This document shows, piece after piece, positions 1 through 64,000 of a stretch of 64,000 bases of DNA. The DNA lies in the NCBI RefSeq assembly GCF_963360655.1, contig NZ_OY725717.1, positions 806,001 through 870,000 of the forward strand, written 5' to 3'. The notes beneath the pieces were generated by a model. That model worked only from the letters and a program-made list of their open reading frames with translations, had not been told where the DNA came from and made no database searches. The DNA comes from Collinsella aerofaciens (GTDB lineage Bacteria; Actinomycetota; Coriobacteriia; Coriobacteriales; Coriobacteriaceae). Both the position numbers and the translations under genes were made by a program. Numbering within the stretch: position 1 is the first letter of the stretch; the number at the start of each line of letters is the position of its first letter.

Positions 1-723
1 GTCGGCCATGGTGTCGGCTGCGGCCAGCGCGAGCTTGTCGCCCTCGCGGCAGGCCTGGAACACGTCCTTGGAATCGGAGGGGCCGGTGAGCTCAATGGGC
101 TCGACGCCCGCCTTCTTGCACTCGGCAAGGTAGTTGCTCACCACGCCGGTGGCGCTGGAATACTGCTCCAGATGGCCATGGCCGCCACAGCCGCAGGTGC
201 GCTCCTCGGCCGGGTTCAGGCACATGTGGCCAATCTCGCCGCCGGCGCCCACAACGCCCGATACCACGTCGCCGTTAACGATAACGCCGCCGCCCACGCC
301 GGTACCGATGGTGACCATCACCACGTTCTGCACGCCCTTGGCAGAACCGAGCCAGGCCTCGCCCATGGCAGCGGCGTTGGCATCGTTCTCATACTTAACG
401 ACCGCATCGGGGCAGTGCTTCTGAATGGCGACCCTCAGCTCGGGCAGGTTAATGGCAATGTTGGCCTTGACCTTGGCATCGCCCGACGCCGGGATGGGAC
501 ACGGAACGGCCAGGCCAATGCCCGCCACAAAGGCACGCGGAATCTGTGCCTTGGCGACCACCTGGTCGATAGCCTCGGTCACCGCGGCAAAGCCCGCGGC
601 GTCAACGATAGGAGGCGTGGGCACGCTGGCCTTGGCAAGCAGGTTGCCGTCCTCGTCGAACAGGCCCTCCTTAACCGAAGTGCCGCCGACGTCGATGCCG
701 ATGTAGTACTGCTTAGGTTCCAT
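1..723 (-). CDS. ROK-family glucokinase (3' end outside window)
   Basis: Phosphorylates free glucose (or a related hexose) with ATP in the cytoplasm. The reading frame is open from the ATG at 723 to the window edge, 241 codons, so roughly the last quarter of a normal ROK kinase is missing. The N-terminal phosphate loop DVGGT is at residues 11-15, followed by an ENDANAAAMGE segment and the ROK signature with GAGGEIGHM. The zinc-binding CxCGxxGCxE motif appears as CGCGGHGHLE, with His in place of the second-half Cys, which is unusual. A ribosome site AAAGGTGG lies about 7 nt before the ATG. It sits just beyond the cellobiose PTS operon, whose 6-phospho-beta-glucosidase releases glucose, so the two fit functionally. 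Substrate among hexoses is inferred. Confidence 0.85.
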   Translation of the reverse strand, partial: MEPKQYYIGIDVGGTSVKEGLFDEDGNLLAKASVPTPPIVDAAGFAAVTEAIDQVVAKAQIPRAFVAGIGLAVPCPIPASGDAKVKANIAINLPELRVAIQKHCPDAVVKYENDANAAAMGEAWLGSAKGVQNVVMVTIGTGVGGGVIVNGDVVSGVVGAGGEIGHMCLNPAEERTCGCGGHGHLEQYSSATGVVSNYLAECKKAGVEPIELTGPSDSKDVFQACREGDKLALAAADTMAD

Positions 724-777
724 GGGAGCCCACCTTTCTCGTTTAAACATTGCCTGTATGGTACCGCTCTCAAGGCA

Positions 778-818
778 AAAACCTACCAAAAAGGGACAGG
801 TTTGTTTTGGCAGGTTTT
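778..818. repeat. Inverted repeat AAAACCTRCCAAAA, copy A
   Basis: Arms AAAACCTACCAAAA (778-791) and TTTTGGCAGGTTTT (805-818) pair with one mismatch around the spacer AGGGACAGGTTTG. The word GGGACAGGTTTGTTTTGGCAGG recurs in degenerate form at 4,672-4,757, so this belongs to an intergenic repeat family. It lies between the glucokinase start and the terminator of the PTS operon. Confidence 0.6.
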
Positions 819-865
819 ATCTGGGGTAACGCAATTGGCTGCCCAACAGGCCGCGCAAGACCATC

Positions 866-906
866 CCCAAAAATAAAGGCGCCGGGAGGCGGAGGCTCCC
901 GGCGCC
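866..906 (-). terminator. Rho-independent terminator of the cellobiose PTS operon
   Basis: Perfect 11-bp stem GGCGCCGGGAG / CTCCCGGCGCC with a 7-nt loop. On the minus strand it is followed by a T-rich run (868-877). It starts about 60 nt after the stop of the PTS IIA gene. Confidence 0.85.
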
Positions 907-964
907 CGTCAAAGGGACTATGTTGTCTGTTGGACCGCACGGTCCGTCGCGGCGATAACGCCGA

Positions 965-1297
965 CTAGGCCTGAAGTGCCTGCAGCTGCTTGTGAACCTC
1001 GATGAGCTCCGTCGCCATGACGCGCATGGTCTCGGTGCCGGCCATCTGGTCCTCGGCATGCAGCAAAATCAACGGGGCCTCGCCGTTACGTTCGCCGTTG
1101 GCCTCCTTCTTCAGAAGCCCCATGTGAACATCGTGGCCACCGTTATAGGCCTCGTCGCCCTGCTTGATAAGCTCCTCGGCGGCGTCAAAATCGCCCTCCT
1201 TGGCCTTTTGCACGGCATTGATGTACATGCTCTTGGCGGTACCGACGTAGCTGATGATCTCAAAGCAGGTCATCTGCAGTTCGTTCATATCCTCCAT
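965..1297 (-). CDS. PTS lactose/cellobiose-family IIA component
   Basis: Cytoplasmic phosphocarrier of 110 residues that accepts phosphate from HPr and passes it to the IIB partner. The all-helical IIA-Lac fold is indicated by overall length and the FEIISYVGTAKS and LLHAEDQM segments; the His in LLHAEDQM (about residue 80) is the expected phosphorylation site. I prefer the ATG at 1297, which has AGGTG six nt upstream. A GTG at 1306 and an ATG at 1288 are alternatives. The gene follows IIB with almost no spacer, so the two are translated from one message. Cellobiose or another beta-glucoside is inferred from the linked 6-phospho-beta-glucosidase. Confidence 0.9.
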   Translation of the reverse strand: MEDMNELQMTCFEIISYVGTAKSMYINAVQKAKEGDFDAAEELIKQGDEAYNGGHDVHMGLLKKEANGERNGEAPLILLHAEDQMAGTETMRVMATELIEVHKQLQALQA

Positions 1298-1306
1298 GCG
1301 GAGCAC

Positions 1307-1609
1307 CTAGCCCATCACGCTGACGCAGTGGTCGATGATGCCGGCAGCGTTCATGCGGCCGTAGTCGACCATGTTGATGACCTCGACCGGAAAACGACCG
1401 GCGGCCTCCTTCTCAAAATCGCCCTTGGTGTAGCCGATCTGCGGACCAAGCAGCAACATGTCGCACTCGTCCAGGTGATCGTGGGCCTCGTTCATGGGAC
1501 GAGCCTCGACCTCAATATCCAGACCACGGTTTGCAACCTCGGCCTGCATCTTCTGGACCAGCAGGCTCGTGGACATGCCGGCATTGCAGCAGAGCATGAT
1601 CTTCTTCAT
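1307..1609 (-). CDS. PTS cellobiose-family IIB component
   Basis: 100-residue cytoplasmic phosphotransfer protein. The N-terminal strand ends in the phosphorylatable Cys8 within CCNAGMSTS, the hallmark loop of lactose/cellobiose IIB domains; length is normal for the family. AAGGAGG lies 4-5 nt before the ATG. It sits between IIC (start 3114, stop 1771) and IIA, giving the order IIC-IIB-IIA in one minus-strand transcript. It passes phosphate from IIA to the sugar bound by IIC. Confidence 0.92.
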   Translation of the reverse strand: MKKIMLCCNAGMSTSLLVQKMQAEVANRGLDIEVEARPMNEAHDHLDECDMLLLGPQIGYTKGDFEKEAAGRFPVEVINMVDYGRMNAAGIIDHCVSVMG

Positions 1610-1770
1610 GGTTTCCTCCTTATAACTGCGCGGCGCGCAGACGACAACTGGTTGTATTCCTTGCGGCTATTGTGCCCGCTCCCCTGTATCTTTACGCAAG
1701 GGAGAGAGCCGCGGGCACCGGCACCGCGTACCGGCGCCCGCAAAGGTGAAAGGGACGAACGTTAGGCGTT

Positions 1771-3114
1771 CTACTCGGCGAGAGCCTCCTGCTTGGCGAT
1801 TGCCTTCTCGGAAATCTTCATAAAGGGCAGGTAGACGGCCATGCCAATGACAATCTCGAGAGCCTGCCACACGCCGGCGCGCCAGTCAAAGCCCGTAGCG
1901 AGCAGGGCATTGATGACGGGAGGCATGGTCCAGGGCACCTGGGCGATGCAGGGGCTGATGATGCCTGCGCAGGTAAGGCCATAGGTGATGCCGATGAACA
2001 GATCGGGAAGAAGGACGAACGGGATCATGAGCGGCAGGTTGTACACGATGGGGTAACCGTAGATAACCGGCTCGTTGATGTTGAACAGACCAGGCAGGAT
2101 AGCCATCTTGGAAACGGTCTCGGAAGCCTTGTTCTTGGAGAACAGGAGCGTGTCGAGCAGAAGCATGAGGGTGCAGCCCGAGCCGCCGATGAGGGCGAAG
2201 CTGTTAACGATCTGCATGTTCATGTAGTGATCGGGCTGGATGGTGCCACCGGCGGCAAAGGTAGCCATGTTGTCGACGATGAGCATGGTCAGGATCGGCT
2301 CGACGGTAGCGCCAGAGATGGTGGACTGGTGAATACCGACGCAGAACAGCAGGTTAGCAAGGGTGTAGATGAGGATAACAGCCCACGGACCGGCGTTCAT
2401 GATGCTCTTGAGCGGGTTGGAGATGCACGTGGAGATGATGGTGCACAGATCGGTGCCGGCGCACACGGCGAGCAGGGCTGCGGCAAGAGCGAAGATCGCG
2501 AGGTTGAGCAGCATCGGGATCATGACGTTGAAGGAGTTGGAGACCGCGGGAGGCACGCCCTCGCCCAGCTTAACCTTGAGCTTCTCGACGCCAGAAATCT
2601 TGATGAAGAGCGAGACGGAAAGCAGGGCGATGATAATAGCCGAGAACAGACCGTTGGTGCCGGTGTTGGCAGTCGAAAGGGCGCCCGTGACCTCGGCGGA
2701 GGTGATCTTGTCGGTGAGCAGCGGGCTCGTGGCGGCAAGCGAGGCGGTGATCTGCTGCGGCATCATGATGACGAAAGCAGAGATAGCGACGACCACGCAA
2801 GCGAGCGGGTTATCGAAACGCTTGTTCTTAGCGAGGCTGTAGCCAATCAATCCGGCCAAGATAATGGCAGAGACGTTGAGGGTGCCCAGCGTAATTGCCG
2901 AACCCCACGTCTGAAGGTTGGCAAGGCCCGCCGCATCGAGCGGGAACAGAGGGAACACGACGTTGTTAATAAGAACCGCGATACCCGCAAGGATATAGAG
3001 CGGCGTGATGGTCGCGAAGGCGTCACGCAGGGAACGCAGGTGAACCTGGTTTCCCACCTTCGCAGAGACCTCGGCAAACTTGTCGAGGAAGCTCTTTCCG
3101 TTGTCACTGGCCAT
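1771..3114 (-). CDS. PTS cellobiose-family IIC permease
   Basis: 447-residue inner-membrane sugar permease. The sequence carries about ten hydrophobic segments. It also has the LacY-unrelated PTS-EIIC features expected of this family: an N-terminal FLDKFAEVSAKVGNQVHLRSLRDAF, split by a short break, followed by IAVLINNV-type helices, and a FNINEPVIYGYPI loop near residue 330 that lines the sugar site. AGGAG is 6 nt before the ATG. It follows the 6-phospho-beta-glucosidase by 120 bp and precedes IIB by 161 bp, so the whole set is likely one operon. Cellobiose is the best guess for the substrate; other beta-glucosides or chitobiose are possible. Confidence 0.92.
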   Translation of the reverse strand: MASDNGKSFLDKFAEVSAKVGNQVHLRSLRDAFATITPLYILAGIAVLINNVVFPLFPLDAAGLANLQTWGSAITLGTLNVSAIILAGLIGYSLAKNKRFDNPLACVVVAISAFVIMMPQQITASLAATSPLLTDKITSAEVTGALSTANTGTNGLFSAIIIALLSVSLFIKISGVEKLKVKLGEGVPPAVSNSFNVMIPMLLNLAIFALAAALLAVCAGTDLCTIISTCISNPLKSIMNAGPWAVILIYTLANLLFCVGIHQSTISGATVEPILTMLIVDNMATFAAGGTIQPDHYMNMQIVNSFALIGGSGCTLMLLLDTLLFSKNKASETVSKMAILPGLFNINEPVIYGYPIVYNLPLMIPFVLLPDLFIGITYGLTCAGIISPCIAQVPWTMPPVINALLATGFDWRAGVWQALEIVIGMAVYLPFMKISEKAIAKQEALAE

Positions 3115-3234
3115 GATTGCTCCTAACTTTCAAATCCGGCCTTTTCCTATGCGCACGGTGGTCTGTCGCCCTCTGCCACCAGATGTGCCATGTGTTGCGC
3201 GCAGCGGCGCGCGGTCTGGGCGTTCGCCCGTTCG

Positions 3235-4635
3235 CTAATCAACCACGTGAGTCGTGGCGACCTGCTTGAGCCAAGCTGCCGACTTCTTAAGGCGGCGCTT
3301 GTAGCCGTCCATAAGGTCGACCTCGACAAAACCGTAACGGTTCTTAAAGGCATTCGCCCAAGACCAGTTATCGATGACGGCCCAATAATGGTATCCACGG
3401 CACTTGGCGCCCTCGGCAATTGCCTTGGCAACCCACTCCAGGTGCTGGCGTACAAAGTCGACGCGGTAGTCATCCTGGATGGTTCCTTCGGCGTCTCGGT
3501 TCTTGTATTCGTCCATGATGCCGATGCCGTTCTCGGAAACGAACCACTCAAGATCGGGGTAGTTCTTAGCGCAGTCCATGCCAAAGTCGTAGAGGCCCTG
3601 CGGGTAGATCTCCCAGCCGCGGCTCTCGTTCATAACGGCGTCGGGCCACACGTACTCGTCGGCAAAGTGCGGCAGACCGTACTGGTCGATCTTGCTCGCC
3701 GGCGCCTGAACGCGCGTGGGGTGGTAGTAGTTGCAACCGAGCCAGTCGACAACACCCTGCTTAAGAATCTCTTGGTCGCCGGCACGGAACGGAAGCTTAA
3801 CGCCGCCCTCGGCCAGGCTGTCGAGCACGTCGGCGGGAAGCTCGCCCTTGGTAATGAGGTCGAGCCACCAGCGGTTGTTGATGCCACTGGTCATACGCAC
3901 GGCCTCGAGGTCCGCCTCGCTGGGGTTCTCCTTGGTGTAGACCGGGGTAAAGCAGTTGATCATGCCGATCTTGGCATCGCTGCGAACGGCGCCCTCGTCA
4001 TAGGCGCGACGGTAGTTGGCCACGGCCAGCGCATGTGCCAGCGAGATGTGATACTGCACGGTGCGAGCGCGGCTAAAGTCGTGGAGCTGTGGGAACCACA
4101 CGCCCTCCTGATAGCGCTGCTCGGGCTCGACGATGGGCTCGTTAAAGGTGAACCAGTACTTGATCTCCTGGCCAAACTCGTGGAAGGCGACGTCGGCGTA
4201 ATGTGCGTAAGCCTCGACAACCTCACGGCTCTCCCAGCCGCCACGGTTAAAAAGGTAGGTGGGCATGTCAAAGTGGTACAAGTTGACAAACGGCTCCAGG
4301 CCGGCTTCGCGAGAGGCGCGGAACAACTCGTGATACCACGCGGCGCCTTCCTCGTTGAGGTTGCCGTCGGCATCGAGCAGACGGCTCCACTGGATGGAAG
4401 TGCGATAGGTATCCAGGCCCAAGTCCTTCAAAATGCGAAGGTCTTCCTGGTACTTGGCCATAAAGTCATTGCCGGCGTAAGAGCCAACGCAGTTGTAGAA
4501 CGAGCCCAGATCCTGGATGGACCAGGTGTCCCACAGGTTCTCGAGCTTGCCGCCCTGGTTCCACTGACCCTCAGTCTGCGGGCCGGACATAGCAGCGCCA
4601 AAGAAGAAGTCGTTGGGCAGCTGATACTGTGCCAT
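3235..4635 (-). CDS. 6-phospho-beta-glucosidase (GH1)
   Basis: Hydrolyses phosphorylated beta-glucosides delivered by the linked PTS, giving glucose 6-phosphate and glucose or an aglycone. It is 466 residues, normal for glycoside hydrolase family 1. The acid/base Glu is in TFNEP and the nucleophile Glu in VSENGIG; both are intact. The C-terminal NRYGFVEVD is the usual family ending. The frame opens at a TTG (4638), but the ATG at 4635 is preferred because GAGGA lies 6-7 nt upstream. It is first in the operon with IIC, IIB and IIA, and transcribed away from the GntR gene at 4939. Phospho-specificity is inferred from PTS linkage. Confidence 0.92.
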   Translation of the reverse strand: MAQYQLPNDFFFGAAMSGPQTEGQWNQGGKLENLWDTWSIQDLGSFYNCVGSYAGNDFMAKYQEDLRILKDLGLDTYRTSIQWSRLLDADGNLNEEGAAWYHELFRASREAGLEPFVNLYHFDMPTYLFNRGGWESREVVEAYAHYADVAFHEFGQEIKYWFTFNEPIVEPEQRYQEGVWFPQLHDFSRARTVQYHISLAHALAVANYRRAYDEGAVRSDAKIGMINCFTPVYTKENPSEADLEAVRMTSGINNRWWLDLITKGELPADVLDSLAEGGVKLPFRAGDQEILKQGVVDWLGCNYYHPTRVQAPASKIDQYGLPHFADEYVWPDAVMNESRGWEIYPQGLYDFGMDCAKNYPDLEWFVSENGIGIMDEYKNRDAEGTIQDDYRVDFVRQHLEWVAKAIAEGAKCRGYHYWAVIDNWSWANAFKNRYGFVEVDLMDGYKRRLKKSAAWLKQVATTHVVD

Positions 4636-4671
4636 CAAAGTCCTCGCTTTCGTGTTCTAGAGCTTCCGGTT

Positions 4672-4757
4672 GGAGACGGGTTTGCTTTGGCAGGTTATCC
4701 GGCGCGGGCGCGCACCGGTCATACCGATATCCAACCCGCCAAAACAAAACCGTCCCC
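4672..4757. repeat. Imperfect inverted repeat in the bgl operon leader, copy B
   Basis: The left half runs from GGAGACGGGTTTGCTTTGG and the right half ends ACAAAACCGTCCCC; each is an imperfect reverse complement of the other over about 28 bp. It shares the word GGGACNGGTTTGYTTTGGCAGG with the repeat at 778-818. It lies between the predicted promoter (4803-4830) and the bglA start, so it would fold in the 5' leader RNA of the operon. Confidence 0.6.
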
Positions 4758-4802
4758 AAACGGTCGATCCTGTTCTGCGGAAAGATTCCGTTCGTTGCTT
4801 AA

Positions 4803-4830
4803 ACTATAGCGCTCTAATTCTAAAAGTAAA
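4803..4830 (-). promoter_or_regulatory. Predicted sigma-70-type promoter for the beta-glucoside operon
   Basis: On the minus strand a -35-like TTTACT and a -10-like TATAGT are separated by 16 bp. The AT-rich block contrasts with the surrounding GC-rich sequence. Transcription would start near 4795, leaving a leader of about 160 nt that contains the inverted repeat at 4672-4757. Confidence 0.55.
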
Positions 4831-4938
4831 GCGTCTTTTTCTTTTTTCTTTCTCGAGCTTCTTAGATAAAGGTTATATGGGTGCCTTGTTAAGGGTTATA
4901 CTTACTTGCGTATTGATATATGTCGGAAAGGAGGTTCA

Positions 4939-5658
4939 ATGATTCCCAAATACGAGGCGATAGCTGCAGATATTCGTCGAAGCATCGAGGATGGCACTCT
5001 TAAACCGGGCGACAAGCTTCCCACCGTCGTTGAGTTCTGCGAGCTCTATAGCGTTTCCAAAATCACCGTCAAACGAGCTATCGAGCAAATCACCGAGGAA
5101 GGTCTTATTACCAGCCGACGCGGATCGGGTACCTACGTTAAGGACACGGCGGGACTTCCCGGTCAGGCGTTTTTCCAGGGCAAAAACGACCGTGCCCAGG
5201 GCTTTTCGTATGAGCACCGCGGGGAGAAGGTGACCTCGGTGGTCTACGATTTCTCGATTGTTAATCCACCAGCGGACATCGCAGCCCAGCTGGGAATTGC
5301 CGAGGATGACTTTGCCTATCACATCGTGCGCGTGCGTCAGGCCGATGAGAAGCCCATCGTTATCGAGTACACCTACATGCCCCTCGAGCTGATTCCAGGC
5401 CTTAAAAAGAAGGACCTGTACGGATCGGTCTACCACTTCATCCGCGAGCAATGTGGGCTGAAGATTTCGAGCTTCCACCGTACCATTCGCGCCGTGGCAG
5501 CAACCGAGGAAGAAGCCGAGCGCTTGGACACCAAGCCTGGCTCTCCCCTGCTCGAGCTCACCCAGATTGGCTTTTTGGACAGCGGCGCCGCCTTTGAGTA
5601 TTCGGTCTCGCGCAACGTTGGCGACCGCTTTGAGTTGCACAACGTAACGTTGGCATAG
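4939..5658 (+). CDS. GntR-family regulator with UTRA effector domain
   Basis: 239-residue DNA-binding regulator. An N-terminal winged helix (about residues 5-70) contains SKITVKRAIEQITEEGLI and the wing RRGSGTYV. A C-terminal UTRA ligand-binding domain follows, with PIVIEYTYMPLELIPGL and ETQIGF-like ending LLELTQIGFLDSG. AAAGGAGG lies 4 nt before the ATG at 4939, which is chosen over an in-frame TTG/ATG further upstream. It is divergent from the beta-glucoside operon, so control of that operon by a phosphorylated sugar such as cellobiose 6-phosphate is the likely role (inference). Confidence 0.88.
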   Translation: MIPKYEAIAADIRRSIEDGTLKPGDKLPTVVEFCELYSVSKITVKRAIEQITEEGLITSRRGSGTYVKDTAGLPGQAFFQGKNDRAQGFSYEHRGEKVTSVVYDFSIVNPPADIAAQLGIAEDDFAYHIVRVRQADEKPIVIEYTYMPLELIPGLKKKDLYGSVYHFIREQCGLKISSFHRTIRAVAATEEEAERLDTKPGSPLLELTQIGFLDSGAAFEYSVSRNVGDRFELHNVTLA

Positions 5659-5726
5659 GTTTTTGTAGTCATCCGGGCGCTCGCTTTGAGCTGTTTTGTG
5701 CAGCGCCCGCGCAACACAATGGGGGT

Positions 5727-6665
5727 ATGAACATGTCCGATTTGATTAAGCTGACGCCGATCTTCCACGAGAAGATCTGGGGCGGTCGCCAGCTCGAAAC
5801 CGTATTTGGCTACGACATTCCCGATGGCCCCATCGGTGAGTGCTGGGCCATCTCGGCCCACCCCAACGGCGACTGCCAGATTGCGGAGGGCCCGTATGCC
5901 GGCCACACGCTGTCGTGGCTGTGGGCCGAGCATCGCGAGCTCTTTGGCAACTGCGAGGGCAAGGAGTTCCCGCTGCTCATTAAGATTCTGGACGCCAAGG
6001 ACGACCTTTCGATCCAGATTCATCCCAACGACGAGTACGCTGCCGAGCACGAGAACGGTAGCCTGGGCAAAACCGAGTGTTGGTATGTGCTGGACTGCGA
6101 GCCCGACGCCACGATCATCGTCGGCCAGCGTGCCAAGGACCGCGCCGAGGCCGCACAAATGATCGAGGAAGGACGTTGGGACGACATGCTCAACGTGTTG
6201 CCGATTCACAAGGGCGACTTTTTCCAGATTGATTCCGGTACCGTGCACGCCATCAAGACCGGCACGCTCATTTTGGAGACGCAGCAGTCGAGCGACGTGA
6301 CGTATCGTCTGTACGACTACGACCGTCCCGGCACCGACGGCAACCTGCGCCCGCTGCACATTGAGCAGAGCCTCGACTGCATCGACTTTGATGCTCAGGC
6401 TCCGACCGACGGCACGGTGACCGCGCCCGAGGTGGACGGCGTAACCGAGCTCGAGTCCAACCCCTGCTACACCGTCGATCGCGTGCGCGTCGACGGCAGC
6501 AAAACCATCGACCAGCGCTGGCCCTTCATGTGCCTGTCGGTCATCGACGGCGAAGGCACCGTCTGCGGCGACCCCGTCCACAGGGGAAGCCACCTGCTGG
6601 CACCCAGCACCGTCAGCTCCATCGACCTCGAAGGCAAAATGGAACTGATCATCAGCCACCTATAG
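5727..6665 (+). CDS. manA: Mannose-6-phosphate isomerase, class I
   Basis: Interconverts mannose 6-phosphate and fructose 6-phosphate in the cytoplasm; zinc-dependent. The 312-residue cupin protein has the N-terminal KIWGGRQLETVFG, the metal-binding QIHPNDEYA and a GTVHAIKTG segment with the later zinc ligand. It is the short bacterial form of the family, without the long eukaryotic insertion. A second ATG lies two codons downstream. The gene ends 17 bp before the first ~130-bp hairpin element. It follows the GntR gene on the same strand after a 68-bp gap; co-transcription is possible but not shown. Confidence 0.92.
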   Translation: MNMSDLIKLTPIFHEKIWGGRQLETVFGYDIPDGPIGECWAISAHPNGDCQIAEGPYAGHTLSWLWAEHRELFGNCEGKEFPLLIKILDAKDDLSIQIHPNDEYAAEHENGSLGKTECWYVLDCEPDATIIVGQRAKDRAEAAQMIEEGRWDDMLNVLPIHKGDFFQIDSGTVHAIKTGTLILETQQSSDVTYRLYDYDRPGTDGNLRPLHIEQSLDCIDFDAQAPTDGTVTAPEVDGVTELESNPCYTVDRVRVDGSKTIDQRWPFMCLSVIDGEGTVCGDPVHRGSHLLAPSTVSSIDLEGKMELIISHL

Positions 6666-6682
6666 GTCACCGGTCCCCAAGC

Positions 6683-6813
6683 GCTCGTCAGGACGGGGCG
6701 CGGGGTTTGGTCGCCTGCTCGGACAGTCCTGCTCGCACGGAGAGCACATTAAGTGCTCTCTGGCTCGTGCGGAACTCGCGATCGACCAAACCCCGCACCC
6801 CGTCCCGGCGAGC
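6683..6813 (-). repeat. ~130-bp hairpin element, copy L1
   Basis: Two outer arms of about 30 nt (left GGACGGGGCGCGGGGTTTGG, right CCAAACCCCGCACCCCGTCC) pair with one mismatch. The core read on the minus strand contains CGCGAGTTCCGCACG, then AGCACTTAATGTGCT, then GCAGGACTG and GAGCAGGC. The same core occurs at 8913-9041 and 63868-63998, while the outer arms differ. It starts 17 bp after the manA stop and is inverted relative to copy L2, with the AbiE-like cassette between them. Confidence 0.85.
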
Positions 6814-6834
6814 CTCTGGCTAGTTACGACAATC

Positions 6835-6879
6835 AAAAAGCAACAAGGGGCTCCCCCGCTCATCAAACGGGAGAGCCCC
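6835..6879 (-). terminator. Terminator of the AbiE-like cassette
   Basis: Stem GGGGCTCCCCCG (6847-6858) with CGGGAGAGCCCC (6868-6879), followed on the minus strand by TTGTTGCTTTTTG. It lies 27 bp after the nucleotidyltransferase stop. Its left flank and first arm, GCAACAAGGGGCTCCCCCG, are repeated in the same orientation at 8788-8806. Confidence 0.8.
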
Positions 6880-6905
6880 TCACCATACATAACGAATCAA
6901 GGTGC

Positions 6906-7673
6906 CTATAGGTAGACCTTTTCGAGAAACGATAATGTGTCCTGAAGACGCGCTCTCTCTTTACGATCGGTCTGCCGATTTACATAAGAAGAAAAGTCCG
7001 CAAAGAAGTCTCCGGCGTCAGCCCTCATTTGCTCTATTAGCTCCAAGCGAGCCGAAGGCGGCAACAAACCCGCAAGTCGAACAATATCCGAGCGATGCTT
7101 TCGTCGATCTTTATCGTTGCAATGGCGCCCTTCTTCATAGCTCCTATTGATATCAATGTGTGCACGCATCTTGAGGGGAATGATATGGAGCGCGTCGAGC
7201 AACGTAATGCCCTCTACGTTCGTTGCGTTGTCGCGAATAAATTCGTAGTAGCCATCGTCGAGAATAATTGCCGAAAGACTTGATACGGCCCCGTCAAAGG
7301 AAAGAGGTGCCACTTCGCTCGTTTCATCTTCGAGCACAAAATCAGGATGTCGGGCGAATAGCTCAATTTGGCCGGGATAGTCTAGGACTTGCCTTGATCC
7401 TTCGGGCAAACAGAACCGATAGTAAGTGCACTTTCCATCGCCGACCTTCCCAGTCTCATATCCGACAGCTTTGATAAATGCCCACAATGCAGTGGCGAAT
7501 TCAACGCCTTCCCCATCAACAATTACGACGATATCCAAGTCTTCAGTAGCTCTAAACGAATCGCCCTCATTGTCAAATAGAACGCTGCAGGCCCCTCCAC
7601 CAATAAGGACGTAACCGCCTTTACAGCCGCTCATGGCATCGGCAAATCGCTCTATTCCCCTCACTTTTGACAT
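6906..7673 (-). CDS. AbiEii-like nucleotidyltransferase (putative toxin)
   Basis: 255-residue protein of the nucleotidyltransferase superfamily. Near residue 25 it has VLIGGGACSVLF followed by RATEDLDIVV, the GG-(x)n-DxD pattern that binds metal and NTP in MNT/AbiEii proteins. A C-terminal helical region contains the KMRAHIDINR and KHRSDIVRL segments typical of this group. The ATG at 7673 has AGGAGG 6 nt upstream and overlaps the stop of the upstream gene by 13 nt, so the two are translationally coupled. The order regulator-then-NTase matches AbiE type IV toxin-antitoxin/abortive-infection pairs, in which the NTase modifies tRNA. Function is inferred from context and motif; codon usage looks less GC-rich than the neighbours, suggesting transfer. 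Confidence 0.75.
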   Translation of the reverse strand: MSKVRGIERFADAMSGCKGGYVLIGGGACSVLFDNEGDSFRATEDLDIVVIVDGEGVEFATALWAFIKAVGYETGKVGDGKCTYYRFCLPEGSRQVLDYPGQIELFARHPDFVLEDETSEVAPLSFDGAVSSLSAIILDDGYYEFIRDNATNVEGITLLDALHIIPLKMRAHIDINRSYEEGRHCNDKDRRKHRSDIVRLAGLLPPSARLELIEQMRADAGDFFADFSSYVNRQTDRKERARLQDTLSFLEKVYL

Positions 7674-8683
7674 ATCGTCCTCCTGAGCTGTTCGACCGCG
7701 TCGAGCAGACGATCTTCTTTGTAATCTGCTTTTGCGCAAGCAACGTATAAGGAAAACGGGTCGACACACTGCAAACCCGTCGCGTCAAAACTAATATCGG
7801 ACGGCGCGTCCACGGGATACGACCAGACCTCAATCACAACTGCCGCCGGTTCGTACCACTGAGCCTCCAGCCATCTGTCGCCCATATGCTCTTTCAAGGC
7901 CTCTAGCTGATATTTTTCGAGAGCAATGGTTGGAGCAGAGTCTTCATGGGCAAGGTCGGACATATAGCTAAGGGCAGACACACCGGAAAGCAGCGCATCA
8001 ACGGCACGTAGCTCTGTTCTCTCGATAACCTTCTTGAGCCGGATTCGCTCTAAAACTGGCGTGCGAAGATAGTCCTCAAACCCATCTAGCAACGTCTCGG
8101 TCGACAGCCCGGCGTCGCACAATATACGCTTTTTGCCGTCCCGCATAATCAACCCAGGAGCTATAGCGGCGATTTCCGAAAGATAGCCGCTGACGCTTGC
8201 CGCGCTTTTGCCACACAGACGCGCTAGGTCGCCGGCGGAGCAGTCAACCCATCGTCCCGCAATGAGATTTAGGACGATTCGTTGAGATTGGGGCGAAAGC
8301 GGAGCAGCGGGAGAAGCACCCAGCACCTCATCGGAAATAACGGCTCCGATAAACGGCAGGAACGCATTTCGCTCATCTCGGATATATGCGATTCCCTCCG
8401 AAGAAAGCGCGCGCATAAAACCTAAATCCATAGCATCCCAGCAAATTACCACCGGGTGAACATCTAACTTGCGCACCGCACTGACGAGATTTCGCGCCGA
8501 AATGACACTGGGCGGTTCCTTTGGTTCCGCAACAATAAAACGGCCCTGTTTAGACATGCCGAGCCGTGCCAAGCGAAGCGAATACCGCTCAAGATACATG
8601 CGAGGAATCTGCATCTCAACTGGCTCCGGGTCGATAGCGAGCTCTAAAGAGAAGAGTCTTTTTGGGAGGCAGTTTATCAGCAT
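7661..8683 (-). CDS. AbiEi-like regulator/antitoxin partner
   Basis: 340-residue protein. No full-length family is recognised with certainty. A helix-turn-helix-like segment around residues 135-190 (CSAGDLARLCGKSAASVSGYLSEIA) would bind DNA, and the C-terminal region DPFSLYVACAKADYKEDRLLDA resembles the tail of AbiEi-type antitoxins that precede NTase toxins. The start at ATG 8683 has GGTGA 7 nt upstream; a TTG two codons earlier is possible. It is first in a two-gene operon and overlaps the NTase gene. By analogy with AbiE it would repress its own promoter and neutralise the partner. That role is inference. Confidence 0.6.
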   Translation of the reverse strand: MLINCLPKRLFSLELAIDPEPVEMQIPRMYLERYSLRLARLGMSKQGRFIVAEPKEPPSVISARNLVSAVRKLDVHPVVICWDAMDLGFMRALSSEGIAYIRDERNAFLPFIGAVISDEVLGASPAAPLSPQSQRIVLNLIAGRWVDCSAGDLARLCGKSAASVSGYLSEIAAIAPGLIMRDGKKRILCDAGLSTETLLDGFEDYLRTPVLERIRLKKVIERTELRAVDALLSGVSALSYMSDLAHEDSAPTIALEKYQLEALKEHMGDRWLEAQWYEPAAVVIEVWSYPVDAPSDISFDATGLQCVDPFSLYVACAKADYKEDRLLDAVEQLRRTICQK

Positions 8684-8730
8684 GTACAATCACCGTTTTC
8701 ATTTCGGTTACATTTTAGCGTCTATCTGAA

Positions 8731-8758
8731 ATTATACTGAATCGTATAAAATCATCAA
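8731..8758 (-). promoter_or_regulatory. Predicted promoter of the AbiE-like cassette
   Basis: On the minus strand TTGATG and TATAAT are separated by 16 bp, a close match to the sigma-70 consensus. The start of transcription would fall near 8724, about 40 nt before the ATG at 8683. The block is markedly AT-rich compared with the rest of the window. Confidence 0.7.
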
Positions 8759-8780
8759 TCATCAAAGCCAAGCGCACCAT

Positions 8781-8826
8781 TCAAAACGCAACAAGGGGCT
8801 CCCCCGTTCTTTAACGGGGGAGCCCC
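8781..8826 (-). terminator. Terminator downstream of pcrA
   Basis: Perfect 14-bp stem GGGGCTCCCCCGTT / AACGGGGGAGCCCC with a CTTT loop, followed on the minus strand by TTGTTGCGTTTTG. It lies beyond the ~130-bp hairpin element that follows the pcrA stop. Its first arm and flank duplicate the terminator at 6835-6879 in direct orientation. Confidence 0.75.
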
Positions 8827-8912
8827 TTGCCATGTCTAAGTATTCAGCCCACCCGGCCCTCCAGACCAAAAAGCGAACGGGCAAAGCGACGTTCGCAAGC
8901 AACGTTATCTAA

Positions 8913-9041
8913 GGACCTGGGCGGGCGTATGGGGCAACATCGATCGCGAGTCCCGCACGAGCCGGAGAGCACTTAATGTGCTCTCCGTGCGAGCAGGACT
9001 GCCCGAGCAGGCGATGTTGCCCCATACGCCCGCCCAGGTCC
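8913..9041 (+). repeat. ~130-bp hairpin element, copy L2
   Basis: Outer arms GGACCTGGGCGGGCGTATGG and CCATACGCCCGCCCAGGTCC are perfectly complementary and extend inward to about 30 bp. The core has CGCGAGTCCCGCACG, the self-complementary AGAGCACTTAATGTGCTCT, then GCAGGACTG and GAGCAGGC. It ends 7 bp from the pcrA stop codon. The core matches L1 (inverted) and L3, but the arm sequence is unique to this copy. Confidence 0.88.
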
Positions 9042-9048
9042 GCCGGGA

Positions 9049-11949
9049 TTATGACAGCTTGACGATCGGAGCGAATCCCTTCATGAGCTTTTTGGTCTGG
9101 CCGGTCTTTTCGAACTGGACCTCGATCATGTCTCCGGCGACCGAGATCACGGTACCCGTGCCAAAGGTCTTATGGCTCACGGTATCGCCCGCGGCAAAGT
9201 CCTGCGATGCGCTGGCGCGATCGACCTTGCGCTCCACCGTCGGGGACACCTTGGACGACGGCTTTTTGGCTCGCAGCGCGCCCGAGCCAAAGGTCGAGGC
9301 AACACGGCCGGCGTCGGGCGAGACCCCACGATGGCGCTCGGTCCCGTAGCTGCTGCCGCCAAAGAAATCGTCAAAGCTCGATCCACCGCGCGAACCGGAA
9401 CCGCCGGTCGAGCGCGTATGCGAGCCAAACACCTTGCCGCCATACATATCCGAACCCATGCCCGAGCCAAAGGTGCCGTGACGGTCGCCACGCTTCTCCC
9501 AGCCCGTGCCTTCAAAACCGGCAGAACCGATACCGCTAAACTCGATATCCTCAAACGGAATCTCGTTGAGGAAGCGCGAGCGCGGGTTGGCAGAGGTCGA
9601 GCCGTAGGTGCGACGCGTGGCCGCATAGGTCAGGAACAGGCGCTTGCGGGCGCGCGTGATGGCGACGTAGGCCAGGCGACGCTCCTCCTCAAGCTTACCC
9701 GGGTCATCGCTGCCGCCAAAGTCGTGCACGTGCGGGAAGATGCCCTCCTCCATGCCGGCCACGAACACCGCCGGGAACTCCAGGCCCTTGGCGGAGTGGA
9801 TGGTCATCATGGTGATGGCATGCGTCTCGCCGGCCAGGGAATCCAAGTCGGAGCGCAGGGCCAGCCACTCCATGAGTGCCGGCAGCGCCTTACAGGTGAG
9901 CGGACCGTAGGTGCGCTCAATCTCGTCGGCATGCACGGCACCCGCCGGCATCTCCGTCGGCGCGGCATACGCGTTGCCCGCGATGGCAGCAGCCAGGGCA
10001 TCCTGCGGAGACAGCGCCGGAGCAGCCAGACTATCGAGCGGATTGGAGCCCGCGGCATCGCGCGCGCCGACGAGTGCCTCAAACGAGGATGCCGGGGCAG
10101 ATGGCCCCGGTTCGGGCGCAGGCGCGCTCACCACGACGGGCTCGGGCTCGGCGCCGGCAGGCACGTCGGCAACACCGGCTGCGCGCAGCTCTTCCAAGCT
10201 CTCGAGCGTACCCTCGATGTCCTCGTGCGTCTCCTCAAATTCGGCAGCGACGCCCAGGAATTCCTGGATGTTCTCGGCGCGGCTCTCGGACTCCATGGTG
10301 CCCTCGGCGCGGAAAGCCTGCAGTAGGCCCGTCTTATCGACAATCATCTCGACAACGTCCTTGAGCTCGCCGTCCATGCGGCGACCCTCGCGCACCAGCG
10401 ACACAAAGCTCGACAGGCCGTTGCGCACCTTGGCGCTAAACATGCCGGTTTCGGCACACGCGATCTCGCAAGCCTGGAAGAACGAGCAGCGGTTGTCGCG
10501 CGCCAGCTGCTCGATCTTTTGGATCGAGGTGGAACCGATGCCGCGGCGCGGTGTGTTGATGACGCGCTTGACGCTCATCTCGTCGGCCGGGTTCACGATC
10601 ATCTTAAGGTAGGCCATGACATCACGGATCTCGGCACGGTCGAAGAATCGCGTGCCACCCACGATCTTGTAGGGCACGCCCGCGCGCAGGAACATATCTT
10701 CGAGGATACGCGACTGGGCGTTGGTGCGATAGAACACGGCAATGTCGTCGTAGCTCGTGCCTTTGGCATGCAGCTTCTCGATCTCGCCGGCAATCCAGCG
10801 GCCCTCGTCGCGCTCGTCGCTCGCCTGGAAGGCCTGGATCTTCTCGCCATCGCCCTCGGCCGTAAACAGGCGCTTGTCCTTGCGCTGCGAGTTGTGGCGT
10901 ACCACGGCGTTGGCGGCGTTCAGGATATGACCCGTGGAACGATAGTTCTGCTCCAGCTTGACGGTCTTGCAGTTTTTAAAATCCTTCTCAAAGTCCAGGA
11001 TATTGGTGATGTCGGCGCCACGCCAGCTGTAAATGGACTGGTCATCGTCGCCCACGACCATGAGGTTTTGGTACTTGGCGGCCAGCAGGTTGGCGATTTC
11101 GTACTGGACGTGGTTGGTGTCCTGATACTCGTCGACGCTAATGTAGCGGAAGCGCTCTTGGTACTTATCGAGCACCTCGGGGCGGGTGCGCAGCAGCTCG
11201 AGCGTGCGCACGAGCAGGTCGTCGAAGTCCATCGCATTGGCGGCGCGCAGGCGGCGCTCCAGCTCCAGGTAGACTTGCGCGGCCTTTTTGTCATTAGGGC
11301 TGTCGGCGGATTTGAGCATGTCCTCGGGCCCGATCATGGCGTTTTTAGCCGAGCTGATCTTGCTGCGGATCATGTTGATGGGGAACTGCTTTTGCTCGAT
11401 GCCGAGCGCCTGCATAATGTCGCGCACCATGCGCTTTGAGTCGTCATCGTCGTAGATGGTGAACTGCCCGGTGTAGCCCAGCAGGTCGGCGTCCTCGCGC
11501 AGCATGCGCACGCACATGGCATGGAAGGTGCACACCCACATGCCGCGGGTGTCGCTGGGGATGAGCGCTGCCAGACGCTCGCGCATCTCGGCCGCGGCCT
11601 TGTTGGTAAACGTGATGGCCAGGACCTGCCAGGGCTTAACGCCCAGGTCGCCAAGCATATGCGCGATGCGGAAGGTCAGGACGCGGGTCTTGCCCGAGCC
11701 GGCGCCGGCAAGGACCAGCAGCGGGCCCTCGGTGGTCAGGACCGCCTCGCGCTGGGCGGGGTTCAGGCTATCGATATCGACGAGCGGCTTGGCAGGTTTG
11801 GGTGCCGGGGCCGGGGCGTCGTAGATGTCGAGCGGGACGAGCTCGGGCTCCGGCGCGGCGGGGGCGGTGTACGCATCGAGCGGCACGGGTTCCGGCGCGG
11901 GCGGCACGGGTACCGCGGTGTTCTTTTCCCAGGGCAGGGGCTGGGTCAT
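9049..11949 (-). CDS. pcrA: ATP-dependent DNA helicase PcrA/UvrD family
   Basis: 966-residue superfamily 1A 3'-5' helicase for repair and replication-fork maintenance. Visible motifs are Walker A GAGSGKT (residues 82-88), VDEYQDTN (II), GDDDQSIYSWRGA (III), QNYRST (IV), TIHSAKGLEFPAVF (V) and VAITRARKRL (VI). The C-terminal GDTVSHKTFGTGTVISV Tudor-like tail is characteristic of PcrA. Two features are longer than usual: a Pro/Ala-rich N-terminal tail of about 58 residues with a repeated VPLDxYxAP unit, and a roughly 100-residue Ala/Pro-rich insert within the 2B region. The ATG at 11949 has GAGGAG about 7 nt upstream; the frame extends 28 codons further without a good start. Confidence 0.93.
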   Translation of the reverse strand: MTQPLPWEKNTAVPVPPAPEPVPLDAYTAPAAPEPELVPLDIYDAPAPAPKPAKPLVDIDSLNPAQREAVLTTEGPLLVLAGAGSGKTRVLTFRIAHMLGDLGVKPWQVLAITFTNKAAAEMRERLAALIPSDTRGMWVCTFHAMCVRMLREDADLLGYTGQFTIYDDDDSKRMVRDIMQALGIEQKQFPINMIRSKISSAKNAMIGPEDMLKSADSPNDKKAAQVYLELERRLRAANAMDFDDLLVRTLELLRTRPEVLDKYQERFRYISVDEYQDTNHVQYEIANLLAAKYQNLMVVGDDDQSIYSWRGADITNILDFEKDFKNCKTVKLEQNYRSTGHILNAANAVVRHNSQRKDKRLFTAEGDGEKIQAFQASDERDEGRWIAGEIEKLHAKGTSYDDIAVFYRTNAQSRILEDMFLRAGVPYKIVGGTRFFDRAEIRDVMAYLKMIVNPADEMSVKRVINTPRRGIGSTSIQKIEQLARDNRCSFFQACEIACAETGMFSAKVRNGLSSFVSLVREGRRMDGELKDVVEMIVDKTGLLQAFRAEGTMESESRAENIQEFLGVAAEFEETHEDIEGTLESLEELRAAGVADVPAGAEPEPVVVSAPAPEPGPSAPASSFEALVGARDAAGSNPLDSLAAPALSPQDALAAAIAGNAYAAPTEMPAGAVHADEIERTYGPLTCKALPALMEWLALRSDLDSLAGETHAITMMTIHSAKGLEFPAVFVAGMEEGIFPHVHDFGGSDDPGKLEEERRLAYVAITRARKRLFLTYAATRRTYGSTSANPRSRFLNEIPFEDIEFSGIGSAGFEGTGWEKRGDRHGTFGSGMGSDMYGGKVFGSHTRSTGGSGSRGGSSFDDFFGGSSYGTERHRGVSPDAGRVASTFGSGALRAKKPSSKVSPTVERKVDRASASQDFAAGDTVSHKTFGTGTVISVAGDMIEVQFEKTGQTKKLMKGFAPIVKLS

Positions 11950-12087
11950 GGGCGACTCCTCATCTGACGGACGGCGCGCCTGCGGGCAGCGCCATAGTTT
12001 GAGCCGTACCAGTATACCGAGCCGCGCGGACACCGACGCAAATCACACCGCGACTCCGTGCGCCACCATCAGGCCCACTCCATTGCA

Positions 12088-12131
12088 CCAAAAGAGGGCG
12101 GCATAGACCTTTTGGTCATGCCACCCTCTTT
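12088..12131 (-). terminator. Terminator downstream of uppP
   Basis: Stem AAAGAGGGCGGCAT / ATGCCACCCTCTTT with one mismatch around TAGACCTTTTGGTC, followed on the minus strand by a T run. It lies about 45 nt after the uppP stop and could also work in the opposite direction. Confidence 0.8.
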
Positions 12132-12175
12132 GAATGACAAGTTGTCGTTCTGGGCGCCGCGCAGCGTCAACCAAG

Positions 12176-13156
12176 TTACAGGCCGAGCATAGGCTCCAGA
12201 ACGAAGAAGTATGCGAGCACTACGATACCCAGAATGATGCGGTAAACACCGAAGCACTTAAAGTCGTGACGGCGGACGAAGCCCATGAGCCACTTGATGG
12301 CGATAAGCGAAACCACAAAGGCCACAACGCAGCCCACGCCCAAAATAGCGACCTCGTTGGCGCCGAACGTGCCGCCCTTGATGAAGTACTTGACCAGCTT
12401 GAGCGCACTTGCGCCAAACATGACAGGGATGGCCAGGAAGAACGTAAACTTGGATGCCACCGAGCGCGTGCAGCCCAAAAGCAGGCCGCCGATGATGGTG
12501 GAGCCGGAGCGCGACGTGCCCGGAATCAGCGAAAGCACCTGGAAGCAACCGATACCCAGCGCGGTCTTCCAGCTCAGATCCTCGAGCGTAGTGATGGAGC
12601 CAAAGTCCAGGCTATCGTCATCGTCCTCATCCTCAGCGGTAGCCGCGGCGGGCGCCGCAAAGTGCGCACCGGCAGGGCGTCCGCCCGCCACCACAGCACG
12701 CGAACCAAACGAACCGGCAAGAGCGGCCTGGTCGCGCTTGTTCGCGCGCCAGTTCTCAATCACGATAAACAGCACGCCGTACACAATGAGCGCCAGCGCC
12801 ACGACGGGAGCATTGTAGAAATGCTCCTCCATCCAGTCGTTGAGCGGCAGACCGATTGCCGCGGCGGGAATGCAGCCGAGCACAATCTTGCCCCACAGCA
12901 CCCAAGTGTCGCGACGGCCCTCCTTGCCCTTGCTGGGAGAAAACGGGTTAAGGTCGTAGAAGAACAGCACACAGACGGCCAGAATGGCGCCGAGCTGAAT
13001 CACGACCAGGAACATATTCCAGAACGTCTCGCTCACGTTCATCTTGACGAACTCGTCCACCAAGATCATGTGACCGGTCGACGAAACAGGCAGCCATTCG
13101 GTGATGCCCTCGACCAGGCCCATGAAGGCAGATTTTAGAAGCTCGATAATATCCAA
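12176..13156 (-). CDS. uppP: Undecaprenyl-diphosphatase (UppP/BacA)
   Basis: Membrane phosphatase that recycles undecaprenyl pyrophosphate for peptidoglycan synthesis. The two family motifs are present: EGITEWLPVSSTGH near the N-terminus and PGTSRSGSTI near residue 195. Multiple hydrophobic helices follow. About 50 residues between transmembrane segments form an Ala-rich then acidic insert (AEDEDDDDS), making the protein longer than the usual ~270. I prefer the TTG at 13156, which has GAGGGGG 7 nt upstream; the frame opens with a GTG at 13177 that lacks a clear site. It is a single-gene unit with its own terminator. Confidence 0.92.
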   Translation of the reverse strand: MDIIELLKSAFMGLVEGITEWLPVSSTGHMILVDEFVKMNVSETFWNMFLVVIQLGAILAVCVLFFYDLNPFSPSKGKEGRRDTWVLWGKIVLGCIPAAAIGLPLNDWMEEHFYNAPVVALALIVYGVLFIVIENWRANKRDQAALAGSFGSRAVVAGGRPAGAHFAAPAAATAEDEDDDDSLDFGSITTLEDLSWKTALGIGCFQVLSLIPGTSRSGSTIIGGLLLGCTRSVASKFTFFLAIPVMFGASALKLVKYFIKGGTFGANEVAILGVGCVVAFVVSLIAIKWLMGFVRRHDFKCFGVYRIILGIVVLAYFFVLEPMLGL

Positions 13157-13403
13157 AGGGACCCCCTCGTTAGACACCCGCCGATATTGTTCTGCGGACG
13201 GTGCGGGCGATGTCCCATTATCAACCGTTCGGGCGCGTCTACGCCTACCCTTACCAAAAAACTCGCCCGTTCACAGAATTGCGAGCGGTCAAACCCAAAT
13301 CCTTGGGTATAACTGCAACAAGATAAAGTGTCCGGCGGCCAACGCGCCCGCGCCCGCCCGATGCACGAGCCCCGCGCCCGTGCGATAGACCAAGGAGGAA
13401 ACC

Positions 13404-13841
13404 ATGAACGAGGGCTACACCAAGGTATTTGTTTCACTCGACGGTACTGAGCAGCAGGATTTTGTGCTCGCACGCGCCATCAAGGTCGCCGCGAACAACG
13501 GCGCCAAGCTAATCATCGGCCACGTTATCGATTCCACGGCGCTCGAGAGCGCCGGTTCCTATCCGGTCGATCTGGTCAACGGCCTAGAGGAGGCATTTAA
13601 GAACTCCATCGCCAAGCAGCTCGAAGAGGCCAAGGCCAATCCCGATATTCCCGAGGTCGAGGTCATGATTCGCGCCGGCCGTATTCGCGAGACGCTCAAG
13701 GACGAGATGCTCGACGTGGTTAAGCCCGACCTGGTGCTCTGCGGCGCCCGCGGCCTGTCCTCGATCAAGTATGCGCTGCTGGGTTCGATTTCGACGTTCC
13801 TGCTGCGCAACACGGACTGCGACATCTTGGTCGTGAAGTAG
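13404..13841 (+). CDS. Universal stress protein, UspA family
   Basis: 145-residue single-domain cytoplasmic protein. The N-terminal KVFVSLDGTEQQDFVLARA and the C-terminal GARGLSSIKYALLGSISTFLL contain the G-2x-G-9x-G(S) nucleotide-binding pattern of ATP-binding Usp proteins. AAGGAGG lies 6-7 nt before the ATG. It is monocistronic and followed by a long hairpin and a strong terminator. The role in stress survival is inferred from the family; no partner gene gives a more precise hint. Confidence 0.9.
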   Translation: MNEGYTKVFVSLDGTEQQDFVLARAIKVAANNGAKLIIGHVIDSTALESAGSYPVDLVNGLEEAFKNSIAKQLEEAKANPDIPEVEVMIRAGRIRETLKDEMLDVVKPDLVLCGARGLSSIKYALLGSISTFLLRNTDCDILVVK

Positions 13842-13854
13842 CGTTGCCCCCACC

Positions 13855-13947
13855 GGCCGCGGGGCCTGCGGGGTTTCCACGGGCACGTCCTCGCCGCGTT
13901 GCGGCTGCGGGATGTGCCCTTAGGAAACCCCTCCCGGCCCCGCGGCC
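13855..13947. repeat. 93-bp GC-rich hairpin after the usp gene
   Basis: Nested complementary blocks GGCCGCGGGGCC, GGGGTTTCC and GGGCAC on the left match GTGCCC, GGAAACCCC and GGCCCCGCGGCC on the right. The interior contains CGCCGCGTTGCGGC. It begins 13 bp after the usp stop and is followed by a separate classical terminator, so it is not needed for termination. Confidence 0.75.
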
Positions 13948-13988
13948 TTCGCAGCCTTGCTTCAACGAGTTGTCTGATGGAAAAATGG

Positions 13989-14022
13989 CGTGCCGCCCCG
14001 TTTGGGGCGGCACGTTTTGTTT
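13989..14022 (+). terminator. Terminator of the usp gene
   Basis: Perfect 11-bp stem CGTGCCGCCCC / GGGGCGGCACG with a GTTT loop, followed by TTTTGTTT on the plus strand. The rest of the 13,842-14,156 gap holds the 93-bp hairpin, a short CTATGGGGG-type inverted repeat near 14,040-14,067 and the twin 19-bp boxes. Confidence 0.88.
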
Positions 14023-14071
14023 GGGGCGACACGTTTTTGTTATGGGGGATTCATTTGAGCCCCCATAGTTG

Positions 14072-14129
14072 TGTTCACGTTCGGGAACATAGCGCCAATT
14101 GCCTTAGCTATGTTCACGTTCGGGAACAT
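14072..14129. promoter_or_regulatory. Two identical 19-bp boxes TGTTCACGTTCGGGAACAT
   Basis: The box is at 14072-14090 and again at 14111-14129, start-to-start distance 39 bp, in direct orientation. Each is partly palindromic (TGTTC / GAACA, and GTTC-GG-GAAC). They lie just after the end of a sensor kinase gene and have no obvious gene to control downstream on the plus strand. They resemble regulator sites, but the protein is unknown. Confidence 0.5.
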
Positions 14130-14156
14130 TGCCGTCCGCACCGCAAGACGGCCCGA

Positions 14157-15200
14157 CTACTCGAAATATTGGAACTTGTTGGTTGAGAAGGCGAATGTTA
14201 CGACGAAGCCTTCGCCCGGCTCCGATGCCGCGGTGACGTCGATGCCCATCTTGGAGCACAGGCGCGCCACCAGATAGAGACCGATGCCCGTTGCGCGCTT
14301 GGTGGTGCGGCCGTTGTCGCCGGTAAAGCCCTTCTCGAACACGCGCGGCAGGTCTGCCGCACACACGCCGCAGCCGTTGTCCGCGACGGTAAGCTCGATG
14401 CGCTCGCTTGCCAGACCCTCGTCCAGCAACGCACCCGAAAACACGATCTTTGCGCCGTCCTCACGCGCATATTTAATGCTGTTCTGAATGAGCTGGCCCA
14501 GAATAAACTCGAGCCACTTCTCGTCGGTAAAGACCTCGAAGTCGAGGTTCTCGCACACCGGGGCCACATGCGCCGCAATGAGCTCGCGCGCGTTGGCTTT
14601 AATCGCGCCCGTCACCAAGGTCTTGAGATCCCAGCGGCGAATCAGGTAGTCGCGCTCCACGACTTCCGAGCGCGCGTAGTACAGCGCCTGGTCGATATAG
14701 CGCTCCACGCGGGCAAGTTCGCGTGCCAGGTCGTCCACGCGCGACAGGTCGTCTTCGCTGCTGTCCAGGTTTTCCAAAATCAGGTGAGCCGCCGCCAGGG
14801 GCAGCTTGGCCTCGTGGACCCAGCTCTCGATATAGTCGCGATAGTCATCGGTCTGACGCCTGCCTTCGGCAACCTCGTCGCAGGCGGCTTTGCCCACCCG
14901 GCGCAAGACCTCGTATTCGAGCTCGCCCTCGGCATAGGTCGGGCATTGCACCATCTCCTGCACCCATGCGGGACTCTCGAGCTCCTCTGCCGCGCGCTCC
15001 AACTGACGCAGAAAACGGCGACGGCGAGCGTACTCGATCACGATGCCGAGCATACCAAAGATAAAGGACACGCCAACCGCCACGACCACGATAGAAACGG
15101 GTGCACCGGCGACCGTCAGCACAAAGCAGCTCAGCAGCACGCCGCACGTCCACACGGCAACGGGAAGCAGCGCGTCTTTAAAGAACTTGGCAAACGACAT
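14157..15200 (-). CDS. Sensor histidine kinase, BceS-like intramembrane type
   Basis: 347-residue membrane kinase. Two hydrophobic helices near residues 12-55 are joined by a loop of only a few residues, so there is no extracellular sensor domain. The phosphoacceptor His lies in SWVHEAKLPLAAAH, a form typical of the BceS/VncS-type kinases. The ATPase core has NSIKYA (N box), DNGCGVCAADLPRVFEKGF (G1/F box) and GIGLYLVARL (G2). It follows its response regulator by 9 bp. Family knowledge suggests sensing of cell-envelope-active peptides, usually with a BceAB-type ABC transporter, but none is seen in this window. Confidence 0.85.
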   Translation of the reverse strand: MSFAKFFKDALLPVAVWTCGVLLSCFVLTVAGAPVSIVVVAVGVSFIFGMLGIVIEYARRRRFLRQLERAAEELESPAWVQEMVQCPTYAEGELEYEVLRRVGKAACDEVAEGRRQTDDYRDYIESWVHEAKLPLAAAHLILENLDSSEDDLSRVDDLARELARVERYIDQALYYARSEVVERDYLIRRWDLKTLVTGAIKANARELIAAHVAPVCENLDFEVFTDEKWLEFILGQLIQNSIKYAREDGAKIVFSGALLDEGLASERIELTVADNGCGVCAADLPRVFEKGFTGDNGRTTKRATGIGLYLVARLCSKMGIDVTAASEPGEGFVVTFAFSTNKFQYFE

Positions 15201-15209
15201 AGCCGGCCC

Positions 15210-15881
15210 CTAGACCGAATAGCCTTGGCCGCGGTGCGTCGTCAAATACCCCTTGATGCCGATTTTTTCGAGCGTGGTGCGCAGGCGGTTGATGTTGACG
15301 GTGAGCGTATTGTCGTCCACGAAGGCGTCGGAGTCCCACAGGTCCTGCATGATGGCCGAGCGCGAGACGATCTTGCCCGCACGGCTCAGAAGCAGCGAGA
15401 GAATACGCAGCTCGTTTTTGGTGAGCTCGGTACTGGTACCGGTCTGCATGTTGGTGACCATGGAGCGAGCGAGATCGAGCTCCAGGCCCTTGTGGACAAG
15501 CGTGCTGCGCTCGCCCGCCGCCGCGGTGCGACGCAGCAAGGCATTGATGCGCGCCACGAGCACACGGGCGCTATAGGGCTTGGGAACAAAGTCGTCCGCG
15601 CCGAGCGTCATGGCCATGACCTCGTCGATCTCGGTCGTGCGCGACGTGAGGACGATGATGGGAACCTCGGATTCGCGGCGAACCTCGTGGCAGATATGCT
15701 GGCCGTCCTTGACGGGAAGCGTGAGGTCGAGCAGCACCAGGTCGGGCGCGGTGGCGAGAATATCGCGCGAGACATGCTCAAACGATTCGCAGGCCTCGAT
15801 TTCAAACCCGGCGCGGGCAAGGATGTCGATAAGTTCACGACGAATGGGCTCGTCGTCCTCAACGACATAGATCAGCGCCAT
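15210..15881 (-). CDS. Response regulator, OmpR/PhoB family
   Basis: 223-residue transcription factor. The receiver domain (about 1-115) has the acidic pair EDDE, the phosphorylated Asp in LVLLDLTLP, Thr/Ser of VLTSRT, and Lys of PKPYS. The winged-helix domain contains LTKNELRILSLLLSRAGKIVSR and ends in THRGQGYSV. I choose the ATG at 15881, with GGAGG 4 nt upstream; the frame begins 4 codons earlier at an ATG lacking a ribosome site. It is first in the operon with the intramembrane-sensing kinase. Confidence 0.9.
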   Translation of the reverse strand: MALIYVVEDDEPIRRELIDILARAGFEIEACESFEHVSRDILATAPDLVLLDLTLPVKDGQHICHEVRRESEVPIIVLTSRTTEIDEVMAMTLGADDFVPKPYSARVLVARINALLRRTAAAGERSTLVHKGLELDLARSMVTNMQTGTSTELTKNELRILSLLLSRAGKIVSRSAIMQDLWDSDAFVDDNTLTVNINRLRTTLEKIGIKGYLTTHRGQGYSV

Positions 15882-15995
15882 GTGTCCTCCCATTTCGCGT
15901 AACTTGCACCTTTCACACCATTATGCCCACAGCGTCGCAGCGATACGACCCCGTGGGCACCTAATGTGACAAAAGCGTTCGGTAGTCTTGAGAGA

Positions 15996-16032
15996 AAATA
16001 GGGGCCGACCGGTCCTAAACCGATCGGCCCCA
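15996..16032 (-). terminator. Terminator after the aminotransferase gene
   Basis: Stem GGGGCCGACCGGT / ACCGATCGGCCCC (one mismatch) with TCCTAA between, followed on the minus strand by TATTTTCTC. It lies 20 nt after the stop at 16052. Confidence 0.82.
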
Positions 16033-16051
16033 TCACTTCGACCACGAGTCT

Positions 16052-17182
16052 CTACTCGAGCGTACGCATGTACGCGGAGATGGCATCCAGGCCCTTCTGC
16101 AGGTCGTCGGTGTTATCGGAGTATGCATAGCCGATGCGCATGCTCTTGGGCTCCTCGAAGCAATCGCCCGGAGTGACGAGCGCGCCGGACTTCTTAATCA
16201 TGTCGATGCAGAACGTCCTGGAATCGATGTCGTAGTCGTAATACACGAGCGCGGTGGTACCCGCCTCGGGCTTGACGAACGACAGGTGCGGCTCGCTCTC
16301 GACCCACTTCTCCAGAACAGCAAGGTTCTGACGGACGATGCGACGGCTGCGCTCAAGGATCACGGAAGCGTTGCCCAGAATCAGCTCCGCCACCGTCTCG
16401 CTGAATATGCCAGCGGAAATCAGGTTGTAGTCACGATGCGAGAGCAGCGCGCGACGGAGCTCCGGGCTCTTGGTGACCGCCCAGCCCAGACGCAGGCCGG
16501 CGAACGACCAGACCTTGGACATGGATGCGGTGACGATGGCCTTGTCGTACAGGTCGATCACGGACTCGGAGTACTCATCCGTCTGAGTAAGCAGACGGTA
16601 GACCTCGTCGCAGAGCACCCACGCGTCGTGTTTGCGTGCGACCTCGACAATCGCCTTGAGCGTATCGGTGTCGAGCAGGGCGCCCGTGGGGTTGTCCGGG
16701 TTATTGATGCAGATGAGCTTGGTATCGTCGGTCACCAGAGCATCGAGCGCGTCGACGTCGACGTGGTAGCCGTTCTTGCGATCGAGCTGAAGGATATCGA
16801 CCTTCGCGCCGCACATCTCGGGAATCGAGTAAAGCTGCTGGTAGGTGGGCTTGACGGAGACTACGTGATCGCCCGGTTCGACGAGCGTGGAAATAACCAG
16901 GGAGTTGGCACCGGTCGCGCCGTGCGTGGGCACAATATGCCCGGGCTCGACCGTCTTATAGAGACGCGCGACCCCCTCGAGGAAGCCGGGCTGCCCCTCG
17001 ATGTCTCCGTAGGTGAATCGGCGCGAGCACAGGCTATCGAGCCACGCCTTCTTGTCGGTGTTCGTAAGCTCGAACAGCTGGTCGAGCGTGAGGGAGTAGA
17101 CGCACGTCTCCGCAACGTTGTGGGTGCACTTGGTCTCCCACTCGTTCATCCACTGCTCGACGGCGAAATCCTTGATCTGCAT
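16052..17182 (-). CDS. PLP-dependent aminotransferase, class I/II fold
   Basis: 376-residue fold-type I enzyme. The substrate-carboxylate region, the NNPDNPTGALL segment, the DEVYR Asp/Tyr pair and the PLP Lys in SMSKVWSFAGLRLGW are all present. It follows an ornithine cyclodeaminase/mu-crystallin-family gene by 24 bp and is probably co-transcribed with it; both are divergent from a PucR-type regulator. The amino-acid substrate cannot be read from sequence. Together the pair suggests catabolism or interconversion of a specific amino acid, with the regulator sensing the substrate. Confidence 0.88.
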   Translation of the reverse strand: MQIKDFAVEQWMNEWETKCTHNVAETCVYSLTLDQLFELTNTDKKAWLDSLCSRRFTYGDIEGQPGFLEGVARLYKTVEPGHIVPTHGATGANSLVISTLVEPGDHVVSVKPTYQQLYSIPEMCGAKVDILQLDRKNGYHVDVDALDALVTDDTKLICINNPDNPTGALLDTDTLKAIVEVARKHDAWVLCDEVYRLLTQTDEYSESVIDLYDKAIVTASMSKVWSFAGLRLGWAVTKSPELRRALLSHRDYNLISAGIFSETVAELILGNASVILERSRRIVRQNLAVLEKWVESEPHLSFVKPEAGTTALVYYDYDIDSRTFCIDMIKKSGALVTPGDCFEEPKSMRIGYAYSDNTDDLQKGLDAISAYMRTLE

Positions 17183-17206
17183 TGTCGTTTCCTTTCCTTG
17201 ACTTTC

Positions 17207-18238
17207 TTACAGTTCCACCACGGTGCCCAGCCCCGCCTCAATGGCGCGGTCGTAGGCGATTTTCGATGCCGAAAGGTCCTGAACGGCGATGCCCGACGTA
17301 TCGAACACCGTCACCTGCTCGTCATCCGAACGCCCCGTAGCCATGCCGGCGATGACTTCGCCGAGCTCCGCTCTGATGTCCTCGGGCGTGATGACACCCT
17401 CGGCAACCGGAATCTCCAGCTCACCGGACGCGACGGATTGCTCGCGATCGTCGACGTAAACAGCGGCACGGGCGACAAGCGCCGAGGCGAGCTCCTGCTT
17501 GCCGGGCATGTCGGCACCGACGCAGGAGATATGCGTACCAGGACGCACCCATGCATCGGGGATGATGGGCTTGGTCGCCGGCGTGATTGTCACGATGATG
17601 TCGGCCTCCGCCGCGGCACCTTGGCCGTCAGCCGTCGCCTCGATGGAATAGGTGGATGCCTCGCGAGCATGCTCGCAGGCGCCCAAGATATGGGCGACCT
17701 CGTCTCGCATGCGCTCGACGCAGGCCTCGGGCGCGGCATCGGAAACCGGCTCCCACACCTTGACCTCGCTCACTTTGGGACAGGCGGCAAGCACGCCCGC
17801 CGCCATATAGGTGCTCATATGGCCGGCGCCCGCAACAAGCAGTTTGGATGCATCCGCCCGAGCCAGCCACTTGGCACCGAGCGCAGCGGCGGCACCGGTG
17901 CGAAGTCCAGTGACGGCGGAGGCATTGAGCAGCGCCAACGGCTCGCCCGTCGCGTTGTCGCACAGCAGCGTGGTGCCGAAGATCTCGGGCAGCCCCTTTT
18001 TGGGATTCTGAGAGAACCAAGCAGTAAGCTTGAGGCCGAAGAGGCCGCTTCCCGCCAACTCGCCCGAGCGGATATCCATATCGGCCACGCCGGGTTCGAA
18101 TTGCTCATATACCATCGGCCACGCTACACCCTTGCCCGTTGCCTTCTGGCGATATGCCTCCTCCACGGCAGCGATTGCATCCTCAATCGTCAGCACCTTG
18201 GAAACTTCCTCGGCCGAAAGCACCACCATCTGCCCCAT
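17207..18238 (-). CDS. Ornithine cyclodeaminase / mu-crystallin family enzyme
   Basis: 343-residue NAD(P)-dependent enzyme. It has the family N-terminus (MVVLSAEEVSKVLTIEDAIAAVEEAY), a substrate-binding MDIRSG-like segment, and a Rossmann fold around LLVAGAGHMSTYMAAGVLAA, followed by a DIIVTITPATKPI stretch. The family includes ornithine cyclodeaminase, alanine dehydrogenase and delta1-piperideine or pyrroline reductases; the sequence alone does not decide. AGGAG lies 5 nt before the ATG at 18238, making it likelier than the adjacent ATG at 18241. It is the first gene of the operon with the aminotransferase. Confidence 0.85.
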   Translation of the reverse strand: MGQMVVLSAEEVSKVLTIEDAIAAVEEAYRQKATGKGVAWPMVYEQFEPGVADMDIRSGELAGSGLFGLKLTAWFSQNPKKGLPEIFGTTLLCDNATGEPLALLNASAVTGLRTGAAAALGAKWLARADASKLLVAGAGHMSTYMAAGVLAACPKVSEVKVWEPVSDAAPEACVERMRDEVAHILGACEHAREASTYSIEATADGQGAAAEADIIVTITPATKPIIPDAWVRPGTHISCVGADMPGKQELASALVARAAVYVDDREQSVASGELEIPVAEGVITPEDIRAELGEVIAGMATGRSDDEQVTVFDTSGIAVQDLSASKIAYDRAIEAGLGTVVEL

Positions 18239-18455
18239 CATCGCTCCTCTCAGCGAAAGCTTTACGTTGCTTCACTGTACGGTTTAGTTACGATGCCACC
18301 AAGGATCATTTCTTGTTGGAATCTACAACGATTCTCAATCTGATTTTTCGTTCTATCAGCATGTATTTGAACTATTTCTCGCATCAACGGCATACTGATG
18401 TGCGATTATCCTATTTATACCTGTACTTATTGTAGTAATTTACAAGGTGATGTTG

Positions 18456-19637
18456 ATGCTATACACCATCTCGGACTTCTCACGGGAATATGAGGGGTCG
18501 GTCCGTCTAATCGCCGGCAGCGATGGCGTCTCGCGTGCCGTCTCTGGCGTCGGGATCCTCGATTATGAACTTATGCCCGGCCTCAAGAACAAATACCAGC
18601 GCGTCAACTTCAGCTCAGACGAGATCATCCTCAGCACTTTCCTCTATGCGAAGGACGACCCGTACCTCATCACTGAAGCCGTGAAATACCTCGTCGCCAA
18701 GGGAACGAGCGGTCTCATCATCAAAAACGTCCTGCACATCCCGATTCCCGACCAAGCCATCCGCTACGCCAACGCGCGGCACTACCCGGTCTTTCTCACG
18801 ACCGACGACTCACTGTTCTTTGACAGCGTCATCTATGAGGTCAAACGGCATATCGAGCAGCTCGCGTCCATCGACTTCGCACAGCGCGAGATCGATGCCC
18901 TGAGGACAGACGCATCGCCCGAGTCCATCTGCCGACGCATCCGAAGCCTCAACCCGTCATTTCTGGACGAAGCGGTCGCCCTGTTCGCATCGTTTGCAGA
19001 GCCCCTCGACCCGCGTGCGTTTTTGCAAATCGAAAGCCTCTGTGCAAAATCGATCCTCGCCGGATGCCACAACATGCTGGCACCCTATGACGGAGGTTTG
19101 TTATTCGTAGCGACAAGTGACTCGGAGCAGACGCTCGATGTGGAGCGAATCGTGCAGGCGCTCACGGAGCTCATCGAGGCTAGCGGTATCGATGGCGGAG
19201 CGGAAGGGCTCGGCATCAGCGATATTCTGTTTGGGGACGAGGCGGTGGCGCAGGCGATCTCGCAGGCGATTTACGCACAGCGCCTATCTTGTCAACGAGC
19301 CGAGGGTCCCGTCCGCTATACGCAGCTCGGCATCCTGAGAACCGTGATGCCTTTTGCGGAAACCCCGGAGATGCGATCGTTCTCGGAGGCGATTCTCTCG
19401 CCGATACGCGAGCACGACAGTGAGCATGGCAGCGAACTGGAATCCACGCTCGCCGCATTCATCGAGAACGACCGACGTATCGAGCAAACCGCCAAGCAGA
19501 CGAGCCAGCACCCGAACACAATTCGATATCGCCTCGATAAGGTGACAGCTCTCACCGGACTGAGCTACAAATGCGCCCCGGAGATGGAACAGCTGTCGCT
19601 CGCCTACGCAATCGAACGCGCTCGCTCGCTTCAGTAA
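18456..19637 (+). CDS. PucR-family transcriptional regulator
   Basis: 393-residue regulator. The N-terminal half resembles the PucR purine-catabolism-type ligand domain (MLYTISDFSREYEGSVRLIAGSDG, then VSGVGILDYEL). The C-terminal HTH_30 domain is the usual ending: FIENDRRIEQTAKQTSQHPNTIRYRLDKV. AAGG lies 8 nt before the ATG at 18456; two upstream in-frame starts are closer than a ribosome site would allow. It is divergent from the cyclodeaminase/aminotransferase operon across a ~210-bp AT-rich gap and most likely activates that operon when its substrate is present (inference). Confidence 0.85.
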   Translation: MLYTISDFSREYEGSVRLIAGSDGVSRAVSGVGILDYELMPGLKNKYQRVNFSSDEIILSTFLYAKDDPYLITEAVKYLVAKGTSGLIIKNVLHIPIPDQAIRYANARHYPVFLTTDDSLFFDSVIYEVKRHIEQLASIDFAQREIDALRTDASPESICRRIRSLNPSFLDEAVALFASFAEPLDPRAFLQIESLCAKSILAGCHNMLAPYDGGLLFVATSDSEQTLDVERIVQALTELIEASGIDGGAEGLGISDILFGDEAVAQAISQAIYAQRLSCQRAEGPVRYTQLGILRTVMPFAETPEMRSFSEAILSPIREHDSEHGSELESTLAAFIENDRRIEQTAKQTSQHPNTIRYRLDKVTALTGLSYKCAPEMEQLSLAYAIERARSLQ

Positions 19638-19655
19638 GCCCACCCCGCCTTGAGG

Positions 19656-20366
19656 TTAGGAGCGGCGGGCGCGGAGCTTTTCGTAGCCTTCGGCGAAGAA
19701 GGCGACCGTAGCGGCGTCGGCCTCGGCGGCGTCCGTCTCGGTTGCGGGGACCACACCGTGCTCGTCGCTCACCAGGAACAAGGCGCCCTTGAGCTGTGCG
19801 GGAATATCTACGCGCGCGACCGGGATGCCCTTGGTCTGGGCCAGCTGCTCAATGAGCGTCGCCGTGCCGCACAGGCACTCGTCCGCCGGCGCCACAAAGG
19901 CAAGCTCGCCGTTGTTGACGGCGGCGAGCAACTCGGGCGCCACGCCGGTCTCGTCGGCCTCGGAGCGGGCCTCGGCGGAACGGGCGCGCAGCGCCTTGGC
20001 CGACGTATCGGTTAGCGGCTCGTACTCCCCCACCGTCATGGCGGCGTTGCCGTTGACGTCGATCACTAGCATGAGTACGCCGTCGTGCGCAGTGTAATCG
20101 CCCTCGGCAAGCGACCACTCAACGTGTTGTTTGGCCCAGCTGAGCATGTTATGGGTAAGCGGCTCGCCCTGCACCAGGCGCTCGGACAGCGCGCGAATGT
20201 GGCGGTTGAGCATGGGCACCTTTTTGTTGGACATACGCCAACGGCAGACAAGTGCGGGCTTGTCGAGCGTAAACTTCTCGACCGCCTCCTGATTGGCGCA
20301 AAAGTCCTCGTACGCACGCTGATCCTCGGCATTGCCAAACAGCTCGGCATCATCAATCTGGGGCAT
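19656..20366 (-). CDS. Conserved hypothetical protein (236 aa)
   Basis: No family is recognised. The protein is soluble and acidic with no signal peptide or membrane helix. Its first third includes KPALVCRWRMSNKKVPMLNRHIRALSER, its middle DGVLMLVIDVNGNAAMTVGEYEPL, and the C-terminal part ELAFVAPADECLCGTATLIEQLAQTKGI, then a strand-rich GALFLVSDEHGVVPATE. The ATG at 20366 is preferred because AAAGG is 7 nt upstream; two ATGs further upstream lie in the same frame. It is transcribed after purH on the same strand, but a terminator separates them, so it is probably its own unit. Confidence 0.7.
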   Translation of the reverse strand: MPQIDDAELFGNAEDQRAYEDFCANQEAVEKFTLDKPALVCRWRMSNKKVPMLNRHIRALSERLVQGEPLTHNMLSWAKQHVEWSLAEGDYTAHDGVLMLVIDVNGNAAMTVGEYEPLTDTSAKALRARSAEARSEADETGVAPELLAAVNNGELAFVAPADECLCGTATLIEQLAQTKGIPVARVDIPAQLKGALFLVSDEHGVVPATETDAAEADAATVAFFAEGYEKLRARRS

Positions 20367-20405
20367 GGTCATACCTTTCGTGTTAGTCATTCCGTCCTCT
20401 TATAC

Positions 20406-20443
20406 CAAAAAGACGGCCCTCCAAACGGAGCAGCCGTCTTTTG
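20406..20443 (-). terminator. Terminator of purH
   Basis: Stem AAAAGACGGC / GCCGTCTTTT enclosing a second stem CTCC-AAAC-GGAG, with a T run on the minus strand. It lies 29 nt after the purH stop. Confidence 0.85.
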
Positions 20444-20471
20444 CAGAGATTATTTTGTTTCGGGGCGAAAC

Positions 20472-22079
20472 TTAGTGCCTAAAGTGGCGGGCGCCGGTAA
20501 AGACCATAGCAATATTGTGCTCGTTGCAGGCCTGGATGCTTTCGTCGTCGCGCTTGGAGCCGCCGGGCTGGATGATGCAGGTCACGCCGTGTGCAGCAAG
20601 CACGTCGACGTTGTCGCGGAACGGGAAGAACGCGTCGCTTGCACAGGCAAAGCCGCCCTTCTCCACGCCCTCGCGCTCGCAGAAGTCCTCAGCACGCTCG
20701 CAGGCAAGCAGTGCGGAGTCAACGCGGTTAGGCTGACCCGGGCCCATGCCAATGCCGGCCTTGCCCTTGGAGACCAGGATGGCGTTGGACTTAACGCCCT
20801 TGCAGACCTTCCAGGCAAACTCGAGCTCGGCCATCTCGGCGTCGGTGGGCTTGCGGTCGGTGGGGAACGTAAAGGTCGCGGGATCCTCGGTCACGTGGTC
20901 GACTTCCTGCACCAGCATGCCGCCGTCGATGGAGCGCAGCTCCACCTGGGCGCCGTGGTCCACGCCGCCGGTGGCCAGCACGCGCAGGTTGGGACGCTTG
21001 GCCATGCGCTCGAGCGCCTCGGCAGTGTAGCTCGGGGCGATGATAACCTCGACGAACTGCTTGTTCTGATCGGCAAAGTGCTCGACCAGCTCATAGGGAA
21101 CCTCGCGGTTGCAGGCGATGATGCCGCCAAAGGCGCTCTTGGGATCGCAGGCGAAGGCGCGGTCGTAGGCAGCCGTGATGTCCTCGGCAACGGCAGAACC
21201 GCAGGGGTTCTGGTGCTTGAGGATCACGCAGGCCGGCTCGTCGAACTCGCGGACCAGGTTCCAAGCGGCATCAGCATCCAGATAGTTGTTGTAGCTGAGC
21301 GGCTTGCCCTGGATCTGCTCGGAGCCAACGAGCGGGAACTGCGAGCTCGCGGTGTTCTCGCAGCCCTCGGCAAAGCGGTAGACCGTAGCCTTCTGCTGAG
21401 GATTCTCGCCATAGCGCAGGTCGTCGACCTTCTCCAGCGAAATCTCGAGCTTGGCAGAAGTGTCCGCCACGTCGCTTGCCTGGGCGGCAAGCCAACGGGA
21501 GATAGCCGTGTCGTAGGCGGCGGTGGTCTGGTAGACCTTCACCTGCAGGCGACGACGGGTGGAAAGCGTGGTGCAACCGCCGGTCTCGTGCATCTCGGCC
21601 AGGACGGCATCATAGTCGGCAGGGTCGGAAATGACGGTAACGCTCGTGGCGTTCTTGGCGGCAGAGCGCAGCATGGAGGGGCCACCGATGTCGATGTGCT
21701 CGATGGCGTCCGCGAAGGTGACCTCGGGGTTGGCGACGGTCTTCTCGAACTCGTACAGGTTGACGACGACCAGGTCGATCAGCTTAATGCCGTGCTGAGC
21801 GGCCTCCTGCATGTGCTGCTCGGAATCGCGGCGGGCCAGCAGCGCGCCGTGAACCTTGGGGTGCAGGGTCTTAACGCGGCCGTCCATCATCTCGGGGTAG
21901 CCCGTGAACTCCTCGATGGGGGTTACGGGAACGCCCGCGTCCTCGATGGCACGAGCCGTGCCGCCCGTAGAGATGATCTCGACGCCAAAGTCATCGACCA
22001 GCGTCCGTGCGAAATCGACGACGCCCGTCTTATCGGTAACCGAGATCAACGCGCGTGCGATCTTCACATCAGATCCCAT
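20472..22079 (-). CDS. purH: Bifunctional AICAR transformylase / IMP cyclohydrolase
   Basis: Catalyses the last two steps of de novo purine synthesis, formylation of AICAR and ring closure to IMP. The 535-residue length is full. The N-terminal MGS-like cyclohydrolase domain begins ARALISVTDKTGVVDFARTL and contains ISTGGTARAIEDAG and DGRVKTLHPKVHGALLARR. The transformylase domain has RYGENPQQKA, LSYNNYLDADAAW, VILKHQNPCGSA and the C-terminal SDAFFPFRDNVD. AGGAGG precedes the ATG by 5 nt. It stands alone, not in a larger pur operon within this window. I see no purine riboswitch in the leader. Confidence 0.96.
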   Translation of the reverse strand: MGSDVKIARALISVTDKTGVVDFARTLVDDFGVEIISTGGTARAIEDAGVPVTPIEEFTGYPEMMDGRVKTLHPKVHGALLARRDSEQHMQEAAQHGIKLIDLVVVNLYEFEKTVANPEVTFADAIEHIDIGGPSMLRSAAKNATSVTVISDPADYDAVLAEMHETGGCTTLSTRRRLQVKVYQTTAAYDTAISRWLAAQASDVADTSAKLEISLEKVDDLRYGENPQQKATVYRFAEGCENTASSQFPLVGSEQIQGKPLSYNNYLDADAAWNLVREFDEPACVILKHQNPCGSAVAEDITAAYDRAFACDPKSAFGGIIACNREVPYELVEHFADQNKQFVEVIIAPSYTAEALERMAKRPNLRVLATGGVDHGAQVELRSIDGGMLVQEVDHVTEDPATFTFPTDRKPTDAEMAELEFAWKVCKGVKSNAILVSKGKAGIGMGPGQPNRVDSALLACERAEDFCEREGVEKGGFACASDAFFPFRDNVDVLAAHGVTCIIQPGGSKRDDESIQACNEHNIAMVFTGARHFRH

Positions 22080-22356
22080 GCAGTCCTCCTGTCTGGTACG
22101 CCGCCGTGCTCTGTGAGTCGGTGATACGTCGATCTGCAGCGCTCGCGCAGCGGCATTGAAAATACTGATTTAATGTAGCGCATCGAGCGCATCGATGCAC
22201 CCCGCAACGGGCGCATGTGCAGAAAAAGTTTGCGAGCAGAGGGGATGGGCACGGCGCTGGGCACGGTGAGTTCATGGAACACAGGGGCACCATAATTTGA
22301 TGCCAATGGCGTGGTAGAACTGTGCTCGATATGCATCCGCAAAAGAAAGAGGCACC

Positions 22357-22998
22357 ATGGTCTCGCGGGTTCTCTACCGACCGTTTGATACCGAAGACTT
22401 CGACGCCATCGCGCTGATTCTGCAACAGCTTTGGCATAACAATTCGGATAACGATGAGTACAACCGCCTTGAGGCCGCGTGCGACCTCGCCTATTGCCTT
22501 TCGTCATCGACGTTTTCGCAGGTTGCGGTGATTGACGGCGAGGCGCGCGGCATTGCACTTGCACGCGCAGGACAGAACTCCGGCGTCACTATCAACGAGC
22601 ATTGGATGGATACCGAGCGCGCGCTGCTATCGCAGATGCGTGAGCTGGAGCCTGATGCCTGCGCCGAGTATCTCTCGTTTGTGCGCGCAACCATCCGAAC
22701 CAACAACCGCCTGCTCGAGAGCAGCCCGTTGCCGCACGACAACGAGGTCACGCTGCTTGCCGTGGATCGCGATGTCCATGGCCTGGGCGTTGGCACGGTT
22801 CTGCTCGATGCCGCGGTCTCGCACCTGTCCTCGCTTGGAGCGACGAGGGCGCACCTGTACACCGACTCCAACTGCTCGTGGAAGTTCTACGAACTGCACG
22901 GCTTTAAGCGCACGGCCACGCACCGCGCCAACCGCGAAGAGCGCCGTCACGCCATGCCGCGCGAAAGCTTCCTCTACGAACTCGATCTAACAGCCTAA
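22357..22998 (+). CDS. GNAT-family N-acetyltransferase
   Basis: 213-residue predicted acyl-CoA-dependent acetyltransferase. The core motif A region reads VTLLAVDRDVHGLGVGTVLLDAAVSHL, which contains the (R/Q)xxGxG/A pyrophosphate-binding turn (here HGLGVG), and YTDSNCSWKFYELHGFKR fits motif B. The first ~100 residues are unlike common GNATs. It is monocistronic, divergent from purH, with GAGG ahead of the ATG. The substrate is unknown. Confidence 0.82.
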   Translation: MVSRVLYRPFDTEDFDAIALILQQLWHNNSDNDEYNRLEAACDLAYCLSSSTFSQVAVIDGEARGIALARAGQNSGVTINEHWMDTERALLSQMRELEPDACAEYLSFVRATIRTNNRLLESSPLPHDNEVTLLAVDRDVHGLGVGTVLLDAAVSHLSSLGATRAHLYTDSNCSWKFYELHGFKRTATHRANREERRHAMPRESFLYELDLTA

Positions 22999-23075
22999 AC
23001 CCGGCAGCCATACCTAGTCATTTAGGGATGTTCCCAGTGATTAGTCGTTGGGGACAGCCTTCGTAGGTAGCGCAT

Positions 23076-23126
23076 AAAAATGGGATGGATCCGTCGGCAG
23101 TCGCCGGAGAAGATCCATCCCAAAAA
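23076..23126 (-). terminator. Terminator after the DUF2207 gene
   Basis: Stem GGGATGGATC / GATCCATCCC with an internal CGGCAG..CGCCGG pairing, followed on the minus strand by ATTTTTAT. It begins 11 nt after the stop at 23137. Between 23,000 and 23,075 are short repeat fragments such as GGGATGTTCCC and GGGGACAG. Confidence 0.82.
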
Positions 23127-23136
23127 TCAGAACTCG

Positions 23137-25080
23137 CTAGAACGTTCCGCCGCCGCCTCCGCCGACGCCGCCACCACCGCCGCCAGAGAAGCCGCCGCCG
23201 CTGCCGCCGCTCGAGCTATCGGAGCTCGAAGCCAGCTCGCGGATGGTCTCGTGATACACATCGTTGAACGAATCGAGCGGAGACTCGTTGCCGTAGTGAT
23301 GGTAATACCACCAGTAGCAGGGGTAGTTGTCGTAGAAATCGTCGCTGTTGCGCAGGTCCGCAGGCACGGCCTCGGCAAGCTGACGCAGCACTTCTTTCGA
23401 AACGCCCAGGGCAACGCCCATCACCAGCAGCTTGTTCCACAGCACCAAATCGCCCGGGACGGCTTCCTTTAGACGAGTGAAGTCCTCGAGCCAATGCTTA
23501 AGTGCCTTGCAGCGAGCCGCCACCTCGGCGCCCTCCGGCGTAAAGCGGCGGAACGTAAGGCCCACGCCGATACCCACCAGCACAATCGGCACCGAGATAA
23601 CCGCGGCGGTAATGTTCGCCTGTGCGCCATCGGTAAAGAAGATGGATCCCACGGGAACAAAGGCAACCAGGATACCAAGAACCAGGCAAAACACCATTGC
23701 AACAATGCCGTCAGAGGCAACGTACTCGCTATCGGCCAGCTTGCCCTTAACGGTGTTCTGATAGTCCTCGAGCTTGTCGCCCACGGGTGTAGCGTGCTGT
23801 TTGACGTAGTGCTGCAGCTCGTCGAACGTGCGCGAGCGATCGCCGTTCTCGTCAGGCTTAGCACCGGCAAAGAAGACCTTGAGCACCATGTGGTCAATGC
23901 CCTTGGCCGACTTCCAGCCCGCATCGCTCACCGTCACGCGATACGTCTGCTCTTCTTTTTCACGCCCCAACAGACCCTTCTTGGCCTTGGTCACGGTCGC
24001 CTGCTCCAGCTTGATCACACGGTCGTCAGTGAGCTTCATGAGCGTGGCGATATATGCCTGATCGGGCACCTCGTTCCAGCTCATAAGGGCCGAAAGCACG
24101 GCGGGATGGTCGGCCGAGGGCACATCGCGGAAATATTCGTCCTGGAAAAACGGCTTGGGCTTGCGCTTGCGCAGCTTAAGCATAACGATTGTGCCGGTAA
24201 AGGCCACCGCCGCAACAACACTTAGCACGGCAAGTGCATTGGCAATCATGCGAGCGTGAGCGCGGCGGGCGTTAGCTTCGTCGGCCCATTCCTTCTCTTC
24301 GCTCAGGATCGTTGACATGCGCTCTTCGCCCGAGGCGGCAAGCTGCGGCACCCAGTCGCTGGGGAAGGCGATGCGTGCCTCGGCGAATTCGCCCTGATGC
24401 ACGCAGGGAATGGTATAGGTGACCATGGGCTCGTCCTCATCGAGCGACACGTCGCCCGTCAGCGGACCGTGGCCCCATGCGCGGAAGTTATCGCCTTTGA
24501 CGGCCGCCGTCCCGGCAGCGGCATTTGCGAAGCGCACTTCCATCTCGACATCGTCGGAATCCGCAGACCAGCCGTCGCCCACGAACTTCCAGTAGAGCTC
24601 GGCGGTATCGGCCCAGTTCATAACCGCACCGGTCATGGTGTAGCTCACGTAATAGATCGCGCTGTCGCCGCTCTCGTGGGGGCTGAACACCTTAATCCTT
24701 ACGCCGTCACCGGCCTGCTCGACCGTGTAGACGCCAGAATCGCCCTTGTTCGCGCTATCGACTTTGTTAAACGCGGTGTCCTCTTCCTCGACACTCAGCA
24801 CGTCAACGTCCGCCGTGCCGCCCTGCTGGTTGGTGCCCGTATTGATCTCCCAAAACACGCCGTTGATGTCGTCGTCGAAATCAAACTGGCGTCCCTCGAC
24901 AACGGTCAGCGATCCATCGGCCTCGACCGTGGCACTGATGTAGGTTTGGGTCATGGAGTAGCCGTCGGCGTGCGCGGCGGCAGGCAGCAGCAACAACGCA
25001 AGCGCAACGAGCGCGCAGACGGAAGCGAATCGCGCAAACAGGCGGCGCTGCCGACAGGTTTTGGCAACGGGGGCGTTCAT
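23137..25080 (-). CDS. DUF2207-family exported membrane protein
   Basis: 647-residue protein. A signal peptide with a hydrophobic core (ALVALALLLLPAAAHA) ends near residue 37. An extracytoplasmic beta-rich domain of about 250 residues follows (start YSMTQTYISATVEADGSLTVVEGRQF). Next come a transmembrane segment near 290-310, a cytoplasmic region with an RDVPSADHPAVLSALMSWNEV segment, two more transmembrane helices near 460-510, and a C-terminal Ser then Gly-rich tail (FSGGGGGG). This architecture matches DUF2207 (predicted membrane proteins of unknown function). The ATG at 25080 has AAAGG upstream and gives the proper signal peptide; the frame runs 23 codons further upstream. Confidence 0.85.
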   Translation of the reverse strand: MNAPVAKTCRQRRLFARFASVCALVALALLLLPAAAHADGYSMTQTYISATVEADGSLTVVEGRQFDFDDDINGVFWEINTGTNQQGGTADVDVLSVEEEDTAFNKVDSANKGDSGVYTVEQAGDGVRIKVFSPHESGDSAIYYVSYTMTGAVMNWADTAELYWKFVGDGWSADSDDVEMEVRFANAAAGTAAVKGDNFRAWGHGPLTGDVSLDEDEPMVTYTIPCVHQGEFAEARIAFPSDWVPQLAASGEERMSTILSEEKEWADEANARRAHARMIANALAVLSVVAAVAFTGTIVMLKLRKRKPKPFFQDEYFRDVPSADHPAVLSALMSWNEVPDQAYIATLMKLTDDRVIKLEQATVTKAKKGLLGREKEEQTYRVTVSDAGWKSAKGIDHMVLKVFFAGAKPDENGDRSRTFDELQHYVKQHATPVGDKLEDYQNTVKGKLADSEYVASDGIVAMVFCLVLGILVAFVPVGSIFFTDGAQANITAAVISVPIVLVGIGVGLTFRRFTPEGAEVAARCKALKHWLEDFTRLKEAVPGDLVLWNKLLVMGVALGVSKEVLRQLAEAVPADLRNSDDFYDNYPCYWWYYHHYGNESPLDSFNDVYHETIRELASSSDSSSGGSGGGFSGGGGGGVGGGGGGTF

Positions 25081-25416
25081 AGGCACATCCTTTGTCTGTG
25101 ATACCAGCAACGCCATTGTCCCACGTTTACGGGCGCACATGACGAACATCTAGGCCAGCGGAGTATCAAACGGGACGAAAGTCACGCCCGCGGCCGGCAC
25201 CTGGGGACGTTCCTTATCTGCCGGCAATCTGGGACACTCCTTGGCATAGCCCGCTCCGGCAATAGATACCACTTCATAGCTCCGTCACAGGTGTAGCGGC
25301 TTTGTGTTGCCGCACGCGCACTGATTGAGTCCGCGAGCAAGGGGCATAAAGCAGTTGAGCGAAAACGGTTTGCCCCTTTGCCGTTCGCTTGAGGATCATG
25401 TCCCCCTTTTCCGCGG

Positions 25417-25450
25417 AAACCCCGGCAGTTGCGAAGAGCTGCCGGGGTTT
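25417..25450 (+). terminator. Orphan terminator-like hairpin
   Basis: Perfect 12-bp stem AAACCCCGGCAG / CTGCCGGGGTTT with a 10-nt loop, followed by CTGTCGTTT on the plus strand. The nearest upstream gene is on the other strand and starts here, so a short non-coding transcript is the simplest explanation. Confidence 0.5.
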
Positions 25451-25575
25451 CTGTCGTTTGAGGGGTTGGGCTGGCGGGCGGCGATCGAGCTATCGAGCCG
25501 GTGGTCCGGCACGCGCAACGCGCGGCCTCGGCAACTTGCAGGCCACGGCAGCGTCTCCCCCACCGCGCCCCGCGC

Positions 25576-25581
25576 TATACT
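25576..25581 (+). promoter_or_regulatory. -10 box TATACT implying a leaderless gluQ transcript
   Basis: TATACT ends 7 bp before the ATG at 25589 and no ribosome site lies between them. Transcription would therefore start at or next to the start codon. No convincing -35 box is seen. Confidence 0.5.
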
Positions 25582-25588
25582 CGTCCGC

Positions 25589-26590
25589 ATGGATATCAAC
25601 GCATGCAACATAGCAACACACGCCGCGGACGCACCAGCAACGGCAGCGCCCATCCCCGTCGTGGGCCGCTTTGCCCCGTCGCCCTCGGGCCGCATGCACC
25701 TGGGCAACGTGTTCAGTTGCCTGTGTGCGTGGCTTTCGGCCCGCAGCCAGGGCGGCAGCATCGTGCTGCGCATCGAGGACCTGGACGATCGCTGCAAGCG
25801 CCCGGAACTTGCCGCTCAACTGATTGACGATCTAACCTGGCTGGGGCTCGAGTGGGACGAAGGCCCCTACTACCAGCACGATCGCCTGGATCTGTACGAG
25901 GACGCCCTGCGCCAGCTGCAAGACGCCGGCCTCACCTATCCCTGTTTTTGCACGCGTGCCGAACTCCACGCCGCGAGCGCGCCGCACGCCAGCGACGGCA
26001 CGCCCATCTACCGCGGCGCCTGCCGAGGCCTTTCTGCCGAGGAGGTTGCCCGCCGCAGCGCCCTGCGCGCCCCGGCCACACGCCTGCGCGTGCCCACCGT
26101 CGACGACCTCGCAGACGACGTGATCGAATTCGTTGACCGCACGTACGGAGCCCAATGCGAGGCACTCGCCACCGAGTGCGGCGACTTTTTGGTGCGCCGC
26201 AGCGACGGCGTTTTTGCCTACCAGCTAGCCGTGGTAGTCGACGACGCTGCCATGGGCGTCACCGAGGTCGTGCGCGGATGCGACCTGCTGGGCTCCACGC
26301 CGCGCCAGATCTACCTGCAGCATCTGCTGGGACTGCCCACACCGCACTACGCACATATTCCGCTGCTCATGTCACCGGACGGCCGCCGCCTTTCCAAGCG
26401 CGACCGCGACCTAGACCTGGGCGAGCTCCGCACCCGCTTTGGCACACCCGAGGCGCTGTTGGGATGGCTCGCCGGGCAAACAGGCATCGCGCCGGACACC
26501 ACGCCGCGTACCGCCGAGCAGCTGGTCGAGCACTTTAGCTGGGACGTCATCCGCGCGCATCGGGAGAACATCACTGTAACGGTCGAGTAG
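25589..26590 (+). CDS. gluQ: Glutamyl-Q tRNA(Asp) synthetase
   Basis: 333-residue class I synthetase-like enzyme that attaches glutamate to the queuosine base of tRNA-Asp. It lacks the anticodon-binding domain of normal GluRS. The HIGH motif is HLGN (37-40) after GRFAPSPSG, and KMSKS is degenerate (LSKRD). The family's zinc site is visible as CFC then, about 20 residues later, YRGAC. The ATG at 25589 directly follows a TATACT box and gives the expected family N-terminus; the frame is open further upstream but has no supporting start. It stands alone between convergent and divergent neighbours. Confidence 0.87.
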   Translation: MDINACNIATHAADAPATAAPIPVVGRFAPSPSGRMHLGNVFSCLCAWLSARSQGGSIVLRIEDLDDRCKRPELAAQLIDDLTWLGLEWDEGPYYQHDRLDLYEDALRQLQDAGLTYPCFCTRAELHAASAPHASDGTPIYRGACRGLSAEEVARRSALRAPATRLRVPTVDDLADDVIEFVDRTYGAQCEALATECGDFLVRRSDGVFAYQLAVVVDDAAMGVTEVVRGCDLLGSTPRQIYLQHLLGLPTPHYAHIPLLMSPDGRRLSKRDRDLDLGELRTRFGTPEALLGWLAGQTGIAPDTTPRTAEQLVEHFSWDVIRAHRENITVTVE

Positions 26591-26605
26591 CCAGCCACCC
26601 CGCCT

Positions 26606-27331
26606 CTACGCAACATCCCAGGGCTGGAGTTCGTCGCCCAGGCGAACGATGCAGTCGTAGAGCACGGTATGGCGCTCGGCCGGGTTGACATCCCGATGAA
26701 AATGCCCGTAGTACCAGCGCTTGTAGTCCAGACGGTCCTCCAGCTCGTCAAAAAACGTGGTGAGTCGATCGACATCGGGATAATTCCAGCCGGGCGCCGG
26801 ATAGAGCGTGGGCGACAACATACGCGTGGAGCAGGTGTGGGTGATCACGTAGTCGACCTTCCAGCCCACGCTGTCGAGCTTTGTCCGCGCCTCCTCAAAG
26901 TTGCGCTCGTCCGGCAACTCCTGCGGCCACCAGCTGGAATACGGAATGCGGTATTCCTTGTCCACGCTCGTGGCGCCGCCCATGGTAAAGATCGTTGAGC
27001 CATCAAGCTCAAAAACCTCGCCGCGCGTCAGGCGCCGTATGGGAGAGGTATCCGACAGGCGCTGCGTCAGCCCGCCGTGCCACAACTCCATGGGGCGCTC
27101 CGCCCAGTGATCGAAACGTTCGTGGTTGCCGTCGACGAACAGCACGGTATAGGGGCGCGACTCCAGCCAGGCGATATCGGCACATTCCTCGGCAGAGAAA
27201 TCCCACGGAAAGCCAAAGTCGCCCGCGACAATCAGATAGTCGTCGCTCGTCAAACTATCCCCAAGATCCCAGTCGCGCAGCTTTTGCATGTCGAGGCCGC
27301 CGTGAATATCGCCCGTCACATAGACCGTCAT
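26606..27331 (-). CDS. Calcineurin-like metallophosphoesterase
   Basis: 241-residue phosphoesterase. The metal-binding signatures are GDIHGGL (D-x-H), GDFG (GD), GNHERF (GNHE), THTCS (H) and GHFHRD (GHxH). The substrate is not evident; related small enzymes act on nucleotides, nucleic acids or phosphoproteins. The ATG at 27331 begins the MTVYVTGDIHG strand; 12 codons of upstream frame lack a start signal. It converges with gluQ and the two stops are only 15 bp apart. Confidence 0.85.
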   Translation of the reverse strand: MTVYVTGDIHGGLDMQKLRDWDLGDSLTSDDYLIVAGDFGFPWDFSAEECADIAWLESRPYTVLFVDGNHERFDHWAERPMELWHGGLTQRLSDTSPIRRLTRGEVFELDGSTIFTMGGATSVDKEYRIPYSSWWPQELPDERNFEEARTKLDSVGWKVDYVITHTCSTRMLSPTLYPAPGWNYPDVDRLTTFFDELEDRLDYKRWYYGHFHRDVNPAERHTVLYDCIVRLGDELQPWDVA

Positions 27332-27416
27332 CGGATTACCACTTCCCTGTAAGTCGCTAGCCCACATTCTGCACGATCACTAAGCCAACCGTTCCAGCCC
27401 TTCCATCCCTTAGGGC

Positions 27417-27656
27417 TTACCCCTCGTTCTTCCATCCAAACGGGTCGAGCACCCAAAAGATCAAATCGAGCGCGCCACCGGTCATCATGGCGCCGGCAAG
27501 GGCCATGCAAACGTGCAGAGAGCTAGCACTTCGGAGCACGTCGAATGGCCCCAGAACAGCCAGCAGCGCAACCGCTGTGCCGGCAAGGCGCAACGCGAGG
27601 CACGGCCACGCGTCCTTGACGCACTTCTTTGCGAGATGCTTGGTGTTGTCACTCAT
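27417..27656 (-). CDS. Small membrane protein (79 aa)
   Basis: Two hydrophobic stretches (LAGTAVALLAVLGPFDVL and HVCMALAGAMMTGGALDLIFWVL) predict a double-spanning inner-membrane protein with a short basic N-terminus and a WKNEG tail. No family is recognised. The ATG at 27656 has AAGGAG 10 nt upstream, supporting a real start; the longer upstream frame is not needed. It is separated by about 50 bp from the phosphoesterase gene downstream. Confidence 0.6.
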   Translation of the reverse strand: MSDNTKHLAKKCVKDAWPCLALRLAGTAVALLAVLGPFDVLRSASSLHVCMALAGAMMTGGALDLIFWVLDPFGWKNEG

Positions 27657-27868
27657 CAATATCGAACTCCTTAGAGGGTCGTTGTTCAGATACATGCCGC
27701 CGCGACAGAGCGGGGCGGCAGGGTAAGTGTCACATGCTGTGCGGACATCAATGGAGAAACCGCCTGCTCGACCAACCTTTGACGCCGTTTTGCACCGGCA
27801 CCACATCCCCCGCTATCGAGGTCTAATACTTTTCCCACCGCTACCCAAAAACTCATCCAACGTTAATC

Positions 27869-27896
27869 TTGGCTCAAGAATCGCTTAATCTATAAC
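27869..27896 (+). promoter_or_regulatory. Predicted promoter of the UBA-protein/two-component operon
   Basis: TTGGCT and TATAAC are separated by 16 bp in an AT-rich block. Transcription would start near 27,903, about 110 nt before the ATG at 28015. The rest of the 27,657-28,014 gap shows no gene; the leader after the promoter is very GC-rich. Confidence 0.6.
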
Positions 27897-28014
27897 CTGC
27901 ACTATAGAGTTCGACCAAGGGCGGGGCGGCGCCGCGCAACGCAGACCGCCGAACGCAACGCTCGCGCCCGGGCAAATCGCCCGGCGTCGCGCCCATCGAA
28001 CGAAAGGACAGGTC

Positions 28015-28557
28015 ATGGACGACCTCGAAAAAGTTGAAACCATCCGCACCAAGTGCAACGTGAGCTACACCGATGCCAAGGCCGCGCTCGACGCCGCCGA
28101 CGGCAACGTTTTGGACGCCATCATTTGGCTCGAGTCGCAGGGCAAGACGCAGACCACGTCGGCGCACGCCGCCACCGAGTCCGCGCCAGTCGATGAGCCC
28201 TCAGCCGAGATGGTCGCCGCGCAGGCCGCCTACGAGAAGTCGAGCGAAAAGACCGACTTCTCCAAGAAGATGGACAGCGTATGGGAGTACCTCAAAAAGC
28301 TCTTCCGCCTGAGCCTGGACACCAAGTTTATCGCCACGCGCCGCGATGCAATCATCCTCAACATCCCCATCCTGATCCCCATCATCGCCCTGTTTGCCTG
28401 GGGCGCTACGATTTGGCTGATGCTGATTGGCCTGTTCTTTGGCATGCGCTACCGCATCGACAGCGACGGCGACGTGCCCGGCAGTATCAACAACCTTATG
28501 AATCACGCCGCCGATGCCGCGGACGACATCAAGCAAAATCTGAACGACGACAAGTAA
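28015..28557 (+). CDS. UBA-like/DUF4342-type membrane protein
   Basis: 180-residue protein. The N-terminal ~45 residues (VETIRTKCNVSYTDAKAALDAADGNVLDAIIWLE) look like a UBA/TS-N helical domain. After a linker of about 40 residues comes an amphipathic segment, then a hydrophobic hairpin (IILNIPILIPIIALFAWGATIWLMLIGLFFGM) that should enter the membrane, and an acidic tail. This matches DUF4342-type proteins of unknown function. AAAGGACAGG precedes the ATG. It is followed by a response regulator after 18 bp and so may be part of that signalling operon. Confidence 0.75.
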   Translation: MDDLEKVETIRTKCNVSYTDAKAALDAADGNVLDAIIWLESQGKTQTTSAHAATESAPVDEPSAEMVAAQAAYEKSSEKTDFSKKMDSVWEYLKKLFRLSLDTKFIATRRDAIILNIPILIPIIALFAWGATIWLMLIGLFFGMRYRIDSDGDVPGSINNLMNHAADAADDIKQNLNDDK

Positions 28558-28575
28558 TCGCAGACGGGGGCACGC

Positions 28576-29355
28576 ATGGCACGGATCCTGATCGTAGAGG
28601 ACGAGGAGAAAATCGCCCGCTTTGTGACGCTCGAGCTGGAGCACGAGGGCTACCAGGTGGAACACGCCGCCGATGGCCGCACCGCCGTGGACCTGGCGCT
28701 GGAGCGCAACTACGATCTTATTCTGCTCGATGTGCTGTTGCCGCAGCTCAACGGCATGGAGGTCCTGCGGCGCGTCCGCAAGCACAAGGATGTGCCGGTG
28801 ATAATGGTCACCGCGCGCGATGCCGTGATGGACAAGGTGGCCGGGCTCGATGCCGGCGCCGACGATTACCTGACCAAGCCGTTTGCGATTGAGGAGCTGT
28901 TCGCACGGATCCGCGTGGCGTTGAAGCGCTCGGAGGCCGTGCGGGCGGCTTCGGGCGTTGGCGGCATCGGGACGGGCGCGGCAGGCGGCACGGGTGTCGG
29001 CGCCACTGCGATGCCCCCGGTCAGTGACTCGACCCAGGTTTCCGCCTCGCTCTCCCCCGCCACGCTCGCCGTGGGCTCGGTTGCGCTCGACCCCGACCGC
29101 CGCGAAGTCACGGTCGGCGGCTCGCCCATTGCGCTCACGGCCCGCGAGTTCGATGTCCTCGCCCTGCTTATGGCGCATGCCGAGACCGTGCTCACGCGCG
29201 AACGCATCGCGCACGAAGCGCTGGGCTACGAATACATGGGCGACACCAACAACGTCGACGTGCACATCGCGCATCTACGCGCCAAGATCGAGGACGCCGG
29301 CGGCGCCCGCATCATCCAGACCGTGCGCGGGGTGGGCTATGTCTGCCGCGCGTAA
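28576..29355 (+). CDS. Response regulator, OmpR/PhoB family
   Basis: 259-residue transcription factor. The receiver domain begins ILIVEDEEKIARFV, with the phosphoacceptor Asp in LILLDVLLPQLNG and the Lys in YLTKPF. A Gly/Ala/Thr-rich linker of about 45 residues (GTGAAGGTGVGATA) separates it from the winged helix LTAREFDVLALLMAHAETVLTRE, ending in IQTVRGVGYVCRA. The linker is longer than usual. Its stop overlaps the start of the kinase gene by 17 nt, so the pair is translationally coupled. Confidence 0.92.
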   Translation: MARILIVEDEEKIARFVTLELEHEGYQVEHAADGRTAVDLALERNYDLILLDVLLPQLNGMEVLRRVRKHKDVPVIMVTARDAVMDKVAGLDAGADDYLTKPFAIEELFARIRVALKRSEAVRAASGVGGIGTGAAGGTGVGATAMPPVSDSTQVSASLSPATLAVGSVALDPDRREVTVGGSPIALTAREFDVLALLMAHAETVLTRERIAHEALGYEYMGDTNNVDVHIAHLRAKIEDAGGARIIQTVRGVGYVCRA

Positions 29356-30634
29356 CGCCGAGGCCAAGCGCGTCACCTCCATCGCCCGCGCCATCAACTG
29401 GAGCTATATGTGGCGCCGCCTGATGAGCTACGTCTGGCTCGATCTGTTGCTGGTGGTGATTGCGGCGGCGATCCTCGTCTATGGATACAACCAGACACTG
29501 CCCGACAGCGCGTTTACCGCAGGATGGATCCCCGGCGCCACCGTTCGCGGCATGTCGCTGAAGCCCGCGCGCGGCTGGGACCTGACAACGCTCACCTATA
29601 CCGTCGAGCTTGCGCGTACCACCAAGACCTTCCCCCTCGCGCAGGACCTCATCGCACTTTGGCCCCTCTATATCGTTGTTGTAGGTTGGCAGGTCATCAG
29701 CATGCTCGATATGCTCGGCGGCGCTCGCCGTGTGCGCCGCACCATGGCGCCGCTCAACGACCTGGCCCTGCGCGTGGACGAGCTCGGCCGCATGCAGCTC
29801 TCCGGCGGCAAGATGGAAACGCTGGAGCAAGCCATCGAGCGCGCGAGCGTCGACTCGCCGAGCGTCACCACCGGCGACGCCGACCTGGCAAGCATCGAGG
29901 TCGCACTCAACCGCCTGCTGCGCCAGATGCAAGAGGCCAAGCTGCAGCAGATGCGCTTTGTCAACGATGCAAGCCACGAGCTGCGCACGCCCATCGCGGT
30001 GATTCAGGGCTACGTGAACATGCTCGACCGCTGGGGCAAAGACGACCCGGACGTGCTGGCGGAATCCATCGCGTCCCTCAAGGCCGAAAGCGAGCACATG
30101 CAGGAGCTCGTGGAGCAGCTGCTGTTTTTGGCGCGCGGCGATGCCGGGCGCACGGTCCTGCGGCGTGCGCATACCAACCTGGCTGCACTGGTCGGCGAGG
30201 TTTGCGAAGAATCGCAGATGATCGATGCCGGGCACACGTATCGGCTGGCCTTTGACGCTGCGCTTATCAGCGACCCGCGCTGCGACGCGTCCGTCGATGT
30301 CGCGCTCGTGAAGCAGGCTCTGCGCGTGATCGTGCAAAACGCCGCCAAGTATTCGGACGCGGGCACGCCCATCTCGTTTGGCGTAGCGCCGGATGCGGGC
30401 GCGGGCACGATCGACATAAGCGTTGAGGACGAGGGCATCGGCATGAACCAGGAATCCGCAGCTCACGCGTTCGAGCGGTTCTACCGCGCCGACAACGCGC
30501 GCGATGCCGGAGCGCAGGGCTCGGGCCTGGGGCTCGCCATCGCCAAGTGGATCGTCGATAGCCACGGCGGCGTCATCGGCGTGACCTCGGTCGAGGGCGT
30601 CGGCAGCCGCTTTACGATTCGCCTGCCGCGGTAG
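29339..30634 (+). CDS. Sensor histidine kinase (HAMP-less two-TM type)
   Basis: 431-residue membrane kinase. The first transmembrane helix is LDLLLVVIAAAILVYGY, followed by an extracellular loop of about 90 residues, then a second helix (LIALWPLYIVVVGWQVISML). The phosphoacceptor His is in FVNDASHELRTPIAVIQGY. The ATPase domain has VQNAAKYSDAG (N box), DEGIGMNQ (G1), FERFYRA (F) and GSGLGLAIAKWIV (G2). The ATG at 29339 lies inside the last codons of the response-regulator gene; the frame is open far upstream but is a shadow there. The stimulus is unknown. Confidence 0.9.
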   Translation: MSAARNAEAKRVTSIARAINWSYMWRRLMSYVWLDLLLVVIAAAILVYGYNQTLPDSAFTAGWIPGATVRGMSLKPARGWDLTTLTYTVELARTTKTFPLAQDLIALWPLYIVVVGWQVISMLDMLGGARRVRRTMAPLNDLALRVDELGRMQLSGGKMETLEQAIERASVDSPSVTTGDADLASIEVALNRLLRQMQEAKLQQMRFVNDASHELRTPIAVIQGYVNMLDRWGKDDPDVLAESIASLKAESEHMQELVEQLLFLARGDAGRTVLRRAHTNLAALVGEVCEESQMIDAGHTYRLAFDAALISDPRCDASVDVALVKQALRVIVQNAAKYSDAGTPISFGVAPDAGAGTIDISVEDEGIGMNQESAAHAFERFYRADNARDAGAQGSGLGLAIAKWIVDSHGGVIGVTSVEGVGSRFTIRLPR

Positions 30635-30652
30635 GAAGCCCCTCGGCATAAA

Positions 30653-30686
30653 TAAAGGGATAGGGCCACGCAGCCCTATCCCTTTT
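30653..30686. terminator. Bidirectional terminator
   Basis: Stem AAAGGGATAGGGC / GCCCTATCCCTTT with a CACGCA loop. A T run follows on the plus strand and AAATAAAGGG gives Ts on the minus strand. It separates the converging kinase and VOC genes. Confidence 0.88.
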
Positions 30687-30709
30687 TGCTAGCTATGACA
30701 GCTTGTGCG

Positions 30710-31084
30710 CTACTCGCGGCACAGGTGCACGGCGAAGCCGGCGAACTCGCGCTTAAAGTACACGAGCTTGGTACCACCGTCGGGTAGCAGCGCGCGCGAC
30801 TCCTCGTTGACCTCGAGCCCGCGCTCGGCAAACCACTTCTCAGCTGCATCGATGTCGTTAACGGCAAAGCCGATGTGGCCTTTGGTGCCACGACCGTTCT
30901 GCTTCATGACCTCGACCAGCGAATCGTTGAAGTACGAAACCGGGGTCTCGATAACAGGCAGGCCCATCATCGTCGAGAACAGCTCCGCGATCTCCAGGGC
31001 GTCTGCCGGGTCGGCGGCGTTAATGCCCACATGGGCAACGCGCATGCCAAAGAGCTCGACCGGGTTGACGTTCTGCTCACTCAT
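30710..31084 (-). CDS. VOC (glyoxalase/bleomycin-resistance fold) protein
   Basis: 124-residue protein with two betaalphabetabetabeta halves: VAHVGINAADPADALEIAELFSTMMGL and GHIGFAVNDIDAAEKWFAERGLEV. Candidate metal ligands are His in VAHVGI, His in GHIGF and a late Glu. The ATG at 31084 is the real start; a longer frame runs back through the upstream PTS gene and is artefactual. It is 11 bp after an orphan PTS IIB gene, so both are likely one transcript. Function is unknown; isomerase or epimerase activity is possible for VOC proteins near sugar genes. Confidence 0.8.
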   Translation of the reverse strand: MSEQNVNPVELFGMRVAHVGINAADPADALEIAELFSTMMGLPVIETPVSYFNDSLVEVMKQNGRGTKGHIGFAVNDIDAAEKWFAERGLEVNEESRALLPDGGTKLVYFKREFAGFAVHLCRE

Positions 31085-31095
31085 ACAGGCAGTGC

Positions 31096-31383
31096 CTACT
31101 GAGCCATGACGTCGAGAACGGCCTTCTCGGCAGCGACGCGGTTCATGCCGGTCATGAAGGGCACGCCGCTCACGTACGGGCAGGTGAGGCCTTCGGGGGC
31201 AACGGTGGTGGCGATCAGCAGGTCGGCGCCCTCGTCGCAGTAGTCCTTGGCCTCGGAGATGGCGCACTGCACGATCTCGTACTTGTCGGCGTAACCGTTG
31301 GCGTCGAGCAAGGTGGCGACCTTCTGGGCAACGAGTGTGGAAGTAGCAGCGCCAGCACCGCAAGCCAAAACGATCTTCTTCAT
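31096..31383 (-). CDS. PTS galactitol-type IIB component (orphan)
   Basis: 95-residue phosphotransfer protein. The IIB P-loop is at residues 5-14 with Cys8 in LACGAGAATSTL, a pattern of galactitol/SgcB-type IIB proteins. Length is standard. No IIA or IIC is seen within this window, so it either serves a permease elsewhere or has a regulatory role. It precedes the VOC gene in a two-gene unit and is divergent from the protein at 31547. Confidence 0.85.
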   Translation of the reverse strand: MKKIVLACGAGAATSTLVAQKVATLLDANGYADKYEIVQCAISEAKDYCDEGADLLIATTVAPEGLTCPYVSGVPFMTGMNRVAAEKAVLDVMAQ

Positions 31384-31485
31384 AGGTAATGTCTCCCTTC
31401 ATGGTTTACTTTAGGTAAGTGTACCGCAGCGAGCGATGGCACTCAGCCTCGATGAGCTTTTATGCCAGTTTGCTTGCACGCTGCG

Positions 31486-31491
31486 TATAAT
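31486..31491 (+). promoter_or_regulatory. -10 box TATAAT upstream of the 31,547 gene
   Basis: A perfect TATAAT lies 56 bp before the ATG at 31547. The region 17 bp upstream (TGCCAG) is a poor -35, so the promoter may be activator-dependent or use another spacing. Confidence 0.45.
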
Positions 31492-31546
31492 ACATCTAGT
31501 ACGTGTTGTCATACCGCTCGCTTTAAGAGCGACTAAGGACTCTGAA

Positions 31547-32170
31547 ATGCCCGATTCCCGCACCCTCTGGACCGCCGTCGTTATCATCTGCATCGCCGTG
31601 TCGGTGTTCTTTAGCGTCAAAAAACGCACCACGTTCAAACGCCTGCAGCAATTGATGGCCGCCAAGCAGTGGGACGAGTTCGATCGTTTGCTCGACGGCA
31701 AACTCACCAGCATGCTGTACCCGCGCTACAACCGCGACTACCTGCGCCTGAACTCCTATCTGCTGCGCGAGGACCATAAGCGCGCCGACGAGATGTTCGA
31801 CCTGCTACTGGGACTCAACCTGCCCAAGATGCAGCGCGTCGACCTGGTAATCAAAGCTTTTAACTACTACGTTGGCCAGGAGGACCGCAAAAAGGCCAAG
31901 GAGTTGCTGCATGAGATCAAGGGCTTTGAGGGCGGTCAGGCCGAGGCAGTCGCACACGAATGCCAGCTGATGTACGACACGATGATCCTCAAGCGCCACA
32001 ACGACATTCCCGAGCTGGAGCGCATGCTCGAGGATGTCGGCGACGACCCGGTCAAGCGCTGCCGACTGGAGTACCTGCTGGCCCTGCAGTATCAAAACAA
32101 GGGCGACGAGGAAAAGTTCCAAGAGTTCCTGGAGAAGTCGGGCCAACACTCGATGGCCGTCAACGCGTAA
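31547..32170 (+). CDS. Conserved membrane-anchored helical protein (207 aa)
   Basis: A single N-terminal hydrophobic helix (TAVVIICIAVSVFF) is followed by a basic stretch KKRTTFKRL and a long, all-helical cytoplasmic region that looks like tetratricopeptide-type repeats (for example QWDEFDRLLDGKL, DHKRADEMFDLLLGL, DRKKAKELLHEI, RRLEYLLALQYQNKGDEEKFQEF-like end). It is probably an anchored scaffold protein, unknown in function. AAGGA precedes the ATG at 31547 by 8 nt. The tRNA-Leu gene follows 31 bp after its stop. Confidence 0.75.
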   Translation: MPDSRTLWTAVVIICIAVSVFFSVKKRTTFKRLQQLMAAKQWDEFDRLLDGKLTSMLYPRYNRDYLRLNSYLLREDHKRADEMFDLLLGLNLPKMQRVDLVIKAFNYYVGQEDRKKAKELLHEIKGFEGGQAEAVAHECQLMYDTMILKRHNDIPELERMLEDVGDDPVKRCRLEYLLALQYQNKGDEEKFQEFLEKSGQHSMAVNA

Positions 32171-32201
32171 CGGACGGCTTGTGCTAGACTTCTAGTCTCA
32201 C

Positions 32202-32286
32202 GGGGGCGTGGCGGAATTGGCATACGCAGGAGACTTAAAATCTCTCGCCGCAAGGATTGTGGGTTCGAGTCCCACCGCCCCTACCA
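32202..32286 (+). tRNA. tRNA-Leu (anticodon TAA), CCA encoded
   Basis: The 85-nt cloverleaf has acceptor arms GGGGGCG / CGCCCCT, a discriminator A and encoded CCA (32284-32286). The anticodon loop reads CTTAAAA, giving TAA, which decodes UUA (and UUG by wobble). A long variable arm (CTCGCCGCAAGGATTG region) is typical of leucine tRNA, and the T arm is GTGGGTTCGAGTCCCAC. The T arm and 3' end through the terminator are duplicated 163 bp downstream. Confidence 0.95.
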
Positions 32287-32353
32287 TATGGAGCTTTCGA
32301 GCCCGTGTCCCCAAGGGATGCGGGCTCGCTTCTTTTAGATGCCGGTGGGACTC
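32269..32353 (+). repeat. 85-bp direct repeat, copy 1 (tRNA 3' end + terminator)
   Basis: Begins in the tRNA T arm (GTCCCACCGCCCCTACCA), continues through a terminator with stem GAGCCCG..CGGGCTC and the tail CTTCTTTTA, and ends at GCCGGTGGGACTC. Only about five differences separate it from the copy at 32432-32516. Confidence 0.85.
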
Positions 32354-32431
32354 GAACCCGCGAGGGGGCGAGCGTTAAGCGGACGCGCAGCGTCCGAAGC
32401 CGGTGCGTATTTGCGCAGCAAATGCGCGGAC

Positions 32432-32516
32432 GTCCCACCGCCCCTACCATATGGAGCTTTCGAGCCCGTGTCCCCAAGGGATGCGGGCTCGTTTCTTTTA
32501 CACGCCGGCGGGGCTC
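32432..32516 (+). repeat. 85-bp direct repeat, copy 2 (orphan tRNA 3' end)
   Basis: Same sequence as 32269-32353 but without the 5' part of a tRNA before it. The 78 bp between the copies hold two hairpins with GCA loops (CGGACGC-GCA-GCGTCCG and ATTTGC-GCA-GCAAAT). Copy 2 is followed directly by a 69-bp palindrome. The layout looks like an att duplication left by an element that has been lost. Confidence 0.82.
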
Positions 32517-32517
32517 T

Positions 32518-32586
32518 AAGTTGCGGTGGAATAGTTCCTGTTTTGGCAGTTTATCAGCCCATTTAGGAACTATTCCACCGCAACTT
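32518..32586. repeat. 69-bp palindromic element, copy 1
   Basis: Terminal inverted repeats AAGTTGCGGTGGAATAG and CTATTCCACCGCAACTT are perfect, with the inner bases partly paired (TTCCTG / TAGGAA). Copies of exactly the same 69-bp length lie at 34103-34171 and 40828-40896. Confidence 0.88.
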
Positions 32587-32600
32587 AGGTTGGTATTTAC

Positions 32601-32687
32601 ACATTTTCCGATGGAAAAACGTGGCTGTCTCGCACATTTTCCGATGGAAAAACGTGGTTGTCTCGCACATTTTCCGATGGAAACGAC
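32601..32687 (+). repeat. Three tandem 33-bp repeats upstream of the AAA ATPase
   Basis: The unit ACATTTTCCGATGGAAA begins at 32601, 32634 and 32667, exactly 33 bp apart; the first two units are almost identical throughout and the third is truncated. Each contains the palindrome TTTTCCGATGGAAAA. The last unit overlaps the -35 region of a TATACT -10 box at 32698-32703, 24 bp before the ATPase start, suggesting iterated operator sites. The frame here happens to be open but has no good start. Confidence 0.8.
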
Positions 32688-32726
32688 CAAATGGCCTTAT
32701 ACTAGCCGAGAGGGTTGGGAGGCAAT

Positions 32727-34028
32727 ATGCAGCGACAGCTTATGAGTGAACTTATCGCTTGGAAATCAAGGGCGAATCGCAAACCTCTCTTGCTTAGGGG
32801 AGCCCGCCAGACAGGAAAGACTTGGCTTCTTAACGAATTCGCAAGCCAGCAGTATCGAAACGTCATTCGTTTTGACTTTATGCTCGAGCCGAGCACACGC
32901 TCGCTGTTCGATGGGGACCTCGACCCCAAGCGCATCATCTCCCAGATAGAACTCCTACGTGGCCAAACCGTAACGCCGGCAGACACGCTCATCATCTTCG
33001 ACGAGATCCAAGAGGCGCCACGCGGGATCACCTCACTCAAGTACTTCAACGAACTCGCACCCGAATACCACATCGTGGCAGCCGGTTCCTATATGGGCCT
33101 CGCGCTCCGACGCGAAAACGAGTCATTTCCCGTCGGCAAAATCGACCAGCTCACCATGCGTCCCATGGGGTTTGCCGAGTTCGTTCGTGCCGTCGACGGC
33201 AACCCGCTCGCCGATGCCATCCTTGCCGCAGACATGAACCTTCTGGCAAACGTTACCGAAAAGCTCGAGCGCTTGCTCAAGGAATACCTTGTTGTCGGCG
33301 GTATGCCCGAAGTTGTCTCCGCTTTCGCCGAGACACGCGACTTCATCGAAGCCCGAAGGCTTCAGCAGCAAATCATCGAGGCTTACGAATCCGATTTTGG
33401 CAAACATGCACCCGCCCGCATCGTCGAGCGCATGAGGTTGGTTTGGAAATCCCTTCCCGGCCAGCTTGCAAAGGAGAACAAGAAGTTTGTCTATGGCGCC
33501 CTTCGTCCCGGAGCGCGCGCACGCGATTTCGAGGAAAGCCTCCAGTGGCTCACGGACTACGGAATCGTTCATAAGGTGCCACGTGTCTCCGCTCTAAAGG
33601 CGCCGCTCTCGAGCTATGAAGACCTCTCGGGCTTCAAACTGTTCTGCATCGACACCGGCATCCTCGGAGCGCTCTCCGGTCTCTCTCCGGCCATCGTTCT
33701 TAACGGATCCGCTGTTTTTACCGAGTTCAAAGGTTCGCTGACCGAACAATACGTCGCGCAGGAGCTTTTGCTCCAGGACAAAACTCCCGCGTATTGGTCC
33801 TCTACCTCCGGCAATGCCGAAACCGACTTTGCCATCGACCATGCGGGAACCGTGCTTCCGCTTGAGGTCAAGGCAGCAGAGAACCTTAAAGCGAAGAGTC
33901 TGAAAATAGCCTGCGAAAAATTCAAACTCGAGCGTTGCGTGAGGAGCTCCCTGGCGGCATATAGAGACGAGGGCATGCTCGTCAATATTCCGCTTTGGGA
34001 GATTGGGCAGATCGACAAGCTGGCATAG
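32727..34028 (+). CDS. AAA ATPase with DUF4143 (ATP-binding, accessory)
   Basis: 433-residue AAA_14-type ATPase. Walker A is GARQTGKT near residue 28 and Walker B is LIIFDEIQ near 93. The middle has MRPMGFAEF and the C-terminal DUF4143 region contains YWSSTSGNAETDFAID and PLEVKAAENLKAKSL, which resemble a nuclease-like PD-(D/E)xK core (D..E.K). GGGAGG precedes the ATG at 32727. The family is common in gut anaerobes and of unclear role, often counted as mobile or defence-associated. It lies between two 69-bp palindromes. Confidence 0.85.
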   Translation: MQRQLMSELIAWKSRANRKPLLLRGARQTGKTWLLNEFASQQYRNVIRFDFMLEPSTRSLFDGDLDPKRIISQIELLRGQTVTPADTLIIFDEIQEAPRGITSLKYFNELAPEYHIVAAGSYMGLALRRENESFPVGKIDQLTMRPMGFAEFVRAVDGNPLADAILAADMNLLANVTEKLERLLKEYLVVGGMPEVVSAFAETRDFIEARRLQQQIIEAYESDFGKHAPARIVERMRLVWKSLPGQLAKENKKFVYGALRPGARARDFEESLQWLTDYGIVHKVPRVSALKAPLSSYEDLSGFKLFCIDTGILGALSGLSPAIVLNGSAVFTEFKGSLTEQYVAQELLLQDKTPAYWSSTSGNAETDFAIDHAGTVLPLEVKAAENLKAKSLKIACEKFKLERCVRSSLAAYRDEGMLVNIPLWEIGQIDKLA

Positions 34029-34102
34029 GCGCTGTGGGGACGCCCCGCAAGGACTGTCCCCAGGTGCCGGCAGAAAAGGAACGTCCCCAGGTGCCGGCTG
34101 TT

Positions 34103-34171
34103 GAGTTGCGGTGGAATAGGGACTGTTTGGTGCCCGAAAGGGCGATTTTAGTCCGTATTTCACCGCAACTT
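34103..34171. repeat. 69-bp palindromic element, copy 2
   Basis: GAGTTGCGGTGGAATAGGGAC at the left pairs with the right end ATTTCACCGCAACTT over about 16 bp with a few mismatches; the centre holds GCCCGAAAGGGC. It is also preceded by repeated words (GTCCCCAGGTGCCGGC) at 34,066-34,100. It separates the converging ATPase and ppx genes. Confidence 0.82.
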
Positions 34172-34173
34172 AT

Positions 34174-35175
34174 TTAAAGGGCGCTGAGGCTGGGAGTCCA
34201 GCCGATGGTGGGGGTTGTGCCGTCGAGAGTCTCGTTGATGGTGGCGGCCATGCCAGCGAGTAGGCTGTTCTCGCTTACGGTGAGCGTCTTGTAGCCGCCG
34301 GCTCGCATGAGCTCGCGAATCACCACGGCGCCGGCCAGAATCACGCCCGCGCGCTTGGACTGCACGCCCGGCAACGCGGCAATGCCTGCAACATCCAACG
34401 CAGACATGCGCTCGATAGCGGCCGAAATCTGCTCCATCGAAAGCTCGCGCAGGTGCACAAAGTTCGAGTCGTACGGCTCCAGCTCGTGGACCAGCGCCAC
34501 CAGCGTAGTCACCGTGCCACCCACCGCGACCAAGCGTTCGGCGCGCTCAAAATCGCTGGGCAGGCCTTCAAAATAGGCGGCGAACTGCTCACCTGCCCAC
34601 GCGGCAGCGGCAGTAAGCTCGCCGTCCGCAGGCGGCAGCGCCGAGAAAAACCGCTCCGTCACGCGACGGCAACCGATGTCCAGCGAACGCGTTCCCTCCA
34701 GCGCAAAGACCCCGCGCTCCGGCGCGTACACGCCCGTCGCAAGCTCCGTGGATCCGCCGCCCGAATCGGCAACAATGATGCGCTCGCCGGCAAAGTCGTG
34801 CGCCACGCCAAAAAACGTCAGGCGTGCCTCGACCTCGCCCGGAATCACCTGTGGCTCAAGCCCCAAATCGCGCAGGCCGTCCAGCAGCAGTGCGGCGTTG
34901 GACGCATCGCGCGCGGCGCTCGTGCAGGTGGTGCAGATGCACGCGGCCCCAAAGGCACGGGCCTCGTCCACAAACATCCGACACGCAGCGAGTACACGCT
35001 CGACAGCCGCCTCGCAAAAGCGCCCCGTCGCATCCACGCCCTCGCCCAAATCGGTAATCTCGGTATGCTTGGACGATTCCACGATCGCCCCGCCCTCGAC
35101 CTGGGCCAGCACCAGTCGCGACGACACCGTTCCCAGGTCAATCGCCGCCACCTTATATCGTTTGCAATTTGTCAT
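34174..35175 (-). CDS. ppx: Ppx/GppA-family phosphatase
   Basis: Predicted exopolyphosphatase or pppGpp phosphatase, 333 residues, cytoplasmic. It has the sugar-kinase/Hsp70-like fold motifs: AIDLGTVSSRLVL (phosphate 1), ADSGGGSTELATG (phosphate 2) and a GGTVTTLVAL segment (adenosine-like). It has only the two N-terminal domains, as in the short actinobacterial proteins, so polyphosphate versus guanosine substrates cannot be decided. GGAGGGG precedes the ATG. The order eno-divIC-ppx matches the actinobacterial gene neighbourhood. Confidence 0.88.
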   Translation of the reverse strand: MTNCKRYKVAAIDLGTVSSRLVLAQVEGGAIVESSKHTEITDLGEGVDATGRFCEAAVERVLAACRMFVDEARAFGAACICTTCTSAARDASNAALLLDGLRDLGLEPQVIPGEVEARLTFFGVAHDFAGERIIVADSGGGSTELATGVYAPERGVFALEGTRSLDIGCRRVTERFFSALPPADGELTAAAAWAGEQFAAYFEGLPSDFERAERLVAVGGTVTTLVALVHELEPYDSNFVHLRELSMEQISAAIERMSALDVAGIAALPGVQSKRAGVILAGAVVIRELMRAGGYKTLTVSENSLLAGMAATINETLDGTTPTIGWTPSLSAL

Positions 35176-35195
35176 TGCGGGCTCCCCTCCGGGCG

Positions 35196-35957
35196 CTATT
35201 TGCCGTTGGACACGACCGTCTGGCCCTCGACGCCGTTAAATCCAAACAGCATGTCGAGCGTCTGGATGTACCACGGTGCGTCCTTGCCGACCTCTTCGAT
35301 CTCTTTGGCAACTTCGCTGGCCTTCTTGGCGTTCGACGACTTCTGGCTCGACGAGGCATTCGAATCGCCGTCCAGGCCCTGCACTTCAATCCTCTTCTCG
35401 CCGGGCATCACCAAGCCCAGGTCCTCGGATGCCGCATCCTTGATACCCTCCTCCGAGAGCAGCTTGTCGACGCTTTTTTGCAGCCCATCATTGTATTGCT
35501 GGCGAATCTCAACCTGCTTGGCCAAGATGTCGCTCGAGCGTTTTGCCACGTACAGATCGCGCACGGGGAAATACAGGCTCACAAGCGCCAGCACCACCAC
35601 GATACCGATAAACAGCGGGCGCAGAGAGCCATGCGTAAAGTCATAGATCGCCTTGACCACCGCATTGTCGTTGGCGTAGCGCATAAAGTCCGAGCCCGAA
35701 AGACGGCTCGAGGGCCTGCTCGACCCGTCGTGCGTCTGGGCCGAGGGACGCGACGCATGCGACGAACGTGCCGGGCGCACCGGTCCATCTGTCGAAGTAT
35801 TCACTTGAGCATTGGGGCGCGAGGTACTTGTCGGGCGCTGCATGGAGCGGTCGGCGCCGGCGTAGGCGGACCCACCGAGCTGCACCGTGCGCGCACGGCG
35901 AGGCGACGGCTCACGCGAACCGGCGGAATAGTACCTGTTGTCGTAAATCTGATCCAT
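35196..35957 (-). CDS. FtsB/DivIC-family cell-division protein
   Basis: 253-residue bitopic membrane protein of the divisome. A disordered basic/Ser-rich cytoplasmic tail of about 110 residues is followed by one transmembrane helix (PLFIGIVVVLALVSLYFPV) and a periplasmic coiled coil (KRSSDILAKQVEIRQQYNDGLQKSV). The C-terminal ~100 residues carry an acidic/Ser-rich segment and a WYIQTLDMLFGFNG tail. The ATG at 35957 has AAGG 6 nt upstream. It is placed between eno and ppx, the usual actinobacterial site of this septum-formation factor. Confidence 0.85.
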   Translation of the reverse strand: MDQIYDNRYYSAGSREPSPRRARTVQLGGSAYAGADRSMQRPTSTSRPNAQVNTSTDGPVRPARSSHASRPSAQTHDGSSRPSSRLSGSDFMRYANDNAVVKAIYDFTHGSLRPLFIGIVVVLALVSLYFPVRDLYVAKRSSDILAKQVEIRQQYNDGLQKSVDKLLSEEGIKDAASEDLGLVMPGEKRIEVQGLDGDSNASSSQKSSNAKKASEVAKEIEEVGKDAPWYIQTLDMLFGFNGVEGQTVVSNGK

Positions 35958-36047
35958 GTGCGCCTTGTGCGGTTGAGGTTTGTTTGCGCTAAGTATTCTA
36001 GTTATAGCACGAGCGCCCGCACCGCCTTCGCCAGCCTTTGCTCGACA

Positions 36048-36081
36048 TAAAAAAGGCGCTGAGTCATATGGCCCAGCGCCC
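36048..36081 (-). terminator. Terminator of eno
   Basis: Stem GGCGCTGGG / CTCAGCGCC region with one mismatch around CCATATGA, followed on the minus strand by TTTTTTATG. It lies about 70 nt after the enolase stop. Confidence 0.83.
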
Positions 36082-36153
36082 AATGGTGCTCAACAGCGCC
36101 CGGCTGAAGCAAGGCGAATCCGAGTCTTCCCCGCCCCCGCGAGCTCCGCGTGC

Positions 36154-37455
<1,302 letters not shown>

Positions 37456-37580
37456 TCACTTGGAAACGTAGTGGATGCAAGCGACCGGCTGACCGTGCAC
37501 CGTCGGTGCGCCTCCGTAAGTTAGCCATGTCGCACTTTTTGCATTATGCCCTAAGTTAGCCGAGGGATACACTTGATTTT

Positions 37581-37628
37581 CGAAAAATTTAGCGGGAACG
37601 ATAAGGCGTGTCAGCCCGTCGTTCCCGC
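37581..37628 (-). terminator. Terminator of mazG
   Basis: Perfect stem GCGGGAACGA / TCGTTCCCGC with a 17-nt loop, followed on the minus strand by TAAATTTTTCG. It begins 5 nt after the mazG stop. Confidence 0.88.
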
Positions 37629-37632
37629 AGTC

Positions 37633-38493
37633 TTACTCCTCCGCCTTTGCGGCATCCCACAGGTCGTTGAGGCCGTGGGTCGAAAGCTCGGCAAGATCCA
37701 CGTGAGCATCGGCCGCCATCTGCTCCATCGCGGCCCAGCGACGGCGGAACTTTGCCGTGCTGGCACGAAGGGCACTCTCGGCGTCAATGCCCTCTTTGCG
37801 CGCAACGTTGACCAGGGCAAAGAGCAGGTCGCCAAACTCCATTTCGCGCTCGGGCGTTCCGGGGGCCTCGGCCTCAAACTCGGCACGCTCCTCGGCGACC
37901 TCGTCCCACACGTCCTGGACCGTCTCCCACTCAAAGCCCACGGCAGCTGCCTTGCGCGACACCTTCTGCGCCTGCATCAGCGCCGGCAGATGCGTGGGCA
38001 CACCATCGAGCAGACCCTCGGGCGCGGCCTCACCCGCCGCCACGGCTTTGTCCTTGGCGGCCTTCTCGGCAAGCTTGACCTCGTCCCAAATCTTGAGTAC
38101 CTCGTTGGAGCTGTCGGCATCCACATCGCCGAACACGTGCGGATGACGGCGGATGAGCTTGGCATCGATATCACGCGCCACGTCGGCCAGTGTAAACTCG
38201 CCGGCGTCAGCAGCAATCTGCGCATGCAGCACGACCTGCATGAGCACGTCGCCCAGCTCCTCGCGTAGGTGAACCGCGTCGTCCGCCTCGATGCAGTCGA
38301 GCGCCTCGTAGGCCTCCTCGATCATGTTCTTGCCAATGCTGCGGTGCGTCTGCTCACGGTCCCATGGGCAGCCATCGGGCTGACGCAGACGCCAGATGGT
38401 CTGCACCAGATGCTGCAGCTCGGTCGACGCGTCGACTAGCGTGGACAGATCGCGCGAGCCCTCGGCATTTTGCTGAGCCATGTGCTGCGCCAT
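37633..38493 (-). CDS. mazG: Nucleoside triphosphate pyrophosphohydrolase MazG
   Basis: Hydrolyses NTPs and dNTPs to monophosphates and PPi, thought to remove damaged nucleotides. It is 286 residues with two MazG-type helical domains; the first shows the ExxE-12-28-ExxD metal motif in EEAYEALDCIEADD and EELGDVLMQVVLHAQ, the second in EVAEERAEFEAEA and EFGDLLFALVNVAR. GGAGGAGG lies 7 nt before the ATG. It follows the YfcE-type gene with only 2 bp between, so they are co-transcribed. It sits near eno as in other actinobacteria. Confidence 0.93.
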   Translation of the reverse strand: MAQHMAQQNAEGSRDLSTLVDASTELQHLVQTIWRLRQPDGCPWDREQTHRSIGKNMIEEAYEALDCIEADDAVHLREELGDVLMQVVLHAQIAADAGEFTLADVARDIDAKLIRRHPHVFGDVDADSSNEVLKIWDEVKLAEKAAKDKAVAAGEAAPEGLLDGVPTHLPALMQAQKVSRKAAAVGFEWETVQDVWDEVAEERAEFEAEAPGTPEREMEFGDLLFALVNVARKEGIDAESALRASTAKFRRRWAAMEQMAADAHVDLAELSTHGLNDLWDAAKAEE

Positions 38494-38495
38494 GG

Positions 38496-39044
38496 TTAGT
38501 CCTCCTCCAGGATCACGTGGCGGAACGCGCCGTCCTCGTAGATGCCGTAGCTGTGCGTGCCGTCCTTGGGAATGCTCACGCTACCGGGGTTGAAGAGCCA
38601 CAGGCCCGGGTGCGCGGCGCTTTCCTCGTTGACCTTGATGTGCGTGTGGCCGTAGACGAGCGCTGAGCCCTCGGGCAACGCGGGCGCGTGGTCGACGCTG
38701 TTGTGCATGCCGGCGCCAAAGACATGGCCGTGCGTCAGGAACAGCTCGCGGCCGGTCTCGTCGAACAGCGTGGCATAGTCGGCCATGACGGGGAAGTCGA
38801 GCACCATCTGGTCGACCTCGGCGTCGCAGTTGCCGCGCACCGCGATGATGCGGTCGGCTAGGGCGTTGAGCAGCGGGATTACGCGCTTGGGGGCGTAATC
38901 GCGCGGCAGGTCGTTGCGCGGACCGTGGTAGAGCAGGTCGCCCAGCAGGACGATGCGGTCGGGCTGCTCGGACTCGATGGCGGCAACCAGGCGCTCGGCC
39001 CAATATGCAGAGCCGTGGATGTCGGAGGCGATGAGGTATTTCAT
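38496..39044 (-). CDS. YfcE/MJ0936-type phosphodiesterase
   Basis: 182-residue metallophosphodiesterase. Motifs are SDIHGS, LGDLLYHGP, GNCDAEVD, LTHGH and YGHTH, which give the two-metal site of small calcineurin-like enzymes. Family members hydrolyse phosphodiesters such as bis-p-nitrophenyl phosphate; the natural substrate is unknown. The ATG at 39044 has AAAGGA 8 nt upstream. It is first in a two-gene unit with mazG, so a role in nucleotide housekeeping is plausible. Confidence 0.88.
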   Translation of the reverse strand: MKYLIASDIHGSAYWAERLVAAIESEQPDRIVLLGDLLYHGPRNDLPRDYAPKRVIPLLNALADRIIAVRGNCDAEVDQMVLDFPVMADYATLFDETGRELFLTHGHVFGAGMHNSVDHAPALPEGSALVYGHTHIKVNEESAAHPGLWLFNPGSVSIPKDGTHSYGIYEDGAFRHVILEED

Positions 39045-39101
39045 GGGGGATCCTTTCGGGATGGGGTTAATGCGGCTGGGCACGGGATGTCGCCGGCCGC
39101 G

Positions 39102-39587
39102 CTATTCAAATCGCAGTGCCGCGCTCTGGGCCGCCTGCATCACGCGCTGGAGCGGCACGCCGTGCTCGCGGGCAAGGCGGGCGCAGTCCTCGTACTCGGG
39201 CGCTGCACGCTCGCTGCCGTCGGGCAGGGTGGCCACCTTGACGAACACCTCGCCCCATGGCGTCGTTACGCGCTCAAAGCGGCGTGGTAGGCAAACGCGC
39301 TCCATAACCTGGCGACGAATGCCGTTGGTCGTGGTTTCCAAGAAGATGATCGTCTGCAGGCGCTCGATATCCTCGTAGGTGCAGATTACCTGCAGCTGCC
39401 AGCCGGGGCGGCCTTTCTTACAATAGAGGGGCAGCCAGTGCACCTCGCGCGCACCCGCCTCGCGCAGGCGGTCGGCGGCGTAGGCGAGTACCTCAGGCGA
39501 CGCGTCGTCGATGTCGCATTCCAGCTTGACGATGGTTTCGGGCGCATCGGTCTCGCGGGACAGCGGGGATGTGCTATCGCATGGCAT
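39102..39587 (-). CDS. Stand-alone LarC C-terminal-domain protein
   Basis: 161 residues that resemble only the C-terminal half of LarC, the nickel-inserting (cyclometallase) enzyme of the lactate-racemase pincer cofactor. Recognised pieces are ETIVKLECDIDDASPEVLAYAADRLREAGA, LPLYCKKGRPGWQLQVIC and RRQVMERVCLPRRFERVTTPWGEV. The N-terminal LarC domain and larA, larB and larE are absent from the window. The ATG at 39587 has AAAGGAG 9 nt upstream, so this is a real short gene, not a clipped one. It could be a LarC2-type subunit or a repurposed domain. Confidence 0.72.
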   Translation of the reverse strand: MPCDSTSPLSRETDAPETIVKLECDIDDASPEVLAYAADRLREAGAREVHWLPLYCKKGRPGWQLQVICTYEDIERLQTIIFLETTTNGIRRQVMERVCLPRRFERVTTPWGEVFVKVATLPDGSERAAPEYEDCARLAREHGVPLQRVMQAAQSAALRFE

Positions 39588-39725
39588 ACGGTCCGGCTCC
39601 TTTCCGCGCGGGCTCGTTTTGTTCATCCAAACGCTAGCACATCGCGGGCGGCGCGGATGTGACGGCGCGCGATGAGCGCGATTTTCCTTGCCCGCAAGAA
39701 ACCGACACACCACCGCCTCATCCAA

Positions 39726-39786
39726 ACATGTACATCAGCCTCCAAACATGTCATTTTCTGCAGCTTTTGGAGGCTGATGTACATGT
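39726..39786. repeat. 61-bp hairpin in the 39.6-39.9 kb gap
   Basis: Two 21-nt arms, ACATGTACATCAGCCTCCAAA and its reverse complement, are perfectly complementary with a 19-nt spacer. The word CCAAACATGT repeats within it. The remaining gap contains only the start region of the PHP gene and no other gene. Confidence 0.8.
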
Positions 39787-39903
39787 ATTGGAGTAGAGCC
39801 GCACCGCGCACCCTTTCCAGTCGATTTCGGCCCCCCGCGTGCACGACGCGCCGAGGCTGCGCCATTACAATGAAGCGGATTCGCTTGACGCAAAGGAGCT
39901 GCC

Positions 39904-40815
39904 ATGCCTGCTTGCCCGCTGGTCGATTGCCACACCCACACCTCGTTCTCGGACGGTCATGCCTCGTTTGAGGACAACGTTCGCGCCGCTGCTGCGGCCA
40001 GCTGCCGCGTCATGGTCTCAACCGACCATCTCACCCTGCCCGCCAGCATGGATGCCAACTGCGAAGTGCAGGTTACTGAGGGCGACCTGCCGGCACATCG
40101 TCTGGCTTTTGAGGATGCTCGCAAGCTTGCCGCGCAGATTGCGCCGGAGCTCAGCTTTATCTATGGCTTTGAATGCGATTGGTACGAGGGCTGCGAGCCT
40201 TTGGTTGATCGTTGGTCCCAGGGCGCCGTCGTGCGCCTGGGCAGTGTGCATTGGATTGGCAACCCAGGCGATATTGCGGCAGGCGCTGCGGGCACGGCGG
40301 GGACGGAGGACGCCGCTCGTCCCGATACGCCCGATTCGAGCTGCGGTTGGATCGACGACGACACCAACCTGCATGTTTGGGAAAACTTGGGCGTGCGCGG
40401 CGTATGGGAGCGCTATGTCGACGACTGGTGCCGCGCCTGCGAAAGCCCACTTAACTTTGATGTGATGGCTCATCCCGACCTGGTCATGCGCTTTTCGAAG
40501 GAAGGCTTTGCGCCCGACTTTGACCCCGCACCGTTTTGGCAGCAGATGGCCGAGTGCGCGCACGATACGGGTCGCCGCGTTGAGGTCTCGACCGCCGCAC
40601 CCCGCAAGGGCCTCGACGACTACTATCCCGCGACTGGGCTGTTGCGTTGCTTCGCCCACGCCGAGGTACCGATTACCTTTGGCTCGGACGCGCACCGCGC
40701 CTGCGACATCTGCTGGAACATCCGCGAGGCCCAGGCCCACGCCTACGACTGCGGTTATCGAACCTTCGACATCCCCCACGCCACCGGCGAATGGGAATCC
40801 ACGCCCCTCGCCTAG
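39904..40815 (+). CDS. PHP-family phosphatase (probable histidinol-phosphatase)
   Basis: 303-residue metal-dependent phosphoesterase. The PHP motifs are DCHTHTSFSDGH at the N-terminus, STDHL, an EFGCD-like YGFECDWYEG, MAHPDLV and GSDAH near residue 260. HisK/HolPase enzymes have this layout and length. It sits beside hisE on the opposite strand and no HisB-type or HisN-type phosphatase is present in the operon, so it likely supplies the histidinol-phosphate phosphatase step (inference). AAAGGAG lies 7 nt before the ATG. Confidence 0.82.
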   Translation: MPACPLVDCHTHTSFSDGHASFEDNVRAAAAASCRVMVSTDHLTLPASMDANCEVQVTEGDLPAHRLAFEDARKLAAQIAPELSFIYGFECDWYEGCEPLVDRWSQGAVVRLGSVHWIGNPGDIAAGAAGTAGTEDAARPDTPDSSCGWIDDDTNLHVWENLGVRGVWERYVDDWCRACESPLNFDVMAHPDLVMRFSKEGFAPDFDPAPFWQQMAECAHDTGRRVEVSTAAPRKGLDDYYPATGLLRCFAHAEVPITFGSDAHRACDICWNIREAQAHAYDCGYRTFDIPHATGEWESTPLA

Positions 40816-40827
40816 CCATCCCTTCAT

Positions 40828-40896
40828 AAGTTGCGGTGAAATAGGGATTGTTTTGCTTGATGAAGCGCTTAAACAGTCCCTATTTCACCGCAACTT
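40828..40896. repeat. 69-bp palindromic element, copy 3
   Basis: AAGTTGCGGTGAAATAGGGA pairs with TCCCTATTTCACCGCAACTT perfectly; the inner bases pair partly. Length is exactly 69 bp as in the other two copies. It separates the converging PHP-phosphatase and hisE genes. Confidence 0.88.
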
Positions 40897-40935
40897 CCAT
40901 GACCCCGTTACACCAACAAAGACTGTCCCAAACGA

Positions 40936-41253
40936 CTAGTGGCGGCGGGCGTTGAGTTCGCCGGCCAGCTCGTCGAGGGTGATGCCGTAGCGCTCGAGCG
41001 TCACGAGCAGGTGGTAGACCAGGTCGCCGGCCTCGTAGCGGATGTGATCGTGATCGTTATCCTTGCAGGCCATGATCACCTCGCTCGCCTCCTCGGCAAG
41101 CTTCTTGAGCAGCTCGTCCTCGACGTCGGTCAACAGACGAGCGGTGTAGCTCTCCTGCGGCGATGCGTCGCGACGGCCGTGAATCACCTCGGCGAGCCCC
41201 GTCAGCGTCTCACCGATATTTCCATCCTGAACGTTTGCGGTGCGCACACCCAT
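40936..41253 (-). CDS. hisE: Phosphoribosyl-ATP pyrophosphatase
   Basis: Second step of histidine synthesis, hydrolysing PR-ATP to PR-AMP. The 105-residue all-alpha protein has the MazG-like acidic motif EELLKKLAEEASEVIMACKD and EAGDLVYHLLVTL. It is the last gene of the his operon, 46 bp after hisI; the two are separate proteins here, not the HisIE fusion seen in many bacteria. Confidence 0.93.
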   Translation of the reverse strand: MGVRTANVQDGNIGETLTGLAEVIHGRRDASPQESYTARLLTDVEDELLKKLAEEASEVIMACKDNDHDHIRYEAGDLVYHLLVTLERYGITLDELAGELNARRH

Positions 41254-41299
41254 AGTTCAATCCTTTCTGGTTGGCCGAGCGTCTAATCGAGCGCCCGCC

Positions 41300-41629
41300 C
41301 TACGCGAGTTTCTTAAAGAAGCAGGTACGGTTGCCGGTATGGCAGGCCGGACCCGGCGAGTCAACCTTGACCAGCAGCGTATCGCTATCGCAGTCGGCCC
41401 AAAGCTCCTTGACCTCCTGCATATTGCCGCTCGTCGCGCCCTTGTTCCAGAGCTCCTGGCGACTGCGGCTCCAAAACCACGTGGTACCGGTCTTGAGCGT
41501 CAGCCCCACCGACTCCTCGTTCATCCAAGCAACCATAAGCACCTCGCCGGTGTCATACTGCTGAACCACACAAGGAATCAACCCACGGGCGTCGTATTTC
41601 AGCTCGGTAGCATTTACCACCTCAGTCAT
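41300..41629 (-). CDS. hisI: Phosphoribosyl-AMP cyclohydrolase
   Basis: Opens the purine ring of PR-AMP, the third step of histidine synthesis. The 109-residue enzyme has [10 protein letters not shown], the zinc/magnesium region [14 protein letters not shown] and the Cys-bearing [16 protein letters not shown] lies 4 nt before the ATG at 41629, which is chosen over an adjacent ATG and a TTG further upstream. A 100-bp hairpin lies between it and hisF. Confidence 0.94.
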
Positions 41630-41671
41630 CATTCCTCCCAAGTAATTACCGTGAACATCGCAGGTCGGCGA

Positions 41672-41771
41672 GGCTTGCCCAGGTGCCGCAGGTTGCCGCG
41701 AAAGAGGAGCGACGCGTACTTTGGTACGCGAGCGACGGTTTGAACGGCAAGATGCGGTGCCTGGACAAGCC
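41672..41771. repeat. 100-bp hairpin between hisF and hisI
   Basis: Left arm GGCTTGCCCAGGTGCCGCA pairs with right arm TGCGGTGCCTGGACAAGCC with a few mismatches and wobble pairs. The centre contains CGTACTTTGGTACG and GAGCGACGG, a second short stem. It lies inside the his transcript after the hisF stop. Confidence 0.78.
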
Positions 41772-41789
41772 GCAGCGAAGCCCGCAGCA

Positions 41790-42572
41790 TTAGAAGTCCA
41801 ACCTCACAGGAATACCTTGAGAGGCCATATACTCTTTGACTTCGCGAATGCTGAACGTCCCAAAGTGAAAGACGCTCGCCGCCAGCACGGCATCGGCCTC
41901 GCCCTCAATCACGCCCTCGGCAAAATGCTCGAGCGCGCCCACACCGCCGCTCGCAATCACCGGAATCGGCACCGCGCGCGCCACGGCGCGGGTGAGCGCC
42001 AGGTCAAATCCGGCCTTGGTGCCGTCGCGGTCCATACTGGTGAGCAGGATCTCGCCGGCGCCGCGACGAGCCGCCTCCTCGGCCCACGCCACCGCGTCGA
42101 TGCCCGTGGCGTTGCGGCCGCCCGCCGTGAAGACCTCCCACTTGTCGGCACCAGATGCGCCGGGCAAACCGACGCGCTTGGCATCGATCGCCACGACCAC
42201 GGCCTGGCTACCAAACGCCGCGGCAGCCTGGCTAATCAGCGACGGGTCGCGCACGGCGGCAGAGTTGAGCGACACCTTGTCGGCACCGGCTGCAACCATG
42301 GTGCGCATGCCCGCCAGGTCGCGAAAACCGCCGCCCACGGTATAGGGAATGGCTAGCTCCTCGGCCGCATGCGCCGCCATCTCGATGGTCGTCGCACGGT
42401 TGTCGCTCGTGGCGGTAATGTCCAAGAAGACGACCTCGTCCGCACCCTCGCGGTCGTAGGCGCGCGCCAGCTCCACCGGATCGCCCGCATCGCGCAAGCT
42501 CACAAAGTTGACGCCCTTGACCACACGGCCGTCCTTGACGTCCAGGCAGGGAATCACACGTTTGGTAAGCAT
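41790..42572 (-). CDS. hisF: Imidazole glycerol phosphate synthase, cyclase subunit
   Basis: Forms imidazole glycerol phosphate and AICAR from PRFAR with ammonia supplied by HisH. The 260-residue TIM barrel starts [19 protein letters not shown] with the catalytic Asp11, has a second catalytic Asp in [15 protein letters not shown], and phosphate-binding loops VGGGFRD, NSAAV and ASGGVG. It is 3 bp after hisA in the same operon. Confidence 0.96.
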
Positions 42573-42575
42573 GGG

Positions 42576-43319
42576 CTACTCCTCCCCTCGGGCGGCGGTC
42601 AGCGCCTGTACCAGCGTAAAGTTGCCCTCGTAGAGCGCGCGACCGGTAATGGCACCTTCAATCGCGCCCTCACGCACTGCGGCCAGCGCGCGGATGTCGT
42701 CGAGCGTCGAGATGCCACCCGATGCCACGACGGGAAAGCCCGCGACCTCGGCCACATGGCGATACGCCGCCACATCGATGCCCGCCTGCATGCCATCGCG
42801 CGCAATGTCGGTATACACCAGATGCTTAAAACCCAGCTCGGAAAGCTGCGCCACGGCGTCGTCGAGCGCCACGCCCGCGCCGTCACGCCAGCCATTCACC
42901 TTGACCTGGCCGTCGCGTGCGGCAATATCTGCCACCAACAGCTCGCCAAAGCCTTGGGCCGCCACCTCGGCAAAACCCGGCTCGGTCACGAGCACCGTGC
43001 CTAGTGCGATGCGGCGCGCACCGTAGCCGGCCAACTCGTCGATGCGCGCGAGCGAGCGGACGCCGCCGCCCACGTCCACGGACAGACCGTTGACGCCGCA
43101 GATGGCCTTAATCGCCGCCGAGTTGGCAGCGCATGTGTCCTCGTCCTCGCCAAAGGCAGCGGACAGGTCGACGACGTGCACCCAGCTTGCGCCCTGCTCG
43201 GCAAACGAGCGAGCAACGGCCACGGGGTCGTCGGAATATACCTTGCAGCGACTCCGGTCGCCGCGCTCCAGGCGCACGACCTTGCCGCCGATCAGATCGA
43301 TTGCGGGAAACAGGATCAT
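42576..43319 (-). CDS. hisA: ProFAR isomerase
   Basis: Isomerises ProFAR to PRFAR. The 247-residue TIM barrel begins MILFPAIDLIGGKVVRLERG with catalytic Asp8, contains SVDVGGGVRS, a second Asp in VYTDIARDGMQAGID and VVASGGISTLDD. Its start overlaps the hisH stop by 4 bp (ATGA), so the two are translationally coupled. It could also be a PriA-type enzyme with TrpF activity, but that cannot be read here. Confidence 0.95.
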   Translation of the reverse strand: MILFPAIDLIGGKVVRLERGDRSRCKVYSDDPVAVARSFAEQGASWVHVVDLSAAFGEDEDTCAANSAAIKAICGVNGLSVDVGGGVRSLARIDELAGYGARRIALGTVLVTEPGFAEVAAQGFGELLVADIAARDGQVKVNGWRDGAGVALDDAVAQLSELGFKHLVYTDIARDGMQAGIDVAAYRHVAEVAGFPVVASGGISTLDDIRALAAVREGAIEGAITGRALYEGNFTLVQALTAARGEE

Positions 43320-44017
43320 CGGCCGGCCTCCTCGACGATGTTGACGAAGTTCTTAAGGATGCGCTGACCCAGCGCGGAGGATTTCTCGGGATGGAACTGG
43401 CAACCCCACACGTTGCCATGGCGCACGATGCACGGGAAGCTCCGCGTATAGTGCGTGCGCGCCAGCACATCGGCGGCATCGGAATCGTCGGCCACCGCGT
43501 AGCTGTGGGTGAAGTACATGTTGGCACCCTCGGCAAAACCAGTAAGCAGCGGATCGGCCGCACCGGCGGGCGTCATGTGCACCTGGTCCCAGCCCACGTG
43601 CGGCACCTTCAGGCGGCTCGACTCCAGGCGCGTGCACGAACCGCGCATAATACCCAGGCCATCGACCCAGAGGACACCGGCCCGCTCGGAGGCGTTGCCG
43701 TCGGCGACCGCGCTCTCGCTCGCAGGAACGCCCTCGTTGCCGCGCTCAAAAAACAACTGAAGGCCCAGGCAGATGCCGAGCAACGGAGTTCCGGCGGCAA
43801 CGGCGTCGAGCACCGCGTCCGCCTCGCCGCCCTCGCGCATAAAGGCGACCGCGTCGTAAAACGCGCCCACGCCCGGGATGACCAGGCCGTCGGCGTTGCG
43901 GATCTGCTCCGGATCGTCCGACGTGCAGGCGGCGGCACCGGCGCGCGCAAGCCCGCGCGCAACGCTCGACAAGTTGCCCTTGTGGTAGTCGACCACCACG
44001 ATCTTCGGTTCGCCCAC
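43316..44017 (-). CDS. hisH: Imidazole glycerol phosphate synthase, glutaminase subunit
   Basis: Class I glutamine amidotransferase that feeds ammonia to HisF. The 233-residue protein has the nucleophile Cys in LLGICLGLQLFFE and the His/Glu pair in CQFHPEKSS. The start codon is GTG at 44017 with GGGAGGGG 4-5 nt upstream. It is the first gene after the inserted IS element, whose left end lies 28 bp upstream, leaving the ribosome site intact. Confidence 0.95.
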   Translation of the reverse strand: MGEPKIVVVDYHKGNLSSVARGLARAGAAACTSDDPEQIRNADGLVIPGVGAFYDAVAFMREGGEADAVLDAVAAGTPLLGICLGLQLFFERGNEGVPASESAVADGNASERAGVLWVDGLGIMRGSCTRLESSRLKVPHVGWDQVHMTPAGAADPLLTGFAEGANMYFTHSYAVADDSDAADVLARTHYTRSFPCIVRHGNVWGCQFHPEKSSALGQRILKNFVNIVEEAGR

Positions 44018-44044
44018 GCGACCCCTCCCTTATCTCATCATCCA

Positions 44045-45540
44045 AAACCACCACAAAGGAGACAGTGAACTGCGCCCCGAAACTTGGACTGAATAAATAG
44101 CGACTACGCCGCAAGGGCCTGGTTCCGGAACTCCTCCGGCGTCAGGCCCTTCAATCTTACCTGCCTGCGCCGCGCGTTCCAATGGGCTATGTACTCTTCC
44201 AGGTCGCGCTTGAAGTCCCCGAAGCTGCCCCACTCCCTGCCGCGGTAGAACTCGTCCTTCACGTGGCCGAAGAGCTGCTCGGTGGCGGCGTTGTCGATGC
44301 AGTTCCCCTTGCGCGACATGCTCTGGGTGATGCCCGCCCCCTCCAGCCTGGAGGTGTAGGACTCGTGCTGGTACTGCCAGCCCATGTCCGAGTGCATGGT
44401 CGGCGCCGCCCCGTCGGGCAGGGCCTCGAGGAGCCGGTCGAGCATCCTGTGCTGCTGGGCGAGGTCCGGTGAGGTCGATATGTCGCTCGCCACGATCTCC
44501 TTCGTGCAGAAGTCGAGCACCGGGGCCCAGTAGGCCTTGGCGCCGGTCACCTTGAACTCGGTGACGTCGGTGCCGAGCTTCTGCCACGGCCCCTCGGCGC
44601 CGAAGTCCCTCGCGATGACGTTCTCGAACGTGCTCCCCACGAGCCCCCTGTAGGAGCTGTACCGGCGACGAGAGCCCCGGCGGCGTATCCCGCACCGGAT
44701 GCCCATCTCGCGTATCATCTTGAGCACGGTCTTGTCGGCCACGACCGCGCCCAGCTCGGCGCGCAGGCACATGGCTATCTGCCGGTGCCCGCAGCCGTTG
44801 GCGGTGCGCGAGAATATCTCGGCCGCGGCGTTGCGCAGCTCGGGCCTGGTCGGCCTCCGCGGGTGCGCCAGCGCGTAGTAGTAGGTCGACCTCCTGAGCC
44901 CCGAGCACTCCAGCAGGTGGCGCAGGGAGTGCCCCTCCGCGCGCAGCGCCCTCACCGCCTCGGCCGCCGCCCTGGTCAGAGCCCGTCCCGCTCGACCAGG
45001 GCGCGCAATTTTTTTAGGTAGGCGACCTCGGCCTCGAGCCTGCGGCAGCGCTCCTCGAGCTCCTGCTCGCGGGTGCGGGCCCGGGGTTTCGACCTCGACC
45101 CCCTCGGCCTGCCCTTCGGGCGGGGCCGCAGCGCCTCGGCGCCGCCCTCGCGGTAGAGCCTGCACCAGCGCTCCAGCGGGGACTTCGACCTGATCCCGAA
45201 CTCGGCCATGGCGTCGGCCTTCGCCATCCCGCCGTCGACCACGGCCGACGCCGCGGCGACCCTCTGCTCGAATGTGTAACTGGATTGTTTCCCGCCCATG
45301 GACAGCAGCGCCTCGCTTCCGAACGCCCGGTATACCCACTGCCATTCTCTCACGGTCTCGCGGGGGACGGACAGGGCCTCGGCCGCCGGCTTGCAGCCGA
45401 CGCCGGCGTCGAAGAGCTCGACGGCCCGCCTCCTGGACTCCAGGTCGTGCTTCACCCTGAGGTCTATACTCATGGAAAACCTCCCATTTCCCGATGTCCA
45501 AGAAATGGGAGGCAGTTCACAGGCACCTCTGTGGTGGTTT
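44045..45540 (-). mobile_element. IS3-family insertion sequence between hisB and hisH
   Basis: Ends carry imperfect terminal inverted repeats: the left begins AAACCACCACAAAGG and the right ends with the complement of AAACCACCACAGAGG; both then share GTGAACTGC and CTTGGAC. It holds orfA and orfB with an A7 frameshift site. No convincing target-site duplication is seen, so the exact ends may be off by a few bases. The neighbours hisB (stop 45555) and hisH (start 44017) are intact. Confidence 0.88.
44104..45473 (-). CDS. IS3-family transposase OrfAB (programmed -1 frameshift)
   Basis: OrfA (45473 to 44976, 165 residues) has an N-terminal helix-turn-helix (RRRAVELFDAGVGCKPAAEAL), a second HTH-like part (AKADAMAEFGIRS) and a leucine-zipper tail (EQELEERCRRLEAEVAYLKKL). 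OrfB (frame open to the stop at 44104) has the DDE integrase core: D in LGTDVTEF, D in MHSDMGWQY and E in NAATEQLFG, plus HRQIA in the region before it. The poly-A run at 45009-45015 (CTAAAAAAATTG on the coding strand) allows -1 slippage from OrfA into OrfB. The element looks intact and potentially active. Confidence 0.9.
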
Positions 45541-45554
45541 GTGCGATCCGTCAG

Positions 45555-46142
45555 CTACAGCGAGCCCTTGGTGCTGGGGATGCCCTGTACGCGGGGGTCC
45601 AGCTCGCAGGCGTGGCGCATCGTGCGGCCCACGGCCTTAAAGGCGGCCTCGATAATGTGATGCGAGTTGCCACCCGCCAGCTCGCGCACGTGCAGTGTGA
45701 GCTTGGCATCGCGTGCAAAGGCATAAAAGAACTCGACGGCCAGCTCGGTATCGAACGTGCCCACGCGCTCGGTCGGCACGGGCAGCTCGCAATAAGCCTG
45801 GCCACGGCCCGAGATGTCCACGGCAGCCATCACAAGTGTCTCGTCCATGGCGATCGCCGCGTCGGCAAAGCGCGTAATGCCCGCCTTGTCGCCCAGCGCC
45901 TGGCAGAACGCCTCGCCCAGCACAATGCCCACATCCTCGACGGTGTGGTGCGCGTCGACTTCCACGTCGCCCACCGCGTGTACCGTCAAATCAAACAAAC
46001 CATGGCGGCCAAAGGCGTTGAGCATGTGGTCGAAAAACGGCACGCCGGTCGAGATGTCGCACACGCCAGATCCGTCCAGGTCGAGCTTTACGACAATGTC
46101 GGTCTCGCCCGTCTTGCGGGTCACCTCGGCATAACGGCCCAT
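45555..46142 (-). CDS. hisB: Imidazoleglycerol-phosphate dehydratase
   Basis: Dehydrates IGP to imidazole acetol phosphate. The 195-residue monofunctional form (no phosphatase domain) has FFDHMLNAFGRHG, DAHHTVEDVGI and a second HHIIEAAFKA motif, all manganese ligands in this family. The ATG abuts the hisC stop, with GGAGGAG inside the hisC 3' end. The IS element starts 15 bp after its stop. Confidence 0.96.
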   Translation of the reverse strand: MGRYAEVTRKTGETDIVVKLDLDGSGVCDISTGVPFFDHMLNAFGRHGLFDLTVHAVGDVEVDAHHTVEDVGIVLGEAFCQALGDKAGITRFADAAIAMDETLVMAAVDISGRGQAYCELPVPTERVGTFDTELAVEFFYAFARDAKLTLHVRELAGGNSHHIIEAAFKAVGRTMRHACELDPRVQGIPSTKGSL

Positions 46143-47258
46143 CTACATCTCCTCCTTCACCAGCGCGGCAAACGCGGCCAGCACCTCGTCATTTTCCTGC
46201 GGGGTGCCCACGGTAATGCGTAGGCAGTCCGCGAGCCCCGGCGCGTAGCTAAAGTCGCGCACCAAAAGTGAATACTCGTCGCGCAGGCGCTCGCGCACGC
46301 GCGTGGCATGCGGCGTGCGCACGAGCACAAAGTTCGCCGCGCTCGGCCACGCCTCCACGGGCAGACCCTCGGCAGCCATTGCGTGCAGGGCACACAGTTC
46401 GCGCTCGCGCTCGGATGCAACCTGTGCTACCACGGGTGCGTACGCATCGCGGGCACGCACGCAGGCAAGCGCGGCGGCCTGGCTCAGCACGTTAACCGAG
46501 TAGATCTGGCGAATTGCCGCAAACACATCGATGGCCTCGGGCGCCGCGATCACATAGCCCAGACGCGTGCCGGCGGCGCCGAACGCCTTGGACAGCGTAT
46601 GCAGAATCACCAGGTTGGGATGCTCGGCGATAAGCCCCTGCGCCGTAGTAGCCGCGCCAAACGAATCGTCGGCAAACTCAACGTAGGCCTCGTCGACCAT
46701 GACCATGCCGGGGCACGCATCGCACAGGGCCGCGACAAAGTCGAGCGGCGTCACATCGCCCGTGGGGTTATTGGGCGAGGTCACGATCGCCAGATTGCAC
46801 TCGGGCGCCGCTGCGAGCACAGCCGCTTGGTCGAGCTCAAAGCTCGTCGGATCACGCCACACGTCGCGCACCTCGGTCTGGCACAGAGACGCAAAGAACG
46901 CATACTCGCTAAAGCACGGCGGGCAGTTGAGCAGGGTCCGTCCCGCGCCGCCAAACGCCAGCAGGTAGTTATAGAGCAGCTCGTCGCCGCCGTTGCCCAC
47001 GCAAATATTCTCACGTGCCACGCCATGCCAGGCAGCAAGCTCATCGCGCAGGTCGTTGGACATGGGGTCGGGATAGCGGTTGAGCGGCGTGGCAGCCAGG
47101 GCCGCGTCGACCGCCTTGCGCACGCCAGCCGGCACGGGATAGGTGTTCTCGTTGGCCGAAAGATTGATGCGCGTGGGCGCAAAGTCGGGATCGTAGGGTT
47201 CGATACCGGCCAAGTAGGGCTGGACGAGCTCCTTCATGCGCGGCGTGAGTTCGGCCAT
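46143..47258 (-). CDS. hisC: Histidinol-phosphate aminotransferase
   Basis: Converts imidazole acetol phosphate to histidinol phosphate with glutamate. The 371-residue fold-type I PLP enzyme has INLSANENTYPVP, SPNNPTGDV, VDEAYVEF and the PLP Lys in LHTLSKAFGAAGTRLGYV. The ATG at 47258 overlaps the hisD stop region (TAACATG) and has GGAGG 6 nt upstream; the frame extends 33 codons further without need. It is translated together with hisD and hisB. Confidence 0.95.
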   Translation of the reverse strand: MAELTPRMKELVQPYLAGIEPYDPDFAPTRINLSANENTYPVPAGVRKAVDAALAATPLNRYPDPMSNDLRDELAAWHGVARENICVGNGGDELLYNYLLAFGGAGRTLLNCPPCFSEYAFFASLCQTEVRDVWRDPTSFELDQAAVLAAAPECNLAIVTSPNNPTGDVTPLDFVAALCDACPGMVMVDEAYVEFADDSFGAATTAQGLIAEHPNLVILHTLSKAFGAAGTRLGYVIAAPEAIDVFAAIRQIYSVNVLSQAAALACVRARDAYAPVVAQVASERERELCALHAMAAEGLPVEAWPSAANFVLVRTPHATRVRERLRDEYSLLVRDFSYAPGLADCLRITVGTPQENDEVLAAFAALVKEEM

Positions 47259-47259
47259 G

Positions 47260-48696
47260 TTAGGCCTCCTCGCCAGCCACGCCAGCGCCATCTGCGCCTG
47301 CTGCCGCCAGGTCCACGCCCTCGGCAACCGTCGCGGTCGTATCACCCGGCCAGGCAACCTTGGTCAGGTCGGCCGCGGCCAGCGACTCGACGCTCACGGC
47401 ATCCTCGCCTTGTTCCAGCACGCGGCGACGCAGAGCGGCGGAAAGCGCGTGTGCCCACAGACCCTCGGCCTCGGCTAAACGCTGTGTGGCGGGAGCGTCG
47501 GAGAGCAGGCCCTCGGGTGTATAGCAAATGATACTCGAGCGCTTAACGAACTCTTCGACCGAAAGCGGGTTGGAGAACATGGCCGTGCCGCCGGTCGGCA
47601 GCGTGTGGTTGGGGCCGGCAACATAATCGCCAAGCGGCTCGGAGCTCCAAGCGCCCACAAAGATGGCGCCGGCGTTGCGAATGCCGCCAAGCAGGCCCAT
47701 CGCATCCTTGCAGTGCAGCTCCAGGTGCTCGGGCGCCACGGTGTTCACGGCCTCGACGGCGGCAGCCATATCGGCGGCCACCACGATGGTGCCCTCGTTG
47801 TCGAGCGAGGCGCGCGTGATTTCGGCGCGTGGCGACTGCGCCACCAGAATGTCGATGCCAGCCTCGACCTCGCGCGCAAACTGCCCATCGCAGGTCACCA
47901 GATAACAGGCGGCCAGCGGATCGTGCTCGGCCTGGGCCATCAGGTCTGCCGCGACCACCACGGGCTTGGCCGTGGCATCGGCCAGCACGCAGACCTCGGA
48001 CGGGCCAGCGACCATGTCGATTCCCACGCCGCCCGAGACAATCTGCTTGGCAGCGGCAACAAAAGCGTTGCCCGGACCGGTGATTTTATCGACACGCGGA
48101 ATGCTCTCGGTACCGTATGCCAGCGCGGCCACGGCCTGGGCGCCGCCCACCATATAGATTTCGTCCACGCCGCCGAGCTTTGCTGCGGCGAGCGTGTAGG
48201 GGCTGATCAGGCCGTCTTTTTGCGGCGGGGTCACCATAACCACGCGCTTGACGCCGGCAACCTTGGCGGGAATGGCGTTCATGAGCACCGTGGAGGGATA
48301 CTGCGCGCGACCGCCCGGCACATAGATGCCAGCCGCCGCGAGCGGGGTCACCTTAACGCCGAGCATCGTGCCGTCCGGGCGCGTGGTAAACCAGCTCTGT
48401 TCGACCTCGCGCTGGTGGAACTCGCGAATCTGGCGCGCGGCCTTCTCGAGCGCGGCGACAAAGGCCGGATCGAGGCCTTCGAGCGCGGCATCGATCTGCT
48501 CCTGTGGCAGGCGGAAGCTCTGCAGCTCAACACCGTCAAAGCGCTGGCAGTAATCGCGCACCGCGGCATCGCCGTTGGCGCGCACATTGGCCACGATATC
48601 GCGGACGGCGTCGACGATGTTTTGCGGCAGCACGCCCTTGCGGTTGAGCTGGTTGGTAACGAGGCGCTCACCGGGAGCAAGCTTGATGGTCTTCAT
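47260..48696 (-). CDS. hisD: Histidinol dehydrogenase
   Basis: Oxidises histidinol to histidine in two NAD-linked steps; zinc-dependent. The 478-residue enzyme has [43 protein letters not shown] and [12 protein letters not shown] with the zinc/catalytic His residues. A C-terminal Ala/Gly-rich extension of about 25 residues ([15 protein letters not shown]) is unusual. It is second in the operon, 105 bp after the HisZ-HisG gene. Confidence 0.96.
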
Positions 48697-48801
48697 ATCG
48701 GTATCCCCTATCGGTCGAGGTTGCGTCTGAAAAACGAAAGGCCGGGCGGCGGCGCCAATCAGCCCGCAGCCCGGACGTTGGGGCGCCCGTGCGTGCTCGC
48801 G

Positions 48802-50517
48802 CTATTGCGCCGAGCCCGCGACGGGCTCAAAATGCTTGTCCTTCACGGCCGCGGCCAGGCGATCTGCCAGATTACGCACGCGCGGATCCAAGCGAGCGGC
48901 ACCCGGATTGACGAAGAAGCGCGCCGTGCAGTCCATAATGCGACCAGTAATAACCAGGTCGTTGTCACGCAGCGTGGCGCCCGTGGCGGTGATGTCTACG
49001 ATACGGTCGGTCATGCCGACAATGGGGCCCAGCTCGATGTTGCCGTGCAGCGAAACGATGTCGGCGTTCACGCCGCGCTCGGCATACCAGGCGCTCGCGA
49101 TGCGCGGGTACTTGGTGGCCACGCGAAGCGACCCGCGGCGGGCATAGTTGCGCTCGGCCTGGCCGGCGCGCCACGCGGGCTCCGCCTCGATAAAGGTGCA
49201 CAGACCGTAGCCCAGATCGACCAGCTGCAGCAGGTTGAGGTCTGCCTCGATAAGCGAGTCCCAACCGCAGATGCCGCAATCGGCACCGCCGCAGCCCACA
49301 AAGGCGGGCGCGTCGCCGGGACGCACGATGACAAACTCGATATCGCCGACCGTGCCCTCGCCGGCACGCGTGTCGCGGCCGCGCACGATCAGGTGACGGC
49401 CGGGGTCGCGCAGCTCAGAGACGTCCAAGCCCGCGGCCTCGAGCACGTCGAGCGTGTCGGCCTTAAGCGAGCCCTTGGGCACGGCGATGCGCAGCGGGCC
49501 CTCGGCGCCACGGCCCGCAGCGTGATCGCCGTCGGAAGCGGCGTCCTCGGCCGAGGTGCGCGCGGCCTCCAAGCGCTCGAGCGAAAAGGCGAAGCCCGCC
49601 GCTGGCACCTCGATACCGTCGCCAAATGCGCCGGTAAAGATAGAGTCGTAGCGACCGCCCGAGCCCACCGGATCGGGCAGGCCGCCGGCATAGGCCTTAA
49701 AGACCAGGCCCGTGTAGTAATCGAAAGAGTTCATGATAGAGAAGTCGAACGACAGCACCTGGGCGTCCTCGGGTGCCAGGCCCTCGACCAGGGCACGCAG
49801 CTCGCGCGTCAGCGGCGCGACGATACCGGCGGCCTCCAGCAGCGCGTCCACGCGGTCGAGCACCTCGGCACCGCCGTGCAGACGCGGCAGCTCGCTAATG
49901 GCGGCCTTGACGGCATCGGACTCGACGCTTACCGCCACGCGGGCATCGAGGCCCACAAAGTCGTTGGCATGCACGCAGCGCAGGGCCTCGGCAGCCAGCT
50001 CACGATCCTCGCACGCCGCAAGCAGCTCCTTAAACGGACGCACGCTACCTGCGATAATGCGCGCATCGGGCAGCGCCAACTTGCGCACGGCCTCGGCCAC
50101 GAGCGAGACAATCTCGACATCGCCCGCGGTATCGCCCGCGCCGATAAGCTCAAAACCCAGTTGCGTAAACTGACGCGAGCCGCCGGCATTGCGCTGACAC
50201 TCGCGGACCACCGGCGCCTCATAGCGCAGGCGCAGCGGCAGATCGGCCGCGCGCATGCGAGTCGAAACCAGGCGAACGATCGGCAGCGTGTTGTCGGGAC
50301 GGACCACCAGCAGGCGACCATCATCGTCAAAGAGCTTAAACGGCGTGTCCGCAATGCGGCCGCCCTCCTCGAGTGAGCCCTTGTCCTCGAGCAGTGGCGT
50401 CTCGACCGGCAGGTAATGATGCTCCCTAAAGCAGCCCTTCACCGTACATGCGATCTCCTCGCGCGCCTGAGCCTCCTCGGGCAATATGTCCCGGAATCCC
50501 CACGGTGTGGCCGTCAT
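48802..50517 (-). CDS. hisZG: HisZ-HisG fusion: ATP phosphoribosyltransferase
   Basis: 571 residues combining both subunits of the short-form enzyme that starts histidine synthesis. Residues 1 to about 325 form a HisZ/HisRS-like domain (MTATPWGFRDILPEEAQAREE, RPDNTLPIVRL, RECQRNAGGSRQFTQLGFELIG, FDFSIMNSFDYYTGLVFKAYA, GSGGRYDSI). A linker of about 17 residues (SAEDAASDGDHAAGRGAEG) leads to HisG from residue 342 (LRIAVPKGSLKADTLDVLE) to the end, 230 residues, with the PRPP site in VDITATGATLRDNDL. HisG lacks the C-terminal allosteric domain, as expected when HisZ is the regulator. There is no stop or frameshift between the domains. It is first in the operon. Confidence 0.93.
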   Translation of the reverse strand: MTATPWGFRDILPEEAQAREEIACTVKGCFREHHYLPVETPLLEDKGSLEEGGRIADTPFKLFDDDGRLLVVRPDNTLPIVRLVSTRMRAADLPLRLRYEAPVVRECQRNAGGSRQFTQLGFELIGAGDTAGDVEIVSLVAEAVRKLALPDARIIAGSVRPFKELLAACEDRELAAEALRCVHANDFVGLDARVAVSVESDAVKAAISELPRLHGGAEVLDRVDALLEAAGIVAPLTRELRALVEGLAPEDAQVLSFDFSIMNSFDYYTGLVFKAYAGGLPDPVGSGGRYDSIFTGAFGDGIEVPAAGFAFSLERLEAARTSAEDAASDGDHAAGRGAEGPLRIAVPKGSLKADTLDVLEAAGLDVSELRDPGRHLIVRGRDTRAGEGTVGDIEFVIVRPGDAPAFVGCGGADCGICGWDSLIEADLNLLQLVDLGYGLCTFIEAEPAWRAGQAERNYARRGSLRVATKYPRIASAWYAERGVNADIVSLHGNIELGPIVGMTDRIVDITATGATLRDNDLVITGRIMDCTARFFVNPGAARLDPRVRNLADRLAAAVKDKHFEPVAGSAQ

Positions 50518-50553
50518 CTGGTGAGCCTCCTCATGCTGTGTTTCATATAGAGC

Positions 50554-50583
50554 AGAAGACCGGCATAGCTCCGCCGGTCTTCT
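50554..50583 (-). promoter_or_regulatory. Hairpin in the his operon leader
   Basis: Perfect 11-bp stem AGAAGACCGGC / GCCGGTCTTCT with an 8-nt loop, 37 bp before the HisZ-HisG start on the minus strand. No long T run follows, so it is not a plain terminator. A short frame of ten codons (start 50546) ends overlapping the ATG as ATGA; it has one His codon and no ribosome site. Confidence 0.45.
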
Positions 50584-50639
50584 GGGTACTTTAGCATACT
50601 AGAGTGTTTGCGGGGAGAATCGTCCTCCTCGGCTCATAG

Positions 50640-50815
50640 CGTATTCATTTGGAAACATAGGGGAAAGCGTGTCCCGCCCGCCAGCCAAAAACTGGGATGC
50701 GGTTTCCGGTTGAGGTCCTCAGCGGAAAGTGTGTCCCATTCTGAGCGCCTGTTCTGGGACGTGCTTTCCGCCAGAAGCCTCAAGCGGAAAGCACGTCCCG
50801 TTTCTCAAAAAACGT
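50640..50815. repeat. Cluster of GGAAAGYRYGTCCC words with a 16-bp hairpin
   Basis: The words GGAAAGCGTGTCCC, GGAAAGTGTGTCCC and GGAAAGCACGTCCC occur at about 50,662, 50,717 and 50,790, and GGGACGTGCTTTCCGC (50,756-50,771) is an inverted copy pairing perfectly with GCGGAAAGCACGTCCC. The 50,518-50,843 gap thus holds the his leader and this repeat cluster but no gene. Confidence 0.7.
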
Positions 50816-50843
50816 CAAACGCCAACTCGGCGCCCTGTCCCAC

Positions 50844-51680
50844 TTAGGCGCCAATCGCGCGTCGGTACTCTGCCATTACCTGCGCATCGGCAGCTGCGGG
50901 GTCGGCAAAATAGCGCCAGTCATAGGTCTCGGCCGAAACAACTCCGCGATAGCCGCGCGTCACCAGCCTATCCAGGTCGGCGCGCATATCGCGGTCGCCG
51001 TCACCCCAAGCAAGATGCGTCGTGCCATCTGCCGCAACATCGACAAAATGCACGTGGGCGACATCATCGCCAAGCAGATCGAAATAATCGTCGATGGTAT
51101 CCCCCGCCACCGCCATAGCGCCCAAATCCAGACACGCCTTAAGTGCCGGATGATCAACTGCCTCGATCATGCACTTCGTATCGGCCGCCGAGTTCACGAT
51201 CATCGACTCAACCGGTTGTAGGGCCTCGAGCACCAGTCGCACGCCGCGCTCTCCCGCATGCTCGGCAATCGCACGCAGCATCGAGGCGCTGCGACCCCAC
51301 GCGTCCTCGATCGGCTCGTTCAAAAATGCCCAGCCGCTCGAGACCATGACCTGCTCGGCTCCAAGTTCCGCCGCGATATCTACAACGTTCTTAAAGTACG
51401 CGAGCGTGCGGGCACGCGCCTCATTCCCGCGCGCCGCGATATTCCACGGCTTGGGGTTGTTCTGTTCGGGACAAAGCCCCACAATCCGAACCCCATACCG
51501 CTGCGACAGCTCCCGCACCTGCTCGAGCGAATCGTATCCATGGCAATCGACATACAGATGCATCGCCCCGGTCCAAAGCTCGCAACACGTGTAGCCCGAG
51601 GCCGCTGCCGAAGAAAAGAATTCCTCAAGGTCAAAATAACGATGGCTGATATTCATGACGGCAAGCTGGGGATAGCTCAT
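50844..51680 (-). CDS. FrlC-like sugar epimerase (xylose-isomerase-like TIM barrel)
   Basis: 278-residue TIM-barrel isomerase/epimerase. Segments resemble E. coli FrlC as I recall it: GYTCCELWTGAMH (for GYDGIEIWGG), IVGLCPEQNNPKPWNIA, LVLEALQPVESMIVNSA and AHVHFVDVAADGTTHLAWGDG. Metal-ligand Glu/Asp/His/Glu candidates are present. FrlC interconverts fructoselysine and psicoselysine. GGAGAG precedes the ATG at 51680. It is the last gene of the unit that starts with the deglycase gene at 52815, 73 bp after it. Exact substrate is inferred. Confidence 0.72.
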   Translation of the reverse strand: MSYPQLAVMNISHRYFDLEEFFSSAAASGYTCCELWTGAMHLYVDCHGYDSLEQVRELSQRYGVRIVGLCPEQNNPKPWNIAARGNEARARTLAYFKNVVDIAAELGAEQVMVSSGWAFLNEPIEDAWGRSASMLRAIAEHAGERGVRLVLEALQPVESMIVNSAADTKCMIEAVDHPALKACLDLGAMAVAGDTIDDYFDLLGDDVAHVHFVDVAADGTTHLAWGDGDRDMRADLDRLVTRGYRGVVSAETYDWRYFADPAAADAQVMAEYRRAIGA

Positions 51681-51753
51681 AATTACTCTCCAACCCAAGC
51701 GAGGCCCCGTTCCATATAGGAGCGAGGCCCGATTACACAAACGTTATTTGCTC

Positions 51754-52815
51754 TTAGTAGTCGAACTGGTGATAGTAGCGACGGTAGTTGAGGTTGTGCT
51801 TGGTGACCGTCTCGTAGTAAGCGGCAAGGCGATCGGTGATCAGCGAGGAGAGGATCCACGGGGAGACGATGACGCGGAACTCGTCGTCAAGGCCGGGGAT
51901 CGCGAACTCGGCGGTATCGATGATGTTGATGTCGGTGTCGCCGGTCACGCCGCGGGTCAGGAACGCGCGGGCGCGCTCGTCGAGCTTGCGGTTCTCGTCC
52001 TCGCCCATGAACAGGAACACGGGGACGCCCGGCTCCACGAGCTCGAGGGTGCCGTGGAAGAAGTCGGCCGAGGTGATGTAGCGGGTGCGCTTCCACTGCA
52101 TCTCCTCCAGGATGCACATCGAGAACAGGATGGTCTCGCCCCACAGGGCGCCGGAGCCGATGAACATGGTGTAGGGGGCCAGGGCGTACTTCTTGGCGAG
52201 CTCCTCGGCGCGCGGCTCGAAGCTCTTGCGGATGTCGACCAGGTGGGTCCAAACGTCCTTGGTCTGCTCGATGAACTTATCGAACTTGGGGAAGCAGCCG
52301 CGGCGGTTGAGCAGGCGCAGGCCGAAGCAGTCGGCGAGGTAGTAGCCCATCTCGCAGCCACCGTTACCATGATCGGAAGCCATCTTGACGCAATTCTCGG
52401 CGCCGACAGCCTGGCCGATGGGGCCCTCGGGCTTGGTCATGGCGTAGACGCGAATGCCCTTTTCCTTCATCTTCTTGACGGCCTCGAGGACCTCGGGGGT
52501 GGTGCCGGACTCGGAGGCGGTGAGCACGACGGACTTCTCGGTCATGCGCTTGTGGCCGGAGACGTTCCACTCGGCGGCGTGGATCAGGTAGACCTCGAGG
52601 TCGCGGTCGCCGAACTTGTTCATGAGGTACTCGAGCTGCATGAGCTCGTCCCAGGTGCCGCCGACGCCCATCAGGAACACGGCGTCGTAGCCCTCGTCGG
52701 CGACCTTGTCGGCGAGCTCAATCATCTTCTTGCCGGTCTCGTAGACGTTCTTGCCGTCCTCGACGTAGCCCTCCTGGCTAAAGTGCATGATCTCGATCTT
52801 CTCGGTTTCCTTCAT
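51754..52815 (-). CDS. FrlB-like SIS deglycase, copy 1
   Basis: 353-residue sugar isomerase (SIS) domain protein. The first SIS half has FLMGVGGTWDELMQLEYL and SVVLTASESGTTPEVLEAVKKM; the second has FIGSGALWGETILFS and DFFHGTLELVEPGVPVFLFMG, and the C-terminus RRYYHQFDY. These last features resemble FrlB (RHGPLEIVEPGVP, RRYYG..), which removes the lysine from 6-phosphofructoselysine, and the related FraB. Where FrlB has EFRHG this protein has DFFHG. AAAGG precedes the ATG at 52815. It is almost identical to the gene at 56944. Amadori substrate is inferred. Confidence 0.75.
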   Translation of the reverse strand: MKETEKIEIMHFSQEGYVEDGKNVYETGKKMIELADKVADEGYDAVFLMGVGGTWDELMQLEYLMNKFGDRDLEVYLIHAAEWNVSGHKRMTEKSVVLTASESGTTPEVLEAVKKMKEKGIRVYAMTKPEGPIGQAVGAENCVKMASDHGNGGCEMGYYLADCFGLRLLNRRGCFPKFDKFIEQTKDVWTHLVDIRKSFEPRAEELAKKYALAPYTMFIGSGALWGETILFSMCILEEMQWKRTRYITSADFFHGTLELVEPGVPVFLFMGEDENRKLDERARAFLTRGVTGDTDINIIDTAEFAIPGLDDEFRVIVSPWILSSLITDRLAAYYETVTKHNLNYRRYYHQFDY

Positions 52816-52861
52816 GGCTTTTCCTTTCTGTCCTGCACGCAACTCTATACATCGCGTTTCT

Positions 52862-52965
52862 TTTCGATACCAATTATAGACATACATCTAATGTGTTTTT
52901 AATACCACTTATCAATCTGCTCCAATCCTCGGTGAACGGTCGAAATTCTCTGGTGAGTGGTATTA
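52862..52965 (-). promoter_or_regulatory. Promoter/operator region of deglycase copy 1
   Basis: On the minus strand a TATAAT -10 box (52873-52878) lies next to GGTATCG (52865-52871). A second box GGTATTA (52900-52906) is 35 bp upstream, and a third GGTATTA copy in opposite orientation is near 52959-52965, making a 12-bp inverted repeat TTTAATACCACT / AGTGGTATTAAA. The word GAACGGTCGA (52934-52943) also recurs in the 59.2-kb promoter. Confidence 0.55.
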
Positions 52966-52985
52966 AATTAGAATTGAATGTATAG

Positions 52986-54200
52986 CTAACGCCTCTGGCG
53001 CCTCCCTTGTGTGACAAAGAACAGCGTTCCTACCAGCGCAATAATGGTCGATGCCCCAAACAGTACCGTCTGGACACCCAAAGCCTCCGCCAAAAACGGA
53101 GCCGCCAGCAGCGGCAGCACGCCGGCGCTCATCAGGCCAAAACGCACAAAGCCGGTAATGCGCCCCAGGTATTTGATGTCAGCGCGCTCCTGAATCAAGA
53201 TCATCTGCAGCGGTTCCAGGAATCCCCAGGCCAGACCGTTAATCGCCTGACCGATAATCGCGACCCCCAGCATATCGGTGCCCACGTACACCATGGACCC
53301 AATGCCCACGGCCATGAGCGCGCCGAGCAGCAATCGCAGGTTGACATGGCGGGCAGAAAGCTTGGTCAGGATGAACGCGCCCACCGAGGAAGTGAGGCCC
53401 ACGACCGAGGACAGCCAGCCCAGCCAGACGATATCCACGTTGAGCACATCGCGATAGAACAACGACTCCAGCGAATCGAACGCGCCAAACGCAAAGAAGC
53501 CCAGAAAGCCCGAGATAAAGATAAGGCGCAGGTCGTGGTCGCGAAACGTAAGTCGCGCGCCCTCGGCCATGCCGCCCAGAATGCCGCCCTTCGGCTTCTC
53601 CCCTTTTGCGGGAGCAACACACTCGTGACAGCCCAAGGAGAGCACGGCCGCCACACCCATCATGCCCGCCATGAGCAGATAGACCGATTGCGTGGCAAAA
53701 CAGCTCACGATGGCACCACCGAGCAGCGGGCCAGCGGTATAGGCAATATTGCTGTAGAACACCATGAGGCCGTTCACGCGGGTACGGCCCTCGGTGGTCG
53801 ACTCCAGGTATCCCGGAAACGCATGCGTGCAGGTGTTGATAAAGCCGCCCGCAAGTCCCAAGACGCACGCGGCAAACACAAGCCCGGGGACAGACAACGG
53901 CGCCAACCCCACGCCAAGCGATAGCACAGCCGTAATCACGCACGTCACAAACGACGTCCGGCGCGGTCCAAAGCGGTCGATGACCGAGCCCGACACCATA
54001 TTGCCCACCGACGTCATAAGATTGCGCACGAGCGTAATGGCGGCAACCAAAAAGGCCGTGCCGGCCAGATCATACGTGGCCGCACCGATAAGCCCCAAAA
54101 AGTAGACCGCGTTGTTGGCACACCACTGCAGGGACTCAATAAGAATCAGCCTGACCTCTGCCGGCGTCAGGCGCATTGCTTCGCGATCCTTCGCGAACAT
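52986..54200 (-). CDS. MFS transporter
   Basis: 404-residue inner-membrane transporter with about 12 hydrophobic helices and two homologous halves. Typical loops are DRFGPRRTSF after helix 2 and NGLMVFYSNIAYTAGPLLGGA. A basic N-terminus (FAKDREAMRLT) is cytoplasmic. AAGGAG precedes the ATG. A terminator isolates it from the PTS operon upstream, so it is its own unit. Substrate unknown; its location between two halves of the sugar locus makes sugar or amino-acid export/import plausible. Confidence 0.85.
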   Translation of the reverse strand: MFAKDREAMRLTPAEVRLILIESLQWCANNAVYFLGLIGAATYDLAGTAFLVAAITLVRNLMTSVGNMVSGSVIDRFGPRRTSFVTCVITAVLSLGVGLAPLSVPGLVFAACVLGLAGGFINTCTHAFPGYLESTTEGRTRVNGLMVFYSNIAYTAGPLLGGAIVSCFATQSVYLLMAGMMGVAAVLSLGCHECVAPAKGEKPKGGILGGMAEGARLTFRDHDLRLIFISGFLGFFAFGAFDSLESLFYRDVLNVDIVWLGWLSSVVGLTSSVGAFILTKLSARHVNLRLLLGALMAVGIGSMVYVGTDMLGVAIIGQAINGLAWGFLEPLQMILIQERADIKYLGRITGFVRFGLMSAGVLPLLAAPFLAEALGVQTVLFGASTIIALVGTLFFVTQGRRQRR

Positions 54201-54217
54201 ACGAACTCCTTCTATAC

Positions 54218-54258
54218 AAAAAGGGGATGGAGGGCATAGGCCTGCTCCATCCCCTTTC
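54218..54258 (-). terminator. Terminator of the mannose-family PTS operon
   Basis: Stem AAGGGGATGGAG / CTCCATCCCCTT with a 12-nt loop GGCATAGGCCTG, followed on the minus strand by TTTGTATAG. It lies about 34 nt after the IID stop. Confidence 0.86.
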
Positions 54259-54291
54259 CAGGTTGCAACGAAAATCTATGCAGCCGGGCCC

Positions 54292-55116
54292 TTACGCCAG
54301 CACGCCGAAGAACGCGCCGATGATGCCCACGACCATGGTGGCAACGATCAGCACCATGGGGTTGATCTTCTTGGACAGCAGCCAGTAGTACAGCCAGAAG
54401 GCGATCATGCCGAGCATGCCGGGCATGATGCCGTCCAGGATGTCCTGGAGGGTCTGGGCGTCCTCGCCCGAGCCGATGGCCACCGGGATGCTGGCCCAGA
54501 ACATGTCCTTGCACATGGCGCCCACGACCATGACGCCCACGATGCCCACGCAGGTCATGATCTTCTGCATGAGGCCGGTCCTCTGGGCCTCGTCCAGGAA
54601 GCCCACGCCCAGCTCGTAGCCCTTGACGGCGCCCCAGACGCGCAGCGCGAAGCCGGGGACGTTGTAGATGAGCAGGAAGGCGATGGGGCCGAAGGGGTTG
54701 CCGGCCTGGCACAGGCTGATGCCCACCGCGGCGGCGACCACGCGCAGCGTCGACAGGAAGATGGAGTCGCCGATGCCGGACAGCGGGCCCATGAGGGCGG
54801 CCTTGACGTCGTTGACGCTCTCGGGCTCGATCTCGCCGCGGGCGACCTTCTCCTCCATGGCCATCGCGATGCCGCCGACGAACGGGGCGAACTGGACGGT
54901 GATGTTGAAGAACGCGCAGTGGCGGTGCAGGGCCTCGGCGTAGTCGTCGGGGCGGCCGGCGTAGATCTTCTTGAGCATGTTGGCGACCATCAGGCAGAAG
55001 GCGATGTTCATCTGCTTGTAGTAGGTCCAGGAGAACTCCATGCCCAGGGCGCCGACGTTGACGGCGCTCTTGACGAGGTCGGAGCGCGTGATCTTGTTCT
55101 CGGGACTAGAAGTCAT
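54292..55116 (-). CDS. PTS mannose-family IID component
   Basis: 274-residue membrane subunit that forms the sugar channel with IIC. The N-terminus ITRSDLVKSAV and GMEFSWTYYKQMNIAFCLMV are typical, followed by the conserved FFNI and GP(L)SGIGDS region (MGPLSGIGDSIFLSTLRVVAAAVG). Two hydrophobic helices end the protein (MLGMIAFWLYYWLL, ILIVATMVVGIIGAFFGVLA-like). I prefer the ATG at 55116, 9 nt after AAGGGG; an ATG at 55125 is possible. The start lies within the 3' end of the IIC gene, so the genes overlap. Confidence 0.93.
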   Translation of the reverse strand: MTSSPENKITRSDLVKSAVNVGALGMEFSWTYYKQMNIAFCLMVANMLKKIYAGRPDDYAEALHRHCAFFNITVQFAPFVGGIAMAMEEKVARGEIEPESVNDVKAALMGPLSGIGDSIFLSTLRVVAAAVGISLCQAGNPFGPIAFLLIYNVPGFALRVWGAVKGYELGVGFLDEAQRTGLMQKIMTCVGIVGVMVVGAMCKDMFWASIPVAIGSGEDAQTLQDILDGIMPGMLGMIAFWLYYWLLSKKINPMVLIVATMVVGIIGAFFGVLA

Positions 55117-55879
55117 CGTCCTCATCCCCTTCCGCGGAGAGCTGGGGCTGGGCTCCGCCCAGGCCGAGCAGGTCGAACTTGTCGATGCCGATGATGATGG
55201 CGATCAGGGCGACGCCCAGGACGGGCACGTTGGCGTAGGAGCACAGCAGGAAGCCCAGGAAGTAGAAGGGCACGAGCTGCTTGGTGAGCACCAGGCGGCC
55301 GAGCATGGCGAAGCCCATGGCAGGCAGGATGTTGGCGGCAACGCCAAAGCCAGCAAGGACAAAGGGCGGGATGAAGTCGAGCATGCCTTGGATGGCGTCA
55401 GCACCCAGATAGAACGACAGCGAGCACAGCAGGAACGCCATGATGATACCGGTCAAACCGATCAGGAAGTGCATCGCATAGACACCCTTAAGGTTGCCCT
55501 GGCCGGAGAAGACATCAGCGCGGTCAACCAGGATCGGCAGGGCGGCGTTGAGGATGTTCTTGATGGCAAGGCACAGCGTGGCGATGGGCATGGCAAGCGC
55601 GATGGCTGCCTCGGTGCTCTGGCCCAGCTGGATAGCGAAGGCGCAGGCGAGCACGCCGCCGATCGTCTCATCAGGCGGCACGTAGGCGCCGATGGAGATC
55701 GAGCCCATGAACAGCAGCTCCAGGCTGGCGCCGATCGCGAGGCCGGACTGCAGGTCCCCCAGCACCAGGCCCACGAGCGGGCACAGGACGATGGGGCGGA
55801 ACGCATAGAGCGTACCGAGCTGGCAGTCGAACTTACCAAATGCGGCGATAAGTCCGATGAGGATTGCTTGGGTAAGCAT
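55106..55879 (-). CDS. PTS mannose-family IIC component
   Basis: 257-residue membrane subunit. It has about seven hydrophobic helices, with the family signature region GLVLGDLQSGLAIGASLELLFMGSISIGAYVPPDETIGGVLA near residues 35-80. The C-terminal tail is acidic (GDEDDDF). AGGGGG precedes the ATG. It overlaps the IID gene. Together with IIA, IIB and IID it makes a complete mannose-type PTS, the same class as the GfrABCD glucoselysine transporter. Confidence 0.93.
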   Translation of the reverse strand: MLTQAILIGLIAAFGKFDCQLGTLYAFRPIVLCPLVGLVLGDLQSGLAIGASLELLFMGSISIGAYVPPDETIGGVLACAFAIQLGQSTEAAIALAMPIATLCLAIKNILNAALPILVDRADVFSGQGNLKGVYAMHFLIGLTGIIMAFLLCSLSFYLGADAIQGMLDFIPPFVLAGFGVAANILPAMGFAMLGRLVLTKQLVPFYFLGFLLCSYANVPVLGVALIAIIIGIDKFDLLGLGGAQPQLSAEGDEDDDF

Positions 55880-55937
55880 ATATCCCCCTTTCCTAATAGG
55901 ACACTACGAAGAGCTCAGACTCTTCGAAATTGAACGC

Positions 55938-56420
55938 CTAGAGCACGCTGGCGCAGTCAACCTTGGGCTCATCGGCCAGGGGTCGAATCTCGACCTCAAC
56001 GCCACGATCCAGCATCTCGCGCACATCGGCTTCCTCGGCCGCGGTCAGGAAGATCTGACGAGAGACCTGACGAGCATCGGGACGCTTCTCGTCCTTGGGC
56101 TTGGTGTTGCCCAGGTTGACCGACTTGATCTGCGGGCAGCCCTCAACAAGCTGCTTTGCCTCAGCAATAGTGGCGACACAGATGATCATCTTGTACTTGT
56201 CGGTCACGCCCGAGTTGATAGCTTCGATTGCATGCTCCATATCTTTGATGACGAGCTTGCAGCCGGCAGGCTTGCCCATCTTGAGCGTCGTCTTCCACAC
56301 CGGGTCGTTAGCGACCTTATCGCCCACGCAGAAGATGCAGTTGGAGCCAAGGCCCTGAACCCAGGAAACTGCGACCTGGCCATGAAGCAGGCGATGGTCA
56401 ACGCGAAGTAGCTGAATCAT
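55938..56420 (-). CDS. PTS mannose/fructose/sorbose-family IIB component
   Basis: 160-residue cytoplasmic phosphotransfer domain. The phosphorylated His is expected at residue 13 in RVDHRLLHGQVAVSW. Length and the following LGSNCIFCVGDKVAND are typical. The ATG at 56420 has GGGGGG 7 nt upstream and is preferred over a TTG 5 codons earlier. It follows IIA by 57 bp. Confidence 0.93.
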   Translation of the reverse strand: MIQLLRVDHRLLHGQVAVSWVQGLGSNCIFCVGDKVANDPVWKTTLKMGKPAGCKLVIKDMEHAIEAINSGVTDKYKMIICVATIAEAKQLVEGCPQIKSVNLGNTKPKDEKRPDARQVSRQIFLTAAEEADVREMLDRGVEVEIRPLADEPKVDCASVL

Positions 56421-56477
56421 AATGTGACCCCCCAAAGGTCTTGTGCCGTCTTACGGCGTGTCAGTAGGTGCTGCGGA

Positions 56478-56897
56478 TTAGAACTCTTCTTCCTCGTCGT
56501 CATCGACCAAAAGATCGTTGACAAACTTCACGCGCGTATCGTCCGCAGCGACGATGGCGCGAATCGTCTCCTCAACCGGCGCCGACTCGTCAGAGAACAG
56601 CAACTGGATGAGGAGAGGAAGGTTCATGTTGGTAACGAGGTACGTGCGGGGACGCGTCTGGACGACCTTGGTAAACTCGTTGTTGACGCTGCCGCCAAAG
56701 AGGTCGGTGCAGACAACGACATCATCGTCAGCAGACATGCCTGCCAGCAGTTTTTGGGCCTCCTCGGCCACGTCCATGCGGCCATCGACGAACATCGAAA
56801 GATCGTGGACGTTGTCGCGAGCGCCCGAGAGCAGCTCGACGCTCTCCTTGATGCCGGTAGCGAAGTGCGCATGGCTGGCGATGATGTACTGTCTCAT
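56478..56897 (-). CDS. PTS mannose-family IIA component
   Basis: 139-residue cytoplasmic phosphocarrier. The active His is residue 9 in IIASHAHFATG; the conserved TDLFGGSVNNEF loop is near residue 65. The C-terminus is a run of Glu/Asp (DDDEEEEF). AGAGGA precedes the ATG. It is a separate protein here rather than fused to IIB. It lies between the second deglycase gene and IIB in one operon. Confidence 0.93.
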   Translation of the reverse strand: MRQYIIASHAHFATGIKESVELLSGARDNVHDLSMFVDGRMDVAEEAQKLLAGMSADDDVVVCTDLFGGSVNNEFTKVVQTRPRTYLVTNMNLPLLIQLLFSDESAPVEETIRAIVAADDTRVKFVNDLLVDDDEEEEF

Positions 56898-56943
56898 TCT
56901 GTGTTCCTCTCAATAGCCCGGCACGTTCCCGCACCCGTTTTCT

Positions 56944-58005
56944 TTAGTAGTCGAACTGGTGATAGTAGCGACGATACTTGAGGTTGTGCTTGGTGACCGT
57001 CTCGTAGTAGCGAGCCAGGCGGTCGGTAACGAGCACCGTCAGAATCCACGGAGACACGATGACGCGGAACTCGTCGTCAAGGCCGGGGATCGCGAACTCG
57101 GCGGTGTCGATGATGTTGATGTCGGTGTCGCCGGTCACGCCGCGGGTCAGGAAGGCGCGGACGCGCTCGTCGAGCTTGCGGTTCTCGTCCTCGCCCATGA
57201 ACAGGAAGACCGGGACGCCGGGCTCCACGAGCTCGAGGGTGCCGTGGAAGAAGTCGGCCGAGGTGATGTAGCGGGTGCGCTTCCACTGCATCTCCTCCAG
57301 GATGCACATCGAGAACAGGATGGTCTCGCCCCACAGGGCGCCGGAGCCGATGAACATGGTGTAGGGGGCCAGGGCGTACTTCTTGGCGAGCTCCTCGGCG
57401 CGCGGCTCGAAGCGCTTGCGGATATCGAGCATGTCCTTCCAGATGTCCTTGGTCTGCTCGATAAACAGATCGAACTTGGGGAAGCAGCCGCGGCGGTTGA
57501 GCAGGCGCAGGCCGAAGCAGTCGGCGAGGTAGTAGCCCTTCTCACAGCCGCCCGAACCATGGTCAGAAGCCATGGCGACGCAGTTCTCGGCGCCGACAGC
57601 CTGGCCGATGGGGCCCTCGGGCTTGGTCATGGCGTAGACGCGAATGCCCTTTTCCTTCATCTTCTTGACGGCCTCGAGGACCTCGGGGGTGGTGCCGGAC
57701 TCGGAGGCGGTGAGCACGACGGACTTCTCGGTCATGCGCTTGTGGCCCATGACGTTCCACTCGGCGGCGTGGATCAGGTAGACCTCGAGGTCGCGGTCGC
57801 CGAACTTGTTCATGAGGTACTCGAGCTGCATGAGCTCGTCCCAGGTGCCGCCGACGCCCATCAGGAACACGGCGTCGTAGCCCTCGTCGGCAACCTTGTC
57901 GGCGAGCGCGGTCATCTTCTTGCCGGTCTCGTAGAGCGCCTTGCCGTCCTCGAGATAGCCCTCCTGGTCGAAATGCATGATCTCGATCTTCTCGGTTTCC
58001 TTCAT
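56944..58005 (-). CDS. FrlB-like SIS deglycase, copy 2
   Basis: 353-residue paralogue of the gene at 51754, same length and start context. Differences are scattered near the N-terminus (FDQEGYLEDGKALYETGKKMTAL), around VMGHKRM, and at the C-terminus (ILTVLVTDRLARYYE), whereas most of the body, including DFFHGTLELVEPG, is unchanged even at DNA level. AAAGGAGAG precedes the ATG. It is the second gene of the PTS operon, after a GfrE-like SIS gene. It likely acts on a phosphorylated Amadori compound imported by the neighbouring PTS (inference). Confidence 0.75.
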   Translation of the reverse strand: MKETEKIEIMHFDQEGYLEDGKALYETGKKMTALADKVADEGYDAVFLMGVGGTWDELMQLEYLMNKFGDRDLEVYLIHAAEWNVMGHKRMTEKSVVLTASESGTTPEVLEAVKKMKEKGIRVYAMTKPEGPIGQAVGAENCVAMASDHGSGGCEKGYYLADCFGLRLLNRRGCFPKFDLFIEQTKDIWKDMLDIRKRFEPRAEELAKKYALAPYTMFIGSGALWGETILFSMCILEEMQWKRTRYITSADFFHGTLELVEPGVPVFLFMGEDENRKLDERVRAFLTRGVTGDTDINIIDTAEFAIPGLDDEFRVIVSPWILTVLVTDRLARYYETVTKHNLKYRRYYHQFDY

Positions 58006-58065
58006 TTGTCTCTCCTTTCTGGGGTTGTTTCCACATCCCCCATGCCAACGGGCATCAAAACCCGC

Positions 58066-59181
58066 TTACATTCCGTAACACTCGGCCGCTTTGGCCTTAA
58101 GCGCATTGACTGACTCTTCGTAGCCCTCCGCCTTGACCTCCATTTGCTTGGAGACAGCATCGAGATACGGGTGAACGTCCCATGACTTCAGACGCTCGGC
58201 GATCATGGCCGCAATCGTCTGGAAGAACACAAGATTGGGAATTGCGCTGAGCAGCGGAGCCACCTGAGGCACCGCAACCTCGTGAGCCCTACCCTTGGGA
58301 TGGGCCGTGAGCAGCACCGTTTTTGCCGTAACGTTCGATAGCGCATCGGCGATATTCGCAAGACGCTCCGACCCCTGCGGATCGTCGACGATAAACACCA
58401 GATAGCCCGGAACGATCTGCATTTCGGGACCATGGACGAACTCCTCGCCTTCGTGATGCATGGCAGGAATCTTGATGGTCTCGCTCAGCTTGAGCGCTGC
58501 CTCCTCGGCAACACCATAGTTGGGGCCGTTGCCGACGACCATGGCGGGCATGTGCTCAGAAAGCTCGAGCATGTGATCTTGGACATATGCCTCGGCGGTC
58601 TTGCACATCACGGCATTAGCCTGGATAGCCTCGCGCAGGTCATCAAGACGCTGAGCAACGCCCTTGGCGTCAATCGTTCCGCGCGCCTGACCGCCGTAAA
58701 TACCAAAGAGCACCAGGTACTCAACGAGAACCTCGACGCCCAGAGTCACAAAGTCCACCGACTCGACGCCCACACCGTAGTCAAGAACGATGTCAGCGTG
58801 TTCCTTGATGGGTGCCTCGACGTTTGCCGTGAGCGCAACTGCAGCCATATCGTGTGCGCGCATGTAATCGAGCGCCGCAATCGTATTGGTTGAATAGCCG
58901 CTCTGCGAGACGGCAATGTTAAGCGCATGCTGTGGATAGGTGTGTTCAAAATCGACGAAGGCCTCGGGCGTCACAACGGACACCTGCATCTGCAGCGCAT
59001 CTTGCAGGTAATCGCGGGCGCAATCCGCAGCATGGCGCGACGAACCCGAAGCAACGATGCGCAGCGCGTCAAAAGAACCGGACTGGAAAATATCAACGAG
59101 CTGCGCTACCAGCTCAGACGAACGCTCGAGGTTCTCTCCCATACGCACATGGGCAAGCTGAACGTAATCGAGCATCTTCAT
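58066..59181 (-). CDS. GlmS/GfrE-like SIS sugar isomerase
   Basis: 371-residue protein with two SIS domains, like the isomerase half of GlmS without the amidotransferase part. The first has RIVASGSSRHAADCARDYLQ and VSQSGYSTNTIAALDYM; the second has MVVGNGPNYGVAEEAALKLSETIKI and HHEGEEFVHGPEMQIVP. GfrE, the glucoselysine 6-phosphate deglycase, and AgaS-type isomerases have this plan. The ATG at 59181 has GAGGTGA upstream. It is first in the operon with the FrlB-like gene and PTS IIA-IID. Substrate is inferred from context. Confidence 0.75.
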   Translation of the reverse strand: MKMLDYVQLAHVRMGENLERSSELVAQLVDIFQSGSFDALRIVASGSSRHAADCARDYLQDALQMQVSVVTPEAFVDFEHTYPQHALNIAVSQSGYSTNTIAALDYMRAHDMAAVALTANVEAPIKEHADIVLDYGVGVESVDFVTLGVEVLVEYLVLFGIYGGQARGTIDAKGVAQRLDDLREAIQANAVMCKTAEAYVQDHMLELSEHMPAMVVGNGPNYGVAEEAALKLSETIKIPAMHHEGEEFVHGPEMQIVPGYLVFIVDDPQGSERLANIADALSNVTAKTVLLTAHPKGRAHEVAVPQVAPLLSAIPNLVFFQTIAAMIAERLKSWDVHPYLDAVSKQMEVKAEGYEESVNALKAKAAECYGM

Positions 59182-59208
59182 CGTCTCACCTCGTAACAAA
59201 TCATTAGT

Positions 59209-59290
59209 ATTTGATACCAATCACAGTTATAGGTTACGGCTTTTTGATACCTCTTTGTCGATTAATTTATCCCCTTCGGCGAACGGTCGA
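59209..59290 (-). promoter_or_regulatory. Promoter/operator region of the PTS/deglycase operon
   Basis: TGATACC occurs at 59212-59218 and 59245-59251, 33 bp apart in direct orientation, bracketing a -10-like TATAAC (59226-59231, minus strand). The word GAACGGTCGA follows at 59281-59290. The same boxes, spacing and word occur at 52,862-52,943 before deglycase copy 1. A GntR-family regulator encoded next door is the likely binder. Confidence 0.6.
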
Positions 59291-59374
59291 TTTTGAGCCA
59301 TGTAAGGTTGTATATACAGCTGACCCAACGATCAAAACTGGTTAGTTTCCCAGCCGTTATTCACAAAATACCAG

Positions 59375-60088
59375 CTAGTACGTATAGGTGTAGCCGCCCG
59401 TATCGCCACGATTGAAGGACTTTACATACTCGATAGCCTGACCGCTCGCGTCATAGCTCACGCATTCCAAAAGCAAAGCAAGATCGCCCTGTTCCAGTCC
59501 AAGGAGGCCGGCATCTCGTGCGCCCAGTGCCTCGATATCGAGCTTTTCCTGTGCCATGACTGGCTTTCGGCCCAGCATCTCATAGGTCTCGTACAAACTG
59601 AAGACCGACACGTCAATATCTTCGATGGTTGGGAACAGCAGGCAGGGAATCAGCGCCGTCTCAATCGATACGGGGCTACCGTTTATGCAGTTCAGGCGTC
59701 GAACGGAATAGAGCAGGTCGTCCTCGGCGATGCCAAACAGGTCGGCGTAATATGGCCCCGCATAACGCTTGGAACGCGCGAGAATACGGACGGACGGCTC
59801 GCCGCCCGAAGCACGGACCGATTCACGGAAACCGACCGTGCGTTCAAAAAAAGCAGGTACTTTCTGCGCCACAAAGGCACCTTTTCCCCGAACACGGCGA
59901 ATCTGCCCGCGTCGAACCAGCTCATCGACAGCGCTTCGGATGGTCAAGCGTGTCGTACCAAATTCCTCGGCGAGGTCTTTTTCGGACGGAATCATGGAAC
60001 CCGTGGGATATGCACCGCGCTCGATACGTTCCTCGATGCAGCGTCGAATGCGCATATAAACCGGGGTGGCATCTACTGTTTCAGCCAT
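59375..60088 (-). CDS. GntR-family regulator with UTRA domain (1)
   Basis: 237-residue regulator. The N-terminal winged helix includes GTTRLTIRSAVDELVRRGQIRRVRGKGAFV. The UTRA domain begins around residue 90 and contains IETALIPCLLFPTIEDIDV and LALLLECVSYDASGQAIEY. Its start overlaps the stop of the second GntR gene by 16 nt, and AGGTG is 5 nt upstream, so both are made from one message. It ends about 190 bp before the SIS/PTS operon start. A phosphorylated sugar-amine is a likely effector (inference). Confidence 0.85.
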   Translation of the reverse strand: MAETVDATPVYMRIRRCIEERIERGAYPTGSMIPSEKDLAEEFGTTRLTIRSAVDELVRRGQIRRVRGKGAFVAQKVPAFFERTVGFRESVRASGGEPSVRILARSKRYAGPYYADLFGIAEDDLLYSVRRLNCINGSPVSIETALIPCLLFPTIEDIDVSVFSLYETYEMLGRKPVMAQEKLDIEALGARDAGLLGLEQGDLALLLECVSYDASGQAIEYVKSFNRGDTGGYTYTY

Positions 60089-60840
60089 TGTTCACCTGCC
60101 ACGCTCCTCATGCCGTTCTCTTCGCCGTTATCGGCAAAGCGGAACTTTGTGGGCAAAATCACCGATTTGCAATGCTCCACAAAACGCATGTCCTTATCAA
60201 ATTCGATCGAGCTCTCATAGAACACCGGCGTTCCCTCTTCTTGCTGGAGCAGCTCGGCCTCTTCGACGTTCAAACGCGAGATGGAGATATGCTCACGTCC
60301 ATGCTCAACGCGCACGCCACCTTCTTTGAGCAAGACATCGTAAAGGCTCTCACACTCAAAATCGTGCTCGGGAAGCGATGGGCACAGGGACAGGTTAACG
60401 TGAGCGGTCTCGATTGACGCCGGCTCGCCCTCAATAAGTCGAACGCGCTGCATGCGGAGCAAGGGAGCGCCTACAGCCACCCCAAGCTTGTCGGCAAGCG
60501 CCTCATCCGCCTCGATGGTCCCGGTGGAAACCAGACGAGAAGAGGGGTGCAGGCCGGCAGTCCGCACAGCATCGGAAAAGTTATACGTTTCCTGGAAGAT
60601 GTTCAGCGGCTTGGGAGGACACACATACGTGCCCGATCCGCGACGGCTCTCGAGCGTTCCACACGAGATAAGCCGCGTGATACCGGCACGCAACGCCGTA
60701 CGCGAAACGCCAATCTCTTCGCACAGCACGCGCTCGGCCGGCAGGCGATCGCCGCCGGCAAGCTGATGGTGCTGGATATACCAAAGAATTCCCTCAACAG
60801 CATGATCTTTGGGGGGAATTGCATAAGATTCGCCTGCCAT
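60073..60840 (-). CDS. GntR-family regulator with UTRA domain (2)
   Basis: 255-residue regulator. The winged helix is around residues 15-75 (VLCEEIGVSRTALRAGITRLISCGTLESRRGSGTYV) and the UTRA domain follows with SIETAHVNLSLCPSL and TPVFYESSIEFDKDMRFVEH. GAGGAG lies 8 nt before the ATG. It is the first gene of a two-regulator operon and overlaps the next gene. The two proteins are distinct in sequence, not a recent duplication. Confidence 0.85.
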   Translation of the reverse strand: MAGESYAIPPKDHAVEGILWYIQHHQLAGGDRLPAERVLCEEIGVSRTALRAGITRLISCGTLESRRGSGTYVCPPKPLNIFQETYNFSDAVRTAGLHPSSRLVSTGTIEADEALADKLGVAVGAPLLRMQRVRLIEGEPASIETAHVNLSLCPSLPEHDFECESLYDVLLKEGGVRVEHGREHISISRLNVEEAELLQQEEGTPVFYESSIEFDKDMRFVEHCKSVILPTKFRFADNGEENGMRSVAGEQWLKQ

Positions 60841-60878
60841 TGCACAGACTCCTCATTCAGAAACGTATGCCGCCAAAA

Positions 60879-61367
60879 TTAGGCCAGCCCTCCCATGGCA
60901 TCAAATTCTGCCTTGATCTTCTCGGCGACATTCCGATACGACTTATATAGACTTGAATCGCGTTTGACTTCGTCGGTCATAACGGGAATCTCTAATTTGG
61001 AAACCTCGTCTTTTCCCGTCTGAACCGCCACAACAACGCCCATACCAAGACACATATTACGCTTGGCAGCATTTATTTTTGCTGCCTTGGCAGGATTTGC
61101 CAGGATACGCTGGGCAAATTCCTGTTTAGAGACCGCTTCTTCGGCCTCCGGATCGCCCGCCTCGGCCACTTCGCACTGCAGCACGTCCGCATAGTCAAAA
61201 ATCTTAGGCTCTGCACCACGCTGATGCACGGCCCACTTGCGGCGCGTGGCATCCTGGTAGATAGCCGGCAAAAATGTAAACCGCGGCGGGTCCAAAATCG
61301 TATCCGTGATGGTAAACACATCGGGATCAAAGGCATCCTGCGGGTTTTTCTTCTTGAACAGCCCCAT
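60879..61367 (-). CDS. Conserved hypothetical protein (162 aa)
   Basis: No family is recognised. The short basic start MGLFKKKNPQDAFD is followed by a strand-rich region (FTITDTILDPPRFTFLPAIYQDATRRKWAVHQ, then PKIFDYADVLQCEVAEAG) and a C-terminal helix SLYKSYRNVAEKIKAEFDAMGGLA. The layout resembles small DUF-type cytoplasmic proteins that begin with a GLFKKK motif. GGAGG precedes the ATG at 61367 by 5 nt; the frame runs 11 codons further. It is transcribed away from the LacI gene. Confidence 0.65.
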   Translation of the reverse strand: MGLFKKKNPQDAFDPDVFTITDTILDPPRFTFLPAIYQDATRRKWAVHQRGAEPKIFDYADVLQCEVAEAGDPEAEEAVSKQEFAQRILANPAKAAKINAAKRNMCLGMGVVVAVQTGKDEVSKLEIPVMTDEVKRDSSLYKSYRNVAEKIKAEFDAMGGLA

Positions 61368-61488
61368 ATCAGCCTCCCGTACTAGCATTAAACAACTCAA
61401 GCTGAATATAGCACCAATTTCAAGCCGCTGCCTTACCCTATCGGTGCGCGGCGTCTATGGCTCGCCCAGCGGAAGAGTTAACGGACGA

Positions 61489-61561
61489 GGGCCGGGCTGC
61501 CTGCCTTGTTTTGAGAAGTGGGCTCCGCGAACTTCTCAAAACAAGGCAGGCAGCCCGGCCC
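61489..61561. repeat. Hairpin with a perfect 31-bp stem and 11-nt loop
   Basis: Left arm 61489-61519 begins GGGCCGGGCTGCCTGCC and right arm 61531-61561 is its exact reverse complement; the loop is GGGCTCCGCGA. It lies in the 61,368-61,615 gap after the LacI stop on the minus strand. No poly-T tail follows on either strand. Confidence 0.88.
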
Positions 61562-61615
61562 CGCCGGCAAATAGTGGACACTCCGCATGCAATCTATGCA
61601 ACCAAACAAGTACGC

Positions 61616-62644
61616 TTAGCTACATTCGGTAAGTTCGAGCACGCTGCCCTTAACGATAAGCGCCGGCTCCAGGACGACCTCTTCGGCACGTCTACCGCCC
61701 CTACCGGCAAGACGCTTGGACATGCAGCCAAAAGCATGCTCCGCGAGGATACCTGGATCCTGCTCAATCGCGGTCAGCGCCGGCTCAAAGAGAACGTCGG
61801 CGGCCGAGTTGTCGTAACTCACCACCGAAATGTCGCCCGGAATGCTCTTCCCCATCTCGTGTAAGCGCTTGAGCAGACCAAGGGCAATGTTGTCCGAACT
61901 TGCGAACACAGCGGTGGCATCAGTTGCGAGCACCGCCTCCGAGGCCTCGTAGGCACTCGGAATGTAGTACTCGCTCTCAAACTCCAAACGTGCGTCGATA
62001 GGCAGGCCAACCTCGCGCAGCGCGCGCTCATAGCCGGCAAGTCGCTTACGCCCCGTATTGGAACGGCGCGCGTTAACCAAGCAGGCAATGCGACGGTGGC
62101 CCTGCTCGATCAGATAGCGAGTGGCCATGTAGCCACCCATCTCGTGGTCGAACATCACCTTGTCGCACTCGAGCCCCTCAATGGCACGGTCGACCATCAC
62201 GGCAGGGATAGGCAGATGGCTGACTTCTTCGCGCAGGGCGCGGTCGTCGGAGAACTCGTCGCCCACAACCAGGAAGACGCCATCAACGCCGCGCGTTACC
62301 AGCTGGCGCAGCAGCTCCAGATCGTCGTCGGCACTTCCACCCGAGCTGGTAATGAAGAGCGCATAGCCGTCCTCGCGGCAGCGCTTTTCCAGGCTACCGG
62401 CGAGCGAGGCAAAAAAGCGGCTCTCGATGTTAGGGACGATAAGGCCCAGCGTGCGCGACTCGCGCATGACCAGACTACGCGCAATCTGGTTGGGGACATA
62501 GTGGTTGCGCGCCGCGACCTCCTTGATGAGCTTGCGGTTTTCTTCCGAGATGCGACAGGGCCGATTATTGAGAACAAGCGAGACCGACGAGGGGGAAAGC
62601 CCCACCTCCTGGGCGATCTGCTTGAGGGTGACTTTGTTGGCCAT
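61616..62644 (-). CDS. LacI-family transcriptional regulator
   Basis: 342-residue repressor. The N-terminal helix-turn-helix is VTLKQIAQEVGLSPSSVSLVLN, followed by the hinge NQIARSLVMRESRTLGLIVPNI. The periplasmic-binding-protein-like effector domain includes DGVFLVVGDEFSD, IPAVMVDRAIEG, GHRRIACLVNA and FASSDNIALGLLKRLHEMG. GGAAGGAG precedes the ATG at 62644; a longer upstream frame is a shadow. It is divergent from murB with 183 bp between. No adjacent sugar genes reveal its target; the Amadori locus is nearby but not contiguous. Confidence 0.9.
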   Translation of the reverse strand: MANKVTLKQIAQEVGLSPSSVSLVLNNRPCRISEENRKLIKEVAARNHYVPNQIARSLVMRESRTLGLIVPNIESRFFASLAGSLEKRCREDGYALFITSSGGSADDDLELLRQLVTRGVDGVFLVVGDEFSDDRALREEVSHLPIPAVMVDRAIEGLECDKVMFDHEMGGYMATRYLIEQGHRRIACLVNARRSNTGRKRLAGYERALREVGLPIDARLEFESEYYIPSAYEASEAVLATDATAVFASSDNIALGLLKRLHEMGKSIPGDISVVSYDNSAADVLFEPALTAIEQDPGILAEHAFGCMSKRLAGRGGRRAEEVVLEPALIVKGSVLELTECS

Positions 62645-62827
62645 CTCGCTCCTTCCAGGTTTACGCGCAATCTCTTGAAAGTATAGCGACCGACCCTCTA
62701 CCTCGGTGATAAACACTTTACCAATCCGGTAGACGGCTGTTTTATCGCCGCCAGCGCACCAAATCCGTCCGGGTGGGGTATATTTCAATCGATTGATGAC
62801 AACAACCACCAAAAGGCGGATATTCGT

Positions 62828-63790
62828 ATGCACGAGAACGACTTTTTTAACGAGGACCTGCTGTGCGCGCTTGCTGGCGTTGCCGGCGAGGACAACGTGC
62901 TGATGAGCGAGCCCATGCGCGAGCACACCACGTTTAAGATCGGCGGCCCGGCCGACGTCTTTGTCACGCCCGATACCGAGCAGGGCCTCGTCGCCACGCT
63001 CGATACCTGCTATCGCTGCGATCTGCCCCTCACCATCGTGGGCAACGGCTCCGACCTGCTCGTCGGCGACAAGGGTATCCGCGGCGTCGTCGTGGCGTTG
63101 GGCGAAGGCCTCTCCGACATTACGGTCGACGGTACGCACGTCACGGCGGCGGCCGGCGCCTTGCTTTCCGATGTCGCAGCCGCGGCAGCCGAGGCCGGTC
63201 TCACCGGCATGGAGCCCATCTCGGGCATCCCCGGATCGGTCGGCGGCGCCTGCTACATGAACGCCGGTGCCTACGGTGCCTGCATGGCCGATGTGCTAGA
63301 GTCCGTGCGCGTCTACAAACCCGCTCGCCAGCTCGACGACGGCACCCGCGGCAGCGGCAATATCATCGAGTTCGATGTCGACGAGCTCAACCTGGGTTAT
63401 CGAAAGAGCCGCATCGCCGATGACGGCTTTATCGTGCTTTCGGCCACCTTCAATCTCGCCCCGGGCAACGCCGCGATGATCAAGGCCGACATGGACAACT
63501 ACCGCCAGCGCCGCGAGGACAAGCAGCCACTCGACATGCCGAGCGCCGGCTCCACCTTCAAGCGCCCCGAGGGCTACTTTGCCGGCAAGCTCATCATGGA
63601 CGCCGGCCTGCGAGGACACGCCGTTGGCGGCGCGCAGGTGAGCGAGAAGCACTGCGGCTTCATCGTCAACGCCGACCACGCCACCGCCGCCGACGTCGAC
63701 GAACTCATCCGCGACATCCAAGCCAAAGTCAAAGAGCAGTTCGACGTAGACCTAGAACCCGAAGTCCACCGAGTAGGCGAATTTTTATAA
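62828..63790 (+). CDS. murB: UDP-N-acetylenolpyruvoylglucosamine reductase
   Basis: Reduces UDP-GlcNAc-enolpyruvate to UDP-MurNAc in peptidoglycan synthesis, FAD- and NADPH-dependent. It is 320 residues, type IIb-like short form. The FAD-binding part contains HTTFKIGGPADVFV, IVGNGSDLLV and GIPGSVGGACYMNAGAYG; the C-terminal domain has the catalytic Ser region SAGSTFKRPEG and the final Glu near EPEVHRVGEF. It is alone on the plus strand and followed by a terminator and a ~130-bp hairpin element. Confidence 0.96.
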   Translation: MHENDFFNEDLLCALAGVAGEDNVLMSEPMREHTTFKIGGPADVFVTPDTEQGLVATLDTCYRCDLPLTIVGNGSDLLVGDKGIRGVVVALGEGLSDITVDGTHVTAAAGALLSDVAAAAAEAGLTGMEPISGIPGSVGGACYMNAGAYGACMADVLESVRVYKPARQLDDGTRGSGNIIEFDVDELNLGYRKSRIADDGFIVLSATFNLAPGNAAMIKADMDNYRQRREDKQPLDMPSAGSTFKRPEGYFAGKLIMDAGLRGHAVGGAQVSEKHCGFIVNADHATAADVDELIRDIQAKVKEQFDVDLEPEVHRVGEFL

Positions 63791-63791
63791 A

Positions 63792-63820
63792 AAGAAGGCC
63801 CCGAAAGGGGCCTTCACCAT
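63792..63820 (+). terminator. Terminator of murB
   Basis: Stem GAAGGCCCC / GGGGCCTTC with a GAAA loop, flanked by A and T-rich bases (AAAAA before; CACCATATTT after). It begins 4 bp after the murB stop and may also act in the other direction. Confidence 0.78.
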
Positions 63821-63867
63821 ATTTATTCAGACAACCCAGTCCGGTGTGTCACGCCTTGGACCCAGAA

Positions 63868-63998
63868 GGTCCGGGGCTGGGGGCGAGACATAAGGTTGGT
63901 CGCGAGTTCCGCACGCAAAGAAGGCCACTTAATGTGGCCTTCGTCTTGCGCAGGACTGTAGAGCAGGCAACCTTATGCCTCGCCCCCAGCCCCGGACC
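63868..63998 (+). repeat. ~130-bp hairpin element, copy L3
   Basis: Arms GGTCCGGGGCTGGGGGCGAG and CTCGCCCCCAGCCCCGGACC differ only at the inner base and continue inward (ACATAAGGTTG / CAACCTTATG). The core again reads CGCGAGTTCCGCACG, a self-complementary GGCCACTTAATGTGGCC, GCAGGACTG and GAGCAGGC. It runs to the edge of the window after murB. Confidence 0.87.
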
Positions 63999-64000
63999 AA

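Follow-up and report, generated by a model that had tools for sequence, protein, structure and literature searches.

A probable gfr-type locus for Amadori compounds with a PTS-linked epimerase in Collinsella aerofaciens

Introduction

Which compounds are handled by a locus that places SIS proteins and an epimerase beside a mannose-family PTS, and which of its features are new? The question arises from a window of 64,000 nucleotides of the Collinsella aerofaciens genome, analysed here. Fructoselysine is plentiful in heated food, and its metabolism in the gut bears on AGE exposure and on cross-feeding. The locus most likely imports and breaks down heat-glycated amino acids from food, as judged from the sequence data given below.

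Gene content and organization of the locus

The locus spans positions 61400-50844 on the minus strand, and an ORF check found all of the named genes intact (Table 1). Domains were assigned with Pfam and NCBIfam profiles (EIIA-man, PTSIIB_sorb, EII-Sor, EIID-AGA, SIS, AP_endonuc_2, and GntR+UTRA). According to these data, the mannose-family PTS of the locus is complete (IIA, IIB, IIC, and IID) and is accompanied by three SIS proteins, a TIM-barrel epimerase, an MFS transporter, two GntR/UTRA regulators, and a 173-aa protein. A previous sequence-only reading had described the epimerase, the SIS genes, the PTS, and the regulators as lying together, and all of them were recovered; the MFS transporter and the 173-aa gene were missing from its list. 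For several ORFs, the true start is probably downstream of that of the longest frame (the likely ATG is at 59181 for SIS-E, 52815 for SIS-F2, and 51680 for the epimerase). Chance would be very far from producing this set of genes, which other families keep too.

Table 1. Features of the locus, with their coordinates in the window.
Feature	Position	Strand	Remarks
173-aa protein, PH-like fold predicted	60879..61400	-	no Pfam family; locus-linked
GntR/UTRA regulator 1	60073..60840	-	Pfam GntR 2.4e-12, UTRA 3.5e-33
GntR/UTRA regulator 2	59375..60088	-	16-bp overlap with regulator 1
P1, putative promoter/operator region	59182..59374	-	conserved blocks, common to P2
SIS-E, GfrE-type (glucoselysine-6-phosphate deglycase type)	58066..59181	-	tree; longest frame from 59220
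SIS-F1, GfrF-type (fructoselysine-6-phosphate deglycase type)	56944..58005	-	tree; PDB match
PTS EIIA, mannose family	56478..56897	-	PF03610 3.2e-17
PTS EIIB	55938..56435	-	PF03830 4.2e-42
PTS EIIC	55106..55879	-	PF03609 9.1e-64
PTS EIID	54292..55125	-	PF03613 9.1e-85
MFS transporter	52986..54200	-	PF07690 5.3e-30
P2, putative promoter/operator region	52816..52985	-	same boxes as P1
SIS-F2, paralogue of F1	51754..52815	-	93% identity, 23 aa differences
TIM-barrel epimerase, PTS-linked clade	50844..51680	-	N75-P76-K77 motif with Pro-Lys insertion, 278-aa numbering

The comparison of P1 and P2 revealed common boxes: P1 harbors a ACCGTTCGCCGA block (59276-59290), GGTATCAAAAA near 59251, and GGTATCAAAT near 59218, and P2 carries the same boxes at 52929-52943, 52897-52907, and 52862-52872. 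The P1 blocks are kept in eight aligned upstream regions from Collinsella, a Coriobacteriaceae MAG, and Olsenella; a simple inverted-repeat search did not retrieve any operator palindrome from either P1 or P2. These two putative promoters with common conserved boxes also look new.

The 173-aa protein, which has no Pfam match, was found in 17 genomes among 58 relatives, and every copy with a comparable position has an F-type SIS gene at a distance of at most about 4 kb; on this genomic evidence, it is assigned to the locus. The best structural match of its AlphaFold model (pLDDT 85.5) is the bacterial PH domain 3hsa (Z 8.2, rmsd 3.4, 101 aligned); Foldseek by itself gave no significant match, and the fold may tentatively be called PH-like. 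Such a PH-like protein tied to the locus also looks new.

Phylogenetic placement of the SIS proteins

In the phylogenetic tree, SIS-F1 and SIS-F2 fall into one clade with Salmonella GfrF (100/98), SIS-E joins Salmonella GfrE (99/100), and GlmS, AgaS, and E. coli FrlB stand elsewhere. The identity with the Salmonella proteins is about 39% for SIS-F and just 28% for SIS-E, and long branches come together near the GlmS/AgaS split. The active-site Glu and His are conserved in the alignment, and SIS-F1 matches PDB 2a3n/8glr (E ~1e-72). The grouping with GfrE and GfrF, away from GlmS, AgaS, and FrlB, argues for a gfr-type Amadori-compound locus.

The sequence-only reading had proposed an Amadori-type PTS locus devoid of an FrlD-type kinase, regarding an affiliation of the SIS proteins with AgaS or GlmS as evidence to the contrary. 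None of the three belongs to either clade, and no PfkB kinase is present in the locus (eight PfkB matches lie elsewhere in the same genome), so that this proposal stands. Its finer labels fared less well: the two proteins called FrlB-like are of the GfrF type, and of the "GlmS/GfrE-like" label only the GfrE part agrees with the tree.

The same chemistry might be directed at glycated amines that are not lysine conjugates, for instance dipeptides, alpha-glycated amino acids, or compounds of the fructose-asparagine type, and F1 and F2 might then serve different substrates. We regard this as possible but rather unlikely: the identity with Salmonella GfrF is modest, F1 and F2 differ at the residues counted in Table 1, and the genome harbors several further PTS- and kinase-type SIS loci, presumably dividing substrates; however, fructoselysine and glucoselysine are the more likely substrates, given the GfrF/GfrE clades into which the proteins fall and the gfr set of genes. 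Moreover, the published physiology of Collinsella concerns fructoselysine, which C. intestinalis reportedly uses (Wolf et al. 2019).

The proposed pathway

The locus is thus most likely a gfr-type Amadori-compound operon, for which we infer the following steps:

i. The mannose-family PTS would import glycated amino acids (fructoselysine and glucoselysine, for example), phosphorylating the sugar at C6.

ii. SIS-F1 and SIS-F2 would split fructosamine-6-phosphate into glucose-6-phosphate and the amino acid, and SIS-E would cleave the 6-phosphate of the glucoselysine type (the fructation product).

iii. The epimerase would act on phosphorylated C3 epimers (psicoselysine-6-phosphate type) and turn them into the form accepted by SIS-F, thereby widening the range of usable substrates.

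iv. The two GntR/UTRA proteins would govern the two promoters through the common operator boxes, and the MFS transporter may export the amino acid that is set free.

The PTS-linked epimerase

The epimerase had been described as FrlC-like; an epimerase is indeed present, but the locus holds no FrlC orthologue, the protein being about 30% identical to FrlC and belonging in the tree to a separate, PTS-linked clade. Its best NCBIfam match is fructoselysine 3-epimerase (E 5e-43), with a score of 148 bits where the cut-off is 305; thus, it is not an equivalog of that enzyme. The nearest folds to its AlphaFold model (pLDDT 91.4) are ketose 3-epimerases (Z ~30), and the N-P-K loop comes after beta-3, at the end of the barrel that holds the catalytic site.

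In a non-redundant set, the Asn-Pro-Lys insertion motif occurs in 36 out of 36 PTS-linked epimerases versus two out of 46 other proteins, one of which had a PTS that has since been lost, the other being a stray copy. The motif reads N-P-K or S-P-K in all 36, whereas the Pro-Lys is absent from epimerases linked to a kinase or to an ABC system; some PTS-linked subclades lack R230, the second of the added basic residues. The PTS-linked epimerases form a single clade (99/98); the correlation is therefore not repeated independent evidence and may reflect a single evolutionary event. Two more N-P-K subclades occur in other PTS loci lacking SIS genes, as expected of an enzyme that would use PTS-delivered phosphosugars.

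The association of the motif with PTS linkage suggests that the epimerase acts on 6-phosphorylated Amadori compounds. We give about even chances to the broader view that the PTS-linked epimerases are a separate enzyme type that epimerizes 6-phosphorylated Amadori compounds at C3 (the sister subclades acting likewise on other PTS-delivered phosphosugars) and whose N-P-K loop, judging from sequence and secondary structure, would contact the phosphate. That the epimerase is not FrlC but a member of this N-P-K clade looks new.

It is less probable that, within the same Amadori pathway, the epimerase acts, like FrlC, on an unphosphorylated substrate that the MFS transporter brings in, and that a kinase of another locus phosphorylates the product. 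The MFS gene does lie in the same operon and PfkB/FrlD-like kinases do occur elsewhere in the genome, but the kinase-type loci of this genome possess their own epimerases, many PTS-linked epimerase loci lack an MFS of this kind, the N-P-K motif follows PTS linkage, and the MFS looks like efflux pumps. Very improbable is an amino-sugar locus, with an Aga-type PTS supplying glucosamine- or galactosamine-6-phosphate to SIS proteins that act as deaminases or isomerases: several PTS subunits match Aga-type NCBIfam models and SIS-E matches GlmS profiles, all under cut-off, but the separation of AgaS and GlmS from all three SIS proteins, the absence of any aldolase, sugar-phosphate kinase, or deacetylase from the locus, and the lack of a role for an FrlC-related epimerase in such a pathway speak against it.

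Comparison with known systems

A locus of this kind is already known from Salmonella and, reportedly, from Collinsella itself. Salmonella gfrABCDEF (Miller et al. 2015) likewise combines a mannose-family PTS (ABCD) with the SIS deglycases GfrE and GfrF and no kinase, and Gfr function has been experimentally established there (PMC12675984). Unlike the Collinsella locus, it has a single GfrF gene, lacks the epimerase, the MFS transporter, and the PH-like protein, and is preceded by a 921-aa protein (a presumed sigma-54-type activator) instead of twin GntR/UTRA regulators. The gfr operons of Salmonella, Klebsiella, Cetobacterium, and Fusobacterium share the same A-B-C-D-E-F content. The seven-gene operon of Faecalibacterium prausnitzii harbors gfrABCDF homologues, as the Collinsella locus does, but is reported to lack gfrE and to include one gene with no Salmonella counterpart (PMC12136445). 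The gfr-like plasmid locus of Enterococcus faecium (NZ_CP020485) shares the twin GntR, SIS, and IIA-IIB-IIC-IID genes, with one SIS gene (29% to F1) and no epimerase. E. coli frlABCDR (Wiame 2002, 2004) has an SIS deglycase, a 3-epimerase, and a GntR/UTRA regulator in common with it; however, a permease and a kinase replace the PTS, and FrlB and FrlC fall into other clades.

C. intestinalis DSM 13280 harbors homologues of most parts, i.e., two GntR/UTRA pairs, the PTS, the PH-like protein, F-type SIS genes (91% and 84% identical), and an MFS transporter (71%), but in a different gene order, with two regulator-headed blocks. Its SIS-E relative is just 34% identical and adjoins another PTS, and the epimerase was not found in this genome at E 1e-30.

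The sequence-only reading had seen a hybrid of the E. coli and Salmonella designs; the epimerase does accompany PTS and SIS genes, but this combination is not unique, nor does it count as new for Collinsella, being also found in Olsenella, Lancefieldella, Enorma, Clostridium brassicae, and an Erysipelotrichaceae MAG.

Duplication of SIS-F and implications

The duplicated deglycase genes SIS-F1 and SIS-F2 stand on either side of the PTS. The two copies evidently recombine, as revealed by the sequence of one C. aerofaciens strain (D31t1_170403_C12) in which F1 and F2 have merged into a chimera and both the PTS and the MFS transporter have been lost. This arrangement and its recombination look new as well. 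Positive selection between F1 and F2 is unsupported, since their dN/dS (0.27) falls inside the range of other pairs (0.15-0.36). The SIS-F genes of Collinsella sp. 4_8_47FAA seemed to contain in-frame insertions, but these were discarded: in one copy (13607-14911 of its region) the insertion is a run of N, i.e., an assembly gap, and the second presumably has the same cause.

An epimerase acting on 6-phosphates is a candidate new enzyme activity, open to test, and N-P-K would provide a sequence marker separating PTS-type from kinase-type Amadori epimerases. The PH-like protein would be a conserved companion of the Amadori locus. Recombination between the SIS-F copies would offer a route by which close strains of the C. 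aerofaciens type gain or lose the transporter yet keep a deglycase. With these findings, it should be possible to predict more reliably which strains use glycated lysine.

Layout of the locus and affiliation of the SIS proteins

The locus (Table) is flanked on one side by a HisZ-HisG fusion and HisD and on the other by a LacI-type regulator and MurB. Its genes share 96-99% identity with those of named C. aerofaciens strains. The window belongs to contig C6 of a 2.32 Mb genome. Since these housekeeping neighbours also bracket differing versions of the island in several relatives, its position is stable and its content variable. HisZ and HisG form a single 571-residue ORF (tRNA-synt_His, then HisG domains), kept at 98-100% in relatives. 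Perfect inverted repeats lie on both sides of the locus, the longest possibly being a strong terminator.

Features of the locus, its surroundings and the compared loci
Feature	Sequence	Position	Strand
173-aa protein	window	61400-60879	-
Two overlapping GntR/UTRA regulators	window		-
P1, region before SIS-E	window	59182-59374	
SIS-E	window	58066-59181	-
SIS-F1	window	56944-58005	-
PTS IIA, IIB, IIC, IID	window		-
MFS transporter	window		-
P2, region before SIS-F2	window	52816-52985	
SIS-F2	window	51754-52815	-
Epimerase	window	50844-51680	-
HisZ-HisG fusion	window	48802-50517	-
Inverted repeat (31 bp, 11-bp loop) between 173-aa and LacI-type genes	window	61489-61561	
Inverted repeat (16-bp arms) between epimerase and HisZ-HisG genes	window	50756-50799	
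Inverted repeat (12-bp arms) between the same genes	window	50553-50584	
Compact PTS locus with GfrF-side SIS	C1	902 kb	
Kinase-type locus (DcuC-type transporter, epimerase, SIS, PfkB)	C1	985-998 kb	
Kinase-type locus (same gene types)	C1	404-412 kb	
Further SIS genes	C1	914-928 kb	
NPK-type epimerase	L217	4962-5828	
NPK-type epimerase	L234	5187-6017	
EamA/DMT transporter	L046	9815-10705	
EamA/DMT transporter	L085	8128-9012	
EamA/DMT transporter	L086	8128-9027	
EamA/DMT transporter	L238	6834-7700	

The sequence-only reading had taken two SIS proteins as FrlB-like and the third as GlmS/GfrE-like, and had proposed a tree as a check. In such a tree (56 rows), SIS-F1 and SIS-F2 group with GfrF of Salmonella, Citrobacter, Klebsiella, Clostridium and Cetobacterium (support 100/98). 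This clade leaves out E. coli FrlB as well as the genome's own kinase-linked SIS proteins, and the FrlB label has to be abandoned. SIS-E groups with GfrE (99/100), outside GlmS and AgaS, with long branches converging near that root; only the GfrE half of its label is retained. The best solved relatives of SIS-F1 (phmmer, E about 1e-72) are 8glr and 2a3n, the latter being STM4540, which gfrF encodes in Salmonella. All three SIS proteins of the locus keep the Glu and His that SIS deglycases have in their active site.

The 173-aa protein was found in 17 of the 58 relatives searched, all 17 harboring an F-type SIS gene or fragment, which its gene adjoins in every copy of comparable position. It had no match in Pfam; its predicted fold resembles PH domains (top, bacterial 3hsa, Z 8.2 at best), an assignment that is tentative because a Z of about 8 is close to background.

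A PTS-associated epimerase clade

The epimerase is related to E. coli FrlC, as previously read, but at about 30% identity (38-39% to two epimerases from kinase-type loci of its own genome), and it belongs to a separate clade. FrlC-like epimerases were gathered from Coriobacteriia, Clostridia, Erysipelotrichaceae, Enterobacteriaceae and plasmids, and each was classed by its gene neighbours. A Pro-Lys insertion, which gives the Asn-Pro-Lys (NPK) motif CPEQxNPK in the window, is present in 36 out of 36 non-redundant epimerases with a mannose-family PTS nearby and in only two of the 46 others (a C. aerofaciens strain with a deleted PTS and a stray copy in the relative G033); most kinase- or ABC-linked epimerases have Tyr at this position. 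Since the NPK epimerases make one clade (99/98), their association with the PTS may trace to a single origin.

Two sister NPK subclades occur in PTS loci having transaldolase-like and dehydrogenase genes and no SIS gene. The adjoining genes are transaldolase-like and Fe-ADH ones in L217, and aldo/keto reductase, Zn-ADH and mannitol dehydrogenase ones in L234, neither locus having a SIS gene; both probably handle other PTS sugars.

Modelling predicts a TIM barrel (pLDDT 91), to which ketose 3-epimerases have the closest folds (Z about 30, rmsd 2.1-2.8); the NPK loop comes after strand beta-3, on the catalytic side. The protein is a putative 6-phospho-ketosamine 3-epimerase.

Distribution and other Amadori-type loci

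The function of Salmonella gfr was shown by experiment (PMC12675984), and a gfr-like operon has been described in F. prausnitzii (PMC12136445). The hybrid gene content, PTS with epimerase, previously read in a Collinsella-like bacterium is present, but the combination of epimerase, PTS and SIS genes is not unique to this genus, being also found in Olsenella, Lancefieldella, Atopobium, Enorma, Limicola, Clostridium brassicae and one Erysipelotrichaceae MAG. C. intestinalis DSM 13280 harbors homologues of SIS-F, PTS, GntR, MFS and the 173-aa protein; a search of its genome at E 1e-30 gave no epimerase. Wolf et al. (2019) reportedly described fructoselysine use by Collinsella, with fructoselysine-induced loci in C. 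intestinalis and repression of the locus by glucose in C. aerofaciens; the core finding would therefore be already known. No description of the epimerase clade, the recombination or the linked PH-like protein was found in the literature searched.

No kinase is encoded in the window locus, as had been noted, but this does not imply its absence from the cell, because PfkB genes occur in two kinase-type loci on C1. Besides the window locus, this genome has several Amadori-type SIS loci (L037, L038, L039 and L040, on C1), among them the two with kinases and DcuC-type transporters. EamA/DMT transporters recurrently adjoin Amadori-type SIS genes, whether the locus is of the PTS type or the kinase type, and may export the released amino acid.

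Regulation and recombination

P1 and P2 have in common the sequence ACCGTTC[AG]CCGA and a pair of GGTATYRAA boxes with a spacing of about 33-35 bp. The exact 15-mer TCGACCGTTCRCCGA has only two mismatch-free occurrences in the window, the P1 and P2 sites. Other Collinsella, one Coriobacteriaceae MAG and one Olsenella keep the boxes in their own P1 regions. Given these common boxes, SIS-F2 and the epimerase look co-regulated with the rest of the locus, presumably by the GntR pair.

At the DNA level, SIS-F1 and SIS-F2 share 93.8% identity, with 66 differences. C. aerofaciens D31t1_170403_C12 has a single F gene, whose 5' half shows F1-type states that give way, at about nt 460-540, to states mostly of the F2 type. 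The upstream flank of this gene is identical to that of F1 and the downstream one matches that of F2; the PTS and MFS genes are missing. Judging from these states and flanks, this gene is what a crossover between F1 and F2 would be expected to leave. The identity of both F copies in G013 and an F1-like tract inside F2 in G006 fit gene conversion. Moreover, G023, G006 and G010 (Collinsella sp. 4_8_47FAA) carry an additional EamA-EIIC'-EIID' block; in G006 and G023 the two EIID copies show 0-1 base differences. Downstream, the EIID of the window is flanked as the second copy is, which is consistent with recombination between EIID copies having removed this block. A second PTS precedes the epimerase in G006 and some C. 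aerofaciens strains.

Because the F copies bracket the transporter, a deletion by crossover between them retains a deglycase. In the related Salmonella fra pathway, the phosphorylated intermediate is toxic once its deglycase is lost (PMC4941530); by analogy, and speculatively, deglycase copies bracketing the transporter could represent a protective layout.
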